Assembly: GCA_938041955.1 (NCBI GenBank)
Contig: CALISD010000061.1
Span: forward strand, 1-64,000
DNA from: an uncultured Granulosicoccaceae bacterium
GTDB lineage: Bacteria > Pseudomonadota > Gammaproteobacteria > Granulosicoccales > Granulosicoccaceae
Direction of reading: 5' to 3'
Length of the DNA stretch: 64,000 bases
A program made the translations under genes and the position numbers. The notes under the pieces were generated by a model that had not been told where the DNA came from, did not search any database, and worked only from the letters and a program-made list of their open reading frames with translations. Below are positions 1 through 64,000 of the stretch, in pieces. Position 1 is the stretch's first letter; the number at the start of each line of letters is the position of its first letter.

Positions 1-832
1 TAACCGGTTCACCCAGATCAATCATCGCTTCAATTAATCCGTTGTGTTCGGAGAACACAAAACAATCGCTATCCGGCATATCCAGATTAATGGTAGGACC
101 TACCTCCAATTCACCTTCAAGTATTCCCGCGTGTATCAGCAGGTTCCTTGTGCCTTTCTTTGCAATAGCTACTGTTTTAGCAGAGCTGGAACCGCCGCCG
201 CCAAGCTCAGTTGATACAAACACTTTGCCCTGCTCTTCCACGGCAGTGTCGTACATGCCGACATTATCAATTTCCAGAAGCCTGACTGAATAAGGTGCAT
301 TAAACGCGTGTACTGCTGCGGTGCAGGCCGCCTCCTGTTGTTTGTTGTCCAATACGTGTGATGCTGCAAACGGAATGAAGTCGAGTGTTTTACCACCCGA
401 GTGGAAATCAAGAACGATATCTGCCATGGGTACCAGAGTACGTTGGAAGTAGTCTGCGATTTTCTCTGTAACGGTGCCATCAGGTTTGCCGGGGAACATG
501 CGGTTCATGTTGCCTTTGTCTATAGGTGAGGTACGTGTACCGGCAAGGTAAGCCGGGTAGTTAAATGCCGGTACAATGATTACTGTGCCTTTTATGGTTT
601 TGGGGTCTAGAGTTAAGGCAAGTTCCTGCAGCGCGATCGGGCCTTCATACTCATCACCATGATTCGCTCCGGTTAATAATGCAGTAGGGCCTTCGCCATT
701 GCGAACCACACTGATGGGTAACATCACACTGCCCCAGGCGGAGTCATCTCGGCTATAAGGCAACCGTAAGAAACCATGATGCACGCCATCCTGATCATAG
801 GCAATGGTGGGACTGATGGGATTCTGCTTCAT
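1..832 (-). CDS. doeB: N-acetyl-diaminobutyrate deacetylase DoeB (partial)
   Basis: This is the second enzyme of ectoine breakdown, removing acetate from N-alpha-acetyl-L-2,4-diaminobutyrate. It belongs to the succinylglutamate desuccinylase/aspartoacylase zinc-peptidase family. The reading frame is open from an ATG at 832-830 to the window edge, so the C-terminus (3' end) is missing. The translated part holds the zinc motif GANHGDEYEG and a later DFHSGGK segment, as expected in this family. The ATG overlaps the doeA stop codon as ATGA, which implies translational coupling. I am confident of the family and, from the neighbours, of the role. Confidence 0.9.
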   Translation of the reverse strand, partial: MKQNPISPTIAYDQDGVHHGFLRLPYSRDDSAWGSVMLPISVVRNGEGPTALLTGANHGDEYEGPIALQELALTLDPKTIKGTVIIVPAFNYPAYLAGTRTSPIDKGNMNRMFPGKPDGTVTEKIADYFQRTLVPMADIVLDFHSGGKTLDFIPFAASHVLDNKQQEAACTAAVHAFNAPYSVRLLEIDNVGMYDTAVEEQGKVFVSTELGGGGSSSAKTVAIAKKGTRNLLIHAGILEGELEVGPTINLDMPDSDCFVFSEHNGLIEAMIDLGEPV

Positions 833-2052
833 GATTTCACCAATAGCTTGCGCGGGAAGTCAGCCAGACATTCCGGCTCACCGTTACCTATAACAATGCT
901 TTCGGTTATTTCAAAACCCCAGCCATCCATCCACAAGCCGGTCATAAAATGAAAGGTCATGTTTTCTTGCAATTCGGTTTTATCACCCGGGCGTAGTGAC
1001 ATGGTGCGCTCGCCCCAGTCAGGCGGATACGACAAACCTATCGGGTAACCGGTACGGTTGTCTTTTTCGATGCCATGCTTTTTCAGCACACTGAAAAATG
1101 CATTGGCTACGTCTTCGCACTTGTTGCCCGCACGTGCTTTTTCAAGCCCTGCATCCATACCTTCAAGTATGGCTTTTTCTGCATCTAAAAACGTTTTAGT
1201 GGGCTTGCCGAGGAATATGGTTCGGGATAACGGGCAGTGGTAGCGATGATAAGCGCCCGCGATCTCAAAGAAAGTACCTTCGCCGCTTTTCATCGGTTCG
1301 TCATCCCATGTCAGATGCGGTGCGTCTGCTGCAGGGCCTGAAGGTAACAATGGTACGATTGCAGGATAATCTCCCCCGGCACCAATCGTTTCGTCATATC
1401 GCAGTCCGGCGTCATAAATGTCGGCCACCAGATCACACTTGCGAATGCCGGGTTCTATTTTGTCAACAATGCGCTGATGCATTCGCTCAACAATCTTACC
1501 GGCCACACGCATGTACTCAAGTTCTTTTTCTGACTTGACTGCACGCTGCCAGTTAACCAGTGCGGTTGCATCGGTGAAGGTAGCGTCTGGCAGGTGTTTA
1601 TTCAGACTCGCAAAGGCGGCTGCAGAAAACCAGTAATTATCCATCTCTACGCCAATGCGCAAGGTATCCAGCCGGCGCGATTTTAGCTGTTCACTAAGGT
1701 AGTCCATAGGGTGTCGTTCAGTTGACTGAACGTAGTGATCAGGATAGCCAATAATATTATCGTGCTGCATAAAGCTAGTGCGTTTCGCGCCATTGCCATC
1801 CTGCGAGCGGCCGAACCATAAGGGTTCTCCTTCCAGACTTAATACAACACACTGATGAACGTAGAAAGACCACCCGTCATAACCGGTTAGCCAGGCCATG
1901 TTCGAAGGGTCAGACACAATGAGCAGTTCTATGTTCTGCCTTTCCATTGAGGCACGGGTTTTGGCTATTCGTGCAGCATATTCATCTGTGGTGAAATACA
2001 ATGTTGGCGTGGTTGTCACTTTGTTACCTTTGCGTTTAGAAAATACAGCCAC
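829..2052 (-). CDS. doeA: Ectoine hydrolase DoeA (EutD)
   Basis: DoeA opens the ectoine ring to N-acetyl-diaminobutyrate in the cytoplasm. The protein (407 aa as drawn) has the M24 aminopeptidase-like 'pita-bread' layout, with an N-terminal creatinase-type domain (SNMAWLTGYDGWSFYVHQ) and a C-terminal domain containing HYHCPLSRT-like and FHFMTGLWMDGWGFEITES segments. The drawn start is GTG with a poor ribosome site. An in-frame GTG at 2019, preceded by AAAGG, gives about 396 aa and is closer to the usual family length. It lies between eutA and doeB in one operon. Confidence 0.92.
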   Translation of the reverse strand: MAVFSKRKGNKVTTTPTLYFTTDEYAARIAKTRASMERQNIELLIVSDPSNMAWLTGYDGWSFYVHQCVVLSLEGEPLWFGRSQDGNGAKRTSFMQHDNIIGYPDHYVQSTERHPMDYLSEQLKSRRLDTLRIGVEMDNYWFSAAAFASLNKHLPDATFTDATALVNWQRAVKSEKELEYMRVAGKIVERMHQRIVDKIEPGIRKCDLVADIYDAGLRYDETIGAGGDYPAIVPLLPSGPAADAPHLTWDDEPMKSGEGTFFEIAGAYHRYHCPLSRTIFLGKPTKTFLDAEKAILEGMDAGLEKARAGNKCEDVANAFFSVLKKHGIEKDNRTGYPIGLSYPPDWGERTMSLRPGDKTELQENMTFHFMTGLWMDGWGFEITESIVIGNGEPECLADFPRKLLVKS

Positions 2053-2111
2053 CGGAATTTGCTATCGGCTGTATTTTTACCCATCGATGCTTGTTGAATT
2101 TTTTTACAGCT

Positions 2112-2912
2112 TTAATTCTTTAGCTTGCTTATCACCGGATCCGGTAGTGCTTTGTCAAACAGGCTTCCAAAGCCCGCAACAGAATCATCAAGACCAGCAG
2201 CACGCAGGCTCATCCAAATACTGGCCTGGTTCGAACTGACCACCGGTTTGCCAATTTGCCTTTCAATTTCTTCAACAACATTAACCGCGGGCAGACCGGT
2301 ACAGGATATAAATAGCGCATCAGTGTCATCTGTATTGAGTGTGACCGATGCTTGTATGATTGTGTCATCAGAGACCAGCGCCATATCCCGGTCATCCTCA
2401 ATTCCCAGGCACTCCAGACGCAGCACATTTAAACCCTGCGCACTGAAATACTCGGCAAACGGCTGACTGGTTTCAACGGTATATGGCGTCAATATCGAAA
2501 TTCGCGTCGCCCCCAGCGCTCGCAAAGCGCGACAAGCTGCATCACTAGGGGTAATCACCGGTACGCCCGGGCGCGAGGTATGGATACTGTCTCGTATGGC
2601 CTCATCACCAATAACGACAGACGCAGCAGTGCAGCTATAACAGATGGCATCCAGAGACACCTCCGGCAGGATAAGATCAGCAGCAGAGGTGAGTCGTGGT
2701 GCCATGCGCCGCAGGTTTTCAGGGGTGGTCGGATTCTGATAAGCGACTCTGTTAACGTACACGGCGGCTTTGTCTTTTGGCAACAACCGTGCAAAATCAC
2801 GCTCACTGGTGAGATCTGTCGCCAGGGCGATCAATCCAATTTTCTTTATTGCTGCAGGATCATTAAAGATCACCGGTTCACTGGAGAGTTTAACCAGTTC
2901 AGAATTATTCAT
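2112..2912 (-). CDS. eutA: Ectoine/hydroxyectoine utilisation protein EutA (Asp/Glu racemase-like)
   Basis: A 266-aa protein of the aspartate/glutamate racemase, maleate isomerase and arylmalonate decarboxylase superfamily. Two cysteine motifs typical of the two-base mechanism are visible (CYSCTAASVVIG near residue 91 and SCTGLPA near residue 203). In ectoine gene clusters this family is EutA, which is linked with EutB and EutC to the handling of hydroxyectoine. The start overlaps the ehuD stop by 4 bases. eutB and eutC do not follow it here, since doeA comes next. The family call is firm; the substrate is inferred from context. Confidence 0.85.
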   Translation of the reverse strand: MNNSELVKLSSEPVIFNDPAAIKKIGLIALATDLTSERDFARLLPKDKAAVYVNRVAYQNPTTPENLRRMAPRLTSAADLILPEVSLDAICYSCTAASVVIGDEAIRDSIHTSRPGVPVITPSDAACRALRALGATRISILTPYTVETSQPFAEYFSAQGLNVLRLECLGIEDDRDMALVSDDTIIQASVTLNTDDTDALFISCTGLPAVNVVEEIERQIGKPVVSSNQASIWMSLRAAGLDDSVAGFGSLFDKALPDPVISKLKN

Positions 2913-3568
2913 TGACTCACCGTGCTAAAACGACGCTCAAGATAGCGAAGAAATATGACAGAGGGAATGCTGACCAATAGAAAGAAAACCCCTACCATGG
3001 TCATGGGTTCAACGTACTTATAGTGATAGTTGGCAATTGAACGAGCCTGGTTCATCAGCTCCAGAACCGTAATGGCTGCGAGTAACGGTGTTTCTTTAAA
3101 CATTGCGACCAGATAATTAGCCAGCGCAGGAATCATCGGCGGTATCGCCTGGGGGATTATGATGTGCTGCCACGTGGCGCGAGTTGAAAGGTTGACTGCC
3201 TTGGCAGCTTCCCACTGGCCTCGCGGTAAATTGTCGATACCTGCACGATAAACCTCCGCTGTATAGGTGGCATAGTGCAAACCCAGACCAACGATACCTG
3301 CCGTCAGTGGTGATAACAGTATTCCAATGTCTGGCAGTATATAGAACAAAAAATACAACTGAACCAACAACGGAGTGCCACGTACAAAACTGACGAAAAA
3401 ACTGGCAGGCATCGCTATCCATCTATTCTTCACACGACGAGCAATAGCAAGCCCGAGCCCTACCACCATCGCAAGCACAGACCCAGCAAGCGTTGCCTGA
3501 ATGGTGACGACAATACCTTTTCCAAGGGTTGGTAAGATTTCAAAAGCAAATGCCCAGTCCCATTCCAT
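2909..3568 (-). CDS. ehuD: Ectoine ABC importer permease EhuD
   Basis: A 219-aa inner-membrane permease of the polar amino acid (HisMQ-type) ABC family with about five membrane segments. The EAA loop is visible (EAAKAVNLSTRATWQHIIIP). It pairs with EhuC to form the channel that takes up ectoine and hydroxyectoine from the periplasmic binding protein EhuB. It starts four bases after ehuC ends and overlaps eutA, so these genes are translationally coupled. Confidence 0.9.
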   Translation of the reverse strand: MEWDWAFAFEILPTLGKGIVVTIQATLAGSVLAMVVGLGLAIARRVKNRWIAMPASFFVSFVRGTPLLVQLYFLFYILPDIGILLSPLTAGIVGLGLHYATYTAEVYRAGIDNLPRGQWEAAKAVNLSTRATWQHIIIPQAIPPMIPALANYLVAMFKETPLLAAITVLELMNQARSIANYHYKYVEPMTMVGVFFLLVSIPSVIFLRYLERRFSTVSQ

Positions 3569-3572
3569 CGCT

Positions 3573-4235
3573 TCAATTCCTCGTCATATCGAGGCCGCGT
3601 GTGACGCGATCTTCAAGTCGACGCATGGCGTAGCCAATCACGCTCGACATCAGATAATACAAAACAAGAATGGTAAAAAATGGCATGGCAGTGGAGCCGG
3701 TTTGCACGCGAACTACCTGTGCCTGAAAAGTCATGTCTGCAAGCGAGATCAGCGACACTACCGCTGTTCCTTTGAGCAACTCAATCGCATTGTTACCAAA
3801 TGTGGGCAGCATCATCACAAAAGCCTGCGGAACAATAACGTGCCTCAGTTCCTGAAAGCGCGTCAAGTTCAGCGCTGTGCATGCCTCATACTGAGGTTTC
3901 GGCACGGCGACAATGGCACCGCGCACCACCTCTGCGGCATAAGCCCCGACGTTTAAACCAAGAGCCAGTACTGCGGCCTGCAGCGGTGACAATGGAACAC
4001 CAAGCAGCGGCAATACAAAATAAGCCCAGAACAATTGCACAAAAATTGATGTACCACGAAAAAATTCGATATACGCAGTCGCCAGCCAACGAACAGGCCG
4101 TACTGAAGAAAGGCGGCCCAACCCGGCTACAAAAGCCATAACAAGTGCCAGCGCGCAACCCATCAAAGTTATTTCAACGGTGACGACAGCACCTTTGAAA
4201 ATCAGGCTGAGGTAACCGACCCAGTATTCACTCAC
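3573..4235 (-). CDS. ehuC: Ectoine ABC importer permease EhuC
   Basis: A 220-aa HisMQ-type permease, partner of EhuD. It has hydrophobic membrane segments throughout and an EAA-type loop (YEACTALNLTRFQELRHVIVP) for contact with the ATPase. It lies between ehuB and ehuD, and a strong hairpin separates it from ehuB. The assignment of EhuC versus EhuD follows the conserved gene order ehuA-B-C-D rather than any distinctive residue. Confidence 0.9.
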   Translation of the reverse strand: MSEYWVGYLSLIFKGAVVTVEITLMGCALALVMAFVAGLGRLSSVRPVRWLATAYIEFFRGTSIFVQLFWAYFVLPLLGVPLSPLQAAVLALGLNVGAYAAEVVRGAIVAVPKPQYEACTALNLTRFQELRHVIVPQAFVMMLPTFGNNAIELLKGTAVVSLISLADMTFQAQVVRVQTGSTAMPFFTILVLYYLMSSVIGYAMRRLEDRVTRGLDMTRN

Positions 4236-4300
4236 CCGAAATGCTCATACACATTGCCCACTATTTGTACTGTGCGGTAGTTTTTACCTGGAAACGTCGA

Positions 4301-4323
4301 CATGGCTGAAAACGTCAGCCATG
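4301..4323 (-). other. Perfect stem-loop between ehuB and ehuC
   Basis: A perfect 9-bp stem (CATGGCTGA with TCAGCCATG) closes a 5-base loop, and the pairing continues for about three more pairs beyond one mismatch. No T-run follows on the minus strand, so it is unlikely to be a simple terminator. Hairpins after binding-protein genes often protect the upstream mRNA, giving more EhuB than permease. That role is inferred here. Confidence 0.6.
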
Positions 4324-4341
4324 CCGATGCTTAGCTCGTCG

Positions 4342-5199
4342 TTAGTTCGGACCTCCGCAAAGCTTTTCACGACTGGTCTGCATGGCAGCATCTGCTGAAT
4401 AACCATAAGGTTCAACTATGGCAGCAAACTCACCACTCGCTTTCATCTCAGCCAGCACCTTGTCGTAGGCGTCTCTCAAGTCGCCATCCTGCTTTCGAAA
4501 CGCAACGCCTGCGCAAAATATGGGAGTGCCTTCCACAGGTGCAATCATTTCAAGGTTAGGATCATCGGCCTTTTTCATCAGATCACTGATTGACAGCACA
4601 GGCAGTGCATAAACATCGATACGTCCGTCCTGCAGCATCTTGCCACCGGACTGTGGATCCGGTACAACAATCACGTTGCTTCGTTCAGCGCCTGCTTCTA
4701 TCGCCAGTTTCTCTTCTGTACCACCACCTACTACACCCACCTTGGCACCCTTTGAGGCGATATCTGCGAAGGAGTTAAGTCCCATGGGATTACCTTTTTT
4801 TACCATAAAGGCCTCAGCATCACAGAGGTCAGGTTCGGAAAACAGGACCGCATCGCAGCGCTCTTTCTTAATGAACAATCCTGCGGCAACCATATCGAAG
4901 CGTCTTGCTTGTACACCGGGGATCATCGCTCCGTATTCAGAGATCGACGCCACAACATCTTCTACACCCATTTTTTTTAACACAGCACGAGCAAGGTCAG
5001 GTGCTGCACCCGCAACAGTGCCGTCAGAATTCACCTGAGTCCATGGTGGCTCATTGGCAATGGCGATTCGAGCAAACCCCTGCTCCTTGAGTCCTGCCAA
5101 GTCCGCTGAATGCGCTATTGAACCATTCACCAGCATCGCGATACCTAATGAGCATAGAAATGCAGCGCCGTATACTGGTTGTCTTACAAACTTAATCAT
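4342..5199 (-). CDS. ehuB: Ectoine-binding periplasmic protein EhuB
   Basis: A 285-aa periplasmic solute-binding protein of the family 3 (polar amino acid) type. It has a clear signal peptide (basic start, hydrophobic core, probable cleavage after AHS near residue 32). The mature part begins like other EhuB proteins (DLAGLKEQGFARIAIANEPP). It delivers ectoine and hydroxyectoine to EhuCD. A good ribosome site (GAGAGGAA) precedes the ATG, which supports this start. It follows ehuA by 72 bases. Confidence 0.92.
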   Translation of the reverse strand: MIKFVRQPVYGAAFLCSLGIAMLVNGSIAHSADLAGLKEQGFARIAIANEPPWTQVNSDGTVAGAAPDLARAVLKKMGVEDVVASISEYGAMIPGVQARRFDMVAAGLFIKKERCDAVLFSEPDLCDAEAFMVKKGNPMGLNSFADIASKGAKVGVVGGGTEEKLAIEAGAERSNVIVVPDPQSGGKMLQDGRIDVYALPVLSISDLMKKADDPNLEMIAPVEGTPIFCAGVAFRKQDGDLRDAYDKVLAEMKASGEFAAIVEPYGYSADAAMQTSREKLCGGPN

Positions 5200-5271
5200 G
5201 TGTTTTCCTCTCGTTTAATTTACATCACCTATTAACAACACCATATGCGTTAGCACATTGTGTTGATCACG

Positions 5272-6060
5272 TTAAACACGTAAACCCGCAGCTATCACTT
5301 TCTTTAGAAACATTTGTGTTCGTTCATGTTGAGGGTTGGAAAATAAAGTATCCGGTGTGCCCGATTCCACAATTTTTCCACTATCGAAAAACATTACCCG
5401 GTCTGCGAAGTCTCTGGCAAAACTCATTTCGTGTGTCACCAGCAACATGGTCATGTCAGTTTCCTCACCGAGTTTTCGCATCACGTTCAGCACCTCTTCA
5501 ACCAGTTCAGGGTCAAGCGCTGAGGTCACTTCATCAAAAAGCATAATTCGTGGCTGTAAAGCCAGTGCACGCGCAATGGCAGTACGTTGCTTCTGGCCAC
5601 CTGAGAGCTGCGCCGGTTTCTGCTCGGCCTTATCTGAAAGCCCTACCATATCGAGCAACTCCAGCCCTTTTACGCGGGCTTCGGATGCGTTCATAGCCCC
5701 CGTAAGAACGGGTGCCAGCGTTACGTTTTCGAGTACCGTTTTGTGCGGAAAAAGATTAAACAGCTGAAAGACCATACCAATCTTTGAGCGCATATGGCGC
5801 AAATGTGCATCACTCGCAACTTGCCTCTGACCATTGTTCTCTTCATGCCACAAGCCTTCGCCTTCTATGAAAATAGAGCCGCTATCAAGAGACTCCAATG
5901 TCATTAAAATACGCAGAATTGTGGTTTTACCAGAACCGGATGGGCCTATAAGTGCGAGCTTTTCTCCGTGCGATACATCAAAGCTCAATTGCTGAAGGAC
6001 ATCGAGGTCACCGTAGCTCTTGGAGACTTTATCGAAACGAATAATGGGGGTACGCACCAT
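5272..6060 (-). CDS. ehuA: Ectoine ABC importer ATPase EhuA
   Basis: A 262-aa cytoplasmic ABC ATPase of the polar amino acid uptake type. It has the Walker A motif GPSGSGKT (residues 39-46), signature LSGGQKQR and Walker B IMLFDEVTSALD, followed by the switch histidine in LLVTHEM. It powers EhuBCD. It is the first transport gene after enuR on the same strand. The 89-base gap to enuR contains a candidate EnuR operator. Confidence 0.92.
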   Translation of the reverse strand: MVRTPIIRFDKVSKSYGDLDVLQQLSFDVSHGEKLALIGPSGSGKTTILRILMTLESLDSGSIFIEGEGLWHEENNGQRQVASDAHLRHMRSKIGMVFQLFNLFPHKTVLENVTLAPVLTGAMNASEARVKGLELLDMVGLSDKAEQKPAQLSGGQKQRTAIARALALQPRIMLFDEVTSALDPELVEEVLNVMRKLGEETDMTMLLVTHEMSFARDFADRVMFFDSGKIVESGTPDTLFSNPQHERTQMFLKKVIAAGLRV

Positions 6061-6094
6061 AAACTCTGACGCCGACCGAGAATAGACGTTTCAG

Positions 6095-6144
6095 ATTGTC
6101 CCAATCATGTGGGTCTGTCAATCAGAACATTGAATCATGACAAT
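6095..6144. promoter_or_regulatory. Candidate EnuR operator in front of ehuA
   Basis: ATTGTC at 6095-6100 and GACAAT at 6139-6144 form an inverted pair between the enuR stop and the ehuA start. The right half belongs to AATCATGACAAT (6133-6144), the exact reverse complement of a 12-mer at the enuR start. Sharing of the word between the two regulated intervals suggests a regulator site. Binding by EnuR is inferred. Confidence 0.45.
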
Positions 6145-6149
6145 GATAA

Positions 6150-7535
6150 TCACTGAGTGGCGGCAACTGTTTTCGGGTTGCTATGCAATACCCTGTTAAC
6201 CGTTTGCAAGCCCTGTCGTAGTTGCTCGGTCGGCACCGAACCGGTACAAACACGAACGGCAGCCGCTTGTGGTTGGTCGGACAAGTTAAACGTAGAGCCC
6301 GGGGCAACCGCCACGCCCTGCAGCTGGCATTGCCTGAGAAAGCTGTCCTCAGTCCACGAATTGCTCAACGTGAGCCATAGATGCATTCCATATGGTGTAG
6401 CTTTAAAACAATCGGGAAGTATACCTGTCGCTATTTTGTAGCGTTCTGACAGCGCATGCCGTTGCCATTTAAGTAATGTCTCTGCGGTACCGTCGTCGAC
6501 CCACCTCGATGCGATTTCCGCCATTATCGGCGTTGCCATCCAGTTAGTGACAAGATGTCGGTTGGCAACTGTTTGCGATAGCGCTTTTGGTGCCACCAGG
6601 TAACCGGTACGAAGGCCGGGCATAATGCATTTAGTGAAACTTGTGAAATACAGCGTGCGCTCCGGTGCCATTGCATAAACGGGGGCTTCCCGATCAGGTT
6701 GCAGCGGCCCCATAGCATCGTTTTCAATAATGGTAATGTCGTGCTTTCTGGCCACTTCTACCAGTTTATTGCGTCTTTCTACAGACATAACGGATGCAGT
6801 AGGGCCTGCACCACCGGGCATTACGTACAGTGCTTTAACCACTGTTTTTTTGCAGTAACTATCCAGCACTTCCGGTACGACACCTTGTTCATCTATTTCT
6901 ATTCCAGTTAGCCGGCGACCAAGATATTGCGTTAGAGGTTTTAATGTGTGGTGACCGATCTCCTCGGTGACAACAAGCTCACCCGGATTGGTGGCGCTAA
7001 GTAGCGCAATAGTCATTGCAGAGGTATTACCGTTGGTCACATGTACTGTGTCTGGTGACGTTTCTATGCCGCATCTGGCGAGCCATTTCGTAGCAGGGCC
7101 AAGGTACCGCTCTGTGGCCACGTTGGGCCGGAAAGAAAAAATAGCCGAACGCGGCAGGTCATCTGCGAGTGAACGCAGTGCAGACTGCATGATATCGTGA
7201 TGTATGTCTTCAGAAACAGGCTTAAGAATAGAGCATTCAATTACGCTGTCGTACTGGCTGTCAGATAAAAACGGAGTGCGTGCTTCTTTATTGCTCGCTG
7301 CGATATAGCTGCCACGACCCACCTCACCCTTTACAAAACCGAGCCTTATCAGTTCTTCAAAGGCACGGCTCACCGTCTGTACACTCAGCTCGAGCTCGTC
7401 TGCCAGTTGGCGATGCGTCGGTAATTGGTCGCCCTTTTTCAGCGAGCCGGAGTCTATGGCATTGACCACTGAATCTGCCAGTGACTGATAATAGGGTCGC
7501 TTAAGGTCGGCTTTTGTCAGAGTCCAAATTGTCAT
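6150..7535 (-). CDS. enuR: MocR/GntR-type regulator of ectoine use, EnuR
   Basis: A 461-aa regulator with an N-terminal GntR winged helix (residues about 10-75, QLADELELSVQTVSRAFEEL) joined to a class I aminotransferase-like domain that would carry PLP on the lysine in the YFTSFTKCIMPGLRTGY segment. EnuR proteins use PLP to sense ectoine-derived diaminobutyrate compounds and repress ectoine import and breakdown genes. It is the first gene of the minus-strand cluster, and an inverted repeat overlaps its start codon, which suggests autoregulation. Confidence 0.9.
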   Translation of the reverse strand: MTIWTLTKADLKRPYYQSLADSVVNAIDSGSLKKGDQLPTHRQLADELELSVQTVSRAFEELIRLGFVKGEVGRGSYIAASNKEARTPFLSDSQYDSVIECSILKPVSEDIHHDIMQSALRSLADDLPRSAIFSFRPNVATERYLGPATKWLARCGIETSPDTVHVTNGNTSAMTIALLSATNPGELVVTEEIGHHTLKPLTQYLGRRLTGIEIDEQGVVPEVLDSYCKKTVVKALYVMPGGAGPTASVMSVERRNKLVEVARKHDITIIENDAMGPLQPDREAPVYAMAPERTLYFTSFTKCIMPGLRTGYLVAPKALSQTVANRHLVTNWMATPIMAEIASRWVDDGTAETLLKWQRHALSERYKIATGILPDCFKATPYGMHLWLTLSNSWTEDSFLRQCQLQGVAVAPGSTFNLSDQPQAAAVRVCTGSVPTEQLRQGLQTVNRVLHSNPKTVAATQ

Positions 7536-7564
7536 GATTTAATCATGAATCTAATCAGGACAAT
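7528..7564. promoter_or_regulatory. Candidate EnuR operator at the enuR start
   Basis: ATTGTCATGATT (7528-7539) and AATCAGGACAAT (7553-7564) are inverted copies differing at one base, separated by 13 bases. A second inverted repeat, CATGAT-TTA-ATCATG (7533-7547), is nested within it and overlaps the enuR ATG. The same 12-mer recurs upstream of ehuA. Position and sharing suggest autoregulation by EnuR; this is not proven. Confidence 0.5.
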
Positions 7565-7700
7565 TGACAAGCAACATTTATAACTTCACTGTGTGTCTTA
7601 ACCTTAAAACCAATCCGTTGGCGCTCTGGTGAGGGACTTAGCAAAACCAGAGTTAAAATACCATCAACGAAGATAAAAAACGGAAGCTAAGAGTGACGCA

Positions 7701-8750
7701 ATGCCTGAAAATTCAACACTAAACAGCTTCGCTTCTGACAACGTCACGTGTGCCTGCCCGGAAGTCATGGATGCCGTACTTGAAGCGAACAATGGCATTG
7801 CTACGTCGTACGGAGATGACAAATACACAGACCAATTGAAACAACAGCTCAGTGAAGTGTTCGAAACCGAAGTAAGCGTGTTTCCGGTTGTGTCTGGCAC
7901 TGCGGCAAATGCGCTGGCGTTATCTGCGTTAACCCCTTCATACGGGAAAATATTCTGCCACGAAATGTCGCATATCAATACTGATGAATGTGCAGCACCC
8001 GAGTTTTTTACCGGGGGTGCAAAGCTAATTCCCATTCCTACCAACACTGGAAAAATTGACGCTGACTCTCTCACTTCTGTCATCCGTGGACGTGGAAATG
8101 TACACGCCGCGCAGCCTGCCACTGTCAGCATTACCCAATCAAGTGAAACAGGAACGTTATATCAGTTAGATGAAATTGCAGCTATCTCTGAAGTCGCGAG
8201 CCAACATGGTTTGCATGTTCACATGGATGGCGCAAGGTTCTCGAACGCCGTGGTTTCACTCGGTGCCAGTCCTGCTGAAATTACATGGAAGTCCGGTATT
8301 GAGGTGCTTTCTTTTGGCGGTACTAAAAATGGCTGCCTGGCTGCAGAGGCGGTAATATTTTTTAAACCAGAATTAGCAAATGCTTTTCCCTACCTGCATA
8401 AGCGCTCCGGACAATTGCTTTCAAAAATGCGATTCGTTTCAGCCCAGCTGCAAGCCTTTGTTTCAAACGATGTCTGGCTACGCAACGCAAGGCATGCGAA
8501 CCAACTTGCTGCACGACTCAGTCAGGGGCTTGCCGGATTCCCGGATATTGAGCTGGCCTACCCGACAGAGTCCAACGAAATATTCGTAAAATTTCCACGA
8601 CCATTAATCGAGTTTCTTACCATAGATGGCTTTACCATTAACGAGGAAGAACTTGATGGTACTGCACCGCCTCGATTTGTCACCGCTTGGAACACAGAGG
8701 CAAAAGATGTCGATACATTATTGAGAACGATTGAACGTTACTATCAGTGA
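7701..8750 (+). CDS. ltaE: Threonine aldolase family PLP enzyme
   Basis: A 349-aa fold-type I PLP enzyme of the beta-eliminating lyase/low-specificity L-threonine aldolase family, which splits threonine or related beta-hydroxy amino acids to glycine and an aldehyde. The HMDGARFSNA segment carries the cofactor aspartate and the PLP lysine lies in SFGGTKNGCLAAEA. It is divergent from enuR across a 165-base gap. A downstream CoA-transferase and GST follow on the same strand. The exact beta-hydroxy amino acid substrate cannot be read from sequence. Confidence 0.82.
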   Translation: MPENSTLNSFASDNVTCACPEVMDAVLEANNGIATSYGDDKYTDQLKQQLSEVFETEVSVFPVVSGTAANALALSALTPSYGKIFCHEMSHINTDECAAPEFFTGGAKLIPIPTNTGKIDADSLTSVIRGRGNVHAAQPATVSITQSSETGTLYQLDEIAAISEVASQHGLHVHMDGARFSNAVVSLGASPAEITWKSGIEVLSFGGTKNGCLAAEAVIFFKPELANAFPYLHKRSGQLLSKMRFVSAQLQAFVSNDVWLRNARHANQLAARLSQGLAGFPDIELAYPTESNEIFVKFPRPLIEFLTIDGFTINEEELDGTAPPRFVTAWNTEAKDVDTLLRTIERYYQ

Positions 8751-8812
8751 GCCTGGTTCACCCAATGCCAGCGCATCCCACAACCTGCTAACTACATTTG
8801 AGGAACTATCGA

Positions 8813-10012
8813 ATGCCCGGCCCGCTTAGCTCCATTCGTGTACTCGATCTTTCCAGTATGATTTCCGGCCCACTCGGCGCGATGATACTGGCCGATCAAG
8901 GTGCTGACGTTATTAAAGTTGAAAGCCCGGCGGGTGATTCTTCGCGGCATGTTGCTACACGCCGCGGCGGATTCTCCGCATCGTTTCTTAACAACAACCG
9001 CAACAAGCGATCAGTAGTACTAGACCTTAAGAAAGACGGCGCCACCGAAGCATTGCATCAATTGATTAGCACCGCAGATGTGTTAATCCAGAATTTCAGA
9101 CCGGGTGTGGTGGATCGCCTTGGCATCGGCTATGCGGCTGCCAAGGCAATCAATCCAAAAATTATCTATGTCTCTATCTGTGGCTTCGGGCAAACCGGTC
9201 CCTACGCTCACAAGCCGGTGTTCGATCCACTCGTGCAATCACTTTCGGGCTTAACTACGGTTCAGGCAGGATCAAACGATGCGCGCCCTACTCTGGTGCG
9301 AACCATTGTGCCGGACAAACTGACCGGGTTCACCGTAGCGCAAGCAGTTTCTGCAGCGTTGTTCGCTCGAGAGCGCAACGGTGTTGGTCAACATATTCAG
9401 CTCAGTATGTTAGACACTGTAGTCCACTTTCTGTGGTCGTCAGATTTGGGAGGGCATACCTTTATTGGCGATGAGTTAGAGGCAGAAACCGCACAGAGCT
9501 TTATCGACTTAATTTATGAGACAGCTGACGGCTACATCTCGGTGGCTGCGTTTCGCCGTGTAGACTGGGAAAAGCTGGCCGATGCCTGCGAGCAGCCAGT
9601 GTGGAAAACCGACAGCCGTTTCCTGACCACACCAGGGCTTGAAGAATTCAAAAATGAACGATTGCAGCTAACGCAGGATGCCTTGCGTAAACGCACCACC
9701 AGTGATTGGATCGATATACTCGATCAATACGATGTCCCCCACGCGCCTGTGTTAACGCGTGGAGAAATGATTGTGCACCCGCAGATTGAAGCTAACAATC
9801 TGGTGGTTGAACACGAACATCCTGACGCTGGCCCACTGCGCCAGACCCGACCACCGGCAATGTTTAGTGGCACGCCTACCGAATATCGTATGGGCGGTCC
9901 AAGACTGGGTGCGCACACCAATGAAGTGCTTGCAGAGGCTGGTATTGAACAAAGCAAAATTGACCAGTTGATAGAAACCGGAGCTGCACTAGGAGATCAA
10001 TACGATGCTTGA
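8813..10012 (+). CDS. Class III CoA-transferase (CaiB/BaiF family)
   Basis: A 399-aa family III CoA-transferase, moving CoA between carboxylic acids through an aspartyl-CoA intermediate. The N-terminus (LSSIRVLDLSSMISGPLGAM) and the GFGQTGPYA segment are typical, and the catalytic aspartate is probably Asp168 in VPDKLTG. The frame is open from a TTG at 8798, but the ATG at 8813 follows GAGGAA by seven bases and gives the usual N-terminus, so I chose it. The stop overlaps the next gene by 8 bases. The substrate is unknown. Confidence 0.87.
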   Translation: MPGPLSSIRVLDLSSMISGPLGAMILADQGADVIKVESPAGDSSRHVATRRGGFSASFLNNNRNKRSVVLDLKKDGATEALHQLISTADVLIQNFRPGVVDRLGIGYAAAKAINPKIIYVSICGFGQTGPYAHKPVFDPLVQSLSGLTTVQAGSNDARPTLVRTIVPDKLTGFTVAQAVSAALFARERNGVGQHIQLSMLDTVVHFLWSSDLGGHTFIGDELEAETAQSFIDLIYETADGYISVAAFRRVDWEKLADACEQPVWKTDSRFLTTPGLEEFKNERLQLTQDALRKRTTSDWIDILDQYDVPHAPVLTRGEMIVHPQIEANNLVVEHEHPDAGPLRQTRPPAMFSGTPTEYRMGGPRLGAHTNEVLAEAGIEQSKIDQLIETGAALGDQYDA

Positions 10013-10712
10013 TTTTTATTACTGGCCCACCCCCAATGGGTGGAAGGTTTCTATCCTGCTGGAGGAACTGGGTATCGACTACAACACGATCCCGGTGAAT
10101 ATCCGTGCCGGTGATCAGTTCAAACACGATTTCCTTGCCATCAGCCCGAACAACCGTATGCCTGCGATCGTCGATCACGATGTTGATGGTGAACCCATAA
10201 GCGTTTTTGAAAGCGGCAGCATCATGCTTTATCTGGCACAGAAACATAACCGCTTTATTCCAGAAGATCCGCGTGAACTGATCCGATTAAACGAGTGGTT
10301 GTTCTGGCAGGTAGGGAACCTTGGGCCTATGGCAGGTCAGCACAGCCATTTTTTCAACTATGCACAAGGCGAACATACCTACAGCGCAGAGCGATATAAA
10401 AACGAATACAACCGCTGCATAGGTGTATTGGAGCGTCGATTGGAAGGACGTGACTACTTACTCGATTCCGGTTATTCCATCGCTGACATGATTACCTGGC
10501 CGTGGATTCTGATCGCGAAGGCGATGCAGCAACCATTGGATGATTTTCCCAACGTGACTCGTTGGCGATCGGCCATTAAGGACAGGCCATCCGTGCGTCG
10601 CGGTGTAGATCTGGGAAAAGACTTAAAAGCCAATCGACCCATGACAGATGCAGAACGCAAGGTCTCATTCGGGCAAACAGCAGAAACCGCAAAAAATCAG
10701 TCAACACCGTAA
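10005..10712 (+). CDS. Glutathione S-transferase, Nu/YfcG-like
   Basis: A 235-aa cytoplasmic GST with an N-terminal thioredoxin-like domain (residues 1-85, YYWPTPNGWKVSILLEEL, ending in the FESGSIMLYLAQK helix) and an all-helical C-terminal domain containing GQHSHFFNYA. These segments are characteristic of the YfcG/YghU (Nu-class) disulfide-bond oxidoreductases. It overlaps the CoA-transferase stop by 8 bases, so the two are probably co-translated. It is not the GST nearest the demethylase reductase, but a link to that locus cannot be excluded. Confidence 0.85.
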   Translation: MLDFYYWPTPNGWKVSILLEELGIDYNTIPVNIRAGDQFKHDFLAISPNNRMPAIVDHDVDGEPISVFESGSIMLYLAQKHNRFIPEDPRELIRLNEWLFWQVGNLGPMAGQHSHFFNYAQGEHTYSAERYKNEYNRCIGVLERRLEGRDYLLDSGYSIADMITWPWILIAKAMQQPLDDFPNVTRWRSAIKDRPSVRRGVDLGKDLKANRPMTDAERKVSFGQTAETAKNQSTP

Positions 10713-10834
10713 AACCAAGATGCAGTCAAGATGCAGTAATGTGCCGGGCGTCTGCACGGCAGAACCTCTGCTCCTGCGAGCGCAAACCACGACGGACCGT
10801 TTTGATCTACGCTGACTCCTACCGCACAGCCTCC

Positions 10835-10998
10835 TAGGAGTTTGTCCGAGAACTAGGATCTACTGCGGCCGCGATATTTTGGCCAGCCATTTCGATCCTT
10901 TTCGTTAATGAAGAATGACTATTCGCCTCTAACGATCGAAATATCTGACCTTAAATCTCACACCCTCGCCACGACCCTAGCTCTCGGACAAGCTCCTA
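10835..10998. mobile_element. MITE-like element with 22-bp terminal inverted repeats
   Basis: The ends 10835-10856 and 10977-10998 are inverted copies matching at 20 of 22 positions (TAGGAG..TTGTCCGAGA..CTAG). Internal blocks also pair (CATTTCGATC near 10890 with GATCGAAATAT near 10935), so most of the 164 bases folds on itself. Both ends carry TA, as in Tc1/mariner-IS630-type insertion. There is no open frame for a transposase. It occupies most of the 425-base gap before the oxygenase genes. Confidence 0.6.
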
Positions 10999-11040
10999 TG
11001 CGTCATTACATCAATATATCGCTAAGTTCGGTTCATCCTG

Positions 11041-11066
11041 TTGACATTCACATGCCCGTATATGAT
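11041..11066 (+). promoter_or_regulatory. Possible sigma70-like promoter for the demethylase/transport genes
   Basis: TTGACA at 11041-11046 and TATGAT at 11061-11066 match the -35 and -10 hexamers well, but the spacer is only 14 bases, shorter than the usual 16-18. It lies about 70 bases upstream of the first oxygenase gene, just after the MITE-like element. The position is sensible and the spacing argues against full strength. Confidence 0.3.
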
Positions 11067-11137
11067 TCTGTCGCCTGAGGAAATGGGCAATTTTTGACCT
11101 GTTCATCGCGATTAATCCGGAATCGAGCAATTCACCA

Positions 11138-12007
11138 ATGAGCAGCACCTGCACTAACCTCTGCGATGACCTGGTGATACTGAATCAATGGCACGCCATT
11201 GCAGCCATTGAAGACACAAGCTCGGCCCCATCTCACACTCGCTTACTGGGTGAACAATTAACCTATTGTATCGTCGATGAAACTGTGCGCGTGTGCCGAT
11301 CTGACGCTGACACGCTGCCATTGCCTGTCACCTGCGCTTACGGGTATATCTGGACTTGTCTCGGTACACCGTTGCCTTTATTCGAGCTCCCAGAATACCT
11401 GGAGTCCGACCGCACCAATGTATGTGCCGCCAGTATCGGGGTGCGAGTATCCGCCCCGCGTGCAGTAGAGAATTTCCTCGATATGGGGCATTTCCCCTAC
11501 GTGCACACTGGCATTCTAGGTGAGCAACCTCACACGGAAGTGAGAGAATATGACGTCGAAGTGACCGAAGACACCAATGAAGTCATTGCAACCCGTTGCC
11601 GCTTCTACCAACCGCAGGCGGCAGCTGGTGCAGAAGGGGGAATGCTGGTCGAATACGTCTATCGTGTGCCCCACCCTTATTGTTCGGTGCTGTATAAATC
11701 CTGTCCTGACGATGAGTCACGCATGGATGTCATTGCGCTTTTTGTGCAACCGATGGATGAAATCAATGTTCGCGCTCATGCGTTGGTCAGTGTTATCGAT
11801 AAAAACAGCGCGCCTATTGCGATTCGTATGTTCCAGCAAACCATATTCGGACAAGACAAGCCGATTCTGGAAAACCAACTACCAAAGAAACTGCCCCTCG
11901 ACCCGCGCGCAGAAACACCAATCAGAGCAGATAAATCCGCCATTGTTTATCGGCGCTGGCTCAGCAAACAGGGCATTCGATACGGTGTGATACCGGCAGC
12001 TGCATAG
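11138..12007 (+). CDS. ndmC: Rieske-less mononuclear iron oxygenase subunit (NdmC-like)
   Basis: A 289-aa protein that aligns by motif with the catalytic half of vanillate demethylase-type Rieske oxygenases. The iron motif D-x2-H-x4-H is present (Asp115, His118, His123 in ENFLDMGHFPYVH). The N-terminus starts like a Rieske oxygenase (LNQWHAIAAIED) but the CxH...CxxH cluster is absent; about 45 residues run straight to AYGYIWTCLG. Known NdmC, the 7-methylxanthine N7-demethylase of caffeine-degrading pseudomonads, has this arrangement and borrows electrons from NdmD. The next gene starts three bases downstream and supplies the missing Rieske domain. The purine substrate is inferred from context. 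Confidence 0.78.
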   Translation: MSSTCTNLCDDLVILNQWHAIAAIEDTSSAPSHTRLLGEQLTYCIVDETVRVCRSDADTLPLPVTCAYGYIWTCLGTPLPLFELPEYLESDRTNVCAASIGVRVSAPRAVENFLDMGHFPYVHTGILGEQPHTEVREYDVEVTEDTNEVIATRCRFYQPQAAAGAEGGMLVEYVYRVPHPYCSVLYKSCPDDESRMDVIALFVQPMDEINVRAHALVSVIDKNSAPIAIRMFQQTIFGQDKPILENQLPKKLPLDPRAETPIRADKSAIVYRRWLSKQGIRYGVIPAAA

Positions 12008-12010
12008 AAC

Positions 12011-13768
12011 ATGAATCTTCAACTAGCTAAACAACAGTGGCAGCCGATTGCCGCAAGCACCGATTTGATACCACGGCATGTTTTCCACGCCCAACTATTC
12101 GGTCGTGAGCTTGCTGTATGGCGAGCCGATGACGGGCATGTAAACGCCTGGGAGAACCGTTGCCTGCATCGCGGGGTCAGACTATCCATAGGGATTAACG
12201 ATGGTCGCGAGCTTGTTTGTCAGTACCATGGCTGGCGTTACGCCAACAGGACCGCCGGTTGCACCTATATACCTGCACACCCTGCTGATGCACCGGCACG
12301 CACTATTTGCAACAACCAATATCCGGTAATAGAAAAGGACGGTCTTATCTGGAGCTGCATGGCCGATGATCAGCCGGAATATTCATCCACCGGTTTTCTA
12401 TCTGGCGAAAAACTGGTGCTTCGTTCCATACCAGTCAACGCAACAGTTGACGTGCTTCTGGAGCAACTCACAGATCACGCAGACAACCGTGACAACATTA
12501 ATCTGCAATCAACAAATCCACATGCCACTCATGTATCACTGTCGATCAATGACCAACACGATAATCATCAAATCGATTTCTTTCTACAACCGGTTGACAG
12601 CCACCGTACTGTGATCAGAGCAATATTGTCTGGTGTGCAGAGCAACACGAATGAATCGGACAAACTGCATAATCTGTACAGGTACAACACAACATTGACC
12701 GAAATCCGTGAGCTTGCAGAAAATGAAATGCAGCGGCTGGAAACACCCGAACCTTGGGAAGTTGTGATAAAGCCTGTTTCAGAGTTATTGGCCCACATGC
12801 CCGAGGCATCCAACAGAGCGAATGGATTGTTGCGGGTTAAAGTAGCGTCAACTGATAACACTGCCACCGCAATAAAATCTCTTGAGTTGGTTTCAATCGA
12901 GGATCAACTACCCACCTTTCACGCTGGAGCACATATAGATGTTCACCTGCCCAACGGTCTAATTAGGCAATACTCATTAACCAATGCGCCGGGGCAGACG
13001 GATCGCTACATCATTGGTGTAAAAAGGGAATCGCACTCAAGCGGAGGATCGTCATACATTCACGACAGTCTAAAAATAGACGACGTGATCGCCATCTCTG
13101 CTCCCAGAAATAACTTCCCGTTACGGCGCGACGCTGTAAAAACCATACTGATTGCCGGCGGGATCGGCATCACTCCCCTGCTTTCCATGGCAACCGCGAT
13201 GCATCATTCAGCGCAGCCATTTCAATTGCACTATTTTGTACAAGGGGAAGACCACCAGGCATTCTCCGAAGTGCTCAGCAGGTTTGAAACATCATTGATC
13301 GTTCACACCGCGTTAGACCCCGCTGAAACACAGTCCCGACTGAACGAAATCCTGCAAGACTATCAGGACGCACATCATGTCTATGTGTGCGGCCCCGGGC
13401 CCATGTTGGATGCGACGCGATCGATCGCAGAGAAAAACCACTGGCCTGATAATTCGGTTCACTTTGAATACTTTAAAAACACTCAGACACAAGATGACAC
13501 TGTGCCGTTCACCGTATCCCTTGCGCGCTCTGGTTTGACCTTGCAAGTACCATCGGGAAGAACCCTGCTCGAAGTGCTGCGCGAGAACAATGTTGATCTG
13601 CCCTCCTCTTGCGAACAAGGCGCCTGCGGAACCTGCAGAGTGGCTGTTACCGCCGGTGAACCTCTACATCAGGATGTATACCTCAGCCACACAGAGCAGC
13701 AACGAGGCGACTGTATGATGACTTGCGTATCGCGTGCAAAAACCGATTCACTGACACTTGATATTTAG
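12011..13768 (+). CDS. ndmD: Rieske domain-reductase fusion (NdmD-like)
   Basis: A 585-aa electron-transfer protein. Residues 1-115 are a complete Rieske domain (Cys51, His53, Cys70, His73; CLH...CQYH). Residues about 125-270 resemble a degenerate piece of oxygenase catalytic domain. Residues 275-490 form a phthalate-dioxygenase-reductase-like flavin/NAD module (RQYSLTNAPG, IAGGIGITPLLSMA, YVCGPGPMLDA). Residues 500-585 are a plant-type ferredoxin (Cys534, Cys539, Cys542, Cys572). Length and order match NdmD, the shared reductase of the N-demethylase system, which carries an extra Rieske domain. It would pass NAD(P)H electrons to the upstream oxygenase. Confidence 0.85.
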   Translation: MNLQLAKQQWQPIAASTDLIPRHVFHAQLFGRELAVWRADDGHVNAWENRCLHRGVRLSIGINDGRELVCQYHGWRYANRTAGCTYIPAHPADAPARTICNNQYPVIEKDGLIWSCMADDQPEYSSTGFLSGEKLVLRSIPVNATVDVLLEQLTDHADNRDNINLQSTNPHATHVSLSINDQHDNHQIDFFLQPVDSHRTVIRAILSGVQSNTNESDKLHNLYRYNTTLTEIRELAENEMQRLETPEPWEVVIKPVSELLAHMPEASNRANGLLRVKVASTDNTATAIKSLELVSIEDQLPTFHAGAHIDVHLPNGLIRQYSLTNAPGQTDRYIIGVKRESHSSGGSSYIHDSLKIDDVIAISAPRNNFPLRRDAVKTILIAGGIGITPLLSMATAMHHSAQPFQLHYFVQGEDHQAFSEVLSRFETSLIVHTALDPAETQSRLNEILQDYQDAHHVYVCGPGPMLDATRSIAEKNHWPDNSVHFEYFKNTQTQDDTVPFTVSLARSGLTLQVPSGRTLLEVLRENNVDLPSSCEQGACGTCRVAVTAGEPLHQDVYLSHTEQQRGDCMMTCVSRAKTDSLTLDI

Positions 13769-13870
13769 CCTGCATTAGTCATGTGGCGACCCAAGACAAT
13801 TAACGATGTGCTTATTTTTATAGTGTTTAAAGGCAATAAACTATGTACAAGCAAAAAACACTCTGTCTAT

Positions 13871-13983
13871 TCGACCCCAGAGCGCACAACGCGTTACATC
13901 TCATCAGATCCGCATCGCTAGTGGCGAGCCGCGTTTGCGCGCGATCTAATGACCTGTTTAGCGTTGTGACTCTGAGTGCCGAA
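13871..13983. repeat. Long imperfect palindrome between the reductase and GST genes
   Basis: CAGAG..CACAACGC at 13878-13892 pairs with GCGTTGTGACTCTG at 13961-13974 with one small offset, and inner blocks (ACATCTCATCAGATC and the reverse of GATCTAATGACCTGTTT) continue the pairing. The 227-base gap holding it has no credible gene. It may be a small non-autonomous element or a structured RNA in the operon transcript. Confidence 0.45.
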
Positions 13984-13995
13984 TCCTCATGAATA

Positions 13996-14661
13996 ATGCA
14001 GGCTAAGCACACCTTGATTACTCTCTACGACTACGAGCTGTCCGGCAATTGCTATAAAGTACGCTTGCTATTGTCGATGCTGAATATCGAATACACAAGC
14101 CAGACAGTAGAATTTTACCCGGCACAGCAACACAAGACGTCTTGGTTTAAAAGCATCAATCCGCTGGGCACTTTGCCGGTACTGGTTGACGATGATTTAA
14201 CACTGAAAGATTCTGCCGCCATTCTTGTGTATCTTGCATCGCGCTACGATAAAAGCGAAAACTGGTATCCTGCTGGTGATGCGGCAACCCTTGCGAAAGT
14301 TACCGAGTGGCTGGCCTTCGCAGACAGCATTACCGGCTCTGCTTCACAGGCACGGCTTGCAGAAGGTTTTTTCTATCAGCTTGATGCAGAAGCCTGCCGC
14401 GCCAGTGCGCACCAGCTATTTCGCATTCTCGATGAACACCTATGGTTTGCAGAACAACAGAATCAACCATGGCTGGTATCGGGAGCTGAACCGACCATCG
14501 CTGACATCGCCTGCTTTCCCTACGTTATCTTGTCGGAAGAAGGCAGCATTATGCGGCAGGACTACCCCGCCATTCGTCGCTGGACAGATCGCATAAAACG
14601 CATCCCGGGCTTTACTGTGATGCCGGGTGTATTTCCAGCCGGCCCGGCACAGACCACATGA
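13996..14661 (+). CDS. Glutathione S-transferase-like protein (NdmE candidate)
   Basis: A 221-aa GST-fold protein with an N-terminal thioredoxin-like domain (LYDYELSGNCYKVRLLLSML, then NPLGTLPVL and the LKDSAAILVYLA helix) and a helical C-terminal domain. In the NdmCDE N7-demethylase, NdmE is a GST-like protein of similar size needed to hold NdmC and NdmD together. This gene lies directly after the reductase and before the transporter, which makes it the natural NdmE counterpart. Family membership is clear. The structural role in a demethylase complex is inference, because generic GSTs look the same. Confidence 0.75.
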   Translation: MQAKHTLITLYDYELSGNCYKVRLLLSMLNIEYTSQTVEFYPAQQHKTSWFKSINPLGTLPVLVDDDLTLKDSAAILVYLASRYDKSENWYPAGDAATLAKVTEWLAFADSITGSASQARLAEGFFYQLDAEACRASAHQLFRILDEHLWFAEQQNQPWLVSGAEPTIADIACFPYVILSEEGSIMRQDYPAIRRWTDRIKRIPGFTVMPGVFPAGPAQTT

Positions 14662-14671
14662 GCCGCTTGCT

Positions 14672-16198
14672 ATGACTGAACTACTCAAGCTCGATGGCAT
14701 CAGTAAAATCTACCCGTCGGTAGTGGCAAATGACAACATTGATCTGTCTATAGAGAAAGGTGAGATACACGCGATACTCGGCGAAAACGGTGCCGGTAAG
14801 TCAACACTAATGAAACTCATCTATGGCGTCAGTCAGCCTGACCGAGGCACTATCTATTGGCGTGGCAAAGCGGTTCAGGTTAGAAACCCGGCGCATGCGC
14901 GTGCATTAGGAATTGGCATGGTGTTTCAGCACTTCTCACTCTTTGAATCAATGACCGTTGTGCAAAACATTTCTCTTGCGGTACCTGGTTCGTTAAGTGA
15001 TTTATCAAAAGCAATCATAAAGGCAGCGGAAGGATTCGGTCTGCCTGTCTCACCTGATACATTAGTAAACTCGCTATCGGTAGGTGAACGTCAGCGCGTT
15101 GAAATTATTCGTTGCATCTTGCAGAACCCGAAACTACTGATCATGGATGAACCTACTTCCGTTTTGCCACCACAAGGGGTTGAGATGCTGTTTGACACCT
15201 TGCGCAAGCTGGCAGCAGACGGATGCAGCATTTTATACATTAGCCACAAGATGGATGAAATTCGCAGCCTCTGCGACCGGGCAACGGTACTGCGTGACGG
15301 CAAGCTGGTCGGTACGGTTAAGCCGTCAGAAGAAACATCACAGTCGCTGGCAAAATTAATGATCGGTCGGGAAATCCCGCACGCCAGCCATGAAGCAGCC
15401 ACTGAAGACGGTGAAGTAAAGCTACGTATCGAACAGGTAAATCACACCCCCAAAGATCCGTTCGGCACGCCATTGAATTCAGTGTCACTGCAGGTGCGCG
15501 CCGGAGAGATTGTTGGCATCGCGGGCGTATCCGGTAACGGTCAGAACGAACTGATGCGTATCATCTCCGGTGAAACCTTGCTAAAGCCACCATCAAACGG
15601 TCAGATAACACTCTGCGGTCAAAATACAGGCAGACTTGCACCCATGCAGCGTCGTCGATTGGGCTTTTCGTTCGTGCCTGAAGAACGGCTGGGACGCGGT
15701 GCTGTGCCCGACCTTAACCTCGGCTACAACAGCTTGCTTACCGGCCTTGAAAACGGCCTGTCCAGCATGGGTTTTATTCGTTTTGGCAAAATGAAAGCCA
15801 TGGCCGATGAGTGCATTGCCAAAAACGATGTGCGCTGTGGCGGCAATAGCGCTCGTGCAAGCAGTTTATCCGGTGGCAATCTGCAAAAATTTATTGTTGG
15901 CCGGGAGATGGCGCTGACGCCGGAAGTGCTCGTACTATCTCAGCCCACCTGGGGTGTTGATGTAGGGGCCGCGGCTGCTATTCGCGAAGCCCTAATCAAG
16001 CTACGCGATGCCGGAGTTGCCATTTTACTGGTGTCAGAAGAACTCGAGGAACTATTCGAAGTTACCGACAGAATTCATGTCATTTTTAACGGGCATCTTT
16101 CCGACAGCTTGCCAACACGCGGCACCAACGCTGAACAAATCGGCCACTGGATGACAGGGTCGTTTGTGCCCTCCACACCGGCCGCTGCCGCCTCCTGA
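14672..16198 (+). CDS. Nucleoside/purine-type ABC importer ATPase (two ABC domains)
   Basis: A 508-aa duplicated ABC ATPase of the RbsA/NupA (YufO) class. The first domain has GENGAGKST, LSVGERQRVEII and LLIMDEPTSVLPP. The second has the degenerate Walker A GVSGNGQNE, signature LSGGNLQKFIVG and a Walker B-like VLVLSQPTWGVD, as is usual in this class. The frame is open further upstream, inside the GST gene, but the ATG at 14672 is 10 bases after the GST stop and gives the family N-terminus (MTELLKLDGISKIYP). It energises the two following permeases. Confidence 0.9.
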   Translation: MTELLKLDGISKIYPSVVANDNIDLSIEKGEIHAILGENGAGKSTLMKLIYGVSQPDRGTIYWRGKAVQVRNPAHARALGIGMVFQHFSLFESMTVVQNISLAVPGSLSDLSKAIIKAAEGFGLPVSPDTLVNSLSVGERQRVEIIRCILQNPKLLIMDEPTSVLPPQGVEMLFDTLRKLAADGCSILYISHKMDEIRSLCDRATVLRDGKLVGTVKPSEETSQSLAKLMIGREIPHASHEAATEDGEVKLRIEQVNHTPKDPFGTPLNSVSLQVRAGEIVGIAGVSGNGQNELMRIISGETLLKPPSNGQITLCGQNTGRLAPMQRRRLGFSFVPEERLGRGAVPDLNLGYNSLLTGLENGLSSMGFIRFGKMKAMADECIAKNDVRCGGNSARASSLSGGNLQKFIVGREMALTPEVLVLSQPTWGVDVGAAAAIREALIKLRDAGVAILLVSEELEELFEVTDRIHVIFNGHLSDSLPTRGTNAEQIGHWMTGSFVPSTPAAAAS

Positions 16199-16200
16199 TC

Positions 16201-17310
16201 ATGAAACCCTTTCAACTCGTACCTCGCACACAACAATCACTGGCGGCACAACTGCTTGTTCCGGTAGTGTCTATCATACTCACCCTGGTGGCAGGGTCAG
16301 TGATGTTTATGCTGCTTGGCAAATCACCACCGGCAGCATTCTATGCTTTTTTTATAGAGCCTTTAACCACTCGCTATGGCATCGGCGAAGTGTTGTTAAA
16401 AATGGGGCCGTTGTTATTAATCGCACAAGGCCTTGCCATCGGTTTTCGTGCGCAGGTATGGAACATTGGCGCCGAAGGGCAACTGCTACTCGGGGCTATA
16501 GTCTCCGGAGCTATTGCACTGCAGTTTGAAACGTCAGACTCTGCATGGTTACTGCCCTCTATGGTGGTGGGCGGCACTTTAGCTGGAGCAGCATGGGCGG
16601 CGATCGCGGCATGGCTAAGAACCAGCTTTAACGCCAACGAAATTCTGGTGACGTTTATGCTATCCAGTGTGGCGTTGCAGCTTTTATATTATCTTGTTAG
16701 TGGTCCATTACGCGATCCCATGGGCATGAGTTTTCCACAGTCCGCCATGTTTGGGGATGCCGCATTATTTGAACCATTAGTCAGCGGCACTCGTGTTAAT
16801 ACCTCATTGTATTTAGCACTTGCTGTGACCATCGTGGCGTGGATATTTGTTCAACGCAGCATACCGGGCTATAAGCTTCTGGTTAGCGGCCTTGCCCCAC
16901 AAGCCGCCAGATACGCAGGTTTTTCAGAAAACAGAGCAGTATGGCTGGGCTTGCTGATAGGTGGAGCGGCGGCCGGTATGGCGGGTGTCGGAGAAGTGGC
17001 CGGACCACTGGGCTTATTGCAGCGCAACATATCACCGGGTTATGGATTCGCCGCCATCATTGTGGCCTTTCTTGGTGGGCTGCACCCGATAGGCATTTTA
17101 TTCGCAGCATTTTTTATGGCGTTAATCTATGTCGGTGGCGATATGTCACTGGTGTCGGTGGGCTTGCCCAACGCCTCGACCACTATCTTCCAGGGCATGC
17201 TGCTGGTGTTTTACCTGGCCTGCTATCTGTTTGTCAATTATCGCCTGCAACGCAGAAGTAAAAAACAACTAATAAGTGCTAGCAGTGGCAGGGAGGGATC
17301 AACACAGTGA
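16201..17310 (+). CDS. ABC importer permease 1 (NupP/YufP-like)
   Basis: A 369-aa inner-membrane protein of the branched-chain/ribose (BPD_transp_2) permease family with about ten hydrophobic segments. It has the GFRAQVWNIGAEGQLLLGAI motif that marks the larger permease of BMP-type nucleoside importers. It starts two bases after the ATPase stop and overlaps the next permease by four bases (GTGA). This type of transporter moves nucleosides or free purines in characterised bacteria; the ligand here is inferred to be a purine derivative. Confidence 0.88.
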   Translation: MKPFQLVPRTQQSLAAQLLVPVVSIILTLVAGSVMFMLLGKSPPAAFYAFFIEPLTTRYGIGEVLLKMGPLLLIAQGLAIGFRAQVWNIGAEGQLLLGAIVSGAIALQFETSDSAWLLPSMVVGGTLAGAAWAAIAAWLRTSFNANEILVTFMLSSVALQLLYYLVSGPLRDPMGMSFPQSAMFGDAALFEPLVSGTRVNTSLYLALAVTIVAWIFVQRSIPGYKLLVSGLAPQAARYAGFSENRAVWLGLLIGGAAAGMAGVGEVAGPLGLLQRNISPGYGFAAIIVAFLGGLHPIGILFAAFFMALIYVGGDMSLVSVGLPNASTTIFQGMLLVFYLACYLFVNYRLQRRSKKQLISASSGREGSTQ

Positions 17311-18230
17311 TTGATTCACTCACCTTTCTACTCGCAGGCACACTGGCTGCCGCCACCCCGCTTATATTTGCCGCCATGGGTGAATTAGTCGTTGAGAAGT
17401 CGGGCGTGCTTAACCTCAGCATAGAAGGCCTGATGGCCACTGGTGCGGCCACCGGATTCGTCGTCGCCACTGTTACCGGCTCTGCAGTAGCAGGCTTCAC
17501 CGCCGCAGCCTTCGCTTCAATGCTTTTATCGTTCGTCTTCGCAGCACTCACTCTGGGCTTTCTCGCCAACCAGGTGGCTGCCGGCTTGGCAGTCGGCATA
17601 CTGGGACTCGGTACCTCTGTGCTTATTGGCAAGCAATACGAAGGCGCTACCATCAAGCCCATTGCTAATATTGATCTTGGCTTTTTAAGTGACTTGCCCA
17701 TCATTGGTAAAACCCTGTTCGGACAAGATCCCATGGTTTACGTCGGCATAGCCTCGGTGGTACTCATCACCTGGGTCCTTAACCGAACCAAACTCGGGCT
17801 GATTATTCGTGCTGTCGGTGAATCACCGAAGGCGGCAAATTCGATTGGTTATCCGGTCATTCTGGTGCGCTTTTGTGCCATTGCTTTTGGTGGTGCCATG
17901 GCAGGTATTGGCGGCGCACACTTAACCTTGTCTTACACACCACTGTGGGCTGAGGGGCTGGTCGCCGGGCGTGGCTGGATTGTCGTGGCACTGGTCGTTT
18001 TCGGCACATGGAAAGCACCACGCATAGCACTCGGGGCCTATTTGTTTGGCGCGGTTTCCCTGCTTGAACTCTTCGTGCAGGGCCAGGGTTTTGCGATTCC
18101 TTCGCAGTTGATGTCTGCGATGCCTTATATTATTACCATCATCATTCTTGCGATCATCTCAAGAGATGCACGTATCATTAAACTCAACCACCCGGCCTCG
18201 CTGGGTGTTCCGTATACAAGCGGCGAATAA
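17307..18230 (+). CDS. ABC importer permease 2 (NupQ/YufQ-like)
   Basis: A 307-aa BPD_transp_2 permease, the smaller partner in BMP-type importers. It carries the conserved FAAMGELVVEKSGVLNLSIE start and the LIIRAVGESPKAANSIGYPV loop that contacts the ATPase. The GTG start overlaps the stop codon of permease 1. The next gene encodes the binding protein, so all four importer parts are adjacent. Confidence 0.88.
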   Translation: MIDSLTFLLAGTLAAATPLIFAAMGELVVEKSGVLNLSIEGLMATGAATGFVVATVTGSAVAGFTAAAFASMLLSFVFAALTLGFLANQVAAGLAVGILGLGTSVLIGKQYEGATIKPIANIDLGFLSDLPIIGKTLFGQDPMVYVGIASVVLITWVLNRTKLGLIIRAVGESPKAANSIGYPVILVRFCAIAFGGAMAGIGGAHLTLSYTPLWAEGLVAGRGWIVVALVVFGTWKAPRIALGAYLFGAVSLLELFVQGQGFAIPSQLMSAMPYIITIIILAIISRDARIIKLNHPASLGVPYTSGE

Positions 18231-18251
18231 TTAACCATCAGGAGACAACCA

Positions 18252-19343
18252 GTGAACTTTATGACCAGGAAAATAAAGGTGCTTTTCGGCACTATCGTAG
18301 CGTTGGCGCTACTGCCACTTTCACAGGCATTTGCTGCAGACGTACTAAAAATCGGCTACATCTACCCATCACCTGCCGGTGATGTAGGCTGGGCGCATGA
18401 ACTTGATCGCGGCAGACTCGCCATCGAAGAAGCGTTCGGCGATAAAGTTGAATCAATGGTGGTAGAAAATATCCCGGAAGGCCCGGACGCGGCGCGCATC
18501 ATGAACCAGTTTGCCGCACAAGGCGCAAAAATGATCATGCTCGGTTCATTTGGCTACATGAATGACGGATTGAAACTCGCCAAGCGATACCCGGACATTA
18601 AAATCATCCATGCCAGTGGTTACAAGCTTGCCGAGAACATGGGCAACTTCCAGACCCGCAATTACGAAAGTGCTTATCTTGCAGGCATGTCGGCAGGTCA
18701 GATAACTAAAACCAATACAGTCGGCATGGTGGCAGCCTACGCTATCCCGGAAGTGGTCGGCATCATAAACGCGTTCACCCTTGGCGCCCAGTCGGTTAAT
18801 CCTGATGCGACTATGAAGGTTGTCTGGTTAAATTCATGGTTTGACCCCAGTAAAGCACAGGAATCTGCCCGCTCTTTAATCGCTCAAAAATCTGATGTGA
18901 TTTTCTCTATTTATCAGGACACCCCGTCAGTCGTTACAGTCGCTGAAGAAGAAGGCGTTTATGTGGTTAACACAAGCTCTGACATGAAAAAATATGCCCC
19001 GACCAAGCTCCTGGTATCTATGCAAATCAGTTGGGCGGATCACTTCGTTGAGCAGACTCAGGCAGTGCTTGACGGCACTTTTAAAGGCACAGCGTTCTGG
19101 GGTGGCATGGCAGATAACGCCGTCAGCATGGAATCATGGAGCGATGATCTAAGTGCTGAGCAACTTGCAGCACTGGAAGGCAAAGTAGCCGAGATTTCAG
19201 CAGGTAAGTTCCATCCATTTACCGGACCTATCGTTAATCAGGACGGCGATGTCATGATCAAAGACGGTGAAACCATGGCAGACGGTGATCTGCTGGCGAT
19301 TAACTGGCTGGTTAAAGGCGTCGAAACCCGATTGCCCAAATAA
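18252..19343 (+). CDS. BMP-family periplasmic binding protein (PnrA/NupN-like)
   Basis: A 363-aa solute-binding protein of the basic membrane protein family, whose known members bind nucleosides or purines. A signal peptide ends near AFA (residue about 29), followed by ADVLKIGYIYPSPAGDVGWAH; the family aromatic/aspartate ligand region is present. GGAGA six bases upstream supports the GTG start at 18252 over the ATG at 18261. A strong hairpin follows the gene. The ligand is unknown, and a methylated purine would fit the neighbouring enzymes. Confidence 0.88.
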   Translation: MNFMTRKIKVLFGTIVALALLPLSQAFAADVLKIGYIYPSPAGDVGWAHELDRGRLAIEEAFGDKVESMVVENIPEGPDAARIMNQFAAQGAKMIMLGSFGYMNDGLKLAKRYPDIKIIHASGYKLAENMGNFQTRNYESAYLAGMSAGQITKTNTVGMVAAYAIPEVVGIINAFTLGAQSVNPDATMKVVWLNSWFDPSKAQESARSLIAQKSDVIFSIYQDTPSVVTVAEEEGVYVVNTSSDMKKYAPTKLLVSMQISWADHFVEQTQAVLDGTFKGTAFWGGMADNAVSMESWSDDLSAEQLAALEGKVAEISAGKFHPFTGPIVNQDGDVMIKDGETMADGDLLAINWLVKGVETRLPK

Positions 19344-19358
19344 AGGCCGACAGTACCT

Positions 19359-19388
19359 GTTACCGGAGTGTGCTAGCACTCCGGTAAC
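19359..19388 (+). other. Perfect 12-bp hairpin after the binding-protein gene
   Basis: GTTACCGGAGTG pairs perfectly with CACTCCGGTAAC around the six-base loop TGCTAG. There is no following T-run, and guaD continues on the same strand 57 bases later. It could be a partial terminator or an mRNA-stabilising structure, parallel to the one after ehuB. Confidence 0.55.
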
Positions 19389-19445
19389 AACGCCGTCAAT
19401 TCACACCGACAGATCAATGCCGCCCAACACTACATTCCAGTTGCC

Positions 19446-20822
19446 ATGAAAAACCCCGCTACACAGTATTTCTTTGGCACTTTCATGCACACACCGGCAC
19501 TGGATCAGCTTGAAATTCTACATGACACACTGATCAGCGTTGATGCCGCTGGCACTATTCTCAGCGTGGTATGCCCCGATGACCCGAGCTACCGTGAATC
19601 ACTTGATGTTGCTAAAGCACACAAGCACTTTACCTCGATAGGCGATAATGGTTTCTACCTGCCCGGCCTGGTTGACACTCATATTCACGCACCACAATGG
19701 CCACAGCTTGGCAAGGCACTTCATCTGCCATTAGAAAACTGGTTGATGGATTGCACCTTCCCGCTGGAATCCAAATATCAGGACAATGCATTTGCAACCG
19801 CTATGTATACCTCGCTGGTAGAAACCCTGTTGGCAAACGGCACCACCAGTGCGGTCTACTTTGCCACGGCACATACTCGCGCAACAGAGATACTTGCGGA
19901 GCTTTGTGTAGAAAAAGGACAGCGCGCCTGGGTGGGACGTGTCGCGATGGATGATCAACAACAATGTCCTGACTACTATCGTGATTCCTCCACTGACCAG
20001 GGACTGCGTGATTCCGACGACAGCATACGCACCATCAGGCAACTGGTCGGCAATGAGTCACAACGTGTAAAGCCAATCCTTACTCCGCGATTTATCCCAA
20101 GCTGCACCGATGAAATGCTTGCAGGCCTGGGTGAACTTGCAAAACAGCATCATTGCTCAGTTCAAACGCATTGCTCTGAGAGTGACTGGGAGCACCAATA
20201 CGTGATTGATCGCACCGGCTTGAGAGACACAGAGGCTCTGGATAAGTTCGGCTTGCTCACTCGCACCACCGTTTTGGCGCACGCCAATTTTATCAATCAC
20301 TCCGATATGTCAATTATCAAGAACAGAGGCGCGGGGGTTGCCCACTGTCCTTTATCTAATCAATACTTTGCAGGCAGTGTATTTCCACTTCGTGAAGCAT
20401 TAAACCTGGGGGTACATGTAGGCCTCGGCACAGACATTTCGGGGGGTCCCAGTGCCTCTCAGTTTGACAGCTGTCGTCATGCTATCAGTGCATCAAGGAT
20501 GCTCGAGTCAGGAGTTGATGCAAACCTCAAAGCCGATACGCGTGGAATCAAAAATGCACGGATTGACTATATAGAAGCTTTTTACCTCGCAACAACCGGC
20601 GGCGGTGTCATGCTCGATGAGCCCATTGGTATGTTCAGGAAAGGTTATGCTTTTGATGCCTTGCATATAGATACCTCAGCGATCAACAGCAATCTGTTGT
20701 TCTTCCCTGAAATTGACTCTCAGGCAGATCTGTTTCAAAAAACGCTCTACGCCGCCACTCGAACAGACATTGCTACCGTCTGGGTCAACGGCGCGGTAGC
20801 CTCAGGTCACAGGGGTAGCTGA
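19446..20822 (+). CDS. guaD: Guanine deaminase
   Basis: A 458-aa amidohydrolase that converts guanine to xanthine and ammonia. Zinc and catalytic motifs are all visible: DTHIHAPQ (His79, His81), THCSESDWEH, LAHANF and GTDISGG, and PQWPQLGKALHLPLENWL is characteristic of GuaD. It is the last plus-strand gene of the demethylase/importer group. It overlaps the convergent NUDIX gene by 16 bases at the 3' ends. It could act on guanine released by demethylation; no xanthine dehydrogenase is present in the window. Confidence 0.93.
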   Translation: MKNPATQYFFGTFMHTPALDQLEILHDTLISVDAAGTILSVVCPDDPSYRESLDVAKAHKHFTSIGDNGFYLPGLVDTHIHAPQWPQLGKALHLPLENWLMDCTFPLESKYQDNAFATAMYTSLVETLLANGTTSAVYFATAHTRATEILAELCVEKGQRAWVGRVAMDDQQQCPDYYRDSSTDQGLRDSDDSIRTIRQLVGNESQRVKPILTPRFIPSCTDEMLAGLGELAKQHHCSVQTHCSESDWEHQYVIDRTGLRDTEALDKFGLLTRTTVLAHANFINHSDMSIIKNRGAGVAHCPLSNQYFAGSVFPLREALNLGVHVGLGTDISGGPSASQFDSCRHAISASRMLESGVDANLKADTRGIKNARIDYIEAFYLATTGGGVMLDEPIGMFRKGYAFDALHIDTSAINSNLLFFPEIDSQADLFQKTLYAATRTDIATVWVNGAVASGHRGS

Positions 20823-21361
20823 TTTTTCAGCTTTGCCAGATGATAGGCAGCGATGGTAGTAGCATCCTTTATTACCCCCGTGACAATCATATTCTCAAAT
20901 TCTTCAACGCTGACGCTCTTTGTGATTAGTCCCTCTTCCTCTTCATCAAGTTGCTGCACCGATTCTTCAAAATCAGTCGCTAAGTAAGCATGAAACCCCT
21001 GATTCGAATATCCATAGGCCTGATAAATGTGCCCGACATAGTGCATGGTTTTAGCAAGCAGACCTGTCTCTTCACGCAGCTCGCCGGCTGCCACCAGGGC
21101 ATGATCTGCATCAGGGTCGGTTTCCCACGAGCCCTGAGGTATCTCCCAGTAGCGTTTTTGAACCGGGTAGCGATACTGCTCTACGATATGAATATGTCCA
21201 TCTTGAACCGGTATTATCGCCACGAAGTCCGGTTTATCCACAACACCATATATGCCTTCCCCACCGCCAGGTCGTCGAATACTGTCTTCACGTACCGTCA
21301 TCCATTTATTTTGGTAGACCACTTTACTATTTAGCTTTTCGATTTCAGCCACTTTCACCAC
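20807..21361 (-). CDS. NUDIX hydrolase with an altered NUDIX box
   Basis: A 184-aa NUDIX-fold protein resembling ADP-ribose pyrophosphatases in its N-terminal beta region (RRPGGGEGIYGVVDKPDFVA) and IVEQYRYPVQKRYWEIPQGS segment. The core of the box is present as GELREETGL, but the usual arginine is glycine, the leading glutamate is alanine, and two residues are inserted after the first glycine. The metal-binding glutamates remain, so it may still hydrolyse a nucleoside diphosphate compound. It is convergent with guaD. Confidence 0.75.
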   Translation of the reverse strand: MVKVAEIEKLNSKVVYQNKWMTVREDSIRRPGGGEGIYGVVDKPDFVAIIPVQDGHIHIVEQYRYPVQKRYWEIPQGSWETDPDADHALVAAGELREETGLLAKTMHYVGHIYQAYGYSNQGFHAYLATDFEESVQQLDEEEEGLITKSVSVEEFENMIVTGVIKDATTIAAYHLAKLKNQLPL

Positions 21362-21454
21362 CTTTTGTATTGACGATTAAGGTCGTCGCCTACCTAATCG
21401 GTATCGCCGACAATATACAGTCAGCTGTCTGCTCTGCAGCAACGCTGTACCTGG

Positions 21455-21991
21455 TTAAACCATCAACTTCTCCAAAATCACCTTCAGCAAAAAGGTTTCC
21501 CTTTCAATTGAAAGCCCTTTCTTATCACTACTAGCGATCACCGCTTCATTGTGGGTAATGGCTTCATAAATATTCATCCAAAGCGGTACCATGCCATTGC
21601 TTACTTCATAGGATTCCAGGGATGCCTCACCCAACTCTTCATCAATATCACAAACATAGCAATGAGAGATCATATGAATGATATCTGCATCAGATTTATA
21701 CCACGGACGGTATTCATCATAACGTGCAAAGGGTTTTACATTGCGTACTCCCTGCGCGCCCGCCTCTTCCTGTAACTCACGTATCAGGGCCGCTACTTCG
21801 TTCTCACCGTCATCTATGCCACCACCGGGCAGACTGTAGTCATCATAACGCTGTGTATATAACAGCAATATATTTTCACCTTTAACCACGATACCGCGTG
21901 CAGCGTGGCGAACAATCAGCGTCAGCTGACTGGCAGCCGAGACATCATTTTCGGATACATCCGGATGAAAAGCGGTTTTTAAAAGTTGCAT
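21455..21991 (-). CDS. NUDIX hydrolase
   Basis: A 178-aa NUDIX hydrolase with a complete box (GGGIDDGENEVAALIREL followed by QEEAG) after the usual VKGENILLLYTQRYDDYSLP strand. Such enzymes clean up modified or surplus nucleoside diphosphate derivatives; the substrate is not evident. A second, divergent NUDIX gene lies 93 bases downstream on the same strand. Their sequences differ enough that recent duplication is unlikely. Confidence 0.85.
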   Translation of the reverse strand: MQLLKTAFHPDVSENDVSAASQLTLIVRHAARGIVVKGENILLLYTQRYDDYSLPGGGIDDGENEVAALIRELQEEAGAQGVRNVKPFARYDEYRPWYKSDADIIHMISHCYVCDIDEELGEASLESYEVSNGMVPLWMNIYEAITHNEAVIASSDKKGLSIERETFLLKVILEKLMV

Positions 21992-22121
21992 AGTTAAATT
22001 CCCACGGATCCTACCGTTATTTCGGTACTTACCGGGATATCCGTCGAGAAGAAATACCTGAGGCTAAAGCCTGCTGCGCTACTTAGCTAAGTTTTGAACA
22101 CAAAATCGCTGGATAAATATA

Positions 22122-23339
22122 TCAAGACAGGTGTTGAATAGACTGGCAAAAGTCAGCAATACGAGCAATCGCTTCTTTAATATCAGTCTCAGACGCCGCA
22201 TACGACACTCTAAAGTGAGGGCTTACACCAAACGCCGTACCGTGCACGGTAGTCACACCATGCTCTTGCAGCAAGGCCATACAGAAATCGACATCTGACA
22301 TCAGTTTCTTACCTGCCGCCGTTGTACCGCCAATAAATGTTGCACACGATGGATAGGCATAAAACGCACCGTCAGGCCACACGCAGTCAACACCATCAAC
22401 AGCGTTTAATCCCTCCACAGTTAGTGCTCGGCGCTTACGATAGATTTCAAGGTTATCGGCCAATGAATCCTGAGGTCCGTTGAGCGCCGTGACCGCTCCC
22501 CACTGGCAAATTCTGCTGGTACCGCTGGTCATCTGGCTTTGCACCATTTCCATACCTTTAATCAGCTCTGTAGGGCCGCCGGCAAACCCGACCCTCCAGC
22601 CTGTCATTGCATAGGCCTTGGAAACCCCGTTCAAGGTAAGCGTCCGATCGCGCAGGTCTGGCACCACTTGCGCCATGGTGGTGAAGGGTGCATCGGTGTA
22701 TATCAGGTGTTCGTACATGTCGTCAGACAGAATCCAGACATGTGGATGGCGTAGCAATACCTCCCCGAGTGCTTTTAGCTCCTGCTCTGAATACACTGCG
22801 CCCGATGGATTGCCCGGGCTGTTAAGTATCAACCACTTGGTTTTATCAGTGATGGCATTATCTAACGCTTCAGGTGTGATCTTAAAACCGGTCTCTTGTG
22901 TTGTATCCACCACCACCGGTGTGCCATCGTAAAACCTCACCATTTGCGAGTAGGCAAGCCAGAACGGTGCCGGTATAACGACTTCATCACCCGAATTAAT
23001 TGTGGCAAACAAGGCATTGTTGAGCACTTGCTTTCCACCTGAGCTTACCGTGACCTCGTTCTCTGCATAGGTGAGGCCGTTGTCCCGCAGGAACTTGTCA
23101 CGCACGGCCTGCTTTAACTCAGGAATACCACCAATCGGGGAGTAGGTCGTCTCACCTCTAAGTGCCGCCTGGTGCGCACCTTCCACCACGTGTTCCGGGG
23201 TGTTTAGATCAGGCTCTCCAATACTCAAGGATACGACACTTCGGCCTTCAGCTCGAAGCTTTCGACCCAACTCGGTGATTAAAATCGCAGCGGGAGCTTC
23301 TACACGATCAAGCGCATCAGCTGTTTTTAAGGTCGCCAT
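22122..23339 (-). CDS. Class I aminotransferase, aspartate aminotransferase-like
   Basis: A 405-aa PLP aminotransferase of subgroup I-gamma (aspartate/prephenate aminotransferase type). It shows the SIGEPDLNTPEHV start, the NSPGNPSG motif, SDDMYEHLIY and the PLP lysine in LNGVSKAYAMTGWRVGF, and ends with the substrate arginine segment PHFRVSYAAS. It would interconvert aspartate or related amino acids and 2-oxoglutarate. It stands alone on the minus strand, followed by the NUDIX genes. A repeat-rich gap lies upstream. Confidence 0.88.
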   Translation of the reverse strand: MATLKTADALDRVEAPAAILITELGRKLRAEGRSVVSLSIGEPDLNTPEHVVEGAHQAALRGETTYSPIGGIPELKQAVRDKFLRDNGLTYAENEVTVSSGGKQVLNNALFATINSGDEVVIPAPFWLAYSQMVRFYDGTPVVVDTTQETGFKITPEALDNAITDKTKWLILNSPGNPSGAVYSEQELKALGEVLLRHPHVWILSDDMYEHLIYTDAPFTTMAQVVPDLRDRTLTLNGVSKAYAMTGWRVGFAGGPTELIKGMEMVQSQMTSGTSRICQWGAVTALNGPQDSLADNLEIYRKRRALTVEGLNAVDGVDCVWPDGAFYAYPSCATFIGGTTAAGKKLMSDVDFCMALLQEHGVTTVHGTAFGVSPHFRVSYAASETDIKEAIARIADFCQSIQHLS

Positions 23340-23520
23340 TCGGGACTTTCCTTTGTAAAGTTGATATATACCACCGAATCAGCATCGAACCAAGCAACAA
23401 TGAAAAGACGCTACCTGTGCGCCAATCTCTAACGAAGGATGTTGTACGTCACCACATTCAACGAACTCATCACTCTAATGAGATCGATCGCTATACCCTA
23501 AGGCACTCTTGGGCACCTCT

Positions 23521-23709
23521 GAACCGCAAAGCAGCCCCAAGGAAACCCGACGCGTGAGAGAGTGGCAAACCAGCATGTGCCAACGTCACTCGCTGTCTTA
23601 CCAACACGAAGAACCACTGTCGAACCGCAAAGCAGCCCCAAGGAAACCCGACGCGTGAGCGAGTGGCAAGCCAGCATGTGCCAACGTCATTTGCTGTCTT
23701 ACCAATACA
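23521..23709. repeat. Tandem 101-bp direct repeat, 1.9 copies
   Basis: The block starting GAACCGCAAAGCAGCCCCAA at 23521 recurs at 23622 with few differences through TTACCAATAC. Each copy contains one GGAAACCCGACGCGT motif (23541-23565 and 23642-23666). A reverse-oriented motif follows at 23776-23800. Together they fill the 530-base gap between the aminotransferase and ridA; I see no gene there. Confidence 0.85.
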
Positions 23710-23775
23710 AAAAGCAACGCCTTGGAATTTACGTATAACTATTACCATCAGAGAATCAGAACAGCACACGACTGC

Positions 23776-23800
23776 CCACTCGCTAACGCGCCGGGTTTCC
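23776..23800 (-). repeat. Dispersed GACGCGT repeat, reverse copy
   Basis: CCACTCGCTAACGCG followed by CCGGGTTTCC is the reverse-oriented form of the dispersed repeat, with one change in the ACGCGT core. It closes the tandem repeat block that begins at 23521. Confidence 0.75.
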
Positions 23801-23869
23801 AAAAGCGAACCACTGACGAACTGGATTGTAGCCCTCAAGGGAACCCGACTCGTAAGCCCGCAAAAGACT

Positions 23870-24280
23870 TCAATCAGTAAGTACCGCAGTAGCATCAATC
23901 TCTACCAACCATTCCGGCCGTGCCAGCGCCTGCACGACCAAACCCGTAGATACCGGGTGCACACCTTTAATATATTCCCCCATGGTTCGATAAACCGCTT
24001 CACGATGCCGGACATCAGTGATGTATACCACTACCTTAACCAGATGCTCCATGGTGCCACCGCATTCTTCGATAAGTTGCTTAATGTTCTGCATCACCTT
24101 GTGGGTTTGCTCAACCGGATCATTACTCGAAATATTGACTGCATCATCAAGATTTTGCGGGCATTGGCCACGAAGGTAAATTGTATTACCGGCGATCACC
24201 GCATGCGACAAATCGTTATCCAGATTCTGCTCCGGGTAAGTCTCTTTGGTGTTAAACGGCCTTATTCTTGTGTGAATCAT
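23870..24280 (-). CDS. RidA/YjgF family protein
   Basis: A 136-aa Rid-family protein, a cytoplasmic deaminase of reactive enamine/imine intermediates or a relative of it. The fold markers are present: AVIAGNTIYLRGQCPQ, the central THKVMQNIKQLIEECGG helix, KVVVYITDVRHREAVY and the C-terminal LVEIDATAVL strand. The arginine of canonical RidA (IPYSQA/RVxVEAxA context) is replaced, so this is probably another Rid subgroup. The frame is open from 24301, but AGAGGGAC precedes the ATG at 24280. It follows the flavoprotein gene on the same strand and may process its imine products. Confidence 0.85.
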   Translation of the reverse strand: MIHTRIRPFNTKETYPEQNLDNDLSHAVIAGNTIYLRGQCPQNLDDAVNISSNDPVEQTHKVMQNIKQLIEECGGTMEHLVKVVVYITDVRHREAVYRTMGEYIKGVHPVSTGLVVQALARPEWLVEIDATAVLTD

Positions 24281-24354
24281 GGATTGTCCCTCTTCTGGCA
24301 ATGGTTATTGGGTTTATGACTAAATCAGAGCGTCTGACACTATTACTTTGAAAT

Positions 24355-26421
24355 TCAAAGTTGCAGCTCAGTGATCTCACGGCGGAACGATAGTGCATCA
24401 CCAATGTCCGGCATATCAAGTTCACGAGCGTAGCGATGGCCGGCATAGGTCGCCCATGCTATCGGGCCTGGCGCTTCGGCGTCGCCAAACGTTTTAATGC
24501 TTTTTATACCGGCATCAGCCCACTCTGATTCACGAGCCTTAAGTTCTTGCCAGACAGCATCATTAGACTGACGCGAAGTGACCAGCACAACCGCATCAGC
24601 TTCAATATACTTTGAACTACCGGTAAATGTGCAGTCACTGATGACATGATCTGCAGCGATAGACGCGACATCACGATTTAGCACAATCTCTACCCCAAGC
24701 TCTGCCAGCTGCTTGTGTATTGACGCTTGCTCAAGGGTGTTATTGGTCCACTCGGAAACATAGGCCGCCGGAGTGATTAACGTCACTTTCGCACCGGCAC
24801 GCTGCAACAGCTCAGCCAGTACGCCACCCATGTAGTAATGATCATCATCGAATACCACCACATTCCCTTTCGGGACAATGCCGTTCATTAGATCATCCGG
24901 TGTGTACAACGACATGTTTGAATCAATAGCCATTGGAACCACGTGGCGTCGAGCCACACCATCGCGCCTCCAGGTGGAGCCAGTCGCAAGCGCTACATTC
25001 TGAAAGCCGAATTCGAGTACCTGATCCGCACTGAGTTCGCTTTCAAAGTAAGTTTCAACATTAGGCTTTTGACTTAACTGATACTCGCGGTAGTCTGCGA
25101 CCCTGCCCCATGCTGACAAGCCGGGCAACTGACGCTCTTTAGCGACCCTGCCACCCAGTGTGGTAGTTGCCTCCGCCAATGCAACATCATAACCACGCAA
25201 TGCCAGTGCGCGCGCAGCCTCAAGTCCGGCAGGCCCGGCTCCCACTATCAATACATTTTCAGAAGCGCCCTTTGCCTGCATGCGTTCCGGATGCCAGCCT
25301 TTACGCCACTCTTCCATAAAGGTCGGGTTTTGTGTGCACCGTGAGATAGACATGGTCATGTCACCTGTTATGCAAATATTGCAACCGATGCACTCACGTA
25401 TGTCTTCGACACGGCCTTCATCGATTTTGTTGGGCAGAAAAGGGTCTGCAATTGATGGTCTGGCACAACCAATAAAATCAAGGTTACCTGAGTTAATTTG
25501 CTTCACCATCACATCCGGAGAGGTAAAGCGTCCAACACCTACCACCGGCTTGTCTGTCAGGGATTTAATCCCACTGACAAGATTCTGTTGCGCGGCTTCT
25601 TCAACAAAGCGCGACGGGCCCGAGCAATCTTCCCACGCGCCATGCGCCAGATCCCAAAGGTCTGGAAGATCTTTATTCATCTCAATAAAGTCTCTGACCT
25701 CTTCGTTGGAGAAACCGAGATCACCCATCTCTTCAAGAGACAGACGCAACGTGATACCCATTGTATCCCCGACGGCATCTCGAGCATCGTTAACCACTTC
25801 TTGTATAAACCTTGCTCGATTCTCAAGGCTTCCACCGTATTCATCCGTGCGTTGATTCGTTGCACGGGATAAAAAATGTTGCAGCACACCGAACCCATGC
25901 GCACCATATAAACAGATTAGATCAAACCCTGCAATTTGCGATCGTTTAAATGCATTCACAAACCAGCGGCGTAGATCTTTAATGTCTTTGCGTGTCATCG
26001 CACGGGCCTGCACCGGGTCATTAGTAAAGGTGCGAATCGGCAGCGCGGTGGGCGCCAGCGGCACTTCACGGGTATATAAGTTTGGCCCGTTGATACCGGA
26101 ATAAGCGAGTTCGATTCCGGCCAGAGCGCCATGCATTTTTGACTTCTCTGCCATCAATGCCAGTTGTGGAATGTCTTTATCTTCCCACAGGCGCAGTTCT
26201 ATGAATGGCGTGATTTCGGAACTTGGGTGAATCTCACACTGTTCGGTAAATATAACCCCCCAACCACCCTCTGCCTTAATGGCGCGCATCTCGGCAGCAG
26301 CCGACGGATCACGGTAACCCGCACCATTGCAGTGGGGCACCTGGTAAAAGCGATTTTTTGCCACCACAGGACCAATAGCCATCGGTTCAAACAGTACATC
26401 GTAGCGCGGATCGCGGACCAT
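24355..26421 (-). CDS. TMADH/DgcA-like flavin and iron-sulfur amine demethylase
   Basis: A 688-aa enzyme of the trimethylamine dehydrogenase family. Residues 1-370 are an Old Yellow Enzyme-type FMN barrel with VPHCNGAG (Cys31, at the place of the covalent flavin cysteine in TMADH). A [4Fe-4S] motif follows (CIGCNICITG, then SRC). Residues about 390-680 form an NAD/FAD-type domain (VLIVGAGPAGLEAARALALRG). Length and CTQNPTFMEEWRKGWHPE resemble dimethylglycine catabolism protein DgcA, N-methylproline demethylase and TMADH. The start at 26421 follows GAAGGGGAC. The substrate is a secondary or tertiary amine; which one is unknown. Confidence 0.82.
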   Translation of the reverse strand: MVRDPRYDVLFEPMAIGPVVAKNRFYQVPHCNGAGYRDPSAAAEMRAIKAEGGWGVIFTEQCEIHPSSEITPFIELRLWEDKDIPQLALMAEKSKMHGALAGIELAYSGINGPNLYTREVPLAPTALPIRTFTNDPVQARAMTRKDIKDLRRWFVNAFKRSQIAGFDLICLYGAHGFGVLQHFLSRATNQRTDEYGGSLENRARFIQEVVNDARDAVGDTMGITLRLSLEEMGDLGFSNEEVRDFIEMNKDLPDLWDLAHGAWEDCSGPSRFVEEAAQQNLVSGIKSLTDKPVVGVGRFTSPDVMVKQINSGNLDFIGCARPSIADPFLPNKIDEGRVEDIRECIGCNICITGDMTMSISRCTQNPTFMEEWRKGWHPERMQAKGASENVLIVGAGPAGLEAARALALRGYDVALAEATTTLGGRVAKERQLPGLSAWGRVADYREYQLSQKPNVETYFESELSADQVLEFGFQNVALATGSTWRRDGVARRHVVPMAIDSNMSLYTPDDLMNGIVPKGNVVVFDDDHYYMGGVLAELLQRAGAKVTLITPAAYVSEWTNNTLEQASIHKQLAELGVEIVLNRDVASIAADHVISDCTFTGSSKYIEADAVVLVTSRQSNDAVWQELKARESEWADAGIKSIKTFGDAEAPGPIAWATYAGHRYARELDMPDIGDALSFRREITELQL

Positions 26422-26543
26422 GGGTGTCCCCTTCTGATTGCATTGCTCATGCAACCGAGTTTACCACTCACACCAGCTGGAGACTTTGCTAAAACTTACC
26501 CTTCTCAGAACAGACATCGTACGCTGTACCAGCTCTCCGGGTT

Positions 26544-27614
26544 CTATTGAGTGACACTAACATCCAGCTGAAGATAGTCAATGAGGTGATAACTGGCAGG
26601 TGTATTGGCAGCTCTACTTCCGTCGTCGTTTAACAACAAAAGCTGATCTTTTTCATGCAAACGGACGGGTGCGATACCTTCCGTTTTCTTCAGTTTCTTG
26701 ACTCCGGCAATACGCACTCTACTTGGTAATGACTGTGAGCTACCGTTCCACAGCCATAGTTTGAAGCCTTTTGTTTTCTTTGTATTCTCACGCTGGCTAA
26801 GGATTAGATAACCCGAAAGCTTCGGATCATAGGTTATGTCACGCACTCCTCCACCATTCAAGTCAAGCAGAACGAGCTTTTCAGAAAATTGAAAGCGTGC
26901 GCCGGTTTCCAGTGCCCGCCGCGGGTTTAATATAGCAACCAGGATCGATTTTCCATCAAACATAGGGGCACGTAAACCCACCCACAATACCTTGCCATCA
27001 GGACTAAACGTGAGCCCCTCGATGTTGAGGCCATTTTCATCTTTGACATTTCGCTTTTTCGAAGCTTCTTTAAGCGCTGGAAAGGCTTTCACTAATCTTT
27101 TACGAAAATCGTATCGTACATTTACCTCCTGAATCTGATCTCCGGCAATTGAAAATTTAATTATTTTCTCCCGACCACGATCGCGCTTGCCGTTGCTTTT
27201 TCGTGACTGGGATGTGATCGCATAAATATCACCGTTGAGATCTTTCGTCACACCTTCCAGATCGTTGACAGCCCCCACCGCCGGATCAAGGAGCGTATTT
27301 AGCCGAAGTTTACTTACATCAAAGGACTCGCCATTGGATGCCGGTGTTAAAATGACAAACGGGCTGGTGGGCTCATCTTCTACAGCCAGTATGCGTCCGT
27401 CATCGAGCTGTACAACGCCAGATGGTTCGAATAGCCGTTCAATTAGTGTCGATTCAGATAGACGTGATTCAGCCGAAGCTTGAATACACCATAGAACTGA
27501 AATAGAAACAGAAAATACCCTGCAAAAGGTCGCCGCTTTGATTAAAGCCTTCTTACACCATATATTTAAACAACAGCACGAATGGTGAGAATTATTCCTT
27601 TTTGTATATTTCAT
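26544..27614 (-). CDS. Secreted DUF3616 / phytase-esterase-like beta-propeller protein
   Basis: A 356-aa protein with a probable N-terminal export signal (hydrophobic stretch ending near ASAE). The body reads as a propeller-type fold with EDEPTSPFVIL, VNDLEGVTKDLNGDIYAITSQ, GLNIEGLTFSPDGKVLWVGL and GVRDITYDPKLSGYLILSQ, which resembles DUF3616 and 'esterase-like activity of phytase' families. The frame extends to 27677 inside the upstream gene; the ATG at 27614 comes just after that gene's stop and is preferred. It is the last gene of the phosphate/polyphosphate cluster. The enzymatic function is unproven. Confidence 0.7.
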   Translation of the reverse strand: MKYTKRNNSHHSCCCLNIWCKKALIKAATFCRVFSVSISVLWCIQASAESRLSESTLIERLFEPSGVVQLDDGRILAVEDEPTSPFVILTPASNGESFDVSKLRLNTLLDPAVGAVNDLEGVTKDLNGDIYAITSQSRKSNGKRDRGREKIIKFSIAGDQIQEVNVRYDFRKRLVKAFPALKEASKKRNVKDENGLNIEGLTFSPDGKVLWVGLRAPMFDGKSILVAILNPRRALETGARFQFSEKLVLLDLNGGGVRDITYDPKLSGYLILSQRENTKKTKGFKLWLWNGSSQSLPSRVRIAGVKKLKKTEGIAPVRLHEKDQLLLLNDDGSRAANTPASYHLIDYLQLDVSVTQ

Positions 27615-27621
27615 CAACTTG

Positions 27622-28884
27622 TCAGAAGCTATAGCTAATCTTAGCTTCGATCTTGACTGCACCGTTAGCATTGTCATCGAAGGCAGATCCGGGTTGAAAA
27701 TAGCCTAGTACAAGCTCAGTTTCAATATTGGCTGCAAAGCTAAAGCCCGCTACAACATCTAACTCGCTGCCGATGTTCTTGCTGATACCATCTGGGTCGG
27801 AATCAAGATCACTACTGCGAAGTTTGTCACTCGCCTGATCCTGTTGATAGTGATGGTAGACCAGGTCCACCGACGCTGAACGGTTAAATCGATAACCTAT
27901 ACCAGCGGTATAAATGTGTAGATTACTAAGCTCCGGGTCAAATACCTCACCATAATACTTAAACGAAGTAACACCACCGAATTTGTCGGAGTTACCTTGT
28001 AGATCCGTCTGCCTGAAATCTGTGTCTCTGTCCCCGTCTCCACTACCGTATGCATAGGCAAGTGTTAAATAAGCGCCGGGGGCTTTATGCGAGAACATCG
28101 TCGTCCCGACATCCAGACCATAGCCATTGATCTTTTTCTCATCGTCTTTTCCACGAGACCACCCGAAATCAGCCCAGAAGCTAAATTGCTTGTCCGCCAG
28201 TTCCCCCTTCGTAGTCAGCCCATAGAATATTTGATTCTCGTTTTTTTCATGGCGATCGTCACGCACAATAGTGTATGCGGTCAACTCCAGTTCTTTGGAT
28301 TGTTCGTACTCACCTATAAGGAAGTAGTTTTTAACAGTATCTTCATCATCGTGACGAATTAAGTCCGACCCTATTATTTCCTCCTTATTGATTGATAGAG
28401 ATATTTCTGTATCAATCTCTTTAAACTCAAACGACACTAAAATACCGTCAAGGTTTTTGTCGTACAGCCATTCGCGATTGTCGTTAAGATTGAATCTACC
28501 AATAGTCAGTGATGATTTTATATCATCGGCATCAGACAGGCCTTTCAAGTGGATGTAGGCTTCCTCTATCTCTAAAGTCGACTTGTAACTTCTCTCGCGT
28601 TCATCGTCCTCTATATCTATTTTTAATTCACGCCCGGATTGCAAACTGATAAATCCAAATGTGTTTTTATTCACCTCATATTCCATTTCCAGGGAAAGGC
28701 CAGGTTCTATTTTCAGAACTCCCTCTTCATCGTCAGCGTCAAGGTTATAATTCCAGTCTGTACTCAGGCTTTGTTCAATCTCACCTTCGAAACTGAATCG
28801 CGATTTCGCTTCACTTGCTATTCCCCAACTAGCCGTCAGTACCATAATTGTAATTGTGCTTAATAACCATCGTAAGCCGAACAT
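27622..28884 (-). CDS. AlgE-like outer-membrane beta-barrel protein
   Basis: A 420-aa outer-membrane protein with a signal peptide (MFGLRWLLSTITIMVLTASW, cleavage near IASEA), alternating amphipathic strands rich in Asp/Glu loops, and a C-terminal phenylalanine (KISYSF) typical of barrels. It resembles the alginate export (AlgE, PF13372-like) porin family. The ATG at 28884 has GGGAG upstream and gives a proper signal peptide; the longer frame to 28941 would run into the next gene. Its place next to ppk1 and a PiT permease suggests passage of phosphate-containing anions; that is inference. Confidence 0.75.
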   Translation of the reverse strand: MFGLRWLLSTITIMVLTASWGIASEAKSRFSFEGEIEQSLSTDWNYNLDADDEEGVLKIEPGLSLEMEYEVNKNTFGFISLQSGRELKIDIEDDERERSYKSTLEIEEAYIHLKGLSDADDIKSSLTIGRFNLNDNREWLYDKNLDGILVSFEFKEIDTEISLSINKEEIIGSDLIRHDDEDTVKNYFLIGEYEQSKELELTAYTIVRDDRHEKNENQIFYGLTTKGELADKQFSFWADFGWSRGKDDEKKINGYGLDVGTTMFSHKAPGAYLTLAYAYGSGDGDRDTDFRQTDLQGNSDKFGGVTSFKYYGEVFDPELSNLHIYTAGIGYRFNRSASVDLVYHHYQQDQASDKLRSSDLDSDPDGISKNIGSELDVVAGFSFAANIETELVLGYFQPGSAFDDNANGAVKIEAKISYSF

Positions 28885-28886
28885 GT

Positions 28887-29519
28887 TCACTGAACGACTC
28901 CCACAGTGGAGGCACGAAAAACTATGACGGCTATCAGGCACGCTACACTAATCACAAGCCCGATAATAAAAGCATTGTACGACACGTAGAGCCGAGTGAA
29001 TTTTTTATCAGCGATACATCCCAATGTATAGATATGAGATGTCATATTGGAATATATTCGATCATTATTTTGCATCATCTCGTGCATAGCATCGATATAA
29101 TCATCCGAAGACAATGATGCGAACTGATCAAACAATAACAGCATTGCCTTGTCAGATTTAAAATCCTCAACTGTGTGGATCTCTCTATCGATATCTGGTC
29201 TGGCCGCGAGTACAGCAAATATTATGGCGATAGTACATGTAACCAAAAACAGCGTGACTGGAATCAAAAGTAGAGGATCAGAGTTTAGAAAATACGCTCC
29301 GGACAGCAATAACATGGACACCAGCAAGCCGTTTAAAGAAATCATAATATTCGCTTTAGTCGCAGCCAAAGCAATCATGTCGAGCTGTGTTCGATAGCTA
29401 TTTCTAAACATCGACTCAATACCTCGAGCGCTACCAATCTTTACTGGTATCCCCTCAGACTGTTTCTTATGCTGCTTTACCAATTCCAGTTTTTTAGAAG
29501 ATTTCGATGCTTTAGCCAT
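28887..29519 (-). CDS. DUF5706 membrane protein, Pycsar-effector-like
   Basis: A 210-aa protein with a basic N-terminus, the RGIESMFRNSYRTQLDMIAL helix, and KANIMISLNGLLVSM leading into two membrane segments (about residues 60-108), then a cytoplasmic helical part and a third segment near residue 185. These match the DUF5706/PycTM family, whose best-known members are membrane effectors of cyclic-pyrimidine (Pycsar) phage defence. No nucleotide cyclase lies next to it. It sits between ppk1 and the porin, two bases before the porin start. The family call is fair; the function here is open. Confidence 0.75.
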   Translation of the reverse strand: MAKASKSSKKLELVKQHKKQSEGIPVKIGSARGIESMFRNSYRTQLDMIALAATKANIMISLNGLLVSMLLLSGAYFLNSDPLLLIPVTLFLVTCTIAIIFAVLAARPDIDREIHTVEDFKSDKAMLLLFDQFASLSSDDYIDAMHEMMQNNDRIYSNMTSHIYTLGCIADKKFTRLYVSYNAFIIGLVISVACLIAVIVFRASTVGVVQ

Positions 29520-29587
29520 GATCCGTCCCTAATTAGTAATGTTATGCATTAGTTGATTGAGTTGTTCTGAACTCTATTTCCAGTATG

Positions 29588-31816
29588 TTAGAAACAGAGA
29601 CGTAGCCAGCGATTGGTTAAGTTGTGCTGTGCCGACGCATTTATATGCCGAGGTGTACCGTGCCGTATGCGGGCGTTGCCAATCGCCATCTCCTGACAGT
29701 TTTTCGACTTAAGCGAGTCATGGGATTGCTGCTGCACATAGCTACCGTCTGACTGCATCTCCCAGGCGCAATAGTTATCACCAAGCTGTTCTTCTAATAT
29801 CTCACTCAGCGTTTGTCTGGCATCGAGGTTATCAATTGGAACCAGCAGTTCCACACGCCGTTCAAGGTTTCGGGTCATCAGATCAGCCGAACCGATGTAG
29901 AATTCCTCTTCTCCACCGTTACGAAAGTAATAGATCCGACTGTGTTCTAGAAAACGACCGACAATACTTCTGACACTAATATTCTCAGACAGATGTGCTA
30001 TTCCGGGTCTCAATCTGCAGATATCACGCACAATAAGTTCAATCTTCACACCTGCTTGAGATGCCCCATATAAAGCGTTAGTGATATCCGGATCTTCGAT
30101 GGCGTTAGTTTTAAGTCTGATTAACCCCGGAGATGCGTCGGAGTGCGCCGTCACTTCTCTTGCAATTTTTTCCAGCAAGGCCGTTTTTATGATTTGCGGT
30201 GCCGCCATAATCCGAGCGTATTTTCGCTGCGGATGGCAACCTGTAGTGAGATAGTTAAATAACTCTGTTAAGTCTCCGGTTAACTGATCGTTACAGGTGA
30301 GTAGTCCGATATCAGAGTACAGACACGCTGTACCTGCATGGTAGTTCCCGGTACCGACATGCGCGTATCGGCGTAGACCACCTTTTTCTTTTCTAACAAT
30401 CAATATAGTTTTACAGTGCGTCTTCAACTTAGCAACACCAAAACTTACATGTACCCCCGCTTGTTCCAAATGCGTGGCCCAGCGAATATTCGCCTCTTCA
30501 TCAAAGCGCGCTTTTAGTTCAACGATGACAGCGACCTGCTTTCCATCCATAGCAGCGTTAACCAGATATTCCAGTATTCTGGTGTCTGGGGAGGTTCGGT
30601 ACAGCGTCATTTTGATAGCCACTACCTGAGGATCACTGCTTGCCTCGCAGACCAGACGTTCAACTGAACTAACGAATGATTCGTACGGATGCTGGAGAAG
30701 GATTGATCCAGCTGATCTAATGGCATGAAAAATAGAAACATCTTCGAGCTGAATGTTGTCTATGGGTTGATGCACAGTGTCGTGCAAAGTCGGGATTTCA
30801 AGCGATGCTATTTCCAGTAGATCTGACATGCACACCATCGCAGCACTCTCCACTACGTCGTTCTCTTCGTCCAGAGTCAACTGATTTGCCAGCGAACGTC
30901 TTAGTGGTTGAGACATCCGCGTACTTGTCTGGAGCCTTACCACCGGCGCGAACCTTCGATTACGTAGCTCACTCTCTATAATCTCGAGCATGTCTCCCAT
31001 ACCAGTGCTATCACGATCTGTAATTGCGTTTCGAGTCACTCGAAAAACATCGCATGAGATAATATCGATGCAAGGAAACAGACTTGAAATATGACTGATG
31101 ATTAGCTCTTCAAGGCGAACAAACTTGTACCCCGCACCAACACGCACAAACCGCGGTACACCATCCCCCGTCGGAAGCTTGATACGTGCCGTTAAAACCC
31201 CCGGATGATCCTCGCGCTTCATCGCCACGAGCAAATTGAGTGAGAGATTAGAAATAAAAGGAAAAGGATGGGAATGATCCACTACCAAGGGAGTCAGAAT
31301 CGGCTCCACTGACGATTCGTAGTAGTCTTGAAGCTCTTGCTTTTCAAAACTATCTAACGTGCTGTAAGAACATAGTTCGATCTGGTGCCGACCCAGTTCA
31401 TCGACTACCGTGTGATAGATCGTCTCCTTTTCTTTTTGCAATGACAAAAGCATCTGTCTGCACAGTTCGAGTTGCACCTGCGGTGACCGACCGTCAACGG
31501 TAGACTTTGTTACGCCAGCACCAATCTGCTGTTTTAATCCACCGAGGCGTTTCATATAAAACTCGTCAATATTTGCACTGACAATTGCCAGAAACTTAAC
31601 CCGCTCCAACAACGGCGTACGTGGATTACCAGCCTCACCTAGAACTCTTCGATTAAATTCAATCCAGCTCAGTTCACGGTTAAGATAACAATCGGATGTG
31701 AACTCTATGGAGTTGGGATCGAAAGATTTCACGGCGTTATTTTCAGCCGGTTGGAGTACTAGACCTGTAATTTCCGAAGCTACTGCAGTATCTGCCTTCG
31801 AGGGTTGGGAGATCAT
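29588..31816 (-). CDS. ppk1: Polyphosphate kinase 1
   Basis: A 742-aa PPK1, which makes polyphosphate from ATP and works in reverse. Domains run in the usual order: N-terminal helical domain (YLNRELSWIEFNRRVLGEA, residues 44-62), H domain, then two PLD-like C domains with KTHCKTILIVRK, RYAHVGTGNYH (His486, in the position of the phosphorylated histidine) and FLEHSRIYYF. The N-terminus is about 35 residues longer than typical. It overlaps the PiT gene by four bases (ATGA), so transport and polymerisation of phosphate are coupled. Confidence 0.94.
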   Translation of the reverse strand: MISQPSKADTAVASEITGLVLQPAENNAVKSFDPNSIEFTSDCYLNRELSWIEFNRRVLGEAGNPRTPLLERVKFLAIVSANIDEFYMKRLGGLKQQIGAGVTKSTVDGRSPQVQLELCRQMLLSLQKEKETIYHTVVDELGRHQIELCSYSTLDSFEKQELQDYYESSVEPILTPLVVDHSHPFPFISNLSLNLLVAMKREDHPGVLTARIKLPTGDGVPRFVRVGAGYKFVRLEELIISHISSLFPCIDIISCDVFRVTRNAITDRDSTGMGDMLEIIESELRNRRFAPVVRLQTSTRMSQPLRRSLANQLTLDEENDVVESAAMVCMSDLLEIASLEIPTLHDTVHQPIDNIQLEDVSIFHAIRSAGSILLQHPYESFVSSVERLVCEASSDPQVVAIKMTLYRTSPDTRILEYLVNAAMDGKQVAVIVELKARFDEEANIRWATHLEQAGVHVSFGVAKLKTHCKTILIVRKEKGGLRRYAHVGTGNYHAGTACLYSDIGLLTCNDQLTGDLTELFNYLTTGCHPQRKYARIMAAPQIIKTALLEKIAREVTAHSDASPGLIRLKTNAIEDPDITNALYGASQAGVKIELIVRDICRLRPGIAHLSENISVRSIVGRFLEHSRIYYFRNGGEEEFYIGSADLMTRNLERRVELLVPIDNLDARQTLSEILEEQLGDNYCAWEMQSDGSYVQQQSHDSLKSKNCQEMAIGNARIRHGTPRHINASAQHNLTNRWLRLCF

Positions 31817-33315
31817 TTTGCTATCCCTTGAACGATATAAAACAGCGACGCAGAGATGGCAGCAGCCGATGGTACAGTAATAAACCAGGCCGCCAGTATC
31901 GTCAGAAGCTGACTTCGACGAACAAGCCTCCTCGGTTTTCGCCGCTTTTCAACCGCTGTCACTCTGGCCGCATCACCACGAATAAGACGATCAATAACCT
32001 GATCAATACGGGCAGCGAAGCCAGGCCTGGACCTGCTCCCTGTGTTACTGCAAAACTCACGGTAGAATCCAACACCAAACACTGCACCAATGGCGATGTG
32101 AGTGGAACTCACCGGTAGACCCAGCGCGGAAGCGCCAATCACAGTGATCGCTGCTGACAAACACACACAGAACGCTCGCGTTTGATCAAGTGCCGTTAGC
32201 TGTTTACCCACCGTGCGAATTAACTTGGCACCAAATAGAAACAGACCTAGCGATATACCGATTGCACCGATTGCCATAACCCATAGGGGGATACCCACTT
32301 TAGAAGCAACTTCTGCTGAACTAGCTACACTGACAATTGCCGACAAGGGCCCTACCGCATTGGCAACGTCATTTGCACCATGCGAAAACGACAATAAGGC
32401 GGCCGCAAACACCAACGGGATATTGAATAGTTGATTAACACCCGCTCGACGATTTTCAAGAGAAAGTGAGGCCTTGGATACCAATGGACGAAGGATCATT
32501 TGCGCTACTACGAAACCACCCAACCCGACACCCAATATAATTGACGGACCGGGCTTCCATATTTTCTTAAGACCTTTCATCATCAAGTACATGGTAAAAG
32601 CCGCTACCATCACACCCAGAAATATCGGAACCCAGCGACGACTCGCCGCGATCATGTCTTGTTTAGAGAAAACCGTTTTTTCTATACCTGCTAAAAATGC
32701 AGCCGCGATCAACCCGCCTAATAACGGCGATACTACCCAGCTAGCTGCAATCTTCGACATAACCTCCCAGTCGACAACGTTGTATCCGGCCGCGGCAACT
32801 CCGCCACCTAGTACCCCGCCAACAATAGAGTGAGTCGTGGAGACTGGTGCACCAAGCCAGGTAGCCAGGTTCAGCCAAAGAGCACCAGCCAGTAAAGCCG
32901 CACCCATCGCCAACATAAAGGTGGTTGAGTCAGGAATGAGTGATGCGTCGATAATGCCTTTTGAAATGGTAGATACCACATCACCGCCTGCCAGCAATGC
33001 TCCAGCACTCTCAAAGATCACTGCTATGAAGATTGCTCCACCCAACGTCAGAGCACCAGATCCCACGGCAGGCCCAACGTTGTTAGCAACATCATTAGCA
33101 CCAATGTTGATCGCCATATAGGCTCCGGCTACGGAGGCTATTGATACAATTAAGGCAACCTGATTAACGCCGAACGTCACCAATGCGTAGATACTCACCA
33201 GCACCAGAAATACGGCGGCAATGGTAAATTTTGGTAGTGAAAGTTTGGGTGGACCAACGCTTACAACTGAACTTGCATCGACTTTATGCTTTGCGCTAGT
33301 AATTATGGTTGTCAT
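31813..33315 (-). CDS. PiT-family inorganic phosphate permease
   Basis: A 500-aa inner-membrane phosphate transporter with the duplicated PiT signature (GANDVANNVGPAVGSGAL and SHGANDVANAVGPLSA) and about ten to twelve hydrophobic segments. A basic cytoplasmic loop (RLIRGDAARVTAVEKRRKPRR) lies before the last segment. The frame is open to 33372, but the ATG at 33315 has GGGAG upstream and gives the normal N-terminus. It heads a minus-strand cluster with ppk1. I looked for a Pho box upstream and found none that convinces. Confidence 0.92.
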   Translation of the reverse strand: MTTIITSAKHKVDASSVVSVGPPKLSLPKFTIAAVFLVLVSIYALVTFGVNQVALIVSIASVAGAYMAINIGANDVANNVGPAVGSGALTLGGAIFIAVIFESAGALLAGGDVVSTISKGIIDASLIPDSTTFMLAMGAALLAGALWLNLATWLGAPVSTTHSIVGGVLGGGVAAAGYNVVDWEVMSKIAASWVVSPLLGGLIAAAFLAGIEKTVFSKQDMIAASRRWVPIFLGVMVAAFTMYLMMKGLKKIWKPGPSIILGVGLGGFVVAQMILRPLVSKASLSLENRRAGVNQLFNIPLVFAAALLSFSHGANDVANAVGPLSAIVSVASSAEVASKVGIPLWVMAIGAIGISLGLFLFGAKLIRTVGKQLTALDQTRAFCVCLSAAITVIGASALGLPVSSTHIAIGAVFGVGFYREFCSNTGSRSRPGFAARIDQVIDRLIRGDAARVTAVEKRRKPRRLVRRSQLLTILAAWFITVPSAAAISASLFYIVQGIAK

Positions 33316-33931
33316 GAGAACTCCCACATCGTGAATGCTTAGGAAAGATTGGCTGCAGAGTCGGAAACTCAAACAAGGTCAATCAAGCGAGCCTTATAAT
33401 GACAATCTACGGGCACATGAAAACAGGGTCATGAGTCGAGACATGGGGGAGTCAAAAGTCCCGTTTTTTTTAGTAAATGGTCCTTACGAATTGAGAGAAA
33501 GGAATTTATAGAAAGGAGAAATATGAAATGAGCACTCAGAGCCGTAAGTGCAAAGAGACTGGGCTAGAATATATAGGCAGCGCCGCGAAGTTGCAGGCCA
33601 AAAGTAAACGACCCTCGTAAAACGAACTGAAAATCTCCGTGGCATGGCACTCGCTCACGCGTCGGGTTTCTTTTGTCGCTCCGAACTCACCTACGACCCT
33701 GGCGTTTAGGTATCACCGGTTCGTAGGAGGATAAGCTGAAAGCGTATCCACCAATACTCTGAGCTTCAATTGTTACGTAGCGTGGCCTGGAACTCTGGTC
33801 TTATGAATTGGTATGAATTCAATTATTTTTGTGAATGCGCTTTGCGCTTATGTCCCCTACGAAAAATCTGTCCAGACCAACCATTGAATGGATCACCTTA
33901 TTTCGATAACCGAACCACGTGACACAAGCTG
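33316..33931. other. 616-base intergenic region with one dispersed repeat
   Basis: No credible gene is present. It holds the upstream region of the phosphate cluster, a reverse copy of the GACGCGT repeat, and an inverted pair CCTACGA (33690-33696) and TCGTAGG (33721-33727). The low-coordinate part must contain the promoter of the PiT gene, but I cannot place hexamers with confidence. Confidence 0.5.
33648..33670 (-). repeat. Dispersed GACGCGT repeat, reverse copy
   Basis: CACTCGCTCACGCGT followed by CGGGTTTC matches the repeat in reverse. Its flank (read on the minus strand: CATGCCACGGAGATTTTC) is shared with the copy at 38985-39030, showing that those two copies descend from a longer common unit. 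Confidence 0.8.
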
Positions 33932-35368
33932 CTATTCAATCTGAAGACTATCCGGCGGCTGCCCGACTGACGTAAAGTTATCCCATCTGGCCTTTACTAC
34001 ACCACCAATCCGGAGTAACTCGAAAAACGCCTCACGACCTATTTCTTCATCATTGCGGTTTTCGTAAGATGTACCTGCAGCCACCCCAATAGTTTGGTTG
34101 ATGACGTCCAATTTCTGCGAATCTATATCTAGCGCTGTCACCGGGCCTTCCAATATGGCTCTCTCATCTACATCATCAACTTTCACATCCTTCGCGATAA
34201 GCCGAGTACCAACGAAAGCTGCTTCGGCTTCTACGTAGTCCCCCGCCCTTAGCTGATCAAAAGAGGTGATGTCCTGGTTTCCGCCGGCATCTGACGACCC
34301 ATCGAAGCGTGTACTGTTATCGACCTGAATATCCAGACCCAGTAACGTAAACGAACTGGTTTCAGGCGTAATCCGTTCAATCTGCCCCACTAATTTTGAA
34401 TTTTCCGTGGCAATCAAAATGATTTTCAAAGCCTGGTACGAGCCATCCGTCTGAACAATCCCTTCGACCTCCAATCGAGAATTGCGCCTGATGTCTCGGA
34501 GATCAGCTGGCGTTCCATCCTGGTATTCAACAATCGTTTGATCGCTGGCGGTAATCGGTTGCCAATAAACATCAAATTCGAACGGAGAGGTTAGTCCCGA
34601 CACAATCCCCTCATACTCTACGCGTTCCCCAACTGTTACCATCGGTTCCAATGCGACGCGGACCGAGTCTACCGCAAGGATATTGCCGGTAAAATCATAC
34701 GCCGAGGAGTCAGCGGTGACATAGACTTTATCTCCAAACTCCAACTCACCTGGAGAGATCTGTGATAGATCAGCTTGTGCAATGTTTACGTCAAGGCCGT
34801 TCAGTGTAAACTGATCCTCGCTCAGGTTACTCAAAATAGCTCCTACTAGCTGAAAACGTGTTGTGTCCTGCGCGGGTCGTATGAAGGTTGCGAAGATTAC
34901 GCCGGTGGCATTACGCAATCCACTGACCTCTACCACCATTCCAGCCGCAATCTCACCGAAAGAAAGATTATTAAACGAAGTACCGCGTCCTAAGCGTATG
35001 GTCTGACCCAATGACTGAATTGAATTGTCGGTCGGGTTTATGGATTCGACCGGCCCTATCAATGAGGGTACATAATCGACCTGGCTCGCTACACTATTCG
35101 CAAAATCAACGGATGCCAGAATATTCATCCCGACACGTAACTCGCCTTGTGAGATAGGTTCATCGTTATTGAAAAACGTTGCGTTGTCAGTATCATAGCG
35201 CGCACCATTGACTACTATGCTGCCGAACCCTGTGATCGAGCCAGACGTCGCGCCAGTCTCTGTCAGAATGGTGATACCACTGCCACCAATACCTCCACCG
35301 GAACCGTCGGAACCGCAGCCCGCCAGCGCCATGAACAACCACACTATTGCACCGAACTTATTAAACAT
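33932..35368 (-). CDS. DUF5666-repeat lipoprotein
   Basis: A 478-aa exported lipoprotein with a lipobox (LAGC, Cys18) and a glycine-rich linker. The rest consists of repeated beta-rich units of the DUF5666 type, each of the form 'G.I..I......F.L.G..V.....T.F', for instance GSITGFGSIVVNGARYDTDNA and LVGQIERITPETSSFTLLGL. It probably resides at the inner face of the outer membrane. It overlaps the DUF6502 gene by 8 bases, and this pairing recurs in proteobacteria. The molecular function is unknown. Confidence 0.82.
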   Translation of the reverse strand: MFNKFGAIVWLFMALAGCGSDGSGGGIGGSGITILTETGATSGSITGFGSIVVNGARYDTDNATFFNNDEPISQGELRVGMNILASVDFANSVASQVDYVPSLIGPVESINPTDNSIQSLGQTIRLGRGTSFNNLSFGEIAAGMVVEVSGLRNATGVIFATFIRPAQDTTRFQLVGAILSNLSEDQFTLNGLDVNIAQADLSQISPGELEFGDKVYVTADSSAYDFTGNILAVDSVRVALEPMVTVGERVEYEGIVSGLTSPFEFDVYWQPITASDQTIVEYQDGTPADLRDIRRNSRLEVEGIVQTDGSYQALKIILIATENSKLVGQIERITPETSSFTLLGLDIQVDNSTRFDGSSDAGGNQDITSFDQLRAGDYVEAEAAFVGTRLIAKDVKVDDVDERAILEGPVTALDIDSQKLDVINQTIGVAAGTSYENRNDEEIGREAFFELLRIGGVVKARWDNFTSVGQPPDSLQIE

Positions 35369-36218
35369 CGTTATTATCCGTTTTCAACACTTCGTAAGCA
35401 TCGCCAGTTAACGTGGCGTGCTGATTTTCTTCTTCGACCATATAGATACCCAAGCCCAACCGGGAACCCGGCGTACCCAATGATCGCTCCTCGGTATCTC
35501 TTTGCGCCAACCAACGGTCCAGTTTCTCTAGTAGTAACTGGCTTTCCTTAGCAGCGTACACTTTGAATTTATATACCTGGCGCTCAGGTATATGCACATA
35601 ACTGACTTTTCGCTGAAAACGTCGTTCTTGTTCACTACAACGAATATTATGGTCAATGGTTGCGATCAAGTCAGCGGTGTCTGAACCCATAATTTGTAGA
35701 ATATCCAGCTCATTAGCTTGCGGTATATAGGCGCGTGTTTTTAATTTTATAGCCTTTCGTGCGGTCATCTCGACCACCTCCAGCCGCACCAATTCTTCCA
35801 GCATGGCATTTGGCGTCATGTCACCACTATAGCGCTTTACCAACGTATCAAAGCTTACATCACCCTCCAGCTTCAAAACTGCCGGCTGTCCGTTTTTGGT
35901 ACAAAATTCAGCATCCCTCAACCATCCACTGACAATTCTGGCAGATCGGTTATAACGATCATCCGCTGTGCTGTCGCCAACGGGTGGCAATGCTTTTATC
36001 CGAACGATCTCTTTTCGGTAAAAGCCCGTTAGCGCGCATAGACGGGTGGTGAGTGGTTTCTTATTGTCTTCGATTAATGATCTTTCCGCAGCATCTACAT
36101 ATGCCCGTCTGACTAGCTCTATCATCGACCCTGCAGACACCCCGTAGCGTATCGCAACCGTTGCCAGTGCACGCAAAATTCGATAAAAGGCCTGCTGGAT
36201 AACGCGTTGCGAATTCAC
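35361..36218 (-). CDS. DUF6502 family protein
   Basis: A 285-aa soluble protein with a helix-turn-helix-like N-terminal part (YGVSAGSMIELVRRAYVDAAE, then KPLTTRLCALTGFYRKEIVR), a second winged-helix-like part near residues 125-160 and a C-terminal region ending in EEENQ. This matches the uncharacterised DUF6502 family, found next to DUF5666 lipoproteins. The N-terminal region suggests nucleic acid binding. The two-component pair lies directly upstream, so regulation by it is plausible. Confidence 0.78.
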   Translation of the reverse strand: MNSQRVIQQAFYRILRALATVAIRYGVSAGSMIELVRRAYVDAAERSLIEDNKKPLTTRLCALTGFYRKEIVRIKALPPVGDSTADDRYNRSARIVSGWLRDAEFCTKNGQPAVLKLEGDVSFDTLVKRYSGDMTPNAMLEELVRLEVVEMTARKAIKLKTRAYIPQANELDILQIMGSDTADLIATIDHNIRCSEQERRFQRKVSYVHIPERQVYKFKVYAAKESQLLLEKLDRWLAQRDTEERSLGTPGSRLGLGIYMVEEENQHATLTGDAYEVLKTDNNDV

Positions 36219-36252
36219 ACAAGCACCGATTCAATAATTCGTGGAAACAGCA

Positions 36253-36915
36253 CTAACCGACTGCTTGTTGATGAGCAAACATTGCCGCCTCAACCCGGTT
36301 TCGTACTTGCAGCTTTTGAAGCACGTTGGTCACGTAGTTTTTTACCGTTTTTTCTGAAAGATTCAACTTAGCACCAATTTCACGATTGCTCAGCCCCTCT
36401 GCAATTCCCTCTAGAATCTGCTCTTCTCTGGGCGTTAGATTCTCTATTGATTTGCTATTCTGCGATTGCTTCGAGTGGTCTGCGTTTTTTGAGTCAGTTA
36501 ACAACTGAGCTGCCAAACTTGGCGACACATACAAATCTCCCGCATGCAAGGCTCTGACAACATTAACCAATTCACCTCCGCCTATACCCTTTAAGATATA
36601 CCCATGAGCGCCGGCTTGCAGCGACTGAACAACATCATCGTCACTTTCCGATACCGTTAACATGCCAATGCGAACAACCGGGCAAGCCGAGGCAATGCTC
36701 TTGGCTGCAGTAATACCACCACCAGGCATACTAACGTCCAATAGAATAACGTCTGGCATGTTATCAACTGCCAAACTGAGTGCGTCTGCTGCATTACAGC
36801 CCTTACCTATCACTGAAATATCGCTTTCTGCGTCGAGTGTTTGGATAACACCCCTTAGAAAAAGTGGATGATCATCAACAACAACAACGCGTTTACATTC
36901 TGCTGGATCGTTCAT
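36253..36915 (-). CDS. NarL/FixJ-type response regulator
   Basis: A 220-aa regulator with a receiver domain (residues 8-125; acidic pair Asp14/Asp15, phosphorylation site Asp60 in ILLDVSMPG) and a C-terminal LuxR helix-turn-helix (LTPREEQILEGIAEGLSNREIG, residues about 150-212). A serine- and asparagine-rich linker joins them. The cognate kinase gene lies 53 bases upstream on the same strand. Targets are unknown, but the adjacent DUF6502/DUF5666 genes are candidates. Confidence 0.93.
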   Translation of the reverse strand: MNDPAECKRVVVVDDHPLFLRGVIQTLDAESDISVIGKGCNAADALSLAVDNMPDVILLDVSMPGGGITAAKSIASACPVVRIGMLTVSESDDDVVQSLQAGAHGYILKGIGGGELVNVVRALHAGDLYVSPSLAAQLLTDSKNADHSKQSQNSKSIENLTPREEQILEGIAEGLSNREIGAKLNLSEKTVKNYVTNVLQKLQVRNRVEAAMFAHQQAVG

Positions 36916-36968
36916 ATATTAACTCCGTACGCTTTTATTTCGAAGCGTGGTGTTGTCTTGACATTCAC

Positions 36969-38393
36969 TTAGCTGCCCTCGTCGCTATGCGCATCAAGAC
37001 AAAAGGATGCACATGCTTTGGTTCCTTCCTTGAAATCACTCACGATAGAGAACGTACCGCCGACACTTTCAATACGCTCTCTCAATCCAGCCAAACCCAA
37101 ACAAGGACTTTCACGCGCGATGAGGTCGGGATTAAATCCAATACCACGATCAGCAACAATTGCCGTGAATGTTTGTTGACTCATGGTTGCAGACAGAAAT
37201 ACCTCTTCTACTTGCCCATGCTGAAAAGAATTATTAAGGATTTCCTGCACGAATCGATAAACGCAAATCAAAATCGACTGCGGCAAATAAGACCCGCTAA
37301 GCTGCTGATCGATATCACGATGAATCTGTACACCTGTCCTTCGCTCATGACTATTGGCCGCCTTGTCGAGAACCTCTTGCGTCGACAATCCGTCAAACCC
37401 GGGCAAGGTCAATCCACCGGATAGATTGCGTATCTCTGTCAACGCATCCTGCAACGGCTCTTTGATGCTTTGTCCCACGGCCATTCGATCTTTCGATGAT
37501 TTTGACTCTGACGACAACTCCTCAAGTTTTAACAGAGCGAATGCGATTAATTGTGCCGGGCCATCATGCAGGTCTGCACCGATACGGCGTAAAAAGCTCT
37601 CATTTAATTCTGTTGATCGACGTGACGCTTGCTGTAAGCGTTTGCGTAAGTCGGATAATTCTAAAACGCGCGTTTTTAGAGCATTCTGCTGGCTATCAAT
37701 GGTACGACTACCACGAAGCGCGATACCTGAAAGTACTGCAAACATTGTTAATCCGGCCATGCCGAACCATATCCAACTCTGAAGCCCGGTTAAAAATAGA
37801 TCTCTCTCCAGTTGCTCTGCATTGGCGTAAAATTCTGACACCGCTATGACCTTGCCGGATTTATTTCTAATAGGACTATAGATTTCCAGCAAAGACACAT
37901 TAAACGCCTTCTCAACAACATCCTCTTCGTCATGTAAATTATCGAACTCAGCTTGAACAGCGCCACCCCAGGCGTTATTGAGTGTATCGGTAACCGGAAA
38001 CTGCTGGCCAATTAGTGCCGCGTTGCTGCTGTGAATGATGATCCCGTCCCTACCCCATATCTTGTACGACAGTACCTGCTCGCCCAATGGGGCGTTATCA
38101 ATCAATTGCCCCAGGGCACGTTGACTGGCTTCAGACAACTGATTGCTGCTGTCAATTCCCTGCAGTAAAGGCGCAATAAAGCTGTCCATGAAAAGGGCCG
38201 CGGACAAAGCAGAGTTACTCACCACTCCATTTTCTATGCGACTGGACACCCACGACGCGGTACTAACCATACCGATGAGTAAAGTAAAAAAGCTGGCGAT
38301 AGCAAACTGCTTTACCAGGCTCATCGAAGACCATCTTTCAGAGACGGCCCTCCATATCTCTGGTGCAGTGCGTGTCAAAGCGAGACTGGACAC
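36969..38393 (-). CDS. NarX-type sensor histidine kinase
   Basis: A 474-aa membrane kinase. A first membrane helix (about 28-50) and a second (about 203-227) bracket a periplasmic sensor region of roughly 150 residues. The cytoplasmic part has a HisKA_3 dimerisation domain with the phosphorylated His276 (IGADLHDGPAQL) and a HATPase domain (ILNNSFQHGQ, DRGIGFNP, GLAGLRERIESVGG). It pairs with the NarL-type regulator that follows. The stimulus cannot be read from sequence. Confidence 0.92.
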   Translation of the reverse strand: MSSLALTRTAPEIWRAVSERWSSMSLVKQFAIASFFTLLIGMVSTASWVSSRIENGVVSNSALSAALFMDSFIAPLLQGIDSSNQLSEASQRALGQLIDNAPLGEQVLSYKIWGRDGIIIHSSNAALIGQQFPVTDTLNNAWGGAVQAEFDNLHDEEDVVEKAFNVSLLEIYSPIRNKSGKVIAVSEFYANAEQLERDLFLTGLQSWIWFGMAGLTMFAVLSGIALRGSRTIDSQQNALKTRVLELSDLRKRLQQASRRSTELNESFLRRIGADLHDGPAQLIAFALLKLEELSSESKSSKDRMAVGQSIKEPLQDALTEIRNLSGGLTLPGFDGLSTQEVLDKAANSHERRTGVQIHRDIDQQLSGSYLPQSILICVYRFVQEILNNSFQHGQVEEVFLSATMSQQTFTAIVADRGIGFNPDLIARESPCLGLAGLRERIESVGGTFSIVSDFKEGTKACASFCLDAHSDEGS

Positions 38394-39135
38394 GTATTTC
38401 TACTGAGTGGCAATTCAGTACATTTTGGTGCCGGGTATAGTCGGTCCATGCTGGCAATCTTCCTATTGGGAAAATACACTGTAACGGAATATTTTCCGTT
38501 TTACAAAACCGATTTGGTGAATTGATTGATTTGCAGGTAAAACCTGTTTATTTGATTGTATTTCAGCAAGAAACAAGGACCAAAGTCCCGGTATTTTCTA
38601 CCTCAGGAGGTGGCAAATTGTCCGGAATAATGCCAATTGATCGATTTTCAATGTGTATGCAATGAGGCCAACACAGGGGAGTGAGTTGCCCCTGAGTCTT
38701 CCTCCGTTATTTAAAAGCCAACTGCACTTGGGCAGACACACCAATCACTCGGATCAGGTGTCCCCTGATCGGTGCACAGCCCTAATTTATTGAAGCGATC
38801 TCGTTAACGCTAATTGCATAAATCTCCGTGAAAGGCGATTCATACATCGGGACTGATTCAATACGATCTCTGTTCGAGTTCGCACTCCGGGCACCTGTAT
38901 TATCTGTTTTACCTTTTTGGCGTGTGGATCAAAAAGTATACTGAAGCGGAACGTCGCGATTGTAAGTGAGTCCGGAGCGATCAAGGAAAAACCCGAAACG
39001 AGCGCGAGTGGCATGCCACGGAGAATTTTCATTTTGCATTAGAAGCCTATTTTAAGTAACAAGCCTATCTTTGACATTAGATCGCGTACGTCAACGTCAC
39101 GAAACATATTCCTGCCGATAACAACGCGTAGTCGA
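38394..39135. other. 742-base intergenic region with hairpins and a diverged repeat
   Basis: No convincing gene. Small palindromes lie upstream of the kinase: AACGGAA-TATT-TTCCGTT (38483-38500) and CAGGT-AAA-ACCTG (38534-38546), which could be operators. Two hairpins follow, CAGGGG with CCCCTG (38674-38694) and GATCAGG with CCTGATC (38752-38770); they lie downstream of the phosphoesterase gene and may end its transcript. A diverged GACGCGT repeat is at 38985-39030. Confidence 0.5.
38985..39030 (+). repeat. Diverged dispersed GACGCGT repeat with shared flank
   Basis: GGAAAAACCCGAAACG followed by AGCGCGAGTGG is a degraded forward copy. The following CATGCCACGGAGAATTTTC is nearly the same as the flank of the copy at 33630-33670, which supports common ancestry in spite of the altered core. 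Confidence 0.6.
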
Positions 39136-40185
39136 TTACCGGTCCGACCAGTGCCCATCTACAAGGCTGAGAGTTTTCTTGACCTGTTTGATATTTTTCG
39201 TATCAAACACTTCAAAGCTCAACTTAAGCGGTCGTTGATCCCAGTGGAATGTGATCTTACTGAAGTTTTTACCGAAGTAACTGTTCTGGTCGCCATATAC
39301 ATGCCTGAACACCTGCGACACACGTTTGCGATGCATATAATGAGTTAATCCGCTGCTCATAAATTCGTGAAAGGTTTTACCTTTCACATCGCCTTTCAGG
39401 TGTGACGAAAAATGCCGGTCACCAGTTAGAAACAAAACACCCGGTAAGTCGTACTTACTAATCAATTTAAATAACTTCTTCCGCGACCATTTAAAATCAT
39501 TCCATTCCTCTGCAAATGGGAATTGCGGCGACATCACAGACACACTGGATACAAAAAGGTTAACCGCCGCATCGCTGTCACGAATTTCCTTTTCCAGCCA
39601 TTGCCATTGCTGCTCACCGAGCATGTCTGCACGACCGGTTCCGGTGCGATCTCTGTGGTAGCGCGTATCCAGTAAAAACAGTTTTACGGTGCGACCCTCA
39701 GAACCATAACTATACGAGGTGTAGACACCCTTCTGCGTTCGCCTTTTAGAATTCTCCGGCTCCCCCATAAAGTCGAGAAAAATCTGCTGTGCTGTTGCTT
39801 TGACCGGGTTGTCCTTGCCACCGTTGTTGATGCCATAGTCATGGTCATCCCAGGTACCCACCACCGGCACCCTTGACCTGAATCGCCGGTATTCCGGCAC
39901 ATCCAGCTGCAGCTGATATTTACGACGCATCTCTTTGGCATCGGTGGTATCTGCGTAGACCACATCGCCCGTCCACAGGAACAGATCAGGCTGGTGCGAC
40001 TCTATATTTGCCCAATGCGGCTGAGCCAGGTGGGAGTGGTTACAAGAGCCCAGAGCCAAAACGTTGAGATCAGCTTGGACATCCGCCCGCAACCCGGTTG
40101 ACCACAACAGCGCACAGAAACACAGCAACCGCAGAGATATACGGTCTGGCGAGACTACATTTGATAAACGGTGATTATCGAGCAT
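39136..40185 (-). CDS. PhoD-like alkaline phosphatase/phosphodiesterase
   Basis: A 349-aa metallophosphoesterase of the PhoD/alkaline phosphatase D group with a probable signal peptide (LRLLCFCALLWSTGLRADV). Metal-site motifs are LALGSCNHS, FLWTGDVVYAD, GTWDDHDYGINN and FLTGDRHFSSH. It would hydrolyse phosphate esters outside the cytoplasm. It is divergent from the dioxygenase gene. Phosphate release here fits the PiT/Ppk1 cluster nearby, though they are not in one operon. Confidence 0.87.
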   Translation of the reverse strand: MLDNHRLSNVVSPDRISLRLLCFCALLWSTGLRADVQADLNVLALGSCNHSHLAQPHWANIESHQPDLFLWTGDVVYADTTDAKEMRRKYQLQLDVPEYRRFRSRVPVVGTWDDHDYGINNGGKDNPVKATAQQIFLDFMGEPENSKRRTQKGVYTSYSYGSEGRTVKLFLLDTRYHRDRTGTGRADMLGEQQWQWLEKEIRDSDAAVNLFVSSVSVMSPQFPFAEEWNDFKWSRKKLFKLISKYDLPGVLFLTGDRHFSSHLKGDVKGKTFHEFMSSGLTHYMHRKRVSQVFRHVYGDQNSYFGKNFSKITFHWDQRPLKLSFEVFDTKNIKQVKKTLSLVDGHWSDR

Positions 40186-40335
40186 GGAAAGACTTATAGC
40201 GCAGCTGAGGGATATGTGGCTGATTCAAGCGAGGATCAAGCCAGCGCAAAATGCACAAATCAACAAACACCACTAGGACGCTTGGCCACCTTGAACTCAG
40301 TTGCTACCATGCCACCTGGCCAGAGAATTTTACCC

Positions 40336-41175
40336 ATGAGTAACACTGACATTGTAATAGACCCCGCCGATGGAGTGGGCGCATACATTTCCGGCTTCGA
40401 TCTGGCAGATGCAGCCAACACAAATGAAGTGGGCGTATTGCGCGAAGCACTGGGTGAATACGGCGTATTGTTTTTTCGGGGTCAGGCGCTGACCGAAAAG
40501 CAACATATTTCATTGGCGGAAGCATTTGGTGATATCAACATCAATCGCTTCTTTCCCATGGTGGATGGCCAGCCGAAAATCGCAGAAGTCCGCAAAGAAC
40601 CATCGCAAAGCATAAACATCGGTTCGATATGGCATACCGATCATTCTTACGATGAAGTGCCGGCTATGGGGTCGATCTTGGTTTCACGCATTACGCCGAA
40701 ACGTGGAGGAGACACCGTGTTCTCAAACATGTTTCTCGCCTATGAGCATTTGTCAGAAGGCTTAAAAGAAACACTGTTGCAACTTAACGCCGTACATTCA
40801 AGTCGTCATGTGTTTGGTGATAAAGCCACTGGTGGTAAGCGGTTTAATAACGCAGAGGCTGCCACTCAGGATTCTGTTCATCCGATGGTCATTGCGCACC
40901 CTATCAGCGGCAAGAAAGCGCTATACGTAAACCCTCAGTTCACGATAGGTATTAAGGGTTGGCATGATACTGAAAGTAAACCGTTACTCGACATGCTATA
41001 TCAGCACTCAATTCGTCCAGAGTTTACACATCGATTCAAATGGCATAAGGGATCAATTGCATTTTGGGATAATCGAGCCACATGGCACTGTGCGTTGAAT
41101 GACTACCCGACAGAAACGCGATTGATGCACCGCATTACAGTCGAAGGAGAAGCGCTGCACCCGGCACATGCATAA
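40336..41175 (+). CDS. TauD/TfdA-type 2-oxoglutarate dioxygenase
   Basis: A 279-aa Fe(II)/2-oxoglutarate dioxygenase. Iron ligands are His100 and Asp102 (IWHTDHSYD) and a distal histidine in FWDNRATWHCALNDY, with the oxoglutarate arginine in ETRLMHRITV. The frame is open to 40171, overlapping the divergent phosphoesterase, but the ATG at 40336 gives the normal family start. Substrates in this family range from taurine to chlorophenoxyacetates and carnitine precursors, and nothing here distinguishes them. Confidence 0.88.
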   Translation: MSNTDIVIDPADGVGAYISGFDLADAANTNEVGVLREALGEYGVLFFRGQALTEKQHISLAEAFGDININRFFPMVDGQPKIAEVRKEPSQSINIGSIWHTDHSYDEVPAMGSILVSRITPKRGGDTVFSNMFLAYEHLSEGLKETLLQLNAVHSSRHVFGDKATGGKRFNNAEAATQDSVHPMVIAHPISGKKALYVNPQFTIGIKGWHDTESKPLLDMLYQHSIRPEFTHRFKWHKGSIAFWDNRATWHCALNDYPTETRLMHRITVEGEALHPAHA

Positions 41176-41180
41176 AAAGC

Positions 41181-41255
41181 AAGGAAACCATGCGCCAGCG
41201 AGCGAATCAAGCCCGCATGTCCAACCCGAAGGAAACCCGACGCGTCAGCGAGTGG
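41181..41255 (+). repeat. Dispersed GACGCGT repeat, one degraded and one intact forward copy
   Basis: The intact motif is at 41231-41255, followed by GGATCAAGTCCCACACGTCC. A degraded copy about 50 bases earlier (GGAAACCATGCGCCAGCGAG with a similar tail) suggests a small tandem array. Together with the reverse copy at 41995-42019 it flanks the VOC gene. Confidence 0.78.
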
Positions 41256-41296
41256 ATCAAGTCCCACACGTCCCACCTCAAACCAACGACAAAACC

Positions 41297-41935
41297 ATGA
41301 ACAATACAATCGACCATATCGCAATTGGCGCCTCGTCCCTCCCGGCAGGTGTTGCAGCACTAAAAACCACGCTTGGTGTAGAAGTTCCAAAAGGCGGCAA
41401 ACATGAAGCGATGAGTACCCACAACTGCGTAATGCAAGCTGGCAACGAAAGCTTTATAGAGTTAATCGCAGTCGATCCAGATGCACCAGACCCGGGTCGC
41501 GTGCGTTGGTTTACACTGGATGATGCCACTACAATAACAAGATTAGCAGAACGCCCAAGAGCGCTATGCTGGGTGGTACAAACAGACAATCTTGATGAGG
41601 TTGTTAAGAACAGCCCCGTAGACCTTGGTGAAGTCGTTAATCTCACCAGAGGCGATCTGTCGTGGCGACTGACCGTTCCAAAGGATGGGCACTTGCCAGA
41701 GAATGCATTGCTACCGGCATTTATACAGTGGTCCCCGGGACCCCACCCAAGCACGCGACAACAAGATCTTGGAGTCAGGTTTAATAAGGTGCTTTTAACG
41801 CACCCGGATCCGGATGCTCTGAAGTCTATGCTTACGGCATTGAATGTTGATCATCTTGCTACCGTGCTTAAAGGTGATCATGTCGGACTTTCGTTTGAGG
41901 TCAACAGTCCTAATGGTGTTGTGATTCTCGATTAG
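41297..41935 (+). CDS. VOC superfamily (Glyoxalase_3-like) protein
   Basis: A 212-aa protein of the vicinal-oxygen-chelate fold with the Glyoxalase_3-type layout: IDHIAIGASSLPAGVAAL at the start, FIELIAVDPDAPDPGRVRWF in the middle and a second half with LPAFIQWSPGPHPSTR. The frame continues upstream to 41168, but that part is dispersed-repeat sequence; the ATG at 41297 matches the family N-terminus. It is bracketed by inverted copies of the repeat, unlike other genes here. Its chemistry is unknown. Confidence 0.83.
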   Translation: MNNTIDHIAIGASSLPAGVAALKTTLGVEVPKGGKHEAMSTHNCVMQAGNESFIELIAVDPDAPDPGRVRWFTLDDATTITRLAERPRALCWVVQTDNLDEVVKNSPVDLGEVVNLTRGDLSWRLTVPKDGHLPENALLPAFIQWSPGPHPSTRQQDLGVRFNKVLLTHPDPDALKSMLTALNVDHLATVLKGDHVGLSFEVNSPNGVVILD

Positions 41936-41994
41936 AATTTTCTTATACGCGTGGGTATCGGGTGTTAATTGAAATCGGACGCGTGGGACGTGAT

Positions 41995-42019
41995 CCACTC
42001 GCTCACGCGTCGGGTTTCC
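41995..42019 (-). repeat. Dispersed GACGCGT repeat, reverse copy
   Basis: CCACTCGCTCACGCGT followed by CGGGTTTCC is an intact reverse copy. The flank GGGACGTGAT before it is the inverted form of the ATCAAGTCC..ACGTCC tail seen at the forward copies 41231 and 52506. Confidence 0.85.
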
Positions 42020-42062
42020 CTTGATAGGGGAAGTGTTCGCGCAAGAGTTACAGCGTGTGAGC

Positions 42063-42112
42063 TTAGTGAGTAGGAACTGTATTTAACTAATTCCTACGAT
42101 GTTACTCACTAA
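42063..42112. terminator. Inverted repeat at the 3' end of the DM13 gene
   Basis: TTAGTGAG (42063-42070) pairs with CTCACTAA (42105-42112), and TAGGAA (42071-42076) with TTCCTA (42091-42096), giving a bulged hairpin that includes the stop codon region. It could end transcription of the minus-strand lipoprotein gene. No strong T-run is present. Confidence 0.3.
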
Positions 42113-42999
42113 TTGAATACTGCTGATCCAAAGTCAATTCTGACATCCGCACACCACACACTGATGCTGTTCATATCATCAAGTGTTTTACCGGCGGGCA
42201 ATTTTAACGTCAGCGTGTTGCCGGAATACACAGTCCCATTAAGACGCGGACCAACAACAAAGGCTGCGTCACTGCCAAACTGGCTGTCTTTAGCCGCATA
42301 GAAAAAGACTCGTGGACCAAGTCCGTCAAAAACAAAATTGGTCACCTCAAGTGTGCAGTTGTCTACCACACGAACATCTCCCGCAACTTGGTGATGAATA
42401 GTGGACAGCGATGCGGTTTCGCCTACTAAAGGATGATCCGCACTACAGTCGCCAGTGGGTACAGAGTTTACGGTCAGTGTGGCACTCAAATGTGCTAACG
42501 CTGTTGCTCCGTCGATCAACGCAACTGTTTGTGAGCCACTGTTAGCCACAAGACTTGCTACATCTGTTTCAAAGGTGGCGCTGGCGAAGTCGACTGGCGT
42601 CGCGGCCATTACAGCAGCCGGGCTAATCACAATACCGTTGTCCGGATAGCCGTCTGCATCTAAGGATTGCAGCAGTCGTGCTAGATTGACGACACGCGGA
42701 TCATCCACTGACGTGGTGCCGAATATATCTAACGGCGTAATAATTTCTTTCGCCAACACACCCGGCAAGGTGAGAGCACCGATAGAGAAGATGACCTGCT
42801 GACCCCGATCAACTGTAAACCCGCCATTCTCATCAGTCACACCGAATTGCGTCGTTGCTCCGTAAGACAGCCCCTCAACAGCAGAATCCAGAAAGACACC
42901 GTCAATCAGATCTACCGTCGCATCTCCATCACCACACGCAGCCAATGAAATACATAAGAATCCCGCTAATAATATTCCAAGACTGTTCTGTTTCATCAT
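42109..42999 (-). CDS. DM13-domain lipoprotein
   Basis: A 296-aa exported lipoprotein (lipobox LAAC, Cys22). Residues about 30-175 form a beta-rich region with a carboxypeptidase-regulatory-like pattern (LDSAVEGLSYGATTQFGVTD). Residues about 195-296 match the DM13 domain (HHQVAGDVRVVDNCTLEV, RVFFYAAKD, LTLKLPAGKTLDDMNSISVW then Cys), proposed to take part in redox or electron transfer through its conserved cysteines. It stands alone. The function is uncertain. Confidence 0.82.
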   Translation of the reverse strand: MMKQNSLGILLAGFLCISLAACGDGDATVDLIDGVFLDSAVEGLSYGATTQFGVTDENGGFTVDRGQQVIFSIGALTLPGVLAKEIITPLDIFGTTSVDDPRVVNLARLLQSLDADGYPDNGIVISPAAVMAATPVDFASATFETDVASLVANSGSQTVALIDGATALAHLSATLTVNSVPTGDCSADHPLVGETASLSTIHHQVAGDVRVVDNCTLEVTNFVFDGLGPRVFFYAAKDSQFGSDAAFVVGPRLNGTVYSGNTLTLKLPAGKTLDDMNSISVWCADVRIDFGSAVFN

Positions 43000-43397
43000 G
43001 TTGATTGCCTGGTTGCTGTGCGCTGCCGTCGGAGAATTTTTTCGTCGCTTTTCTTTAGTATAGAAGGTACTGGATTAGTTCCAACCTGACGTTCGCAATC
43101 CGGTGCCAGTTCTCGTATATCAGGTTAACGTACAGGGGTGAGACTCCGGCTCTGACAATGAAAGCCCTTAAAAGGAATCAAGCTCACATGGCTTGAAGGC
43201 TGAATCCGTTTAATATCACCACGCTCAACAGAAAAAACGCAAAAACAACTCTCCGAGGAGTTTGCGCGGTAAAAGTTGGCGTAGAAAATGTGCCATGATG
43301 ACTACGTCTTTACGATCGTTTGAAGCGCATGTTTATGCATGCATAACGAAATTGATCGTTACAAACGCACCGTCCGAGCGTTCACAATGGCAGAGGT
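43000..43397. other. 398-base intergenic region, no gene seen
   Basis: This gap holds the upstream region of the DM13 lipoprotein and a possible terminator for the acetyltransferase. A 61-codon frame at 43262-43447 lacks a ribosome site and overlaps the acetyltransferase, so I do not call it. I see no RNA gene. Confidence 0.5.
43231..43262 (-). terminator. Possible intrinsic terminator after the acetyltransferase
   Basis: On the minus strand a short stem (AACTC with GAGTT around a six-base loop) is followed by GTTTTTGCGTTTTTT. The stem is only five pairs, but the T-runs and the position about 135 bases after the gene fit termination. Confidence 0.4.
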
Positions 43398-43952
43398 CTA
43401 CCGAGCAGAATCCTGGCCTAGCCTCAAACCCCACTTTGCACGCGTAAGCTTAAACACAAAGCAGTCGCTTTCTTCATCAAACTGACGCCGCTCAACGAAC
43501 TCAAACCCGAGACTCTCATAAAACTTGTGCGAACGGATGTTATTGGCCAATGGATCTATCAATATTGACCGCACGTTCTTCGCAGCAAAGCAATGCTCTA
43601 TCGCAAAAGTCATCATTTGCGTGCCGTAGCCGCGCCCGAGATAAGTCTCCTCCCCTATCCATATATCGATCGCTTTTTGATTTTCTGCCACCGCTCCCCA
43701 ATAGTGAGATCGCTCAAGGGCAGGATCAATAATCTGCATCGCACCGATGGCAACGCCAGATACTTCTGCAATGAAGAACTCGGTGCCGTCTGAGCGTGTC
43801 GATAACTCCTCTTCCCAGTCAGCTTCAAAAGAGCTTGTTCCGCTGGTGCTCACCGCCGCCTGCACATGCGGCTTTTCATCCCACAGATACAATTGCCTGG
43901 CGTCTGCAACAGTGGCAGATCGGATGCACAGTTCTGCTGTAGCGACAGACAT
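43398..43952 (-). CDS. GNAT-family N-acetyltransferase
   Basis: A 184-aa acetyltransferase of the GNAT fold with the acetyl-CoA loop in IGEETYLGRGYGTQMMTFAI and the RSILIDPLANNIRSHKFYESLGF segment typical of the RimJ/AAC(6')-like group. Acceptors in this group include protein N-termini and aminoglycosides, and the acceptor is not known here. The frame is open to 44009, but GCGGAG lies upstream of the ATG at 43952. It diverges from paaG. Confidence 0.85.
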   Translation of the reverse strand: MSVATAELCIRSATVADARQLYLWDEKPHVQAAVSTSGTSSFEADWEEELSTRSDGTEFFIAEVSGVAIGAMQIIDPALERSHYWGAVAENQKAIDIWIGEETYLGRGYGTQMMTFAIEHCFAAKNVRSILIDPLANNIRSHKFYESLGFEFVERRQFDEESDCFVFKLTRAKWGLRLGQDSAR

Positions 43953-44040
43953 GGAGTATCTCCGCTTTATAAGGCTAACAATCATTGACCGGGTGGCTTG
44001 CTTATGCAAGCATTTTACTTATCTTGCAGCGGAGCCTTAG

Positions 44041-44835
44041 ATGAATTCAGACAACCCGGTGATCACCACGCTAAATGACGGTGTATTGGCCATCACCCTG
44101 AATCGCCCAGACAAACTCAACGCCTTTAATGCTGAAATGAGTGAAGCATTTCTTCAAGCATTTGTGCGAGCCGACGAAGACAACACGGTCAGAGCCGTGC
44201 TTCTCACCGGTGCCGGGCGGGCGTTTTGCGCCGGGCAGGATCTTGGAGATCGTGACCCACGCAAGATGACCGAACCACCTGACCTTGGCCATACCATTGA
44301 AACCTACTACAACCCTGTGTTGAGACGTATGCGTGCAATGGAAAAACCGATCATTTGTGCGGTGAACGGTGTTGCCGCCGGCGCTGGCGCCAATATCGCG
44401 CTGGCCTGCGATATTGTACTCGCAGCACGCTCCGCCAAATTCATACAGGCATTCTCTAAAATCGGATTGATACCCGACTCCGGCGGCACCTGGATACTGA
44501 CTCGATTACTGGGCGAAGCAAGAGCCAAAGCACTTGCGATGACAGCCGAACCCTTGATGGCTGAAACCGCAGAGCAATGGGGCATGATCTGGCGCGCCGT
44601 TGACGATGATACATTGGCTGTGGAATCACAGACACTCGCCGCCAAAATGGCAGCAGGCCCCACCGCGGGCTTAGGTATGATTAAAAGCGCAATCCACCAA
44701 GCTGCAACACAGAGTCTGGACCAACAGCTGGATCTTGAGCGTGACTTACAACGCGAAGCCGGCAGATCTGAAGACTACGCTGAAGGCGTCACAGCCTTTC
44801 TTGAGAAGCGTGCACCAGTGTTCAAAGGGCGGTAA
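44041..44835 (+). CDS. paaG: Enoyl-CoA hydratase/isomerase PaaG
   Basis: A 264-aa crotonase-fold enzyme closest in motif to PaaG, which isomerises ring-epoxyphenylacetyl-CoA to the oxepin. Oxyanion-hole segments are RAFCAGQDLGDRD and GVAAGAGANIALACDI, and IGLIPDSGGTWILTRLLG is characteristic of PaaG. GCGGAG precedes the ATG. paaI starts immediately after the stop. The ring epoxidase genes paaABCDE are not present here, so either they are elsewhere or the enzyme has another role. Confidence 0.85.
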   Translation: MNSDNPVITTLNDGVLAITLNRPDKLNAFNAEMSEAFLQAFVRADEDNTVRAVLLTGAGRAFCAGQDLGDRDPRKMTEPPDLGHTIETYYNPVLRRMRAMEKPIICAVNGVAAGAGANIALACDIVLAARSAKFIQAFSKIGLIPDSGGTWILTRLLGEARAKALAMTAEPLMAETAEQWGMIWRAVDDDTLAVESQTLAAKMAAGPTAGLGMIKSAIHQAATQSLDQQLDLERDLQREAGRSEDYAEGVTAFLEKRAPVFKGR

Positions 44836-45291
44836 ATGAGTACCGAAGAACTGGATGCACAAGCGTTAGCAGAAGCCTGTGCCGAAATGCTATGGCGTGA
44901 CGACATGGCCACAAAAAAGCTCGGCATGAAGATTGAAAAAATAGCACCAGGCCAGGCCAATCTGTCTATGACAGTGACAAGCGACATGGCCAATGGCCAC
45001 GGTAGTTGTCACGGGGGCTTTATGTTTGCACTGGCAGACTCGGCCTTTGCATTTTCCTGCAACACGTACAACCAGCGAGCCGTTGCCCAACACTGCACCA
45101 TTAGCTACCTGGCCCCGGCCTTCGCTGGTGACAAACTGCTTGCCTGTGGCAAAGAGGTGTCCCGGAGCGGACGAAACGGCATTTACGACATACGTATAAG
45201 TAATGAAAAAGGTGACGCCATTGCAGAGTTTCGTGGTTACTCACGGACAGTTAGCGGCACACTGCTAGGTGAAAATAATGACTCACAATAA
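44836..45291 (+). CDS. paaI: Hydroxyphenylacetyl-CoA thioesterase PaaI
   Basis: A 151-aa hotdog-fold thioesterase. GHGSCHGGFMFALADSAFAF carries the catalytic aspartate and the HGG motif of PaaI. In the phenylacetate pathway it frees CoA from dead-end hydroxyphenylacetyl-CoA. It starts directly after the paaG stop, and paaK follows 33 bases later. Confidence 0.88.
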   Translation: MSTEELDAQALAEACAEMLWRDDMATKKLGMKIEKIAPGQANLSMTVTSDMANGHGSCHGGFMFALADSAFAFSCNTYNQRAVAQHCTISYLAPAFAGDKLLACGKEVSRSGRNGIYDIRISNEKGDAIAEFRGYSRTVSGTLLGENNDSQ

Positions 45292-45324
45292 CAACAAGCC
45301 AATTTCCAGCACCGGAGTAACCTG

Positions 45325-46635
45325 ATGGAAGATCTGCAACCAAAGCCCGGTGACCTATCACCCATCGAAACCGCATCACGGGACGAGATCTCGGCCCTGC
45401 AACTAAAGCGAATGAAGCATTCGCTACAGCATGCCTACAATAATTCACCATTTTATCAACAGCATTTTAAAGACAATGGCGTTCATCCGGATGATCTAAA
45501 TACACTTTCCGATCTTTCGAAGTTTCCATTCACTAACAAGCAGGATCTGCGTAGCACTTATCCGTTTGGCATGTTTGCCGTGCCGCAAAAAGAATTGAGA
45601 CGCATACATGCGTCATCCGGCACCACAGGTAAACCGACTGTTGTTGGCTATACACAAAACGATCTCGACATTTGGGCTGAAGTAGTTGGCCGTTCAATCA
45701 CTGCTGCGGGTGGTCGCGCGGGAGACATGATCCACAACGCCTACGGCTATGGCTTATTCACAGGCGGCCTGGGCATACATGATGGCGCCGAGCGAATGGG
45801 CTGCACCGTCGTGCCAATATCCGGCGGTATGACAGAAAGACAAGTCACAATTATTGATGACTTTAAGCCTCGTATAATCACGGTAACACCATCGTACATA
45901 CTGTCTGTACTTGACGAGTTCAACGCACGTGGTATAGACCCGAAAGACACCTCACTCGCGGTGGGTATTTTCGGTGCCGAACCATGGACCAATGCGATGC
46001 GACAGGAAATAGAGCAGGCCTTTGACATGCACGCTGTCGATATCTATGGTTTGTCCGAAGTCATCGGCCCGGGGGTATCAATGGAGTGCGTTGAAACCAA
46101 AGACGGATTACATATTTGGGAAGACCATTTTTATCCAGAAATTATTAATCCCGAAACAGGTGAAGTGCTGCCCGACGGTGAACAAGGCGAATTAGTGTTC
46201 ACGTCACTCACCAAAGAGGCTATGCCTATCATTCGCTACCGCACACGTGACTTAACCAAGCTCCTACCGGGCACCGCACGGAGCATGCGGCGCATGGAAA
46301 AAGTCACCGGCCGATCAGATGACATGATCATCCTGCGTGGCGTTAATGTATTTCCCACTCAGATTGAAGAGCAGTTGTTTAAGTGTGAGTCGCTCGCGCC
46401 TCACTTCCAGATAGAGCTAACACGTGATGGCAGGCTGGATGTGATGACAGTCCATGTAGAGGCAGCCGCCGACTCTGCCGACAGCACCACCCGTGAAGCA
46501 GCAGCTGCGGAACTTACCGGTCATATAAAGGATGTTATCGGCGTCAGCAGCAAGGTCAATGTGACCGAGCCAGGTAAAGTCGAACGATCTCTCGGCAAGG
46601 CACGGCGTGTGGTAGACAATCGGCCAAAGACCTAA
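45325..46635 (+). CDS. paaK: Phenylacetate-CoA ligase PaaK
   Basis: A 436-aa adenylate-forming ligase that makes phenylacetyl-CoA from phenylacetate, ATP and CoA. It has the P-loop-like SSGTTGKPTVVGYT, the YGYGLFTGGLG segment, IYGLSEVIGPG and the C-terminal GRSDDMIILRGVNVFPTQIE. GGAG lies upstream of the ATG. It completes an orphan paaG-paaI-paaK group; the substrate could be phenylacetate or a related aryl acid. Confidence 0.92.
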   Translation: MEDLQPKPGDLSPIETASRDEISALQLKRMKHSLQHAYNNSPFYQQHFKDNGVHPDDLNTLSDLSKFPFTNKQDLRSTYPFGMFAVPQKELRRIHASSGTTGKPTVVGYTQNDLDIWAEVVGRSITAAGGRAGDMIHNAYGYGLFTGGLGIHDGAERMGCTVVPISGGMTERQVTIIDDFKPRIITVTPSYILSVLDEFNARGIDPKDTSLAVGIFGAEPWTNAMRQEIEQAFDMHAVDIYGLSEVIGPGVSMECVETKDGLHIWEDHFYPEIINPETGEVLPDGEQGELVFTSLTKEAMPIIRYRTRDLTKLLPGTARSMRRMEKVTGRSDDMIILRGVNVFPTQIEEQLFKCESLAPHFQIELTRDGRLDVMTVHVEAAADSADSTTREAAAAELTGHIKDVIGVSSKVNVTEPGKVERSLGKARRVVDNRPKT

Positions 46636-46664
46636 ATAAAACAAGTAAACAACAGACGGTACCA

Positions 46665-47453
46665 ATGCTCGAAGAACTCAGTAAAAACTACAAGACTGAT
46701 GGGTATGTCAGTGGCATACCCATTATCAGTGCGCAACAAGCAGCGACACACCGACAGCAATTGGAAACTGCTGAGCAATCACGAGGCAACCTGCATTACC
46801 TGGCCAAAGTACACACCTTGTTCCGCTCCCCGTATGAGCTTGCTACCTTGCCCATCGTGCTTGATATTGTAGAACAACTGATCGGTCCGGACATTCTGCT
46901 TTTTAATGTCACCTACATTATTAAAGAAGCCAATGCGCCGGCACATGTCAGTTGGCATCAGGACCTCACTTACTGGGGTTTAAGCCATGATGATCAAGTC
47001 AGTATGTGGCTGGCACTATCACCCGCTACTGAAGAAACCGGCTGTATGAAAATGTTGCCGGGCAGCCATACAAAAGGTCATTTTGAACACGAACCGACCG
47101 ACGATAAAAACAACGTTCTGCTACAGGGTCAGACCGTAACTGGTGTAGATGAAAACCAAAGCGTATTGTGCCCTTTGGCTCCCGGTGAAGCGTCTTTTCA
47201 CCATGGCTGGACCTTACATGCGTCCACACCCAACGTCGGAAGCGACCGGCGCATTGGGCTTAACATTCAATACATCGCTCCACATGTTCGACAGACTAAA
47301 CATGATATGGATACCGCCTTGCTGGTGCGCGGTGAGGATAAATACAATCACTTTGGCCGCGATATTCCAGCTACTGCTGACTTCGATCCAGCTGCTGTAA
47401 AGCGCCATCAGGAATTGCAGCGGTTGTATGAAGAAACTGCCGGATCTAGTTAG
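46665..47453 (+). CDS. Phytanoyl-CoA dioxygenase (PhyH) family protein
   Basis: A 262-aa Fe(II)/2-oxoglutarate dioxygenase of the PhyH family. Iron ligands are His98 and Asp100 (SWHQDLTYW) and a distal histidine in FHHGWTLHASTPN, with the oxoglutarate arginine in DRRIGLNIQYIAP. It follows paaK by 29 bases and may share its transcript. PhyH-type enzymes hydroxylate acyl-CoAs, ectoine and many small molecules. EctD is also of this family, but its signature stretch is not visible, so I do not call ectoine hydroxylase. Confidence 0.83.
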   Translation: MLEELSKNYKTDGYVSGIPIISAQQAATHRQQLETAEQSRGNLHYLAKVHTLFRSPYELATLPIVLDIVEQLIGPDILLFNVTYIIKEANAPAHVSWHQDLTYWGLSHDDQVSMWLALSPATEETGCMKMLPGSHTKGHFEHEPTDDKNNVLLQGQTVTGVDENQSVLCPLAPGEASFHHGWTLHASTPNVGSDRRIGLNIQYIAPHVRQTKHDMDTALLVRGEDKYNHFGRDIPATADFDPAAVKRHQELQRLYEETAGSS

Positions 47454-47475
47454 CCATGGGAGGCCGCTACCACCA

Positions 47476-47652
47476 GGAACCCGACGCGTTAGCGAGTGGG
47501 TTTAGATCACTGTCGTCTAACGCTCGTATCAGGCAACAGTTGTGACAGCCTCTCGGCATAGCTGGATAGTTTAGGTCTGTGACTCAGATTAACAGCACAG
47601 CCATTCTGATAGACCTGCGAACCACATCCACTCGCTCACGCGTCGGGTTTCC
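47476..47652. mobile_element. Small element with inverted GACGCGT repeat ends, copy A
   Basis: Forward motif at 47476-47499 (GGAACCCGACGCGTTAGCGA then GTGG) and reverse motif at 47628-47652 enclose 128 bases. The interior shares TTTAGATCACTG and TATCAGGCAACAGTTGT with copy B. The structure, with about 25-bp terminal inverted repeats and no coding capacity, is MITE-like. No transposase source is in the window. Confidence 0.65.
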
Positions 47653-47742
47653 CTAGGGCGACGCATCACGATAGGATTACTTTGCTATAAAACCACTAAC
47701 ACCTCTTTACAAACTCCTGCTCCACTGTGGCGCTTCGCCACC

Positions 47743-47922
47743 GGAAACCCGACGCGTTAGCGAGTGGGCTTTAGATCACTGACGCAGAACGCTCCTATCA
47801 GGCAACAGTTGTTATAGCGTCTCAGCATCGCAAGATAGTTCGGGTCCGCGGCTCCGCTTAACAACACAGCTATTCTTACTGTAATAGTGGACTGTGCCCA
47901 TTCCCTTACGCGTCGAATTTCC
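47743..47922. mobile_element. Small element with inverted GACGCGT repeat ends, copy B
   Basis: Forward motif at 47743-47767 and a degraded reverse motif at 47898-47922 (CCATTCCCTTACGCGT then CGAATTTCC). The interior aligns with copy A along its length but with many changes, so the duplication is old. Flanks on both sides are also similar, so the repeated unit is about 267 bases. Confidence 0.62.
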
Positions 47923-48026
47923 CGAAAAGCGAGGCATCGCCATAAGAAGAATACACCCCAATACAAACTACGAACAGCGTCTTAACCAAAAAAGCCCCGT
48001 CATGACCGTTTATCCGGCGTAGGTAT

Positions 48027-48488
48027 TTACCCTTTATTTCCAACCCAGCCACGGCTAATCGCCCAGCGGGTATACCAGACCAAAAAAGCCGCCAATAGTG
48101 GGGTTAGGACTAAGTACATAGTTTTTTCAAAAGCACTGAAAACCACTCCGGAGTTTACAATCCCAAACACCGGAAGCATTGAAACGATAACGCCAATAAC
48201 AGACAGCACAAAAAAGACCAGCGAAAGGGACTTTCGAAGCAACAGCAGAACACTGCCTATCGCGCCCGCGAATACTGCTATAGCAAACCCACCGGTGGCC
48301 CACGCTGGCCGGTTCTCTATAATGGCTCGTTGAGCTGCTGACATAGCACTCAACGCATCAGGACTCATGTTCATTTGCCACATATAGTTTGCACAACCCA
48401 TGACATTCCAGACCAATGCGATGATGCCCACCAGCCACACACTCCAGTGCGCACTTCGTTTTATAGCTCTGTCGGTTGATTGATTCAT
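48027..48488 (-). CDS. Small four-helix membrane protein, function unknown
   Basis: A 153-aa integral membrane protein with four hydrophobic helices (about residues 15-33, 65-83, 88-110 and 120-140). The VWNVMGCANYMWQMNMSPD segment after the first helix is typical of a small uncharacterised family of proteobacterial membrane proteins. It lies 38 bases after the class IV aminotransferase gene on the same strand and may be co-transcribed. I do not recognise a function. Confidence 0.7.
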   Translation of the reverse strand: MNQSTDRAIKRSAHWSVWLVGIIALVWNVMGCANYMWQMNMSPDALSAMSAAQRAIIENRPAWATGGFAIAVFAGAIGSVLLLLRKSLSLVFFVLSVIGVIVSMLPVFGIVNSGVVFSAFEKTMYLVLTPLLAAFLVWYTRWAISRGWVGNKG

Positions 48489-48526
48489 ATTTTATCTCCA
48501 GCGCAGTGCCCGCTAACGGTATTAGT

Positions 48527-49495
48527 TTATGTTTTAAAAGTGTTGATTAATACATTTTCAGCTACGTATTCCTCTATAACGGCTTTATAAAGCCCTCGGA
48601 TGATCTTAGTCACCTCGCCGGCTTTTCCATTTCCAATCCGCTTTCCATCAATTGAATATATAGGCGTTTGCGCACCAAACGTTCCCGTGAGAAACGCTTC
48701 ATCAGCTCCATACGCTTCATACAATGAGTAATTCTTTTCATGCACCGGAATGCCGGCGTCTTTGCATAGCTCAATCACCTTCTGGCGTGTAACTCCATTC
48801 ATGCAGTAATCACCTGTTGATGTCCATACTTCGCCTTTTCGAACAATAAAGAAATTACATGCATTGGTGGTATTTACAAAACCATGCGGGTCCAGCATGA
48901 GCGCCTCATCGGCACCCGCAGCTTCAGCCTGTAAGCAGGCGATCACGCAATTGAGTTTTGAATGTGAATTGAACTTGGCATCCTGCGAATGAGGCAGACC
49001 GCGAACCTGCGGCACCGAGGCCAGCCTGATGCCACGATCAGCAGTGTCAGCAGTTCGGTCAACCGCCTTTGAGTGCTCCATGATAATCACCACTGTCGGC
49101 CCGCTTCTGGAAAGACTCGGGTGTTGAAATGGCTTTACCTTGGTGCCGCGGGTAACCATTAGCCGGCAGTGCACGTCTGTGGTCATATTGTTGGCTGCCG
49201 CTGTTTGTTCCAGTGCAGTCGCGATATCCCCCCGGGTCATACCAATATCAAGAGAAACGGCCTTACAACTGTCAAACAGGCGATCCATGTGCTCATCAAA
49301 AAAAGCCCACACTCCGTCATATAAGCGCATCCCTTCCCACATGCCGTCGCCGAGCATAAAGCCGGAATCGTAAACTGATACTTTGGCTTCATCTCTAGGG
49401 ACGATGTCACCATTGATATAGATTTTAATGTCTCTGTTTCTAAGATCCTCCTCAGCATCATGAGTGGTGACAGAGTTATCGGTAGATTGAATCAT
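48527..49495 (-). CDS. Class IV aminotransferase (IlvE/D-amino acid type)
   Basis: A 322-aa fold-type IV PLP aminotransferase. Motifs include YDSGFMLGDGMWEGMRLYDG, CRLMVTRGTK, the PLP lysine region SHSKLNCVIACLQA, and the EALMLDPHGFVNTTNACNFF and EAFLTGTFGAQTPI segments. It is closest to branched-chain amino acid aminotransferases, but D-amino acid aminotransferase or another specificity is possible. It is the upstream gene of a two-gene minus-strand unit. Confidence 0.85.
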   Translation of the reverse strand: MIQSTDNSVTTHDAEEDLRNRDIKIYINGDIVPRDEAKVSVYDSGFMLGDGMWEGMRLYDGVWAFFDEHMDRLFDSCKAVSLDIGMTRGDIATALEQTAAANNMTTDVHCRLMVTRGTKVKPFQHPSLSRSGPTVVIIMEHSKAVDRTADTADRGIRLASVPQVRGLPHSQDAKFNSHSKLNCVIACLQAEAAGADEALMLDPHGFVNTTNACNFFIVRKGEVWTSTGDYCMNGVTRQKVIELCKDAGIPVHEKNYSLYEAYGADEAFLTGTFGAQTPIYSIDGKRIGNGKAGEVTKIIRGLYKAVIEEYVAENVLINTFKT

Positions 49496-49651
49496 AGAGC
49501 TGTATCAATGAATAAGTAAAAATGGCGATCGGATGCGGGTATGCTGCCGTGGACCCATGATTAATTGCCTGAACGACAACGCTCAGCGCAACTGCGTATA
49601 TTATACGGACCAAAGGCAAACCTGCCTATAGTGGCGTGCCTGCAGTGGTAA

Positions 49652-50284
49652 TCATGTCGGAAGATATTGATCACCGTTTTTTAACACTACATTAAACGAT
49701 ACCGACACACGCAGTTCATCTGACAGGTTCGGATGCACCAAATGATGTAAAAAGGACGGCCACAGTAATATCAGCCCGGCCTCGGGCTGAATCCGTAGTT
49801 CAGGGTCAATCTGGCCGTCACCGAGAATGGCATTCATGTTCGCCTGCCCACGCGGATCAAAAAAGGATATCGCCCCGGGGTTTAGATCTGAACGGCTGCC
49901 AGCCTCCTGCAGCACTGGTACCTGCACATAGTAGGTACCACTGAGATAACTGTGAGGGTGATTGTGCAGGTTGTGATAATCACCACGGCGGTTCACATTG
50001 GCCCAGCCTTGAAGACTCCAATCCACATCATAGCCAATACCGACGTTCTTAAGATAGCCACCTACAGATTGATTGATACATTGCTTGAGCCAGTCGAGCA
50101 CCGGAACAGACGCTGCAAACAGATTCTCAGAGGTGTAGTCGACTGTCATGTCTTCGCGCGAGGACTCTGCCTGCAGGATCAAGCTGAGCAGAGCCTGATT
50201 GGCAGGATCGGCATTGTCAATTTTGCGCTGAAAGAACGTTGTCGGCCATAGTCGGCTGAAGCCATCGTCCTGCTCATTCTCCAT
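49652..50284 (-). CDS. Putative 2OG-Fe(II) oxygenase (TIGR02466-like)
   Basis: A 210-aa protein of the small 2-oxoglutarate/iron oxygenase family defined by TIGR02466. The motifs are LWPTTFFQRKI at the start, WANVNRRGDYHNLHNHPHS with the HxH-type ligands, GTYYVQVP, GAISFFDPRG and a C-terminal LILLWPSFLHHLVHPN with the distal histidine and RVSVSFNV arginine. The substrate is unknown. It diverges from the RNA methyltransferase gene. Confidence 0.82.
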   Translation of the reverse strand: MENEQDDGFSRLWPTTFFQRKIDNADPANQALLSLILQAESSREDMTVDYTSENLFAASVPVLDWLKQCINQSVGGYLKNVGIGYDVDWSLQGWANVNRRGDYHNLHNHPHSYLSGTYYVQVPVLQEAGSRSDLNPGAISFFDPRGQANMNAILGDGQIDPELRIQPEAGLILLWPSFLHHLVHPNLSDELRVSVSFNVVLKNGDQYLPT

Positions 50285-50349
50285 AAGTGAATCTCCCGGT
50301 GTTTTACGCTGTTTTTCTATACACGCATTCTACAGCCAGTATACTCGGG

Positions 50350-50913
50350 ATGATGACTCCGAACGATTCTGATATGACACACAACCACCGCGAAGAACCC
50401 TACACTGGCATTGGGATATGTAATCCTAAAAACCCCACCAATATGGGGTCGGTTTTGCGCGCATGTGGCTGCTTTGGAGCGGATGAGATTTACTATACCG
50501 GCACTCGGTACGACAAAGCTCAGCGCTTCAATACAGACACAAAAAACACTCTGGCTACCTTGCCGATGATCCATACCGAATCGTTAATTGCATCAGCTGT
50601 TGCTGACACGCAAATCGTCTGTGTAGAGCTGGTGGAAAACGCCACAACTTTACCGGAGTTTGAACACCCGGATCGGGCGTTGTATATCTTTGGAGCTGAA
50701 GACTCTAACCTTTCACAGGAATTAGTTGATCAGGCACACCATGTGGTCTTTATACCCACGGTAGGCTGTCTTAACCTATCTGCCAGTGTGCATGTGTTGC
50801 TTTACGACAGACAAACAAAGCGTCAGTCATTGATGAATCAAGAGCAGAGCAATAGTCTGGTGCGTACCAGCCGCGATTGCCGAAATAATCTCATTGCAGC
50901 AAAGACACTATGA
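50350..50913 (+). CDS. SpoU/TrmH-family RNA methyltransferase
   Basis: About 187 aa of the SPOUT superfamily, with IGICNPKNPTNMGSVLRAC (motif 1), ALYIFGAEDSNLSQEL (motif 2) and HVVFIPTVGCLNLSASVHVL (motif 3, normally IPM.G...SLNVS), forming the trefoil knot that binds S-adenosylmethionine. It would methylate a ribose in tRNA or rRNA. The frame is open from a GTG at 50287; ATGs at 50350, 50353 and 50374 are all possible starts, and I chose the first after CGGGA. It overlaps the next gene by four bases. Confidence 0.83.
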   Translation: MMTPNDSDMTHNHREEPYTGIGICNPKNPTNMGSVLRACGCFGADEIYYTGTRYDKAQRFNTDTKNTLATLPMIHTESLIASAVADTQIVCVELVENATTLPEFEHPDRALYIFGAEDSNLSQELVDQAHHVVFIPTVGCLNLSASVHVLLYDRQTKRQSLMNQEQSNSLVRTSRDCRNNLIAAKTL

Positions 50914-51236
50914 TTGATCCTATTCAATGGCCTGCAATAGTGCAGTTTACACATAGTGATGAACTGGAGATTGTTAGAGATCAAAGTGACTTGAATAACA
51001 TCACACTCCAGCCAGACATCAGGTTGATCAGCCACAACGGCACTGTGTATGCGCTCGTACAAAATGAAAACATCTCTGTCGAAGCGACTGCTACAAACTC
51101 CACTTTGGCTGTAGATGAAGCGGTTTTAATTGCACGCAAACACATGGCAACACAGGATCAGTGCTGTGTATCCAAGTTCAATGCCCGAACAATCGAAGAG
51201 GTAATTAACGCCCTGGTAGCTTCTGACGATCAATAA
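50910..51236 (+). CDS. DUF4144-like small protein
   Basis: A 108-aa protein beginning IQWPAIVQFTHSDELEIV, with the look of the uncharacterised DUF4144 family found in marine gammaproteobacteria. It overlaps the methyltransferase stop by four bases (ATGA) and ends three bases before the convergent MFS gene. Tight coupling to the methyltransferase supports it as a real gene. No function is known. Confidence 0.65.
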   Translation: MIDPIQWPAIVQFTHSDELEIVRDQSDLNNITLQPDIRLISHNGTVYALVQNENISVEATATNSTLAVDEAVLIARKHMATQDQCCVSKFNARTIEEVINALVASDDQ

Positions 51237-51239
51237 GCG

Positions 51240-52433
51240 CTATACAGATTGCTTATTCGGAAGTGCTAACACGGTGAGAAAGATGCAGCCAGCCGCAACT
51301 GCCAGCACGACAAACAAACGATCAAAGCCCCAGTTGCTGTGAATCCACGCTATTAGCGGTACTGCAGAGGCCATCACCGAAAAGGTCACCAGATAGCGTA
51401 AGGCGTACGCCCTACTCCTCCATTCACTTCGCACGATACGACCAAGCAATACATCGTTAATAGGTATCTGGCCAAACACCACTAGCATAAATGCGATTGA
51501 CACTAACAGTGCAGTAACACCGGTTAGCTGAATCATGACGGTAAAAAACACTGCCTGAAGGGCTGCAACTACTGCGAATACCCTCTTTACCGGATAGCGA
51601 TCTATTAATTTCCCTACAATGAGCTGACCGCCGGCGGCAATTGCAAAAACAATAAACGCATACCCGCCATTCATGGTGGCAGAACTTGCCAGATCAGTCA
51701 GGCGCTCTTCAAATACTTTAGGCAACGCAAACGTGGTGCTCTGAAATATCAGACCACCAATGGCCGTAGTGACGAGAATGATCGCGAAGATTCGTACCAG
51801 GTTGGCTGCATCAGCGGATGGTTTAGCATCCACTTTGACTTCTGCCTCAGTCATTATCAACGGGTGGGTTTTAATAAACCACCAATAGGCAAAGCCAATC
51901 ACCACTGACAGCAAACCACTGAGGTAAAACGCACTGCGCCAGCCCGAAAGATCAATGAGCAAGCCGGTGAGAAGTGCCGCACTTGCCACCCCGAGATTGC
52001 CATACACCCCGTTGACTGCCAACCGAACGCCTGTTTTCTCCCTGCCACGCACCACCATCGCCAAACCCACCGGGTGATAAATAGCTGCGAATATTCCCAC
52101 CAACGCGAGACTGATGGCGATCTGTGTCGGGTTACCGGCCATGCCCGCCAGCACGGCGCTGCATCCAATACCGATAAAGAACACCACCATCATGCCCTCA
52201 CGGCTCCACTTGTCTGCCAGCCATCCAGCCGGGATCGCGCACACGCCGAAGGCGATAAAACCCGGGGTCGCATAAGGGATGATTTCGGCATAGCTTAAGC
52301 CCCACTCCGAGCTGAGCTTGAGCGCTGCAGCGGTAGCAAAGATCAGCATGAAAAAGTGATCTAAAAAGTGGCCAATATTCAGAAATAGAAACTCCGATCT
52401 GGCTCTACCGTTAGATAAGAGGCTAGAGGTCAA
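51240..52433 (-). CDS. MFS transporter, fosmidomycin-resistance (Fsr)-like group
   Basis: A 397-aa major facilitator with twelve hydrophobic segments. LNIGHFLDHFFMLIFATAA, GWLADKWSREGMMVVFFIG and the mid-protein YHPVGLAMVVRGREKTGVR and GNLGVASAALLTGLLID are typical of the Fsr-like branch. It probably exports or imports a small organic compound. It is convergent with the DUF4144-like gene. The substrate cannot be stated. Confidence 0.85.
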   Translation of the reverse strand: MTSSLLSNGRARSEFLFLNIGHFLDHFFMLIFATAAALKLSSEWGLSYAEIIPYATPGFIAFGVCAIPAGWLADKWSREGMMVVFFIGIGCSAVLAGMAGNPTQIAISLALVGIFAAIYHPVGLAMVVRGREKTGVRLAVNGVYGNLGVASAALLTGLLIDLSGWRSAFYLSGLLSVVIGFAYWWFIKTHPLIMTEAEVKVDAKPSADAANLVRIFAIILVTTAIGGLIFQSTTFALPKVFEERLTDLASSATMNGGYAFIVFAIAAGGQLIVGKLIDRYPVKRVFAVVAALQAVFFTVMIQLTGVTALLVSIAFMLVVFGQIPINDVLLGRIVRSEWRSRAYALRYLVTFSVMASAVPLIAWIHSNWGFDRLFVVLAVAAGCIFLTVLALPNKQSV

Positions 52434-52505
52434 TCTTAGTATGCTCCGACTACATCAAAAAAATTGTACAACTCCGATTCGAGCATACCCCGTTTCAATC
52501 CCACT

Positions 52506-52529
52506 GTAACCCGACGCGTAAGCGAGCGG
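52506..52529 (+). repeat. Dispersed GACGCGT repeat, forward copy
   Basis: GTAACCCGACGCGTAAGCGA followed by GCGG is a forward copy between the MFS and ketopantoate reductase genes. Its tail ATCAAGTCCAGCACGTCCCG matches the tail at 41256. Confidence 0.8.
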
Positions 52530-52582
52530 ATCAAGTCCAGCACGTCCCGTTCTACCAGAGGCGAAACTGTCGAAAGCCCCTA

Positions 52583-53521
52583 TTAGAAACTCACATCACC
52601 CCTTGCCCGCCGTTCCAACGGTGTCAGCGCGGCGCTAATAAACTCATTGATTGGCGTATCGATATTGACCTCAGTACCTAGGCGAACAACAGCCGCATTT
52701 TGCGTCGCCAGTTCAGAGGGCTTGCCGGATGCAATATCACGTTGCATTGATGCTGTTGCCTCTGCCGGTGCGCCATCAACCACCTTCATCACGCCATCAA
52801 CAATATCATCTGGAAGGGGCACGCCGAGCGCACGGCCAACAGTAGCAGCCTCAGTCACGCAGCCAATCAATAGTTTTCTGGTGGCCGGAATGGATCGGGA
52901 AACACCGATGGGCGCTCGAGTCACAGCGCCGACACCACTCATTGCCACGATAAACAAAAATTTCCGCCAAAGCGCAACCCGCATGTCTTCCGGAAGCGAT
53001 GCCGTTATACCTTTCGCACGATTAAACAGTGAGACTACCTCTGCCAATCGGGCGCTTGAGCTTCCGTCTCTTTCCCCTAGTTGAATAAACGGATCCAATC
53101 CCACGTGATTAATGTGACCGGGTTGCTCGATGTAAGCCACAATACCGCAGAGCCCCTCTACCACATTGTCTGGCCCTAACACAGAAACGAGTTGCTCAGA
53201 TGCTTCGACTCCATTGAGCAGCGGTATCACAACCCCGTAGTCAGCAACACTGCCTTTGATAGATTCTGCAGCCTCAATTACCTGCCACGCCTTAACCCCG
53301 ACCAACACAATATCAAACGGGCCTGCGGACCGTGGGGATTGAATAACGTTTACCGAATCAAGCTTTACGTCACCGCCAACACTCGATACTGTCAATCCGT
53401 GTTTACGCATCGCTTCAGCATGGGCACCACGAGCAACAAAGTGAACATCTTCACCTGCCTCGGCCAAACGACCGCCGAAGTAGCCACCGACACCTCCTGC
53501 GCCGAAAATACATATCTTCAT
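52583..53521 (-). CDS. panE: 2-dehydropantoate 2-reductase family protein
   Basis: A 312-aa NADPH-dependent ketopantoate reductase-type enzyme. It has the Rossmann start KICIFGAGGVGGYFGGRLAE, the VKAWQVIEAAESIK segment with the catalytic lysine (about residue 77), LLNGVEASEQL and the helical C-terminal domain with KFLFIVAMSGVGAVTRAPIG. It could serve pantothenate synthesis, but the family contains many paralogues acting on other 2-oxo acids, and no other pan gene is nearby. Confidence 0.78.
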   Translation of the reverse strand: MKICIFGAGGVGGYFGGRLAEAGEDVHFVARGAHAEAMRKHGLTVSSVGGDVKLDSVNVIQSPRSAGPFDIVLVGVKAWQVIEAAESIKGSVADYGVVIPLLNGVEASEQLVSVLGPDNVVEGLCGIVAYIEQPGHINHVGLDPFIQLGERDGSSSARLAEVVSLFNRAKGITASLPEDMRVALWRKFLFIVAMSGVGAVTRAPIGVSRSIPATRKLLIGCVTEAATVGRALGVPLPDDIVDGVMKVVDGAPAEATASMQRDIASGKPSELATQNAAVVRLGTEVNIDTPINEFISAALTPLERRARGDVSF

Positions 53522-53722
53522 GAATATAAACTCTTATTCCACTGATAGTTAATAACCGGAAGCTGTTCATACGCCACTATAACTCTATCACTAGATCTGA
53601 CTTGAACTGCGGATTACGTTCACCAGGATATCCCCCAGATTACAAATCACCCGACAAGTATCAAGGTCTTCATACTCACATGCAAATCACTCAGAATATG
53701 GGTTTTCCTAACAGCTCAGTTC

Positions 53723-54652
53723 TCAGAATACCAGAGCAGCCCAGATAGCTCTGTGATCAGACCTTAGACCATCGCTGGTATTCAGCGAAACCACATCTAC
53801 CAGATCATTGACAACAATATGATCAATCGGTATCCCCAGTGGCGGGAATCCCGCTGGCCATGTAGGTAAAATACCATGACCACGCCGCCCGTCCTTGAGG
53901 CCCCCTGCGCGGAGAAAACCCCGAAAGTGATCAGACCAGGGACTGATATTGAAGTCTCCGGCTATAACCAGCGCCTCCGATTGTACGAATGCCCGATCCG
54001 ATATCATCTTTAGTAACTGATTTCTTTCGGCATACATATCGTTTGATATAGGCGGTGGCGGATGAGCGCCGATGATTCTCAATTGTTTTTCACCGATCGA
54101 CACGGTCACTTCAACACTGGGACGGTTTTCGTTTAACAAATAAAACACCTTTTCATCCATCAGCGGAAATTTACTGTAAACCGCTATGCCGAAAGGGCTA
54201 TTTATAGGAACAGTGTGATGGTGGGAATAATCGCTCAGAGCAAGAATAAGTTCTTCGTGCCAGGCACTTGTGTATTCCTGAAATACAATAACATCCGGGC
54301 TTACTGACTTAACAAATCCGACGTAACTACCGTAGTCGTCATTCGATGCAAGCAGGTTACTGCTCATGACGGTGAGGTTTACAGTAGCAGTCGCAGTTGT
54401 GGGTGGCTCTGGTCTTTGAGAGCGAAAAACATCATAGCCGTGAAAAACCATACAAGAAAACAAGACTATCGGGATGATGCACCGGCGTTGACTGAGCGCA
54501 AGGCACAGCAATACAAGGAGTAAAACAATATACTGAATTCTAAAATGCGACAGCAGATCAAATATAAGGTGCTGCGAACTAAACAATGCCCCTAGACTTA
54601 AAACTCCACCCACGATACCGAGTCGCAGGATAAGTACTATGAAATTATGCAC
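53723..54652 (-). CDS. Endonuclease/exonuclease/phosphatase-family membrane protein
   Basis: A 309-aa protein with two or three N-terminal membrane helices (residues 1-70) and an EEP-fold catalytic domain outside the cytoplasm. Motifs include MSSNLLASNDDYGSYVGFV, VIVFQEYTSAWHEEL (metal glutamate), VIAGDFNISPWSDHFRGFL and GIPIDHIVVND with DGLRSDHRAIWAAL at the end. Substrates could be nucleic acid or phospholipid/inositol phosphates. It diverges from the RND gene. Confidence 0.83.
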   Translation of the reverse strand: MHNFIVLILRLGIVGGVLSLGALFSSQHLIFDLLSHFRIQYIVLLLVLLCLALSQRRCIIPIVLFSCMVFHGYDVFRSQRPEPPTTATATVNLTVMSSNLLASNDDYGSYVGFVKSVSPDVIVFQEYTSAWHEELILALSDYSHHHTVPINSPFGIAVYSKFPLMDEKVFYLLNENRPSVEVTVSIGEKQLRIIGAHPPPPISNDMYAERNQLLKMISDRAFVQSEALVIAGDFNISPWSDHFRGFLRAGGLKDGRRGHGILPTWPAGFPPLGIPIDHIVVNDLVDVVSLNTSDGLRSDHRAIWAALVF

Positions 54653-54911
54653 AATATCGATGTGGTCCTATTAATTGCATCCACTATATCAGCCGCCAGA
54701 CACTGGACGTTCTGAATTGCCCCACTCGATCTCGCGGCAGATTTCCACGGGTAACAGAATTTGTTCAGCCGGCAGTAATGATATTTCTCTCTCTGAGCTT
54801 CCTCTTCCTGCAGCTGTTAACCATAGATCTGCTGGCACAGAGTCAATTCTTCGTTGCCTGCCGTCCATATTGAAAGAGTTATCCTGAGCGAGTCGCTGGT
54901 AATATACGCCT

Positions 54912-57437
54912 ATGCAAAACTCCTCATTATTATCTTCAGCGCCGCTGCCGGGCCTTTACCGTCGGACGGTGCTGTCGTACCCGGCATTTGTCGTCACATT
55001 ACTGTTGTTGGTACTGTGCTTTTTTGGCTCGCAGGCAAGACACTTCGCGCTTGATGCATCGGCCGACGCGTTACTGCTTGAGAACGACGTTGATCTTCAA
55101 ACCTACCGTTCATCCCTGAAGCGATATGCCACCGGTGACTTTCTGGTGGTGACTTTCGACCCTGAAGGCGAGCTTTTCACCCCACCTACTCTGAGCAACC
55201 TCGCCACACTTAGAGATGAACTGGCCACAGTGGATTCAGTCGAATCGATATTCTCGCTTCTTGAAGTGCCTCTGCTCACCAGTTCCGGCATTAGCCTGTC
55301 AGAGCTTTCGGCCAATGTTCCCACGTTAGAGACACATGCAGACAGTGACCTTGAGCTTGTCAGAGAGGAAATCACCACCAGCCCTGTGTTCAGCAATCTC
55401 ATTGTCAGTGAGGATGGCAGCACCACCGCCATGCAGCTGAATCTTAAGTCGGATGAGACTTACACAAAAATGCATGCAGACCGATCGGCACTGAGACTCA
55501 AACAAATCCAGGAAGGTTTATCGGCGGACGAAGAATCAGCACTGGATAAGCTTAGCGCCGAATTTGATGTGGTTCGAAATGACTTCAATCGAAAGCGTCA
55601 TGAAGATATCGCCGAAATTCGCAGCATCCTGAGTCGCCACAAAGACAAAGCAGAACTCCATTTGGGTGGTGTGCCGATGGTCTCCGATGATATGACAAGC
55701 TATATCGCACGCGATCTGGTTACGTTTGGCGCGGGGGTCGTACTGTTTATTCTCGCCACACTGACACTTATTTTTCGCAGGCTCAGATGGGTTTTACTGC
55801 CTGTCGCAAGTTGCCTGTTTGCGGGCTTAACGGTTGCCGGACTGCTCGGGCTGATCGGCTGGAAAGTCACGGTGATCTCTTCGAATTTTATATCCCTGAT
55901 GTTTATCATCACGATGTCGATGAATATCCATCTGGTGGTGCGTTTCCGACAGTTAAAAATTGATCACCCAGACCTAACCCATGTTGACCGTGTCTGGCTT
56001 GCGACCAGGCGCATGTTCTGGCCTTGTATCTATACCGCTCTGACGACCATCATCGGATTCTGCTCCCTGGTCTTCAGTGGCATCAAGCCTGTGATTGATT
56101 TCGGCTGGATGATGTCCATCGGGCTGTGCATTACTTTTTTAACCTCTTTTCTATTGTTCCCCGCGTTATTAGTTCTTATCGGTCCACTGGACAATGACGG
56201 CGAAGCGGATAAGCCCGTTGCAGTCACCGCCCTACTGGCCCGATTCACTGAAAAGCGCGGCAGCTGGATTCTCATCATCGCTGTGATACTTGCACTGTTG
56301 AGTGGTCTCGGCATCTCCCGCTTAATCGTGGAAAACAGCTTCATCAACTACTTCCGGGCCCACACCGAGATTTATCAGGGGATGAAACTCATTGATCAGA
56401 AACTCGGCGGCACAACACCGTTAGATGTACTCATTGATCTAACAGAAGAACAGGAAGATGAGTGCGCCGACACTTCGGAAATGTCTGAAGAGGATGTCGA
56501 GTTTTGCGAAGAAATGGATCTGTTAGATGGCAATGGTGAAGAGGAACCTCAGTGGTTTACACCATACAAAATTGAACGCGTCAAAGCGGTGCATGACTAC
56601 CTTGATTCGATACCGTCAATTGGTAAGGTGCTATCACTAGCATCCATTCTCAGAACCGGCGAAGCCATTAATGACAATGAAGAGTTCACGCCGTTTGAGC
56701 TGGAACTGCTGTACAAAAAAATTCCAGATGATATGCGAACAGAACTCATAGACCCGTATATCTCGATTGAGGATAACGAGGCAAGAATTTCAATGCGCAT
56801 CCTTGATTCGCTGCCTGATTTACGTAGAAAAGAGCTGCTGGAGAAAATTGAATCCGACCTGCAAACCGAACTTCAGATACCTGCTGAGGAATTTAAAGTA
56901 AGCGGAATATTGGTGCTATATAACAACATGCTGCAAAGCCTGTTTCAATCGCAAATCCAGACTATCGGGGCAGTACTATTGGGTATCGCTATCATGTTCC
57001 TGATCTTATTCAGATCAGTGACACTGGCGATTATAGGCATTATCCCTAATGCGCTGGCGGCCGCCATCGTACTCGGCATTATGGGATTAGCTAAATTGCC
57101 GCTTGATATGATGACAATCACTATAGCCACTATCTCTATTGGTATAGCAGTGGATAACAGTATTCACTATATCTATCGTTTTAGAGAGGAATTGCCGAAA
57201 CACCAAAGCTATGTGGCGACCATGCATACCTGCCACAGGAATATCGGTCGAGCGGTGTTATATACATCAATGACCATCATATTCGGGTTTTCAATACTGG
57301 TGTTTTCGAATTTTATTCCGACGATCTACTTCGGCCTATTGACCGCACTGGCAATGTTTGTGGCGTTGCTGGCAGTTTTAACCTTGCTGCCTAAACTGAT
57401 ATTGATGTTTAAGCCGTTTGGCGAACCAGGCGATTAG
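54912..57437 (+). CDS. RND/MMPL-family transporter
   Basis: An 841-aa inner-membrane protein with twelve predicted helices in two six-helix halves, each with a large periplasmic loop (residues about 40-260 and 440-640) and the sterol-sensing-like membrane block (VTFGAGVVLFILATLTLIF; FQSQIQTIGAVLLGIAIMFL). The loop at residues 515-550 is unusually rich in Glu and Asp (EEQEDECADTSEMSEEDVEF). It belongs to the MMPL/HpnN-like group that moves lipids or hydrophobic compounds. No periplasmic adaptor gene is adjacent. Confidence 0.87.
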   Translation: MQNSSLLSSAPLPGLYRRTVLSYPAFVVTLLLLVLCFFGSQARHFALDASADALLLENDVDLQTYRSSLKRYATGDFLVVTFDPEGELFTPPTLSNLATLRDELATVDSVESIFSLLEVPLLTSSGISLSELSANVPTLETHADSDLELVREEITTSPVFSNLIVSEDGSTTAMQLNLKSDETYTKMHADRSALRLKQIQEGLSADEESALDKLSAEFDVVRNDFNRKRHEDIAEIRSILSRHKDKAELHLGGVPMVSDDMTSYIARDLVTFGAGVVLFILATLTLIFRRLRWVLLPVASCLFAGLTVAGLLGLIGWKVTVISSNFISLMFIITMSMNIHLVVRFRQLKIDHPDLTHVDRVWLATRRMFWPCIYTALTTIIGFCSLVFSGIKPVIDFGWMMSIGLCITFLTSFLLFPALLVLIGPLDNDGEADKPVAVTALLARFTEKRGSWILIIAVILALLSGLGISRLIVENSFINYFRAHTEIYQGMKLIDQKLGGTTPLDVLIDLTEEQEDECADTSEMSEEDVEFCEEMDLLDGNGEEEPQWFTPYKIERVKAVHDYLDSIPSIGKVLSLASILRTGEAINDNEEFTPFELELLYKKIPDDMRTELIDPYISIEDNEARISMRILDSLPDLRRKELLEKIESDLQTELQIPAEEFKVSGILVLYNNMLQSLFQSQIQTIGAVLLGIAIMFLILFRSVTLAIIGIIPNALAAAIVLGIMGLAKLPLDMMTITIATISIGIAVDNSIHYIYRFREELPKHQSYVATMHTCHRNIGRAVLYTSMTIIFGFSILVFSNFIPTIYFGLLTALAMFVALLAVLTLLPKLILMFKPFGEPGD

Positions 57438-57938
57438 TTTTTTTGGTTGTGTTTTCTTGACGTGTTGGCTTTTATGCGCTGGCTTTACGTGCTCGCTTGC
57501 CATCCATGGCAGTTTTCGAAGCCTGTCTCTGACTCTACGAGCCACTTTTGAAAAGCGCAAAAATAGCCAAAACGCTTCTTCGCGACTTTATTGCCCTTCG
57601 AGTGCCTTTGGCATTTTTTTAAATCATATTCCGTCGGGCCGTGCTAATGGCACATCCCTGTGCCTCTAGCGCTCACGCACCATCCATGGCGCTTTGACCT
57701 CACTCCACATGATTTAAACAATCAAACGCTACGGGAACTATTGCGCGCGTTGCATCACCGGGGCTTGACGATGGGACTTGACTATTTGACCTGACGATGG
57801 GACCACGCAATTTGACCAACAAGAGCGGGGTGTGTCTTACCCCGCGTACATAGCATAGCGTTCTACTCAATTGGGTGAACTGAACGGTGTTTGCGTTGGG
57901 CTCTGCGCCTATTAGCCATCCCTGGCTACCTATACCTC
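57438..57938. other. 501-base convergent intergenic region
   Basis: This lies between the ends of the RND gene and the GH-like gene. It contains three related words built on GCCATCC.TGGC (near 57499, 57680 and 57914), a doubled GACGATGGGA (57767 and 57794) and a hairpin at 57826-57846. The 83-codon frame at 57418-57669 overlaps the RND 3' end and has no family likeness, so I see no gene. Confidence 0.5.
57826..57846 (-). terminator. Hairpin downstream of the shorter GH-like gene
   Basis: GCGGGGT pairs perfectly with ACCCCGC around a seven-base loop. On the minus strand it is followed by TCTTGTT, weakly T-rich, about 90 bases after the end of the gene. It may terminate this gene and, from the other side, the RND gene. 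Confidence 0.45.
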
Positions 57939-59627
57939 CTATTTGTTTTTCTTTACGTAACCGATAAACTCTACAACGTCATTGCTACCACAGGCAAACT
58001 CATCACTACTGAAAACCTGTGAACCATTTGAGCAGGTAAACAATGGCACTCGGTCTGCTGCTGCAAATTCGTGAACATAACCTACCGGACCGAAAGACAA
58101 CTTACCACCACAATACATATCAGTACTAACGTACGAGCTTCCAGCGGCTTTGCACTCATAGGCCATATAAGTATTTTCTTCATAGTCGCGAAGTAGAAAC
58201 CACTCGTTAACTACACCATATTCATTGCCAACCACTCTGGTTGAGGCGCGATAATCACCCGTGCTATTCGCAGAGCTGGTGAGTTTTGTATATGGAAGAT
58301 TTTCAAAACCGCAATCCAGGTTATAACGCTGGCCTTCTCGACCACTCATGTTTGCCCAGGTTTCCCATACTGGCTTGGCACTGCCATCAACACGACGCAA
58401 TCCAAAAGCTGCACCACGCTCTGCTTCATAGGTGTTGTCTTGCATGCGATGATAAACGTAGCTCTCAATACCAGGTGTGCCCAGAACATTCCGATATGAG
58501 TTACAAACAGCAATGTCCTGGTTGTATTCGTCTGACTGGCCATTTGAACTCACGCCGTTCTCTGTAAGATGTACTTCCCACGATTCCGGTTGAAAAGGAA
58601 ACTCCTGACGCAACCAACCAGACAATACACCGATGTTTCCAAATGTTACTCGTGGCAAGTCATCGAAAGAAGATACCGCACTATCCAGACGCTTATGGTA
58701 TGGGTGATACGCTACCCGCCACTTGCGGCCTTCAGCACGACTATGAACACCACGTAAAAACGTCTTTACTGAAATGATCGGGTTGCCGCCCGCCGGATCA
58801 TCAAAGTTGGTATCAAACTGATGTGCAAAAGGCACAAGTACTTTTGCTGCAGGTTGAATCGCGGTAATGCGATCATAAGCGGCATTAAAGTTGGCTGAGT
58901 AATCTGCAATCCACTTTTCTGTATCACAGGCTCTTTGCGGGCCACAATCTACTTTGTACCATTGGTTCATATTGACTTCGTTGTGAATAACAAAATCAAC
59001 AACGCGACCATGACCGTTTAATCCGTTATAGCGCTGCGCAATCATTGCTGCAAAACGTGCGTAGTCATTCGGGTCACGGGCGGCACAGAATTTACCCAGC
59101 GCTTCTGTTGTTGCAGTACAAAGGTTGTTGTCACGAGCCCATGAAGGAACACCATATAAAACTGCCGTGACGTTTTTACCCTGACCTGACCAATATTGAA
59201 TCATATGATCAAACGCCAGCTCTACAGTGAAACACTGCCCTTCAAACTTAATTTGCGACGGCGTGCAATTGGACGAAAGTGTTGGCTGCCAATTTTCCCA
59301 TACCAGATTAGCGGCAACGCCCTCCGTGCCTGCATTCAACAATTCGCTGCGATCCCAGAAATCAGTAGTAATTGATTTGATGTCGAAGCCAGTTCGCGTC
59401 GGGTAGGGAAGACTGTTACCAAGATTTACAGGCTGCGGCAGGAACTCTACTTTTCGCTCTTCCTGCACAATGTACTGACCATCCTGCATCACACTCTGGA
59501 CTTGTACCTGCGTTGCTGCCGGCACGTTATCTTGATTCTGCGACTGTAAGCCGTCAGAACCACATCCCCAAAGCAGGCTGATGCAGGAAAGTAATGAGAG
59601 GCGGAAAGTGGTGCTTTGCATTGACAA
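57939..59627 (-). CDS. Secreted lipoprotein with GH-A-type barrel (DUF5722-like)
   Basis: A 562-aa lipoprotein (lipobox Cys22) with a TIM-barrel glycoside-hydrolase-like core at residues about 75-400. The candidate acid/base is Glu217 in VIHNEVN and the candidate nucleophile Glu356 in HLTENGV, the clan GH-A arrangement. The aromatic segments WRVAYHPYHKRL and VTFGNIGVLSGWLRQEF match DUF5722. Residues about 440-562 are a cysteine-containing beta-rich tail (GPVGYVHEF). It is paralogous to the next gene. It probably cleaves an extracellular glycan, identity unknown. Confidence 0.78.
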   Translation of the reverse strand: MSMQSTTFRLSLLSCISLLWGCGSDGLQSQNQDNVPAATQVQVQSVMQDGQYIVQEERKVEFLPQPVNLGNSLPYPTRTGFDIKSITTDFWDRSELLNAGTEGVAANLVWENWQPTLSSNCTPSQIKFEGQCFTVELAFDHMIQYWSGQGKNVTAVLYGVPSWARDNNLCTATTEALGKFCAARDPNDYARFAAMIAQRYNGLNGHGRVVDFVIHNEVNMNQWYKVDCGPQRACDTEKWIADYSANFNAAYDRITAIQPAAKVLVPFAHQFDTNFDDPAGGNPIISVKTFLRGVHSRAEGRKWRVAYHPYHKRLDSAVSSFDDLPRVTFGNIGVLSGWLRQEFPFQPESWEVHLTENGVSSNGQSDEYNQDIAVCNSYRNVLGTPGIESYVYHRMQDNTYEAERGAAFGLRRVDGSAKPVWETWANMSGREGQRYNLDCGFENLPYTKLTSSANSTGDYRASTRVVGNEYGVVNEWFLLRDYEENTYMAYECKAAGSSYVSTDMYCGGKLSFGPVGYVHEFAAADRVPLFTCSNGSQVFSSDEFACGSNDVVEFIGYVKKNK

Positions 59628-59991
59628 AATCTCTGTGCCGTAACGAGCAGCGATTGTGTCAAATTTGATACAACTGTAACGAGAACTATACTACTAAATG
59701 GCCAAAACCCGCTCTATTGTGTTGTATGACTGTGAAATAGTCGTGGATAAAAGTTTGAAGCGGGTCACACCGGCGCAGCGGTATCGTTGGCGGTAGTTTC
59801 AGCCGAGGTGGGAATATGCGGGACTTGCCTGCTTGCATGCGTGCGCTGGCTAGAGTTAGCGTGACGTGGCCGCTGATATAGTATGGCTTTCGATTTTCGC
59901 GGCACTCACCTTGAGCACCGCGTCATGTCGTTACTGGCGTAAACAAGCGAACAGCATTGCGCAAATGCTGATCTACAAAGTGTACCTGCAA
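59628..59991. other. 364-base intergenic region between the GH-like paralogues
   Basis: I see no gene, repeat copy or clear hairpin here. It contains the upstream region of the 57939-59627 gene on the minus strand; no strong promoter hexamers are evident. Confidence 0.4.
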
Positions 59992-62568
59992 CTAATCGTT
60001 CGCCACTACAGAACAATTATCCAGTAACCCCGTCCCGACACCAGACTGAAAAGTGACAACCGCATACACACTACCGGCCGGGGCCAGATCGGTGATGCTG
60101 TAGTTTTCATAGCGATTAGAATTTACTACAAGCTCTGTTTCGGATAGCTTTTGAAAACTGTCGTTGGCGAAGCCGAACTTAATTGCCCCTACTCCCGGGC
60201 CACTGTGACGGGCCTCACAATTCACTGTGTAGTCCACACCCACGTCAATACCGATCTCTTGATATACGCAGTTGCCATCACCAATGCTGATCGCTCTTGA
60301 GGCATGATAAGCGTTATCAGAGAAACCTGTTGAGCTGTCATTAGCGCACAGCTCCCAGTCTGTGAGGGAAGATTCAAAGCTACCGTTTTGAAGCAGGTTG
60401 TTGTCCTCTTCCGCCGCACCAATCAGTAACTCGCCGGTTTGCACAACCGAGCAGTGATCAGTAGAGGCGTTGGTTCTGGAAGACAGCACTACAGAAGCCC
60501 AGGTGGCGTTGTCAGCTATATTAAGAGGTATCGTGTAGGCATTACCGTTAGCGTTATGATTTACCTGAAATACACGCGAATAAGTATCATTGCCATAACT
60601 CAACGAAACCCCAGCGCTGCCATTGGACAGATCCTGACCTTCGCACCTAAGTATATTCGTAAGGCCGGATGCAACATCAAAGCGCAAAAAGTTGCAGTTT
60701 TCTTCCGCGCTATCACTGCAGTCTCCCAGGCTATTTATCACCTGCTCCGGTGCCGATTGAATCGAGCTTTGGGGTGGGCTGTTTGCACTATAGTCGGTAT
60801 CAAAGAAGGACAGGTCTCTTTGCGGAACCGGTTGCTTTAACACCTTGGTCGCGTCAACAAAGCCGAGGAATGTAGAAACACCCGGTACTTCCAGCGGGTC
60901 CGTCGTAATGATGTAATCACTACCACCAACGTTAATACTGTATAACGAGTGACGACTGGAGGCGGCATCGTTGAAGTCATAAATGTAGCCTACAGGGCCG
61001 AAATTTTGCTCCCCCCCGCAGCTGAGCTCACGAGAGATACGCGTGACATTCAAGCCGCTGACGTGACACTCATATAGCATTGTTGTGTTTGGCAGCTGCT
61101 CTCTAAGCAACAGGTAGCTCGCCTCCGCTGTGTACCCTGCTGGTGCTTGACGGGTAGACGCCCAGTGGCCAATTTCGGGGTGAACCGACCGTACAATACG
61201 CAGGTAAGGCAGATCTTCATATCCCGCTGCAAGTCGCGCCGGACTCTGTCGATAGCGGTTATTATTCGACCATGTATTCCAGGCTTGCTTCGGATCATCT
61301 TCAATGTCGTGAAGTCCTGGTTGAAAATTGCCCTCCTGGTAGTGATCTCGCATTCGATGGTAGACATAATTAGTGATACCGGGCGTGCCGATCACGTTTC
61401 TGGTAGCCAGATTCATTTGTGTGTCTTGAAACGCTTCAGACGATGGAGCGCCGGCGTTCAAACCATTTTCAGTAAGATGGATATCCCAAGCGTGAGGTTT
61501 TGTCGGAAAGCGTTGGCGCAGATAACCTGCAAGCAAGCCTAAGTTTCCGAATGTGACCTTAGGATAATCATACGGACTGAAGGTTGGATTGAAGAGATCA
61601 CTCGGATAAGAATGGTAAGCAATTCGCCACTCTCGTGGTGACACCAGCGGATCAAGAGTTTCAATAAAGCGTTGTGCCGATGAAAAGCGTTTTGCATCGT
61701 AGTACTCTGTGCCAAAGTGATGATCAAAAGAGAAAAACACATGGGCTTTTGATTGCTCTTGCAGAATCCGGTCATACGCCATGTTGAAGATGGTTGCGTA
61801 CGATTGAATTCTGTCTTCTACCTCACATGGATGTGCGGACACACCGCAACCCGGGTTGTACCAGTCAAGTGAATTGACTTCATTCTGAATAATGAAGTTT
61901 ACGATCCGTCCGTTGCCATTGGCGCCGTTGTAGCGTTTCGCCAACATTCCGGCAAACCGGGCAAAGTCTTCCGGATTATCGGGGGCGATAAATTTCGGGT
62001 CCACCAGTTGCACACCGGCTACCTTTTGCGTATTGGCCTGGCGTGCCCAATCAGGCGTCGCAAACAGCACGGCCGTTACTTTTATGCCCCTTGAGGAATA
62101 CCAGCGGATTTGCTTCTCCCGGACAGGGTCAATACGCCAGACCATACCGTCGTATTCAAAGGTGTTGGGATCACGCAGCGATAAATCCGGGCTGGGTTGC
62201 CAGGTGGACCACAGCTGGTTAAATATCACACCACCCACTCCAGCGTTTACCAGCTGATCCCGGTTGCGCCACGCGTCAGGCCCAATGGCTTTAATATCGT
62301 GAGCATTGAATGGCGGGTAAGGCAGATCTGCCGACTGCAGCGCGGCGCGGGCAGCAGCAGGTACGGCGGCGCCCGCTTCAGGTTGATACGGCTGATACGT
62401 GGCATTCAAGCCTGGAACATAAGAGAAGCCAGTGATCTGCTCAACGCTGTCGCTGCTCGAACCACAAGCTTGCAACAAGCACACAGACACCACACAAGCC
62501 GCAACACCCGTCAGTACCCGATGTATCTTGTGAGAAATTATCCCGATTTCAGTCATTTTTGGCCGCAT
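59992..62568 (-). CDS. Secreted GH-A-type (DUF5722-like) lipoprotein with C-terminal binding module
   Basis: An 858-aa lipoprotein (lipobox LLQAC, Cys35). The barrel at residues about 85-430 repeats the layout of the neighbouring protein, with Glu230 in IIQNEVN and Glu367 in HLTENGL as candidate catalytic residues, followed by the same GPVGYIYDF tail. About 300 extra residues follow, ending with a jelly-roll carbohydrate-binding-like module (LLQNGSFESSLTDWELC, then YTVNCEARHSGPGVGAIKFG). An ATG at 62556 is an alternative start. Duplication followed by gain or loss of a module best explains the pair. Confidence 0.78.
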   Translation of the reverse strand: MRPKMTEIGIISHKIHRVLTGVAACVVSVCLLQACGSSSDSVEQITGFSYVPGLNATYQPYQPEAGAAVPAAARAALQSADLPYPPFNAHDIKAIGPDAWRNRDQLVNAGVGGVIFNQLWSTWQPSPDLSLRDPNTFEYDGMVWRIDPVREKQIRWYSSRGIKVTAVLFATPDWARQANTQKVAGVQLVDPKFIAPDNPEDFARFAGMLAKRYNGANGNGRIVNFIIQNEVNSLDWYNPGCGVSAHPCEVEDRIQSYATIFNMAYDRILQEQSKAHVFFSFDHHFGTEYYDAKRFSSAQRFIETLDPLVSPREWRIAYHSYPSDLFNPTFSPYDYPKVTFGNLGLLAGYLRQRFPTKPHAWDIHLTENGLNAGAPSSEAFQDTQMNLATRNVIGTPGITNYVYHRMRDHYQEGNFQPGLHDIEDDPKQAWNTWSNNNRYRQSPARLAAGYEDLPYLRIVRSVHPEIGHWASTRQAPAGYTAEASYLLLREQLPNTTMLYECHVSGLNVTRISRELSCGGEQNFGPVGYIYDFNDAASSRHSLYSINVGGSDYIITTDPLEVPGVSTFLGFVDATKVLKQPVPQRDLSFFDTDYSANSPPQSSIQSAPEQVINSLGDCSDSAEENCNFLRFDVASGLTNILRCEGQDLSNGSAGVSLSYGNDTYSRVFQVNHNANGNAYTIPLNIADNATWASVVLSSRTNASTDHCSVVQTGELLIGAAEEDNNLLQNGSFESSLTDWELCANDSSTGFSDNAYHASRAISIGDGNCVYQEIGIDVGVDYTVNCEARHSGPGVGAIKFGFANDSFQKLSETELVVNSNRYENYSITDLAPAGSVYAVVTFQSGVGTGLLDNCSVVAND

Positions 62569-62948
62569 GATGTCAATGAATCGACAAAGTAGTGTTAACG
62601 AATTTATATCGACAGAAAGCCGACTTTAGTGTTGAAACAACCTGTGTCGTGTCTCACAAAAAGCACACAATGTGAGCACCCATACCCGCTCGAGTTTCCC
62701 GAACACCATCACAAGCACACTTACACAGGGTGATCGGCTCAGGTTTCGTGCCAGCGAAAGGGTCACACAACACGTTCCTGTCTATGCGCCCTGCTCGAAA
62801 AAGCGTGCTCCGGGACGGCCAATTCCAAACGGCAATGCTCATACAGCGCAAAGCGGTGGTTCTGCTGCCAAAGGTTGGTAAAATTCACATTCACGTACCA
62901 AGCTGACAACAGATCGTCTGTAAGTCGGCAACAATGGGCCCGCACGCC
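62569..62948. other. 380-base divergent region upstream of lpxO and the GH-like gene
   Basis: Divergent promoters for both genes must lie here. Short frames in this stretch have no ribosome sites or family likeness, and I do not call them. I see no repeat copy. Confidence 0.4.
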
Positions 62949-63932
62949 ATGTCTACCCTGACTTTCACCCTGCTATTGCTGTTTGCATTCCCCGTCTGCT
63001 CTTTGGTTTACGTCTACCAGTTCCGTGGCACCGAGAGGTTTCACAGCCCAATCGAATACTTTCGTAAAGGCTGGCCAATATTTGCTCCACTGAACGTGTT
63101 GCTTTACAGCCTGTCCCGCAAAAAGGCGCGCAGCGCCATCATTGACCTAGACAAATATCCGGAACTCAAGGTACTTGAAGACAACTGGGAGATTTTGCGC
63201 GATGAAGCACTGGCACTGCATGCAAACGGATACTTTGACGCTACCACCGATTCAGACAACCAAAGCTACTATGACGTGGGCTTTCGAACCTTCTACAAGT
63301 ACGGTTGGAGCAAGTTCTATTTAAAATGGTACGGCACAGTGCACAACTCTGCCGCCAGGCTTTGCCCGAAAACCACCGAATTAGTGGCGGGTATTAAATC
63401 GGTGAACGGTGCTATGTACACTGTGCTACCGCCAGGTTCAAAATTGACAAGACATCTCGACCCTATTGCCTGCTCACTCCGCTATCACCTTGGTCTTAGC
63501 ACCCCGAACAACCAACAATGCTACATAAGCGTAGACGGCAACGTAATCTCCTGGCGTGATGGTGAAGCGTTTATGTTTGATGAAACCTACCTTCACTTCG
63601 CCCACAATGACTCTGACCAGACTCGCATCATCTTGATGTGTGACGTGGAACGTCCGATGTTTTTCGTTGGCCGGGTATTTAACTTCTTCTACAAGAAAAT
63701 TTGCAGTCAACTACTGGTGCCCAATCTGGCAGAAGACAAAGCCGGCTTGTACAGCCGGTTGTTCTTCAAAGCCTCTCCGATCCTGGCGTCAGGAAAAGCA
63801 TTAAAGACCACAAACAGACCTTTGTATCTGCTCGTTAAATGGACACTTAACTTTGTGTTGTTGGCACTGCTCTTGTTGGTACTTGGGACAATCGCGTCTT
63901 TCGTGATCGGCCTTTTCAAAGCGGTAATGTAA
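62949..63932 (+). CDS. lpxO: Lipid A hydroxylase LpxO-like (Asp/Asn beta-hydroxylase family)
   Basis: A 327-aa membrane-anchored 2-oxoglutarate oxygenase of the aspartyl/asparaginyl beta-hydroxylase family. An N-terminal membrane helix (TFTLLLLFAFPVCSLVYVYQ) precedes the catalytic domain with VLPPGSKLTRHLDP, SLRYHLGLS, WRDGEAFMFDETYLHFAHN and RIILMCDVERP; a second helix closes the C-terminus. LpxO hydroxylates a secondary acyl chain of lipid A. An ATG at 62934 is in frame, but the one at 62949 gives the cleaner membrane start. No lipid A operon is adjacent. Confidence 0.85.
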   Translation: MSTLTFTLLLLFAFPVCSLVYVYQFRGTERFHSPIEYFRKGWPIFAPLNVLLYSLSRKKARSAIIDLDKYPELKVLEDNWEILRDEALALHANGYFDATTDSDNQSYYDVGFRTFYKYGWSKFYLKWYGTVHNSAARLCPKTTELVAGIKSVNGAMYTVLPPGSKLTRHLDPIACSLRYHLGLSTPNNQQCYISVDGNVISWRDGEAFMFDETYLHFAHNDSDQTRIILMCDVERPMFFVGRVFNFFYKKICSQLLVPNLAEDKAGLYSRLFFKASPILASGKALKTTNRPLYLLVKWTLNFVLLALLLLVLGTIASFVIGLFKAVM

Positions 63933-64000
63933 ACGCAGGGTGTGACTGAATAATGACTCGACCTCTGCAATCTGTTTTCAGCAGCGAGTCAGTAACGCTG

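Follow-up and report, generated by a model that had tools for sequence, protein, structure and literature searches.

A candidate operon for the uptake and N-demethylation of a methylated purine base in an uncultured Granulosicoccaceae bacterium

Introduction

Why would bacteria that are seldom exposed to caffeine so commonly carry homologues of the caffeine demethylase NdmCDE? To our knowledge, the sole characterised NdmCDE system comes from caffeine degraders. Bacterial breakdown of the methylated bases that come from RNA and damaged DNA is largely uncharted, and according to a 2026 paper the route for such bases in E. coli is not established (PMC13296781). The question is raised here by a window of 64,000 nucleotides (the whole stretch of DNA that was analysed, positions 1-64,000 of the forward strand of contig CALISD010000061.1, assembly GCA_938041955.1) from an uncultured Granulosicoccaceae bacterium. 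The host is a marine bacterium, a relative of Granulosicoccus. We consider that eight genes in this window probably constitute one catabolic operon through which an N-methylpurine base is taken up and N-demethylated.

Results

The eight genes (OxyC, RedD, GSTe, an ABC ATPase, two permeases, a BMP protein and GuaD; Table 1) all lie on the forward strand at 11138-20822, exactly in the positions and order originally predicted, and their Pfam and NCBIfam domains agree with that prediction. The same order recurs in eight further Granulosicoccaceae-type loci (L011-L014, L016-L019), so the arrangement is not due to chance, and CaiB-type and GST genes upstream (8798-10712) were excluded from the operon because they were not found next to the operons of relatives. 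Scans for promoters and terminators gave a yield no higher than in shuffled sequences.

Table 1. Genes and repeat elements at the locus, with the evidence for each assignment.
Feature	Position	Strand	Evidence
OxyC, NdmC-type Rieske-less catalytic subunit, 289 aa	11138..12007	+	VanA_C sole Pfam domain; 43% to NdmC over 279 aa
RedD, NdmD-type Rieske + degenerate catalytic domain + FAD/NAD reductase + [2Fe-2S] ferredoxin, 585 aa	12011..13768	+	Pfam; 36% to NdmD over 613 columns
GSTe, NdmE-type GST-like protein	13996..14661	+	57% to NdmE (P. putida)
ABC importer ATPase, double nucleotide-binding domain, 508 aa	14672..16198	+	ABC_tran x2
ABC importer permease 1	16201..17310	+	BPD_transp_2
ABC importer permease 2	17307..18230	+	BPD_transp_2
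BMP-type substrate-binding protein, predicted purine-base binder	18252..19343	+	Bmp; best PDB 3s99, 6pi5
Guanine deaminase GuaD, second copy type	19446..20822	+	TIGR02967 393.6 bits
MITE-like repeat between RedD and GSTe, outside pathway	13765..14006	.	22-nt inverted ends; 42 matches in genome
MITE-like repeat in gap upstream of OxyC, outside pathway	10834..10999	.	26-nt inverted ends; ~25 genome copies

A 242-bp repeat with terminal inverted repeats, overlooked in the original prediction, separates RedD from GSTe. It is not present at the corresponding junctions of L010, L011 and L014, and we infer that GSTe starts either at the ATG at 13996, within the element, or at the TTG at 14014.

OxyC, RedD and GSTe are 43, 36 and 57% identical to NdmC, NdmD and NdmE over nearly their full lengths, the references being homologues on a caffeine-type plasmid of P. 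putida MT178; the NdmA fragment on that plasmid shares 92% identity with NdmA in the PDB. GSTe is also 63% identical to a homologue in Paraburkholderia caffeinilytica and 65% identical to one in S. meliloti. NdmA, NdmB and HpxD are much more distant from OxyC, at 23-30% identity, mostly over the catalytic part. In the alignment OxyC retains the invariant N112, D115, H118, H123 and D240 and is missing both Rieske motifs, while RedD has a complete CxH...CxxH and a deletion of the iron-ligand region, with a remnant of the oxygenase fold at about residues 130-245. The two proteins have thus lost complementary parts, the Rieske cluster in one and the iron ligands in the other, as have NdmC and NdmD, and both still show leftover folds. 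The Rieske-less proteins form a supported clade that contains OxyC and leaves NdmA, NdmB and HpxD outside, so that sequence comparison and tree both uphold the comparison with NdmCDE in the original prediction, including the division of domains. Within the clade, OxyC falls outside the subclade of authentic NdmC, in a group sister to it, and its substrate may therefore differ. An AlphaFold2 model of OxyC (pLDDT 86.8) matches the folds of SxtT and GxtA best, followed by NdmA and NdmB, and SxtT and GxtA are the best sequence matches in the PDB as well. They lead only because there is no structure of NdmC, that of NdmCDE being unsolved (PMC13237722); by direct comparison NdmC is far closer, and saxitoxin chemistry is not suggested.

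The BMP protein clearly belongs to its family by sequence, and its best PDB matches, both over the full length, are 3s99 from Brucella, modelled with adenine (E 8e-87), and 6pi5, AtzT with guanine (E 3e-84). Relatives of the importer bind guanine with a Kd of 110 nM and adenine with 2.5 uM (PMC6834077), and a purine base is accordingly the predicted ligand. Five of the seven guanine-contact positions of AtzT are kept or exchanged aromatic for aromatic; the pocket tryptophan, S97, F98, E165 and W194 are shared with AtzT and 3s99, whereas N218, a guanine contact, is a tyrosine here with a one-residue insertion (methionine in rhizobia) and N220 is an aspartate, as in 3s99. The conserved pocket serine might touch N7, which would argue against an N7-methylated ligand. 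The purine part of the original prediction gains independent support from these purine-binding relatives. A further label, "putative B6 ABC transporter" (NCBIfam NF047927-NF047930), was rejected, as all four importer genes score far under the curated cut-offs (415, 182, 174 and 63 bits against 670, 400, 465 and 400).

GuaD exceeds the TIGR02967 cut-off of 375.4 bits and is 28% identical to the canonical guanine deaminase of the same genome, which is encoded elsewhere and scores 562 bits. Aligned with the human enzyme, it retains the residues that we take to bind guanine, and it has the look of an ordinary guanine deaminase. The same GuaD type adjoins NCS2 nucleobase permeases in four genomes with no oxygenase next to it, and may thus simply serve guanine. 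Relatives of OxyC co-occur with it in 4 of 6 other GuaD genomes compared to 23 of 397 (Fisher p 1e-4). This is weak evidence, since two of those four genomes carry unsplit Rieske relatives only, the two genes are adjacent in just one (G735), and GuaD has NCS2 neighbours in four genomes. The suggestion that the presence of GuaD points to methylguanine is tempered by its company elsewhere.

We looked at homologous loci in other genomes, with open reading frames clustered under a codon-usage filter against antisense frames in high-GC genomes. In alphaproteobacteria, relatives of OxyC, RedD and GSTe adjoin BMP importers, and the pairing of oxygenase and importer is kept across classes, including at loci lacking GuaD; many Devosia-type homologues have no importer nearby. 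Of 63 loci, 13 have FrmA, the glutathione-dependent formaldehyde dehydrogenase, after the GST gene, and 6 have FghA; for FrmA, this is what a release of formaldehyde would lead one to expect. Locus L020 combines a BMP protein, two OxyC, RedD, GST, FrmA and GuaD, and in G680 the order is Rieske-OxyC-GST-reductase-ABC-permeases-BMP-FrmA. The closest unsplit Rieske oxygenases are encoded in purine clusters, alongside BMP importers and the deaminases of adenosine and guanine, with xanthine dehydrogenase in one of three; FrmA was not seen in these clusters. The bacterium itself encodes XdhB (1132 bits) and two FrmA, both outside the operon, so the proposed release of formaldehyde is backed by the neighbours of homologous operons and not by a gene in this one. 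No NdmA or NdmB orthologue was found in the assembly, which is about 93% complete; this makes caffeine itself an unlikely substrate, as originally proposed.

Discussion

In the mechanism we propose, the ABC transporter, served by its BMP protein, would take up an N-methylpurine base. An NdmCDE-like complex, in which OxyC would supply the iron site, RedD the Rieske cluster and NADH-dependent reductase, and GSTe would hold both together, could then hydroxylate the N-methyl group, which would be lost as formaldehyde. GuaD would convert the resulting guanine to xanthine, or methylguanine might be deaminated first, and the xanthine dehydrogenase of the genome would process the product further. That the reaction is N-demethylation is inferred. 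As in P. putida CBB5, whose NdmCDE is a 7-methylxanthine N7-demethylase, a Rieske-less oxygenase, a Rieske-reductase fusion with the same degenerate domains and a GST-like protein occur together, and formaldehyde genes adjoin homologous clusters; unlike there, OxyC has its own subclade, GuaD lies within the operon, a BMP-type ABC importer replaces the nucleobase symporter and no NdmA or NdmB was found in the genome.

As to which methyl group is removed, we conjecture, tentatively, that it is the one at N7, with 7-methylguanine as the chief substrate in nature. This part of the original prediction is plausible, and is weakened by the sister position of OxyC, the permeases beside its type of GuaD and the possible serine contact; our literature searches on 7-methylguanine catabolism, alone or with guanine deaminase, found nothing relevant. 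A different target (1-, 3- or N2-methylguanine, 7,9-dimethylguanine, methylpyrimidines or s-triazine-like compounds), in part a variant of the same explanation, is doubtful. A few residues can switch the position specificity of NdmA (PMC8055839), rhizobia have two or three diverged OxyC copies for a single RedD, and position 218 of the importer varies; against this, the guanine-type pocket is mostly retained and two kinds of aminopurine deaminase recur in the cluster. Methylxanthines, from alkaloids such as caffeine, theobromine or 7-methylxanthine, would also leave purine N-demethylation in place, and 7-methylxanthine is the substrate of NdmC, the only characterised family member (PMC4408171). 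This variant is unlikely, though less so for 7-methylxanthine alone: with no NdmA or NdmB found in its genome, the bacterium could not finish multiply methylated xanthines, and GuaD, conserved in the operon throughout the bacterial family, would have no role in a xanthine-only route.

Two further explanations dispense with demethylation of a purine. The genes might encode a molybdenum-independent hydroxylase that, like HpxDE, oxidises xanthine or guanine at C8. HpxDE likewise pairs a Rieske-type purine oxygenase with a reductase, HpxD is among the nearer relatives, GuaD would deliver xanthine, and the unsplit relatives sit in purine clusters where FrmA was not seen. However, HpxD (about 27-30% identity) has its own Rieske cluster and a separate clade, OxyC has neither that cluster nor a place in that clade and groups with NdmC, the recurring FrmA and FghA indicate formaldehyde, and XdhB is already in the genome, which leaves ring hydroxylation quite improbable. 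Finally, the locus could be an ordinary guanine salvage operon whose oxygenase acts on some unrelated compound, as the NCS2 neighbours and presumed guanine-binding residues of GuaD would allow. We regard this as very improbable, given that oxygenase and importer stay paired across classes, even where GuaD is missing, and that the genome has a second, canonical guanine deaminase.

Homologues of ndmCDE with unknown function were already noted for Sinorhizobium and Mesorhizobium in a passage of PMC4408171 citing Summers 2013. These share the three-gene core (about 53-65% identical) and an adjoining BMP importer, and differ in a tandem pair of oxygenase subunits, FrmA often in place of GuaD, and a divergent importer with a GntR-type gene; in S. 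meliloti 1021 the two oxygenase genes and RedD are located on pSymA. What is new here is the gene context, the link to formaldehyde, the variants of architecture and the unsplit relatives. The last of these, together with natural versions that have a free-standing Rieske subunit, are of use in learning how a Rieske oxygenase can be split over two proteins.

Returning to N-demethylation as the preferred explanation, the operon is possibly, though with less than even confidence on our part, a dedicated catabolic route for a methylguanine, be it 7-methylguanine or another, that is set free from RNA or damaged DNA, consisting of import by a BMP protein that may favour methylated bases, NdmCDE-type demethylation to guanine and deamination to xanthine. 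The compact set of importer, demethylase and GuaD offers a concrete, testable natural role for the NdmCDE family, and if it holds, the caffeine demethylase would be an offshoot of a widespread family with which marine and rhizosphere bacteria natively recycle modified nucleobases.

Operon organisation

The source genome is a draft of 6.18 Mb in 222 contigs, 93% complete, and the best matches of OxyC, the Rieske-less oxygenase, are Granulosicoccaceae MAGs at 86% identity. Open reading frames and domain matches agree with the original prediction of an oxygenase, a Rieske-reductase fusion (RedD), a GST-like protein (GSTe), a BMP-type importer and a guanine deaminase (GuaD) on one strand. The eight genes likely form one transcript, as spacing is tight (-4 to +21 bp) everywhere outside two gaps, RedD–GSTe (227 bp) and BMP–GuaD (102 bp).

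Features of the window
Feature	Position	Strand
OxyC, RedD, GSTe, ABC ATPase, two permeases, BMP-type binding protein, guanine deaminase	11138-20822	+
Repeat of 242 bp, 22-nt inverted ends, exactly at the RedD/GSTe junction	13765-14006	
Repeat of 166 bp, 26-nt inverted ends, 5′ of OxyC in the presumed promoter region	10834-10999	
Old-yellow-enzyme-like oxidoreductase ORF (named by eye)	24355-26454	-
Two adjoining, related, large secreted glycosidase-like proteins (ORFs only, named by eye)	57939-62568	

RedD takes its stop codon, and GSTe an in-frame ATG, from the ends of the 242-bp repeat. This repeat has 42 matches in the genome, seven of them near-complete copies, and is missing from this junction in three homologous loci (L010, L011 and L014). 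The 166-bp family has about 25 copies at 83–93% identity.

A split oxygenase related to NdmCDE

The relationship to NdmC, NdmD and NdmE, with the same division of domains, holds up: identities to the P. putida MT178 plasmid proteins (the NdmA fragment of this plasmid matches the PDB NdmA at 92% identity) are 43% over 279 residues for OxyC, 36% over 613 columns for RedD and 57% for GSTe, and the domain losses are complementary. OxyC contains only a VanA_C domain, and alignment with NdmC, NdmA, NdmB and HpxD shows that it keeps the beginning of the Rieske domain, lacks the segment bearing both Rieske motifs, and retains N112, D115, H118, H123 and D240, which are invariant among 36 relatives and are, by analogy with Rieske oxygenases, the catalytic residues. 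RedD, judged from its sequence, is the mirror image: its CxH...CxxH Rieske ligands are intact, FAD/NAD and ferredoxin domains are present, and its catalytic domain is shortened and lacks the histidine ligands. Structure models agree with this split. That of OxyC (pLDDT 86.8) matches SxtT/GxtA best and NdmA/NdmB next; the weaker RedD model (pLDDT 73.5, Rieske loop left out of the model) matches phthalate dioxygenase reductase, with the Rieske oxygenase GxtA at rank 48 over 276 columns.

OxyC is 23–30% identical to NdmA, NdmB and HpxD, mostly in the catalytic part only. In a tree of 133 rows all 129 Rieske-less proteins lie on one side and NdmA/B/HpxD opposite, and a second tree, smaller and built with more care from the catalytic part, supports the Rieske-less group at 98/97, its nearest neighbours (92/86) being full-length Rieske oxygenases from three gammaproteobacteria. 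The catalytic-subunit tree suggested earlier sets OxyC inside the Rieske-less NdmC family but apart from authentic NdmC: the closest companions of OxyC are Granulosicoccaceae proteins, followed by the rhizobial "C2" proteins, and NdmC falls in another part of the family, among homologues from Klebsiella and P. putida plasmids. One K. pneumoniae plasmid from a human urine isolate (L093) carries an NdmA/B-like gene and an ndmCDE-like set between insertion sequences.

Gene neighbourhoods

The order OxyC-RedD-GSTe-ABC-permease-permease-BMP-GuaD is identical in eight other Granulosicoccaceae-type loci with sufficient flank, one of them in the Bugula neritina associate AB1 (L014). The usual plan in Hyphomicrobiales is a tandem oxygenase pair with RedD and GST, divergent from a GntR gene and BMP importer. 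A BMP gene is nearby in 50 of the 77 loci having a GST gene. Of the loci, 63 continue for 2 kb or more past the GST gene; they span several families and are kin to each other rather than independent. Among these 63, the formaldehyde dehydrogenase FrmA (class III alcohol dehydrogenase) lies within 2.5 kb in 13, and S-formylglutathione hydrolase is found in six. This formaldehyde-gene link recurs at gammaproteobacterial loci (L160, L161) and on betaproteobacterial plasmids (L092, L097). In L020, BMP, two oxygenases, RedD, GST, FrmA (confirmed by TIGR02818) and GuaD are consecutive. Genome G680 has a split version with separate Rieske protein, OxyC, GST, reductase, importer and FrmA. In G258, which belongs to the same family as the window, Rieske protein, OxyC and GST are accompanied by an 8-oxoguanine-deaminase-like protein and the importer.

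Other arrangements were also seen. In L150 (G735:C61:131000-148000) importer, 8-oxoguanine-deaminase-like protein, OxyC and locus-type GuaD are consecutive, with Rieske and GST genes on the opposite strand. At L033, L072, L079 and L085 a second system, an HpxD-related Rieske oxygenase with separate reductase, adjoins the NdmCDE-like genes, in part with adenosine deaminase and a further BMP importer. Among unsplit proteins, the full-length Rieske oxygenases of L102, L103 and L158 (genomes G224, G107 and G547) come closest to the NdmC family. Around them lie genes for adenosine deaminase, canonical guanine deaminase and ABC importer components, together with two or three BMP genes; L103 also has xanthine dehydrogenase. 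These clusters are a possible second methylpurine route.

Guanine deaminase and downstream genes

GuaD narrowly exceeds the TIGR02967 cut-off and by alignment retains the guanine contacts of the human enzyme. It is 52–54% identical to alphaproteobacterial GuaDs adjoining OxyC-RedD-GSTe and only 28% identical to the other GuaD that this genome encodes, a canonical one. The locus type occurs in seven of 398 genomes of the phylum, in four of which it adjoins an NCS2 nucleobase permease, not an oxygenase. GuaD is therefore probably a genuine guanine deaminase. The genome also encodes xanthine dehydrogenase (XdhB, 1132 bits) and two class III alcohol dehydrogenases; neither an NdmA/NdmB nor an HpxD orthologue was found in this roughly 93% complete assembly.

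Ligand and substrate

The closest solved structures to the BMP protein are Brucella 3s99 (E 8e-87) and AtzT 6pi5 (E 3e-84). AtzT binds guanine at 110 nM, adenine at 2.5 uM and other nucleobases no more tightly than 620 uM, and adenine is modelled in 3s99 (PMC6834077). Among seven AtzT contact positions, Ser97, Phe98, Glu165 and Trp194 are retained, while Trp replaces Tyr45, Asp replaces Asn220 (as in 3s99) and Tyr replaces Asn218. The expected ligand is accordingly a purine base.

The NdmCDE-like core is not in itself new, as rhizobial homologues of unknown function have been reported (PMC4408171). Its setting in an operon, the connection with formaldehyde genes, the variant architectures and the unsplit relatives in purine clusters emerged from the present analysis, and we found no publication on them in a literature consisting mostly of work outside subscription journals.

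Purine N-demethylation is, with fair confidence, the best explanation of the operon; alternatives differing only in substrate overlap with it, so the confidences given to it and to them do not sum to one. By geometry Ser97 may contact N7, in which case an N7-methylated base would have to sit differently in the pocket, a possible point against 7-methylguanine. The predicted ranking places methylguanine first, the 7-methyl form being most likely, followed by 7-methylxanthine and then by purines methylated at other positions.
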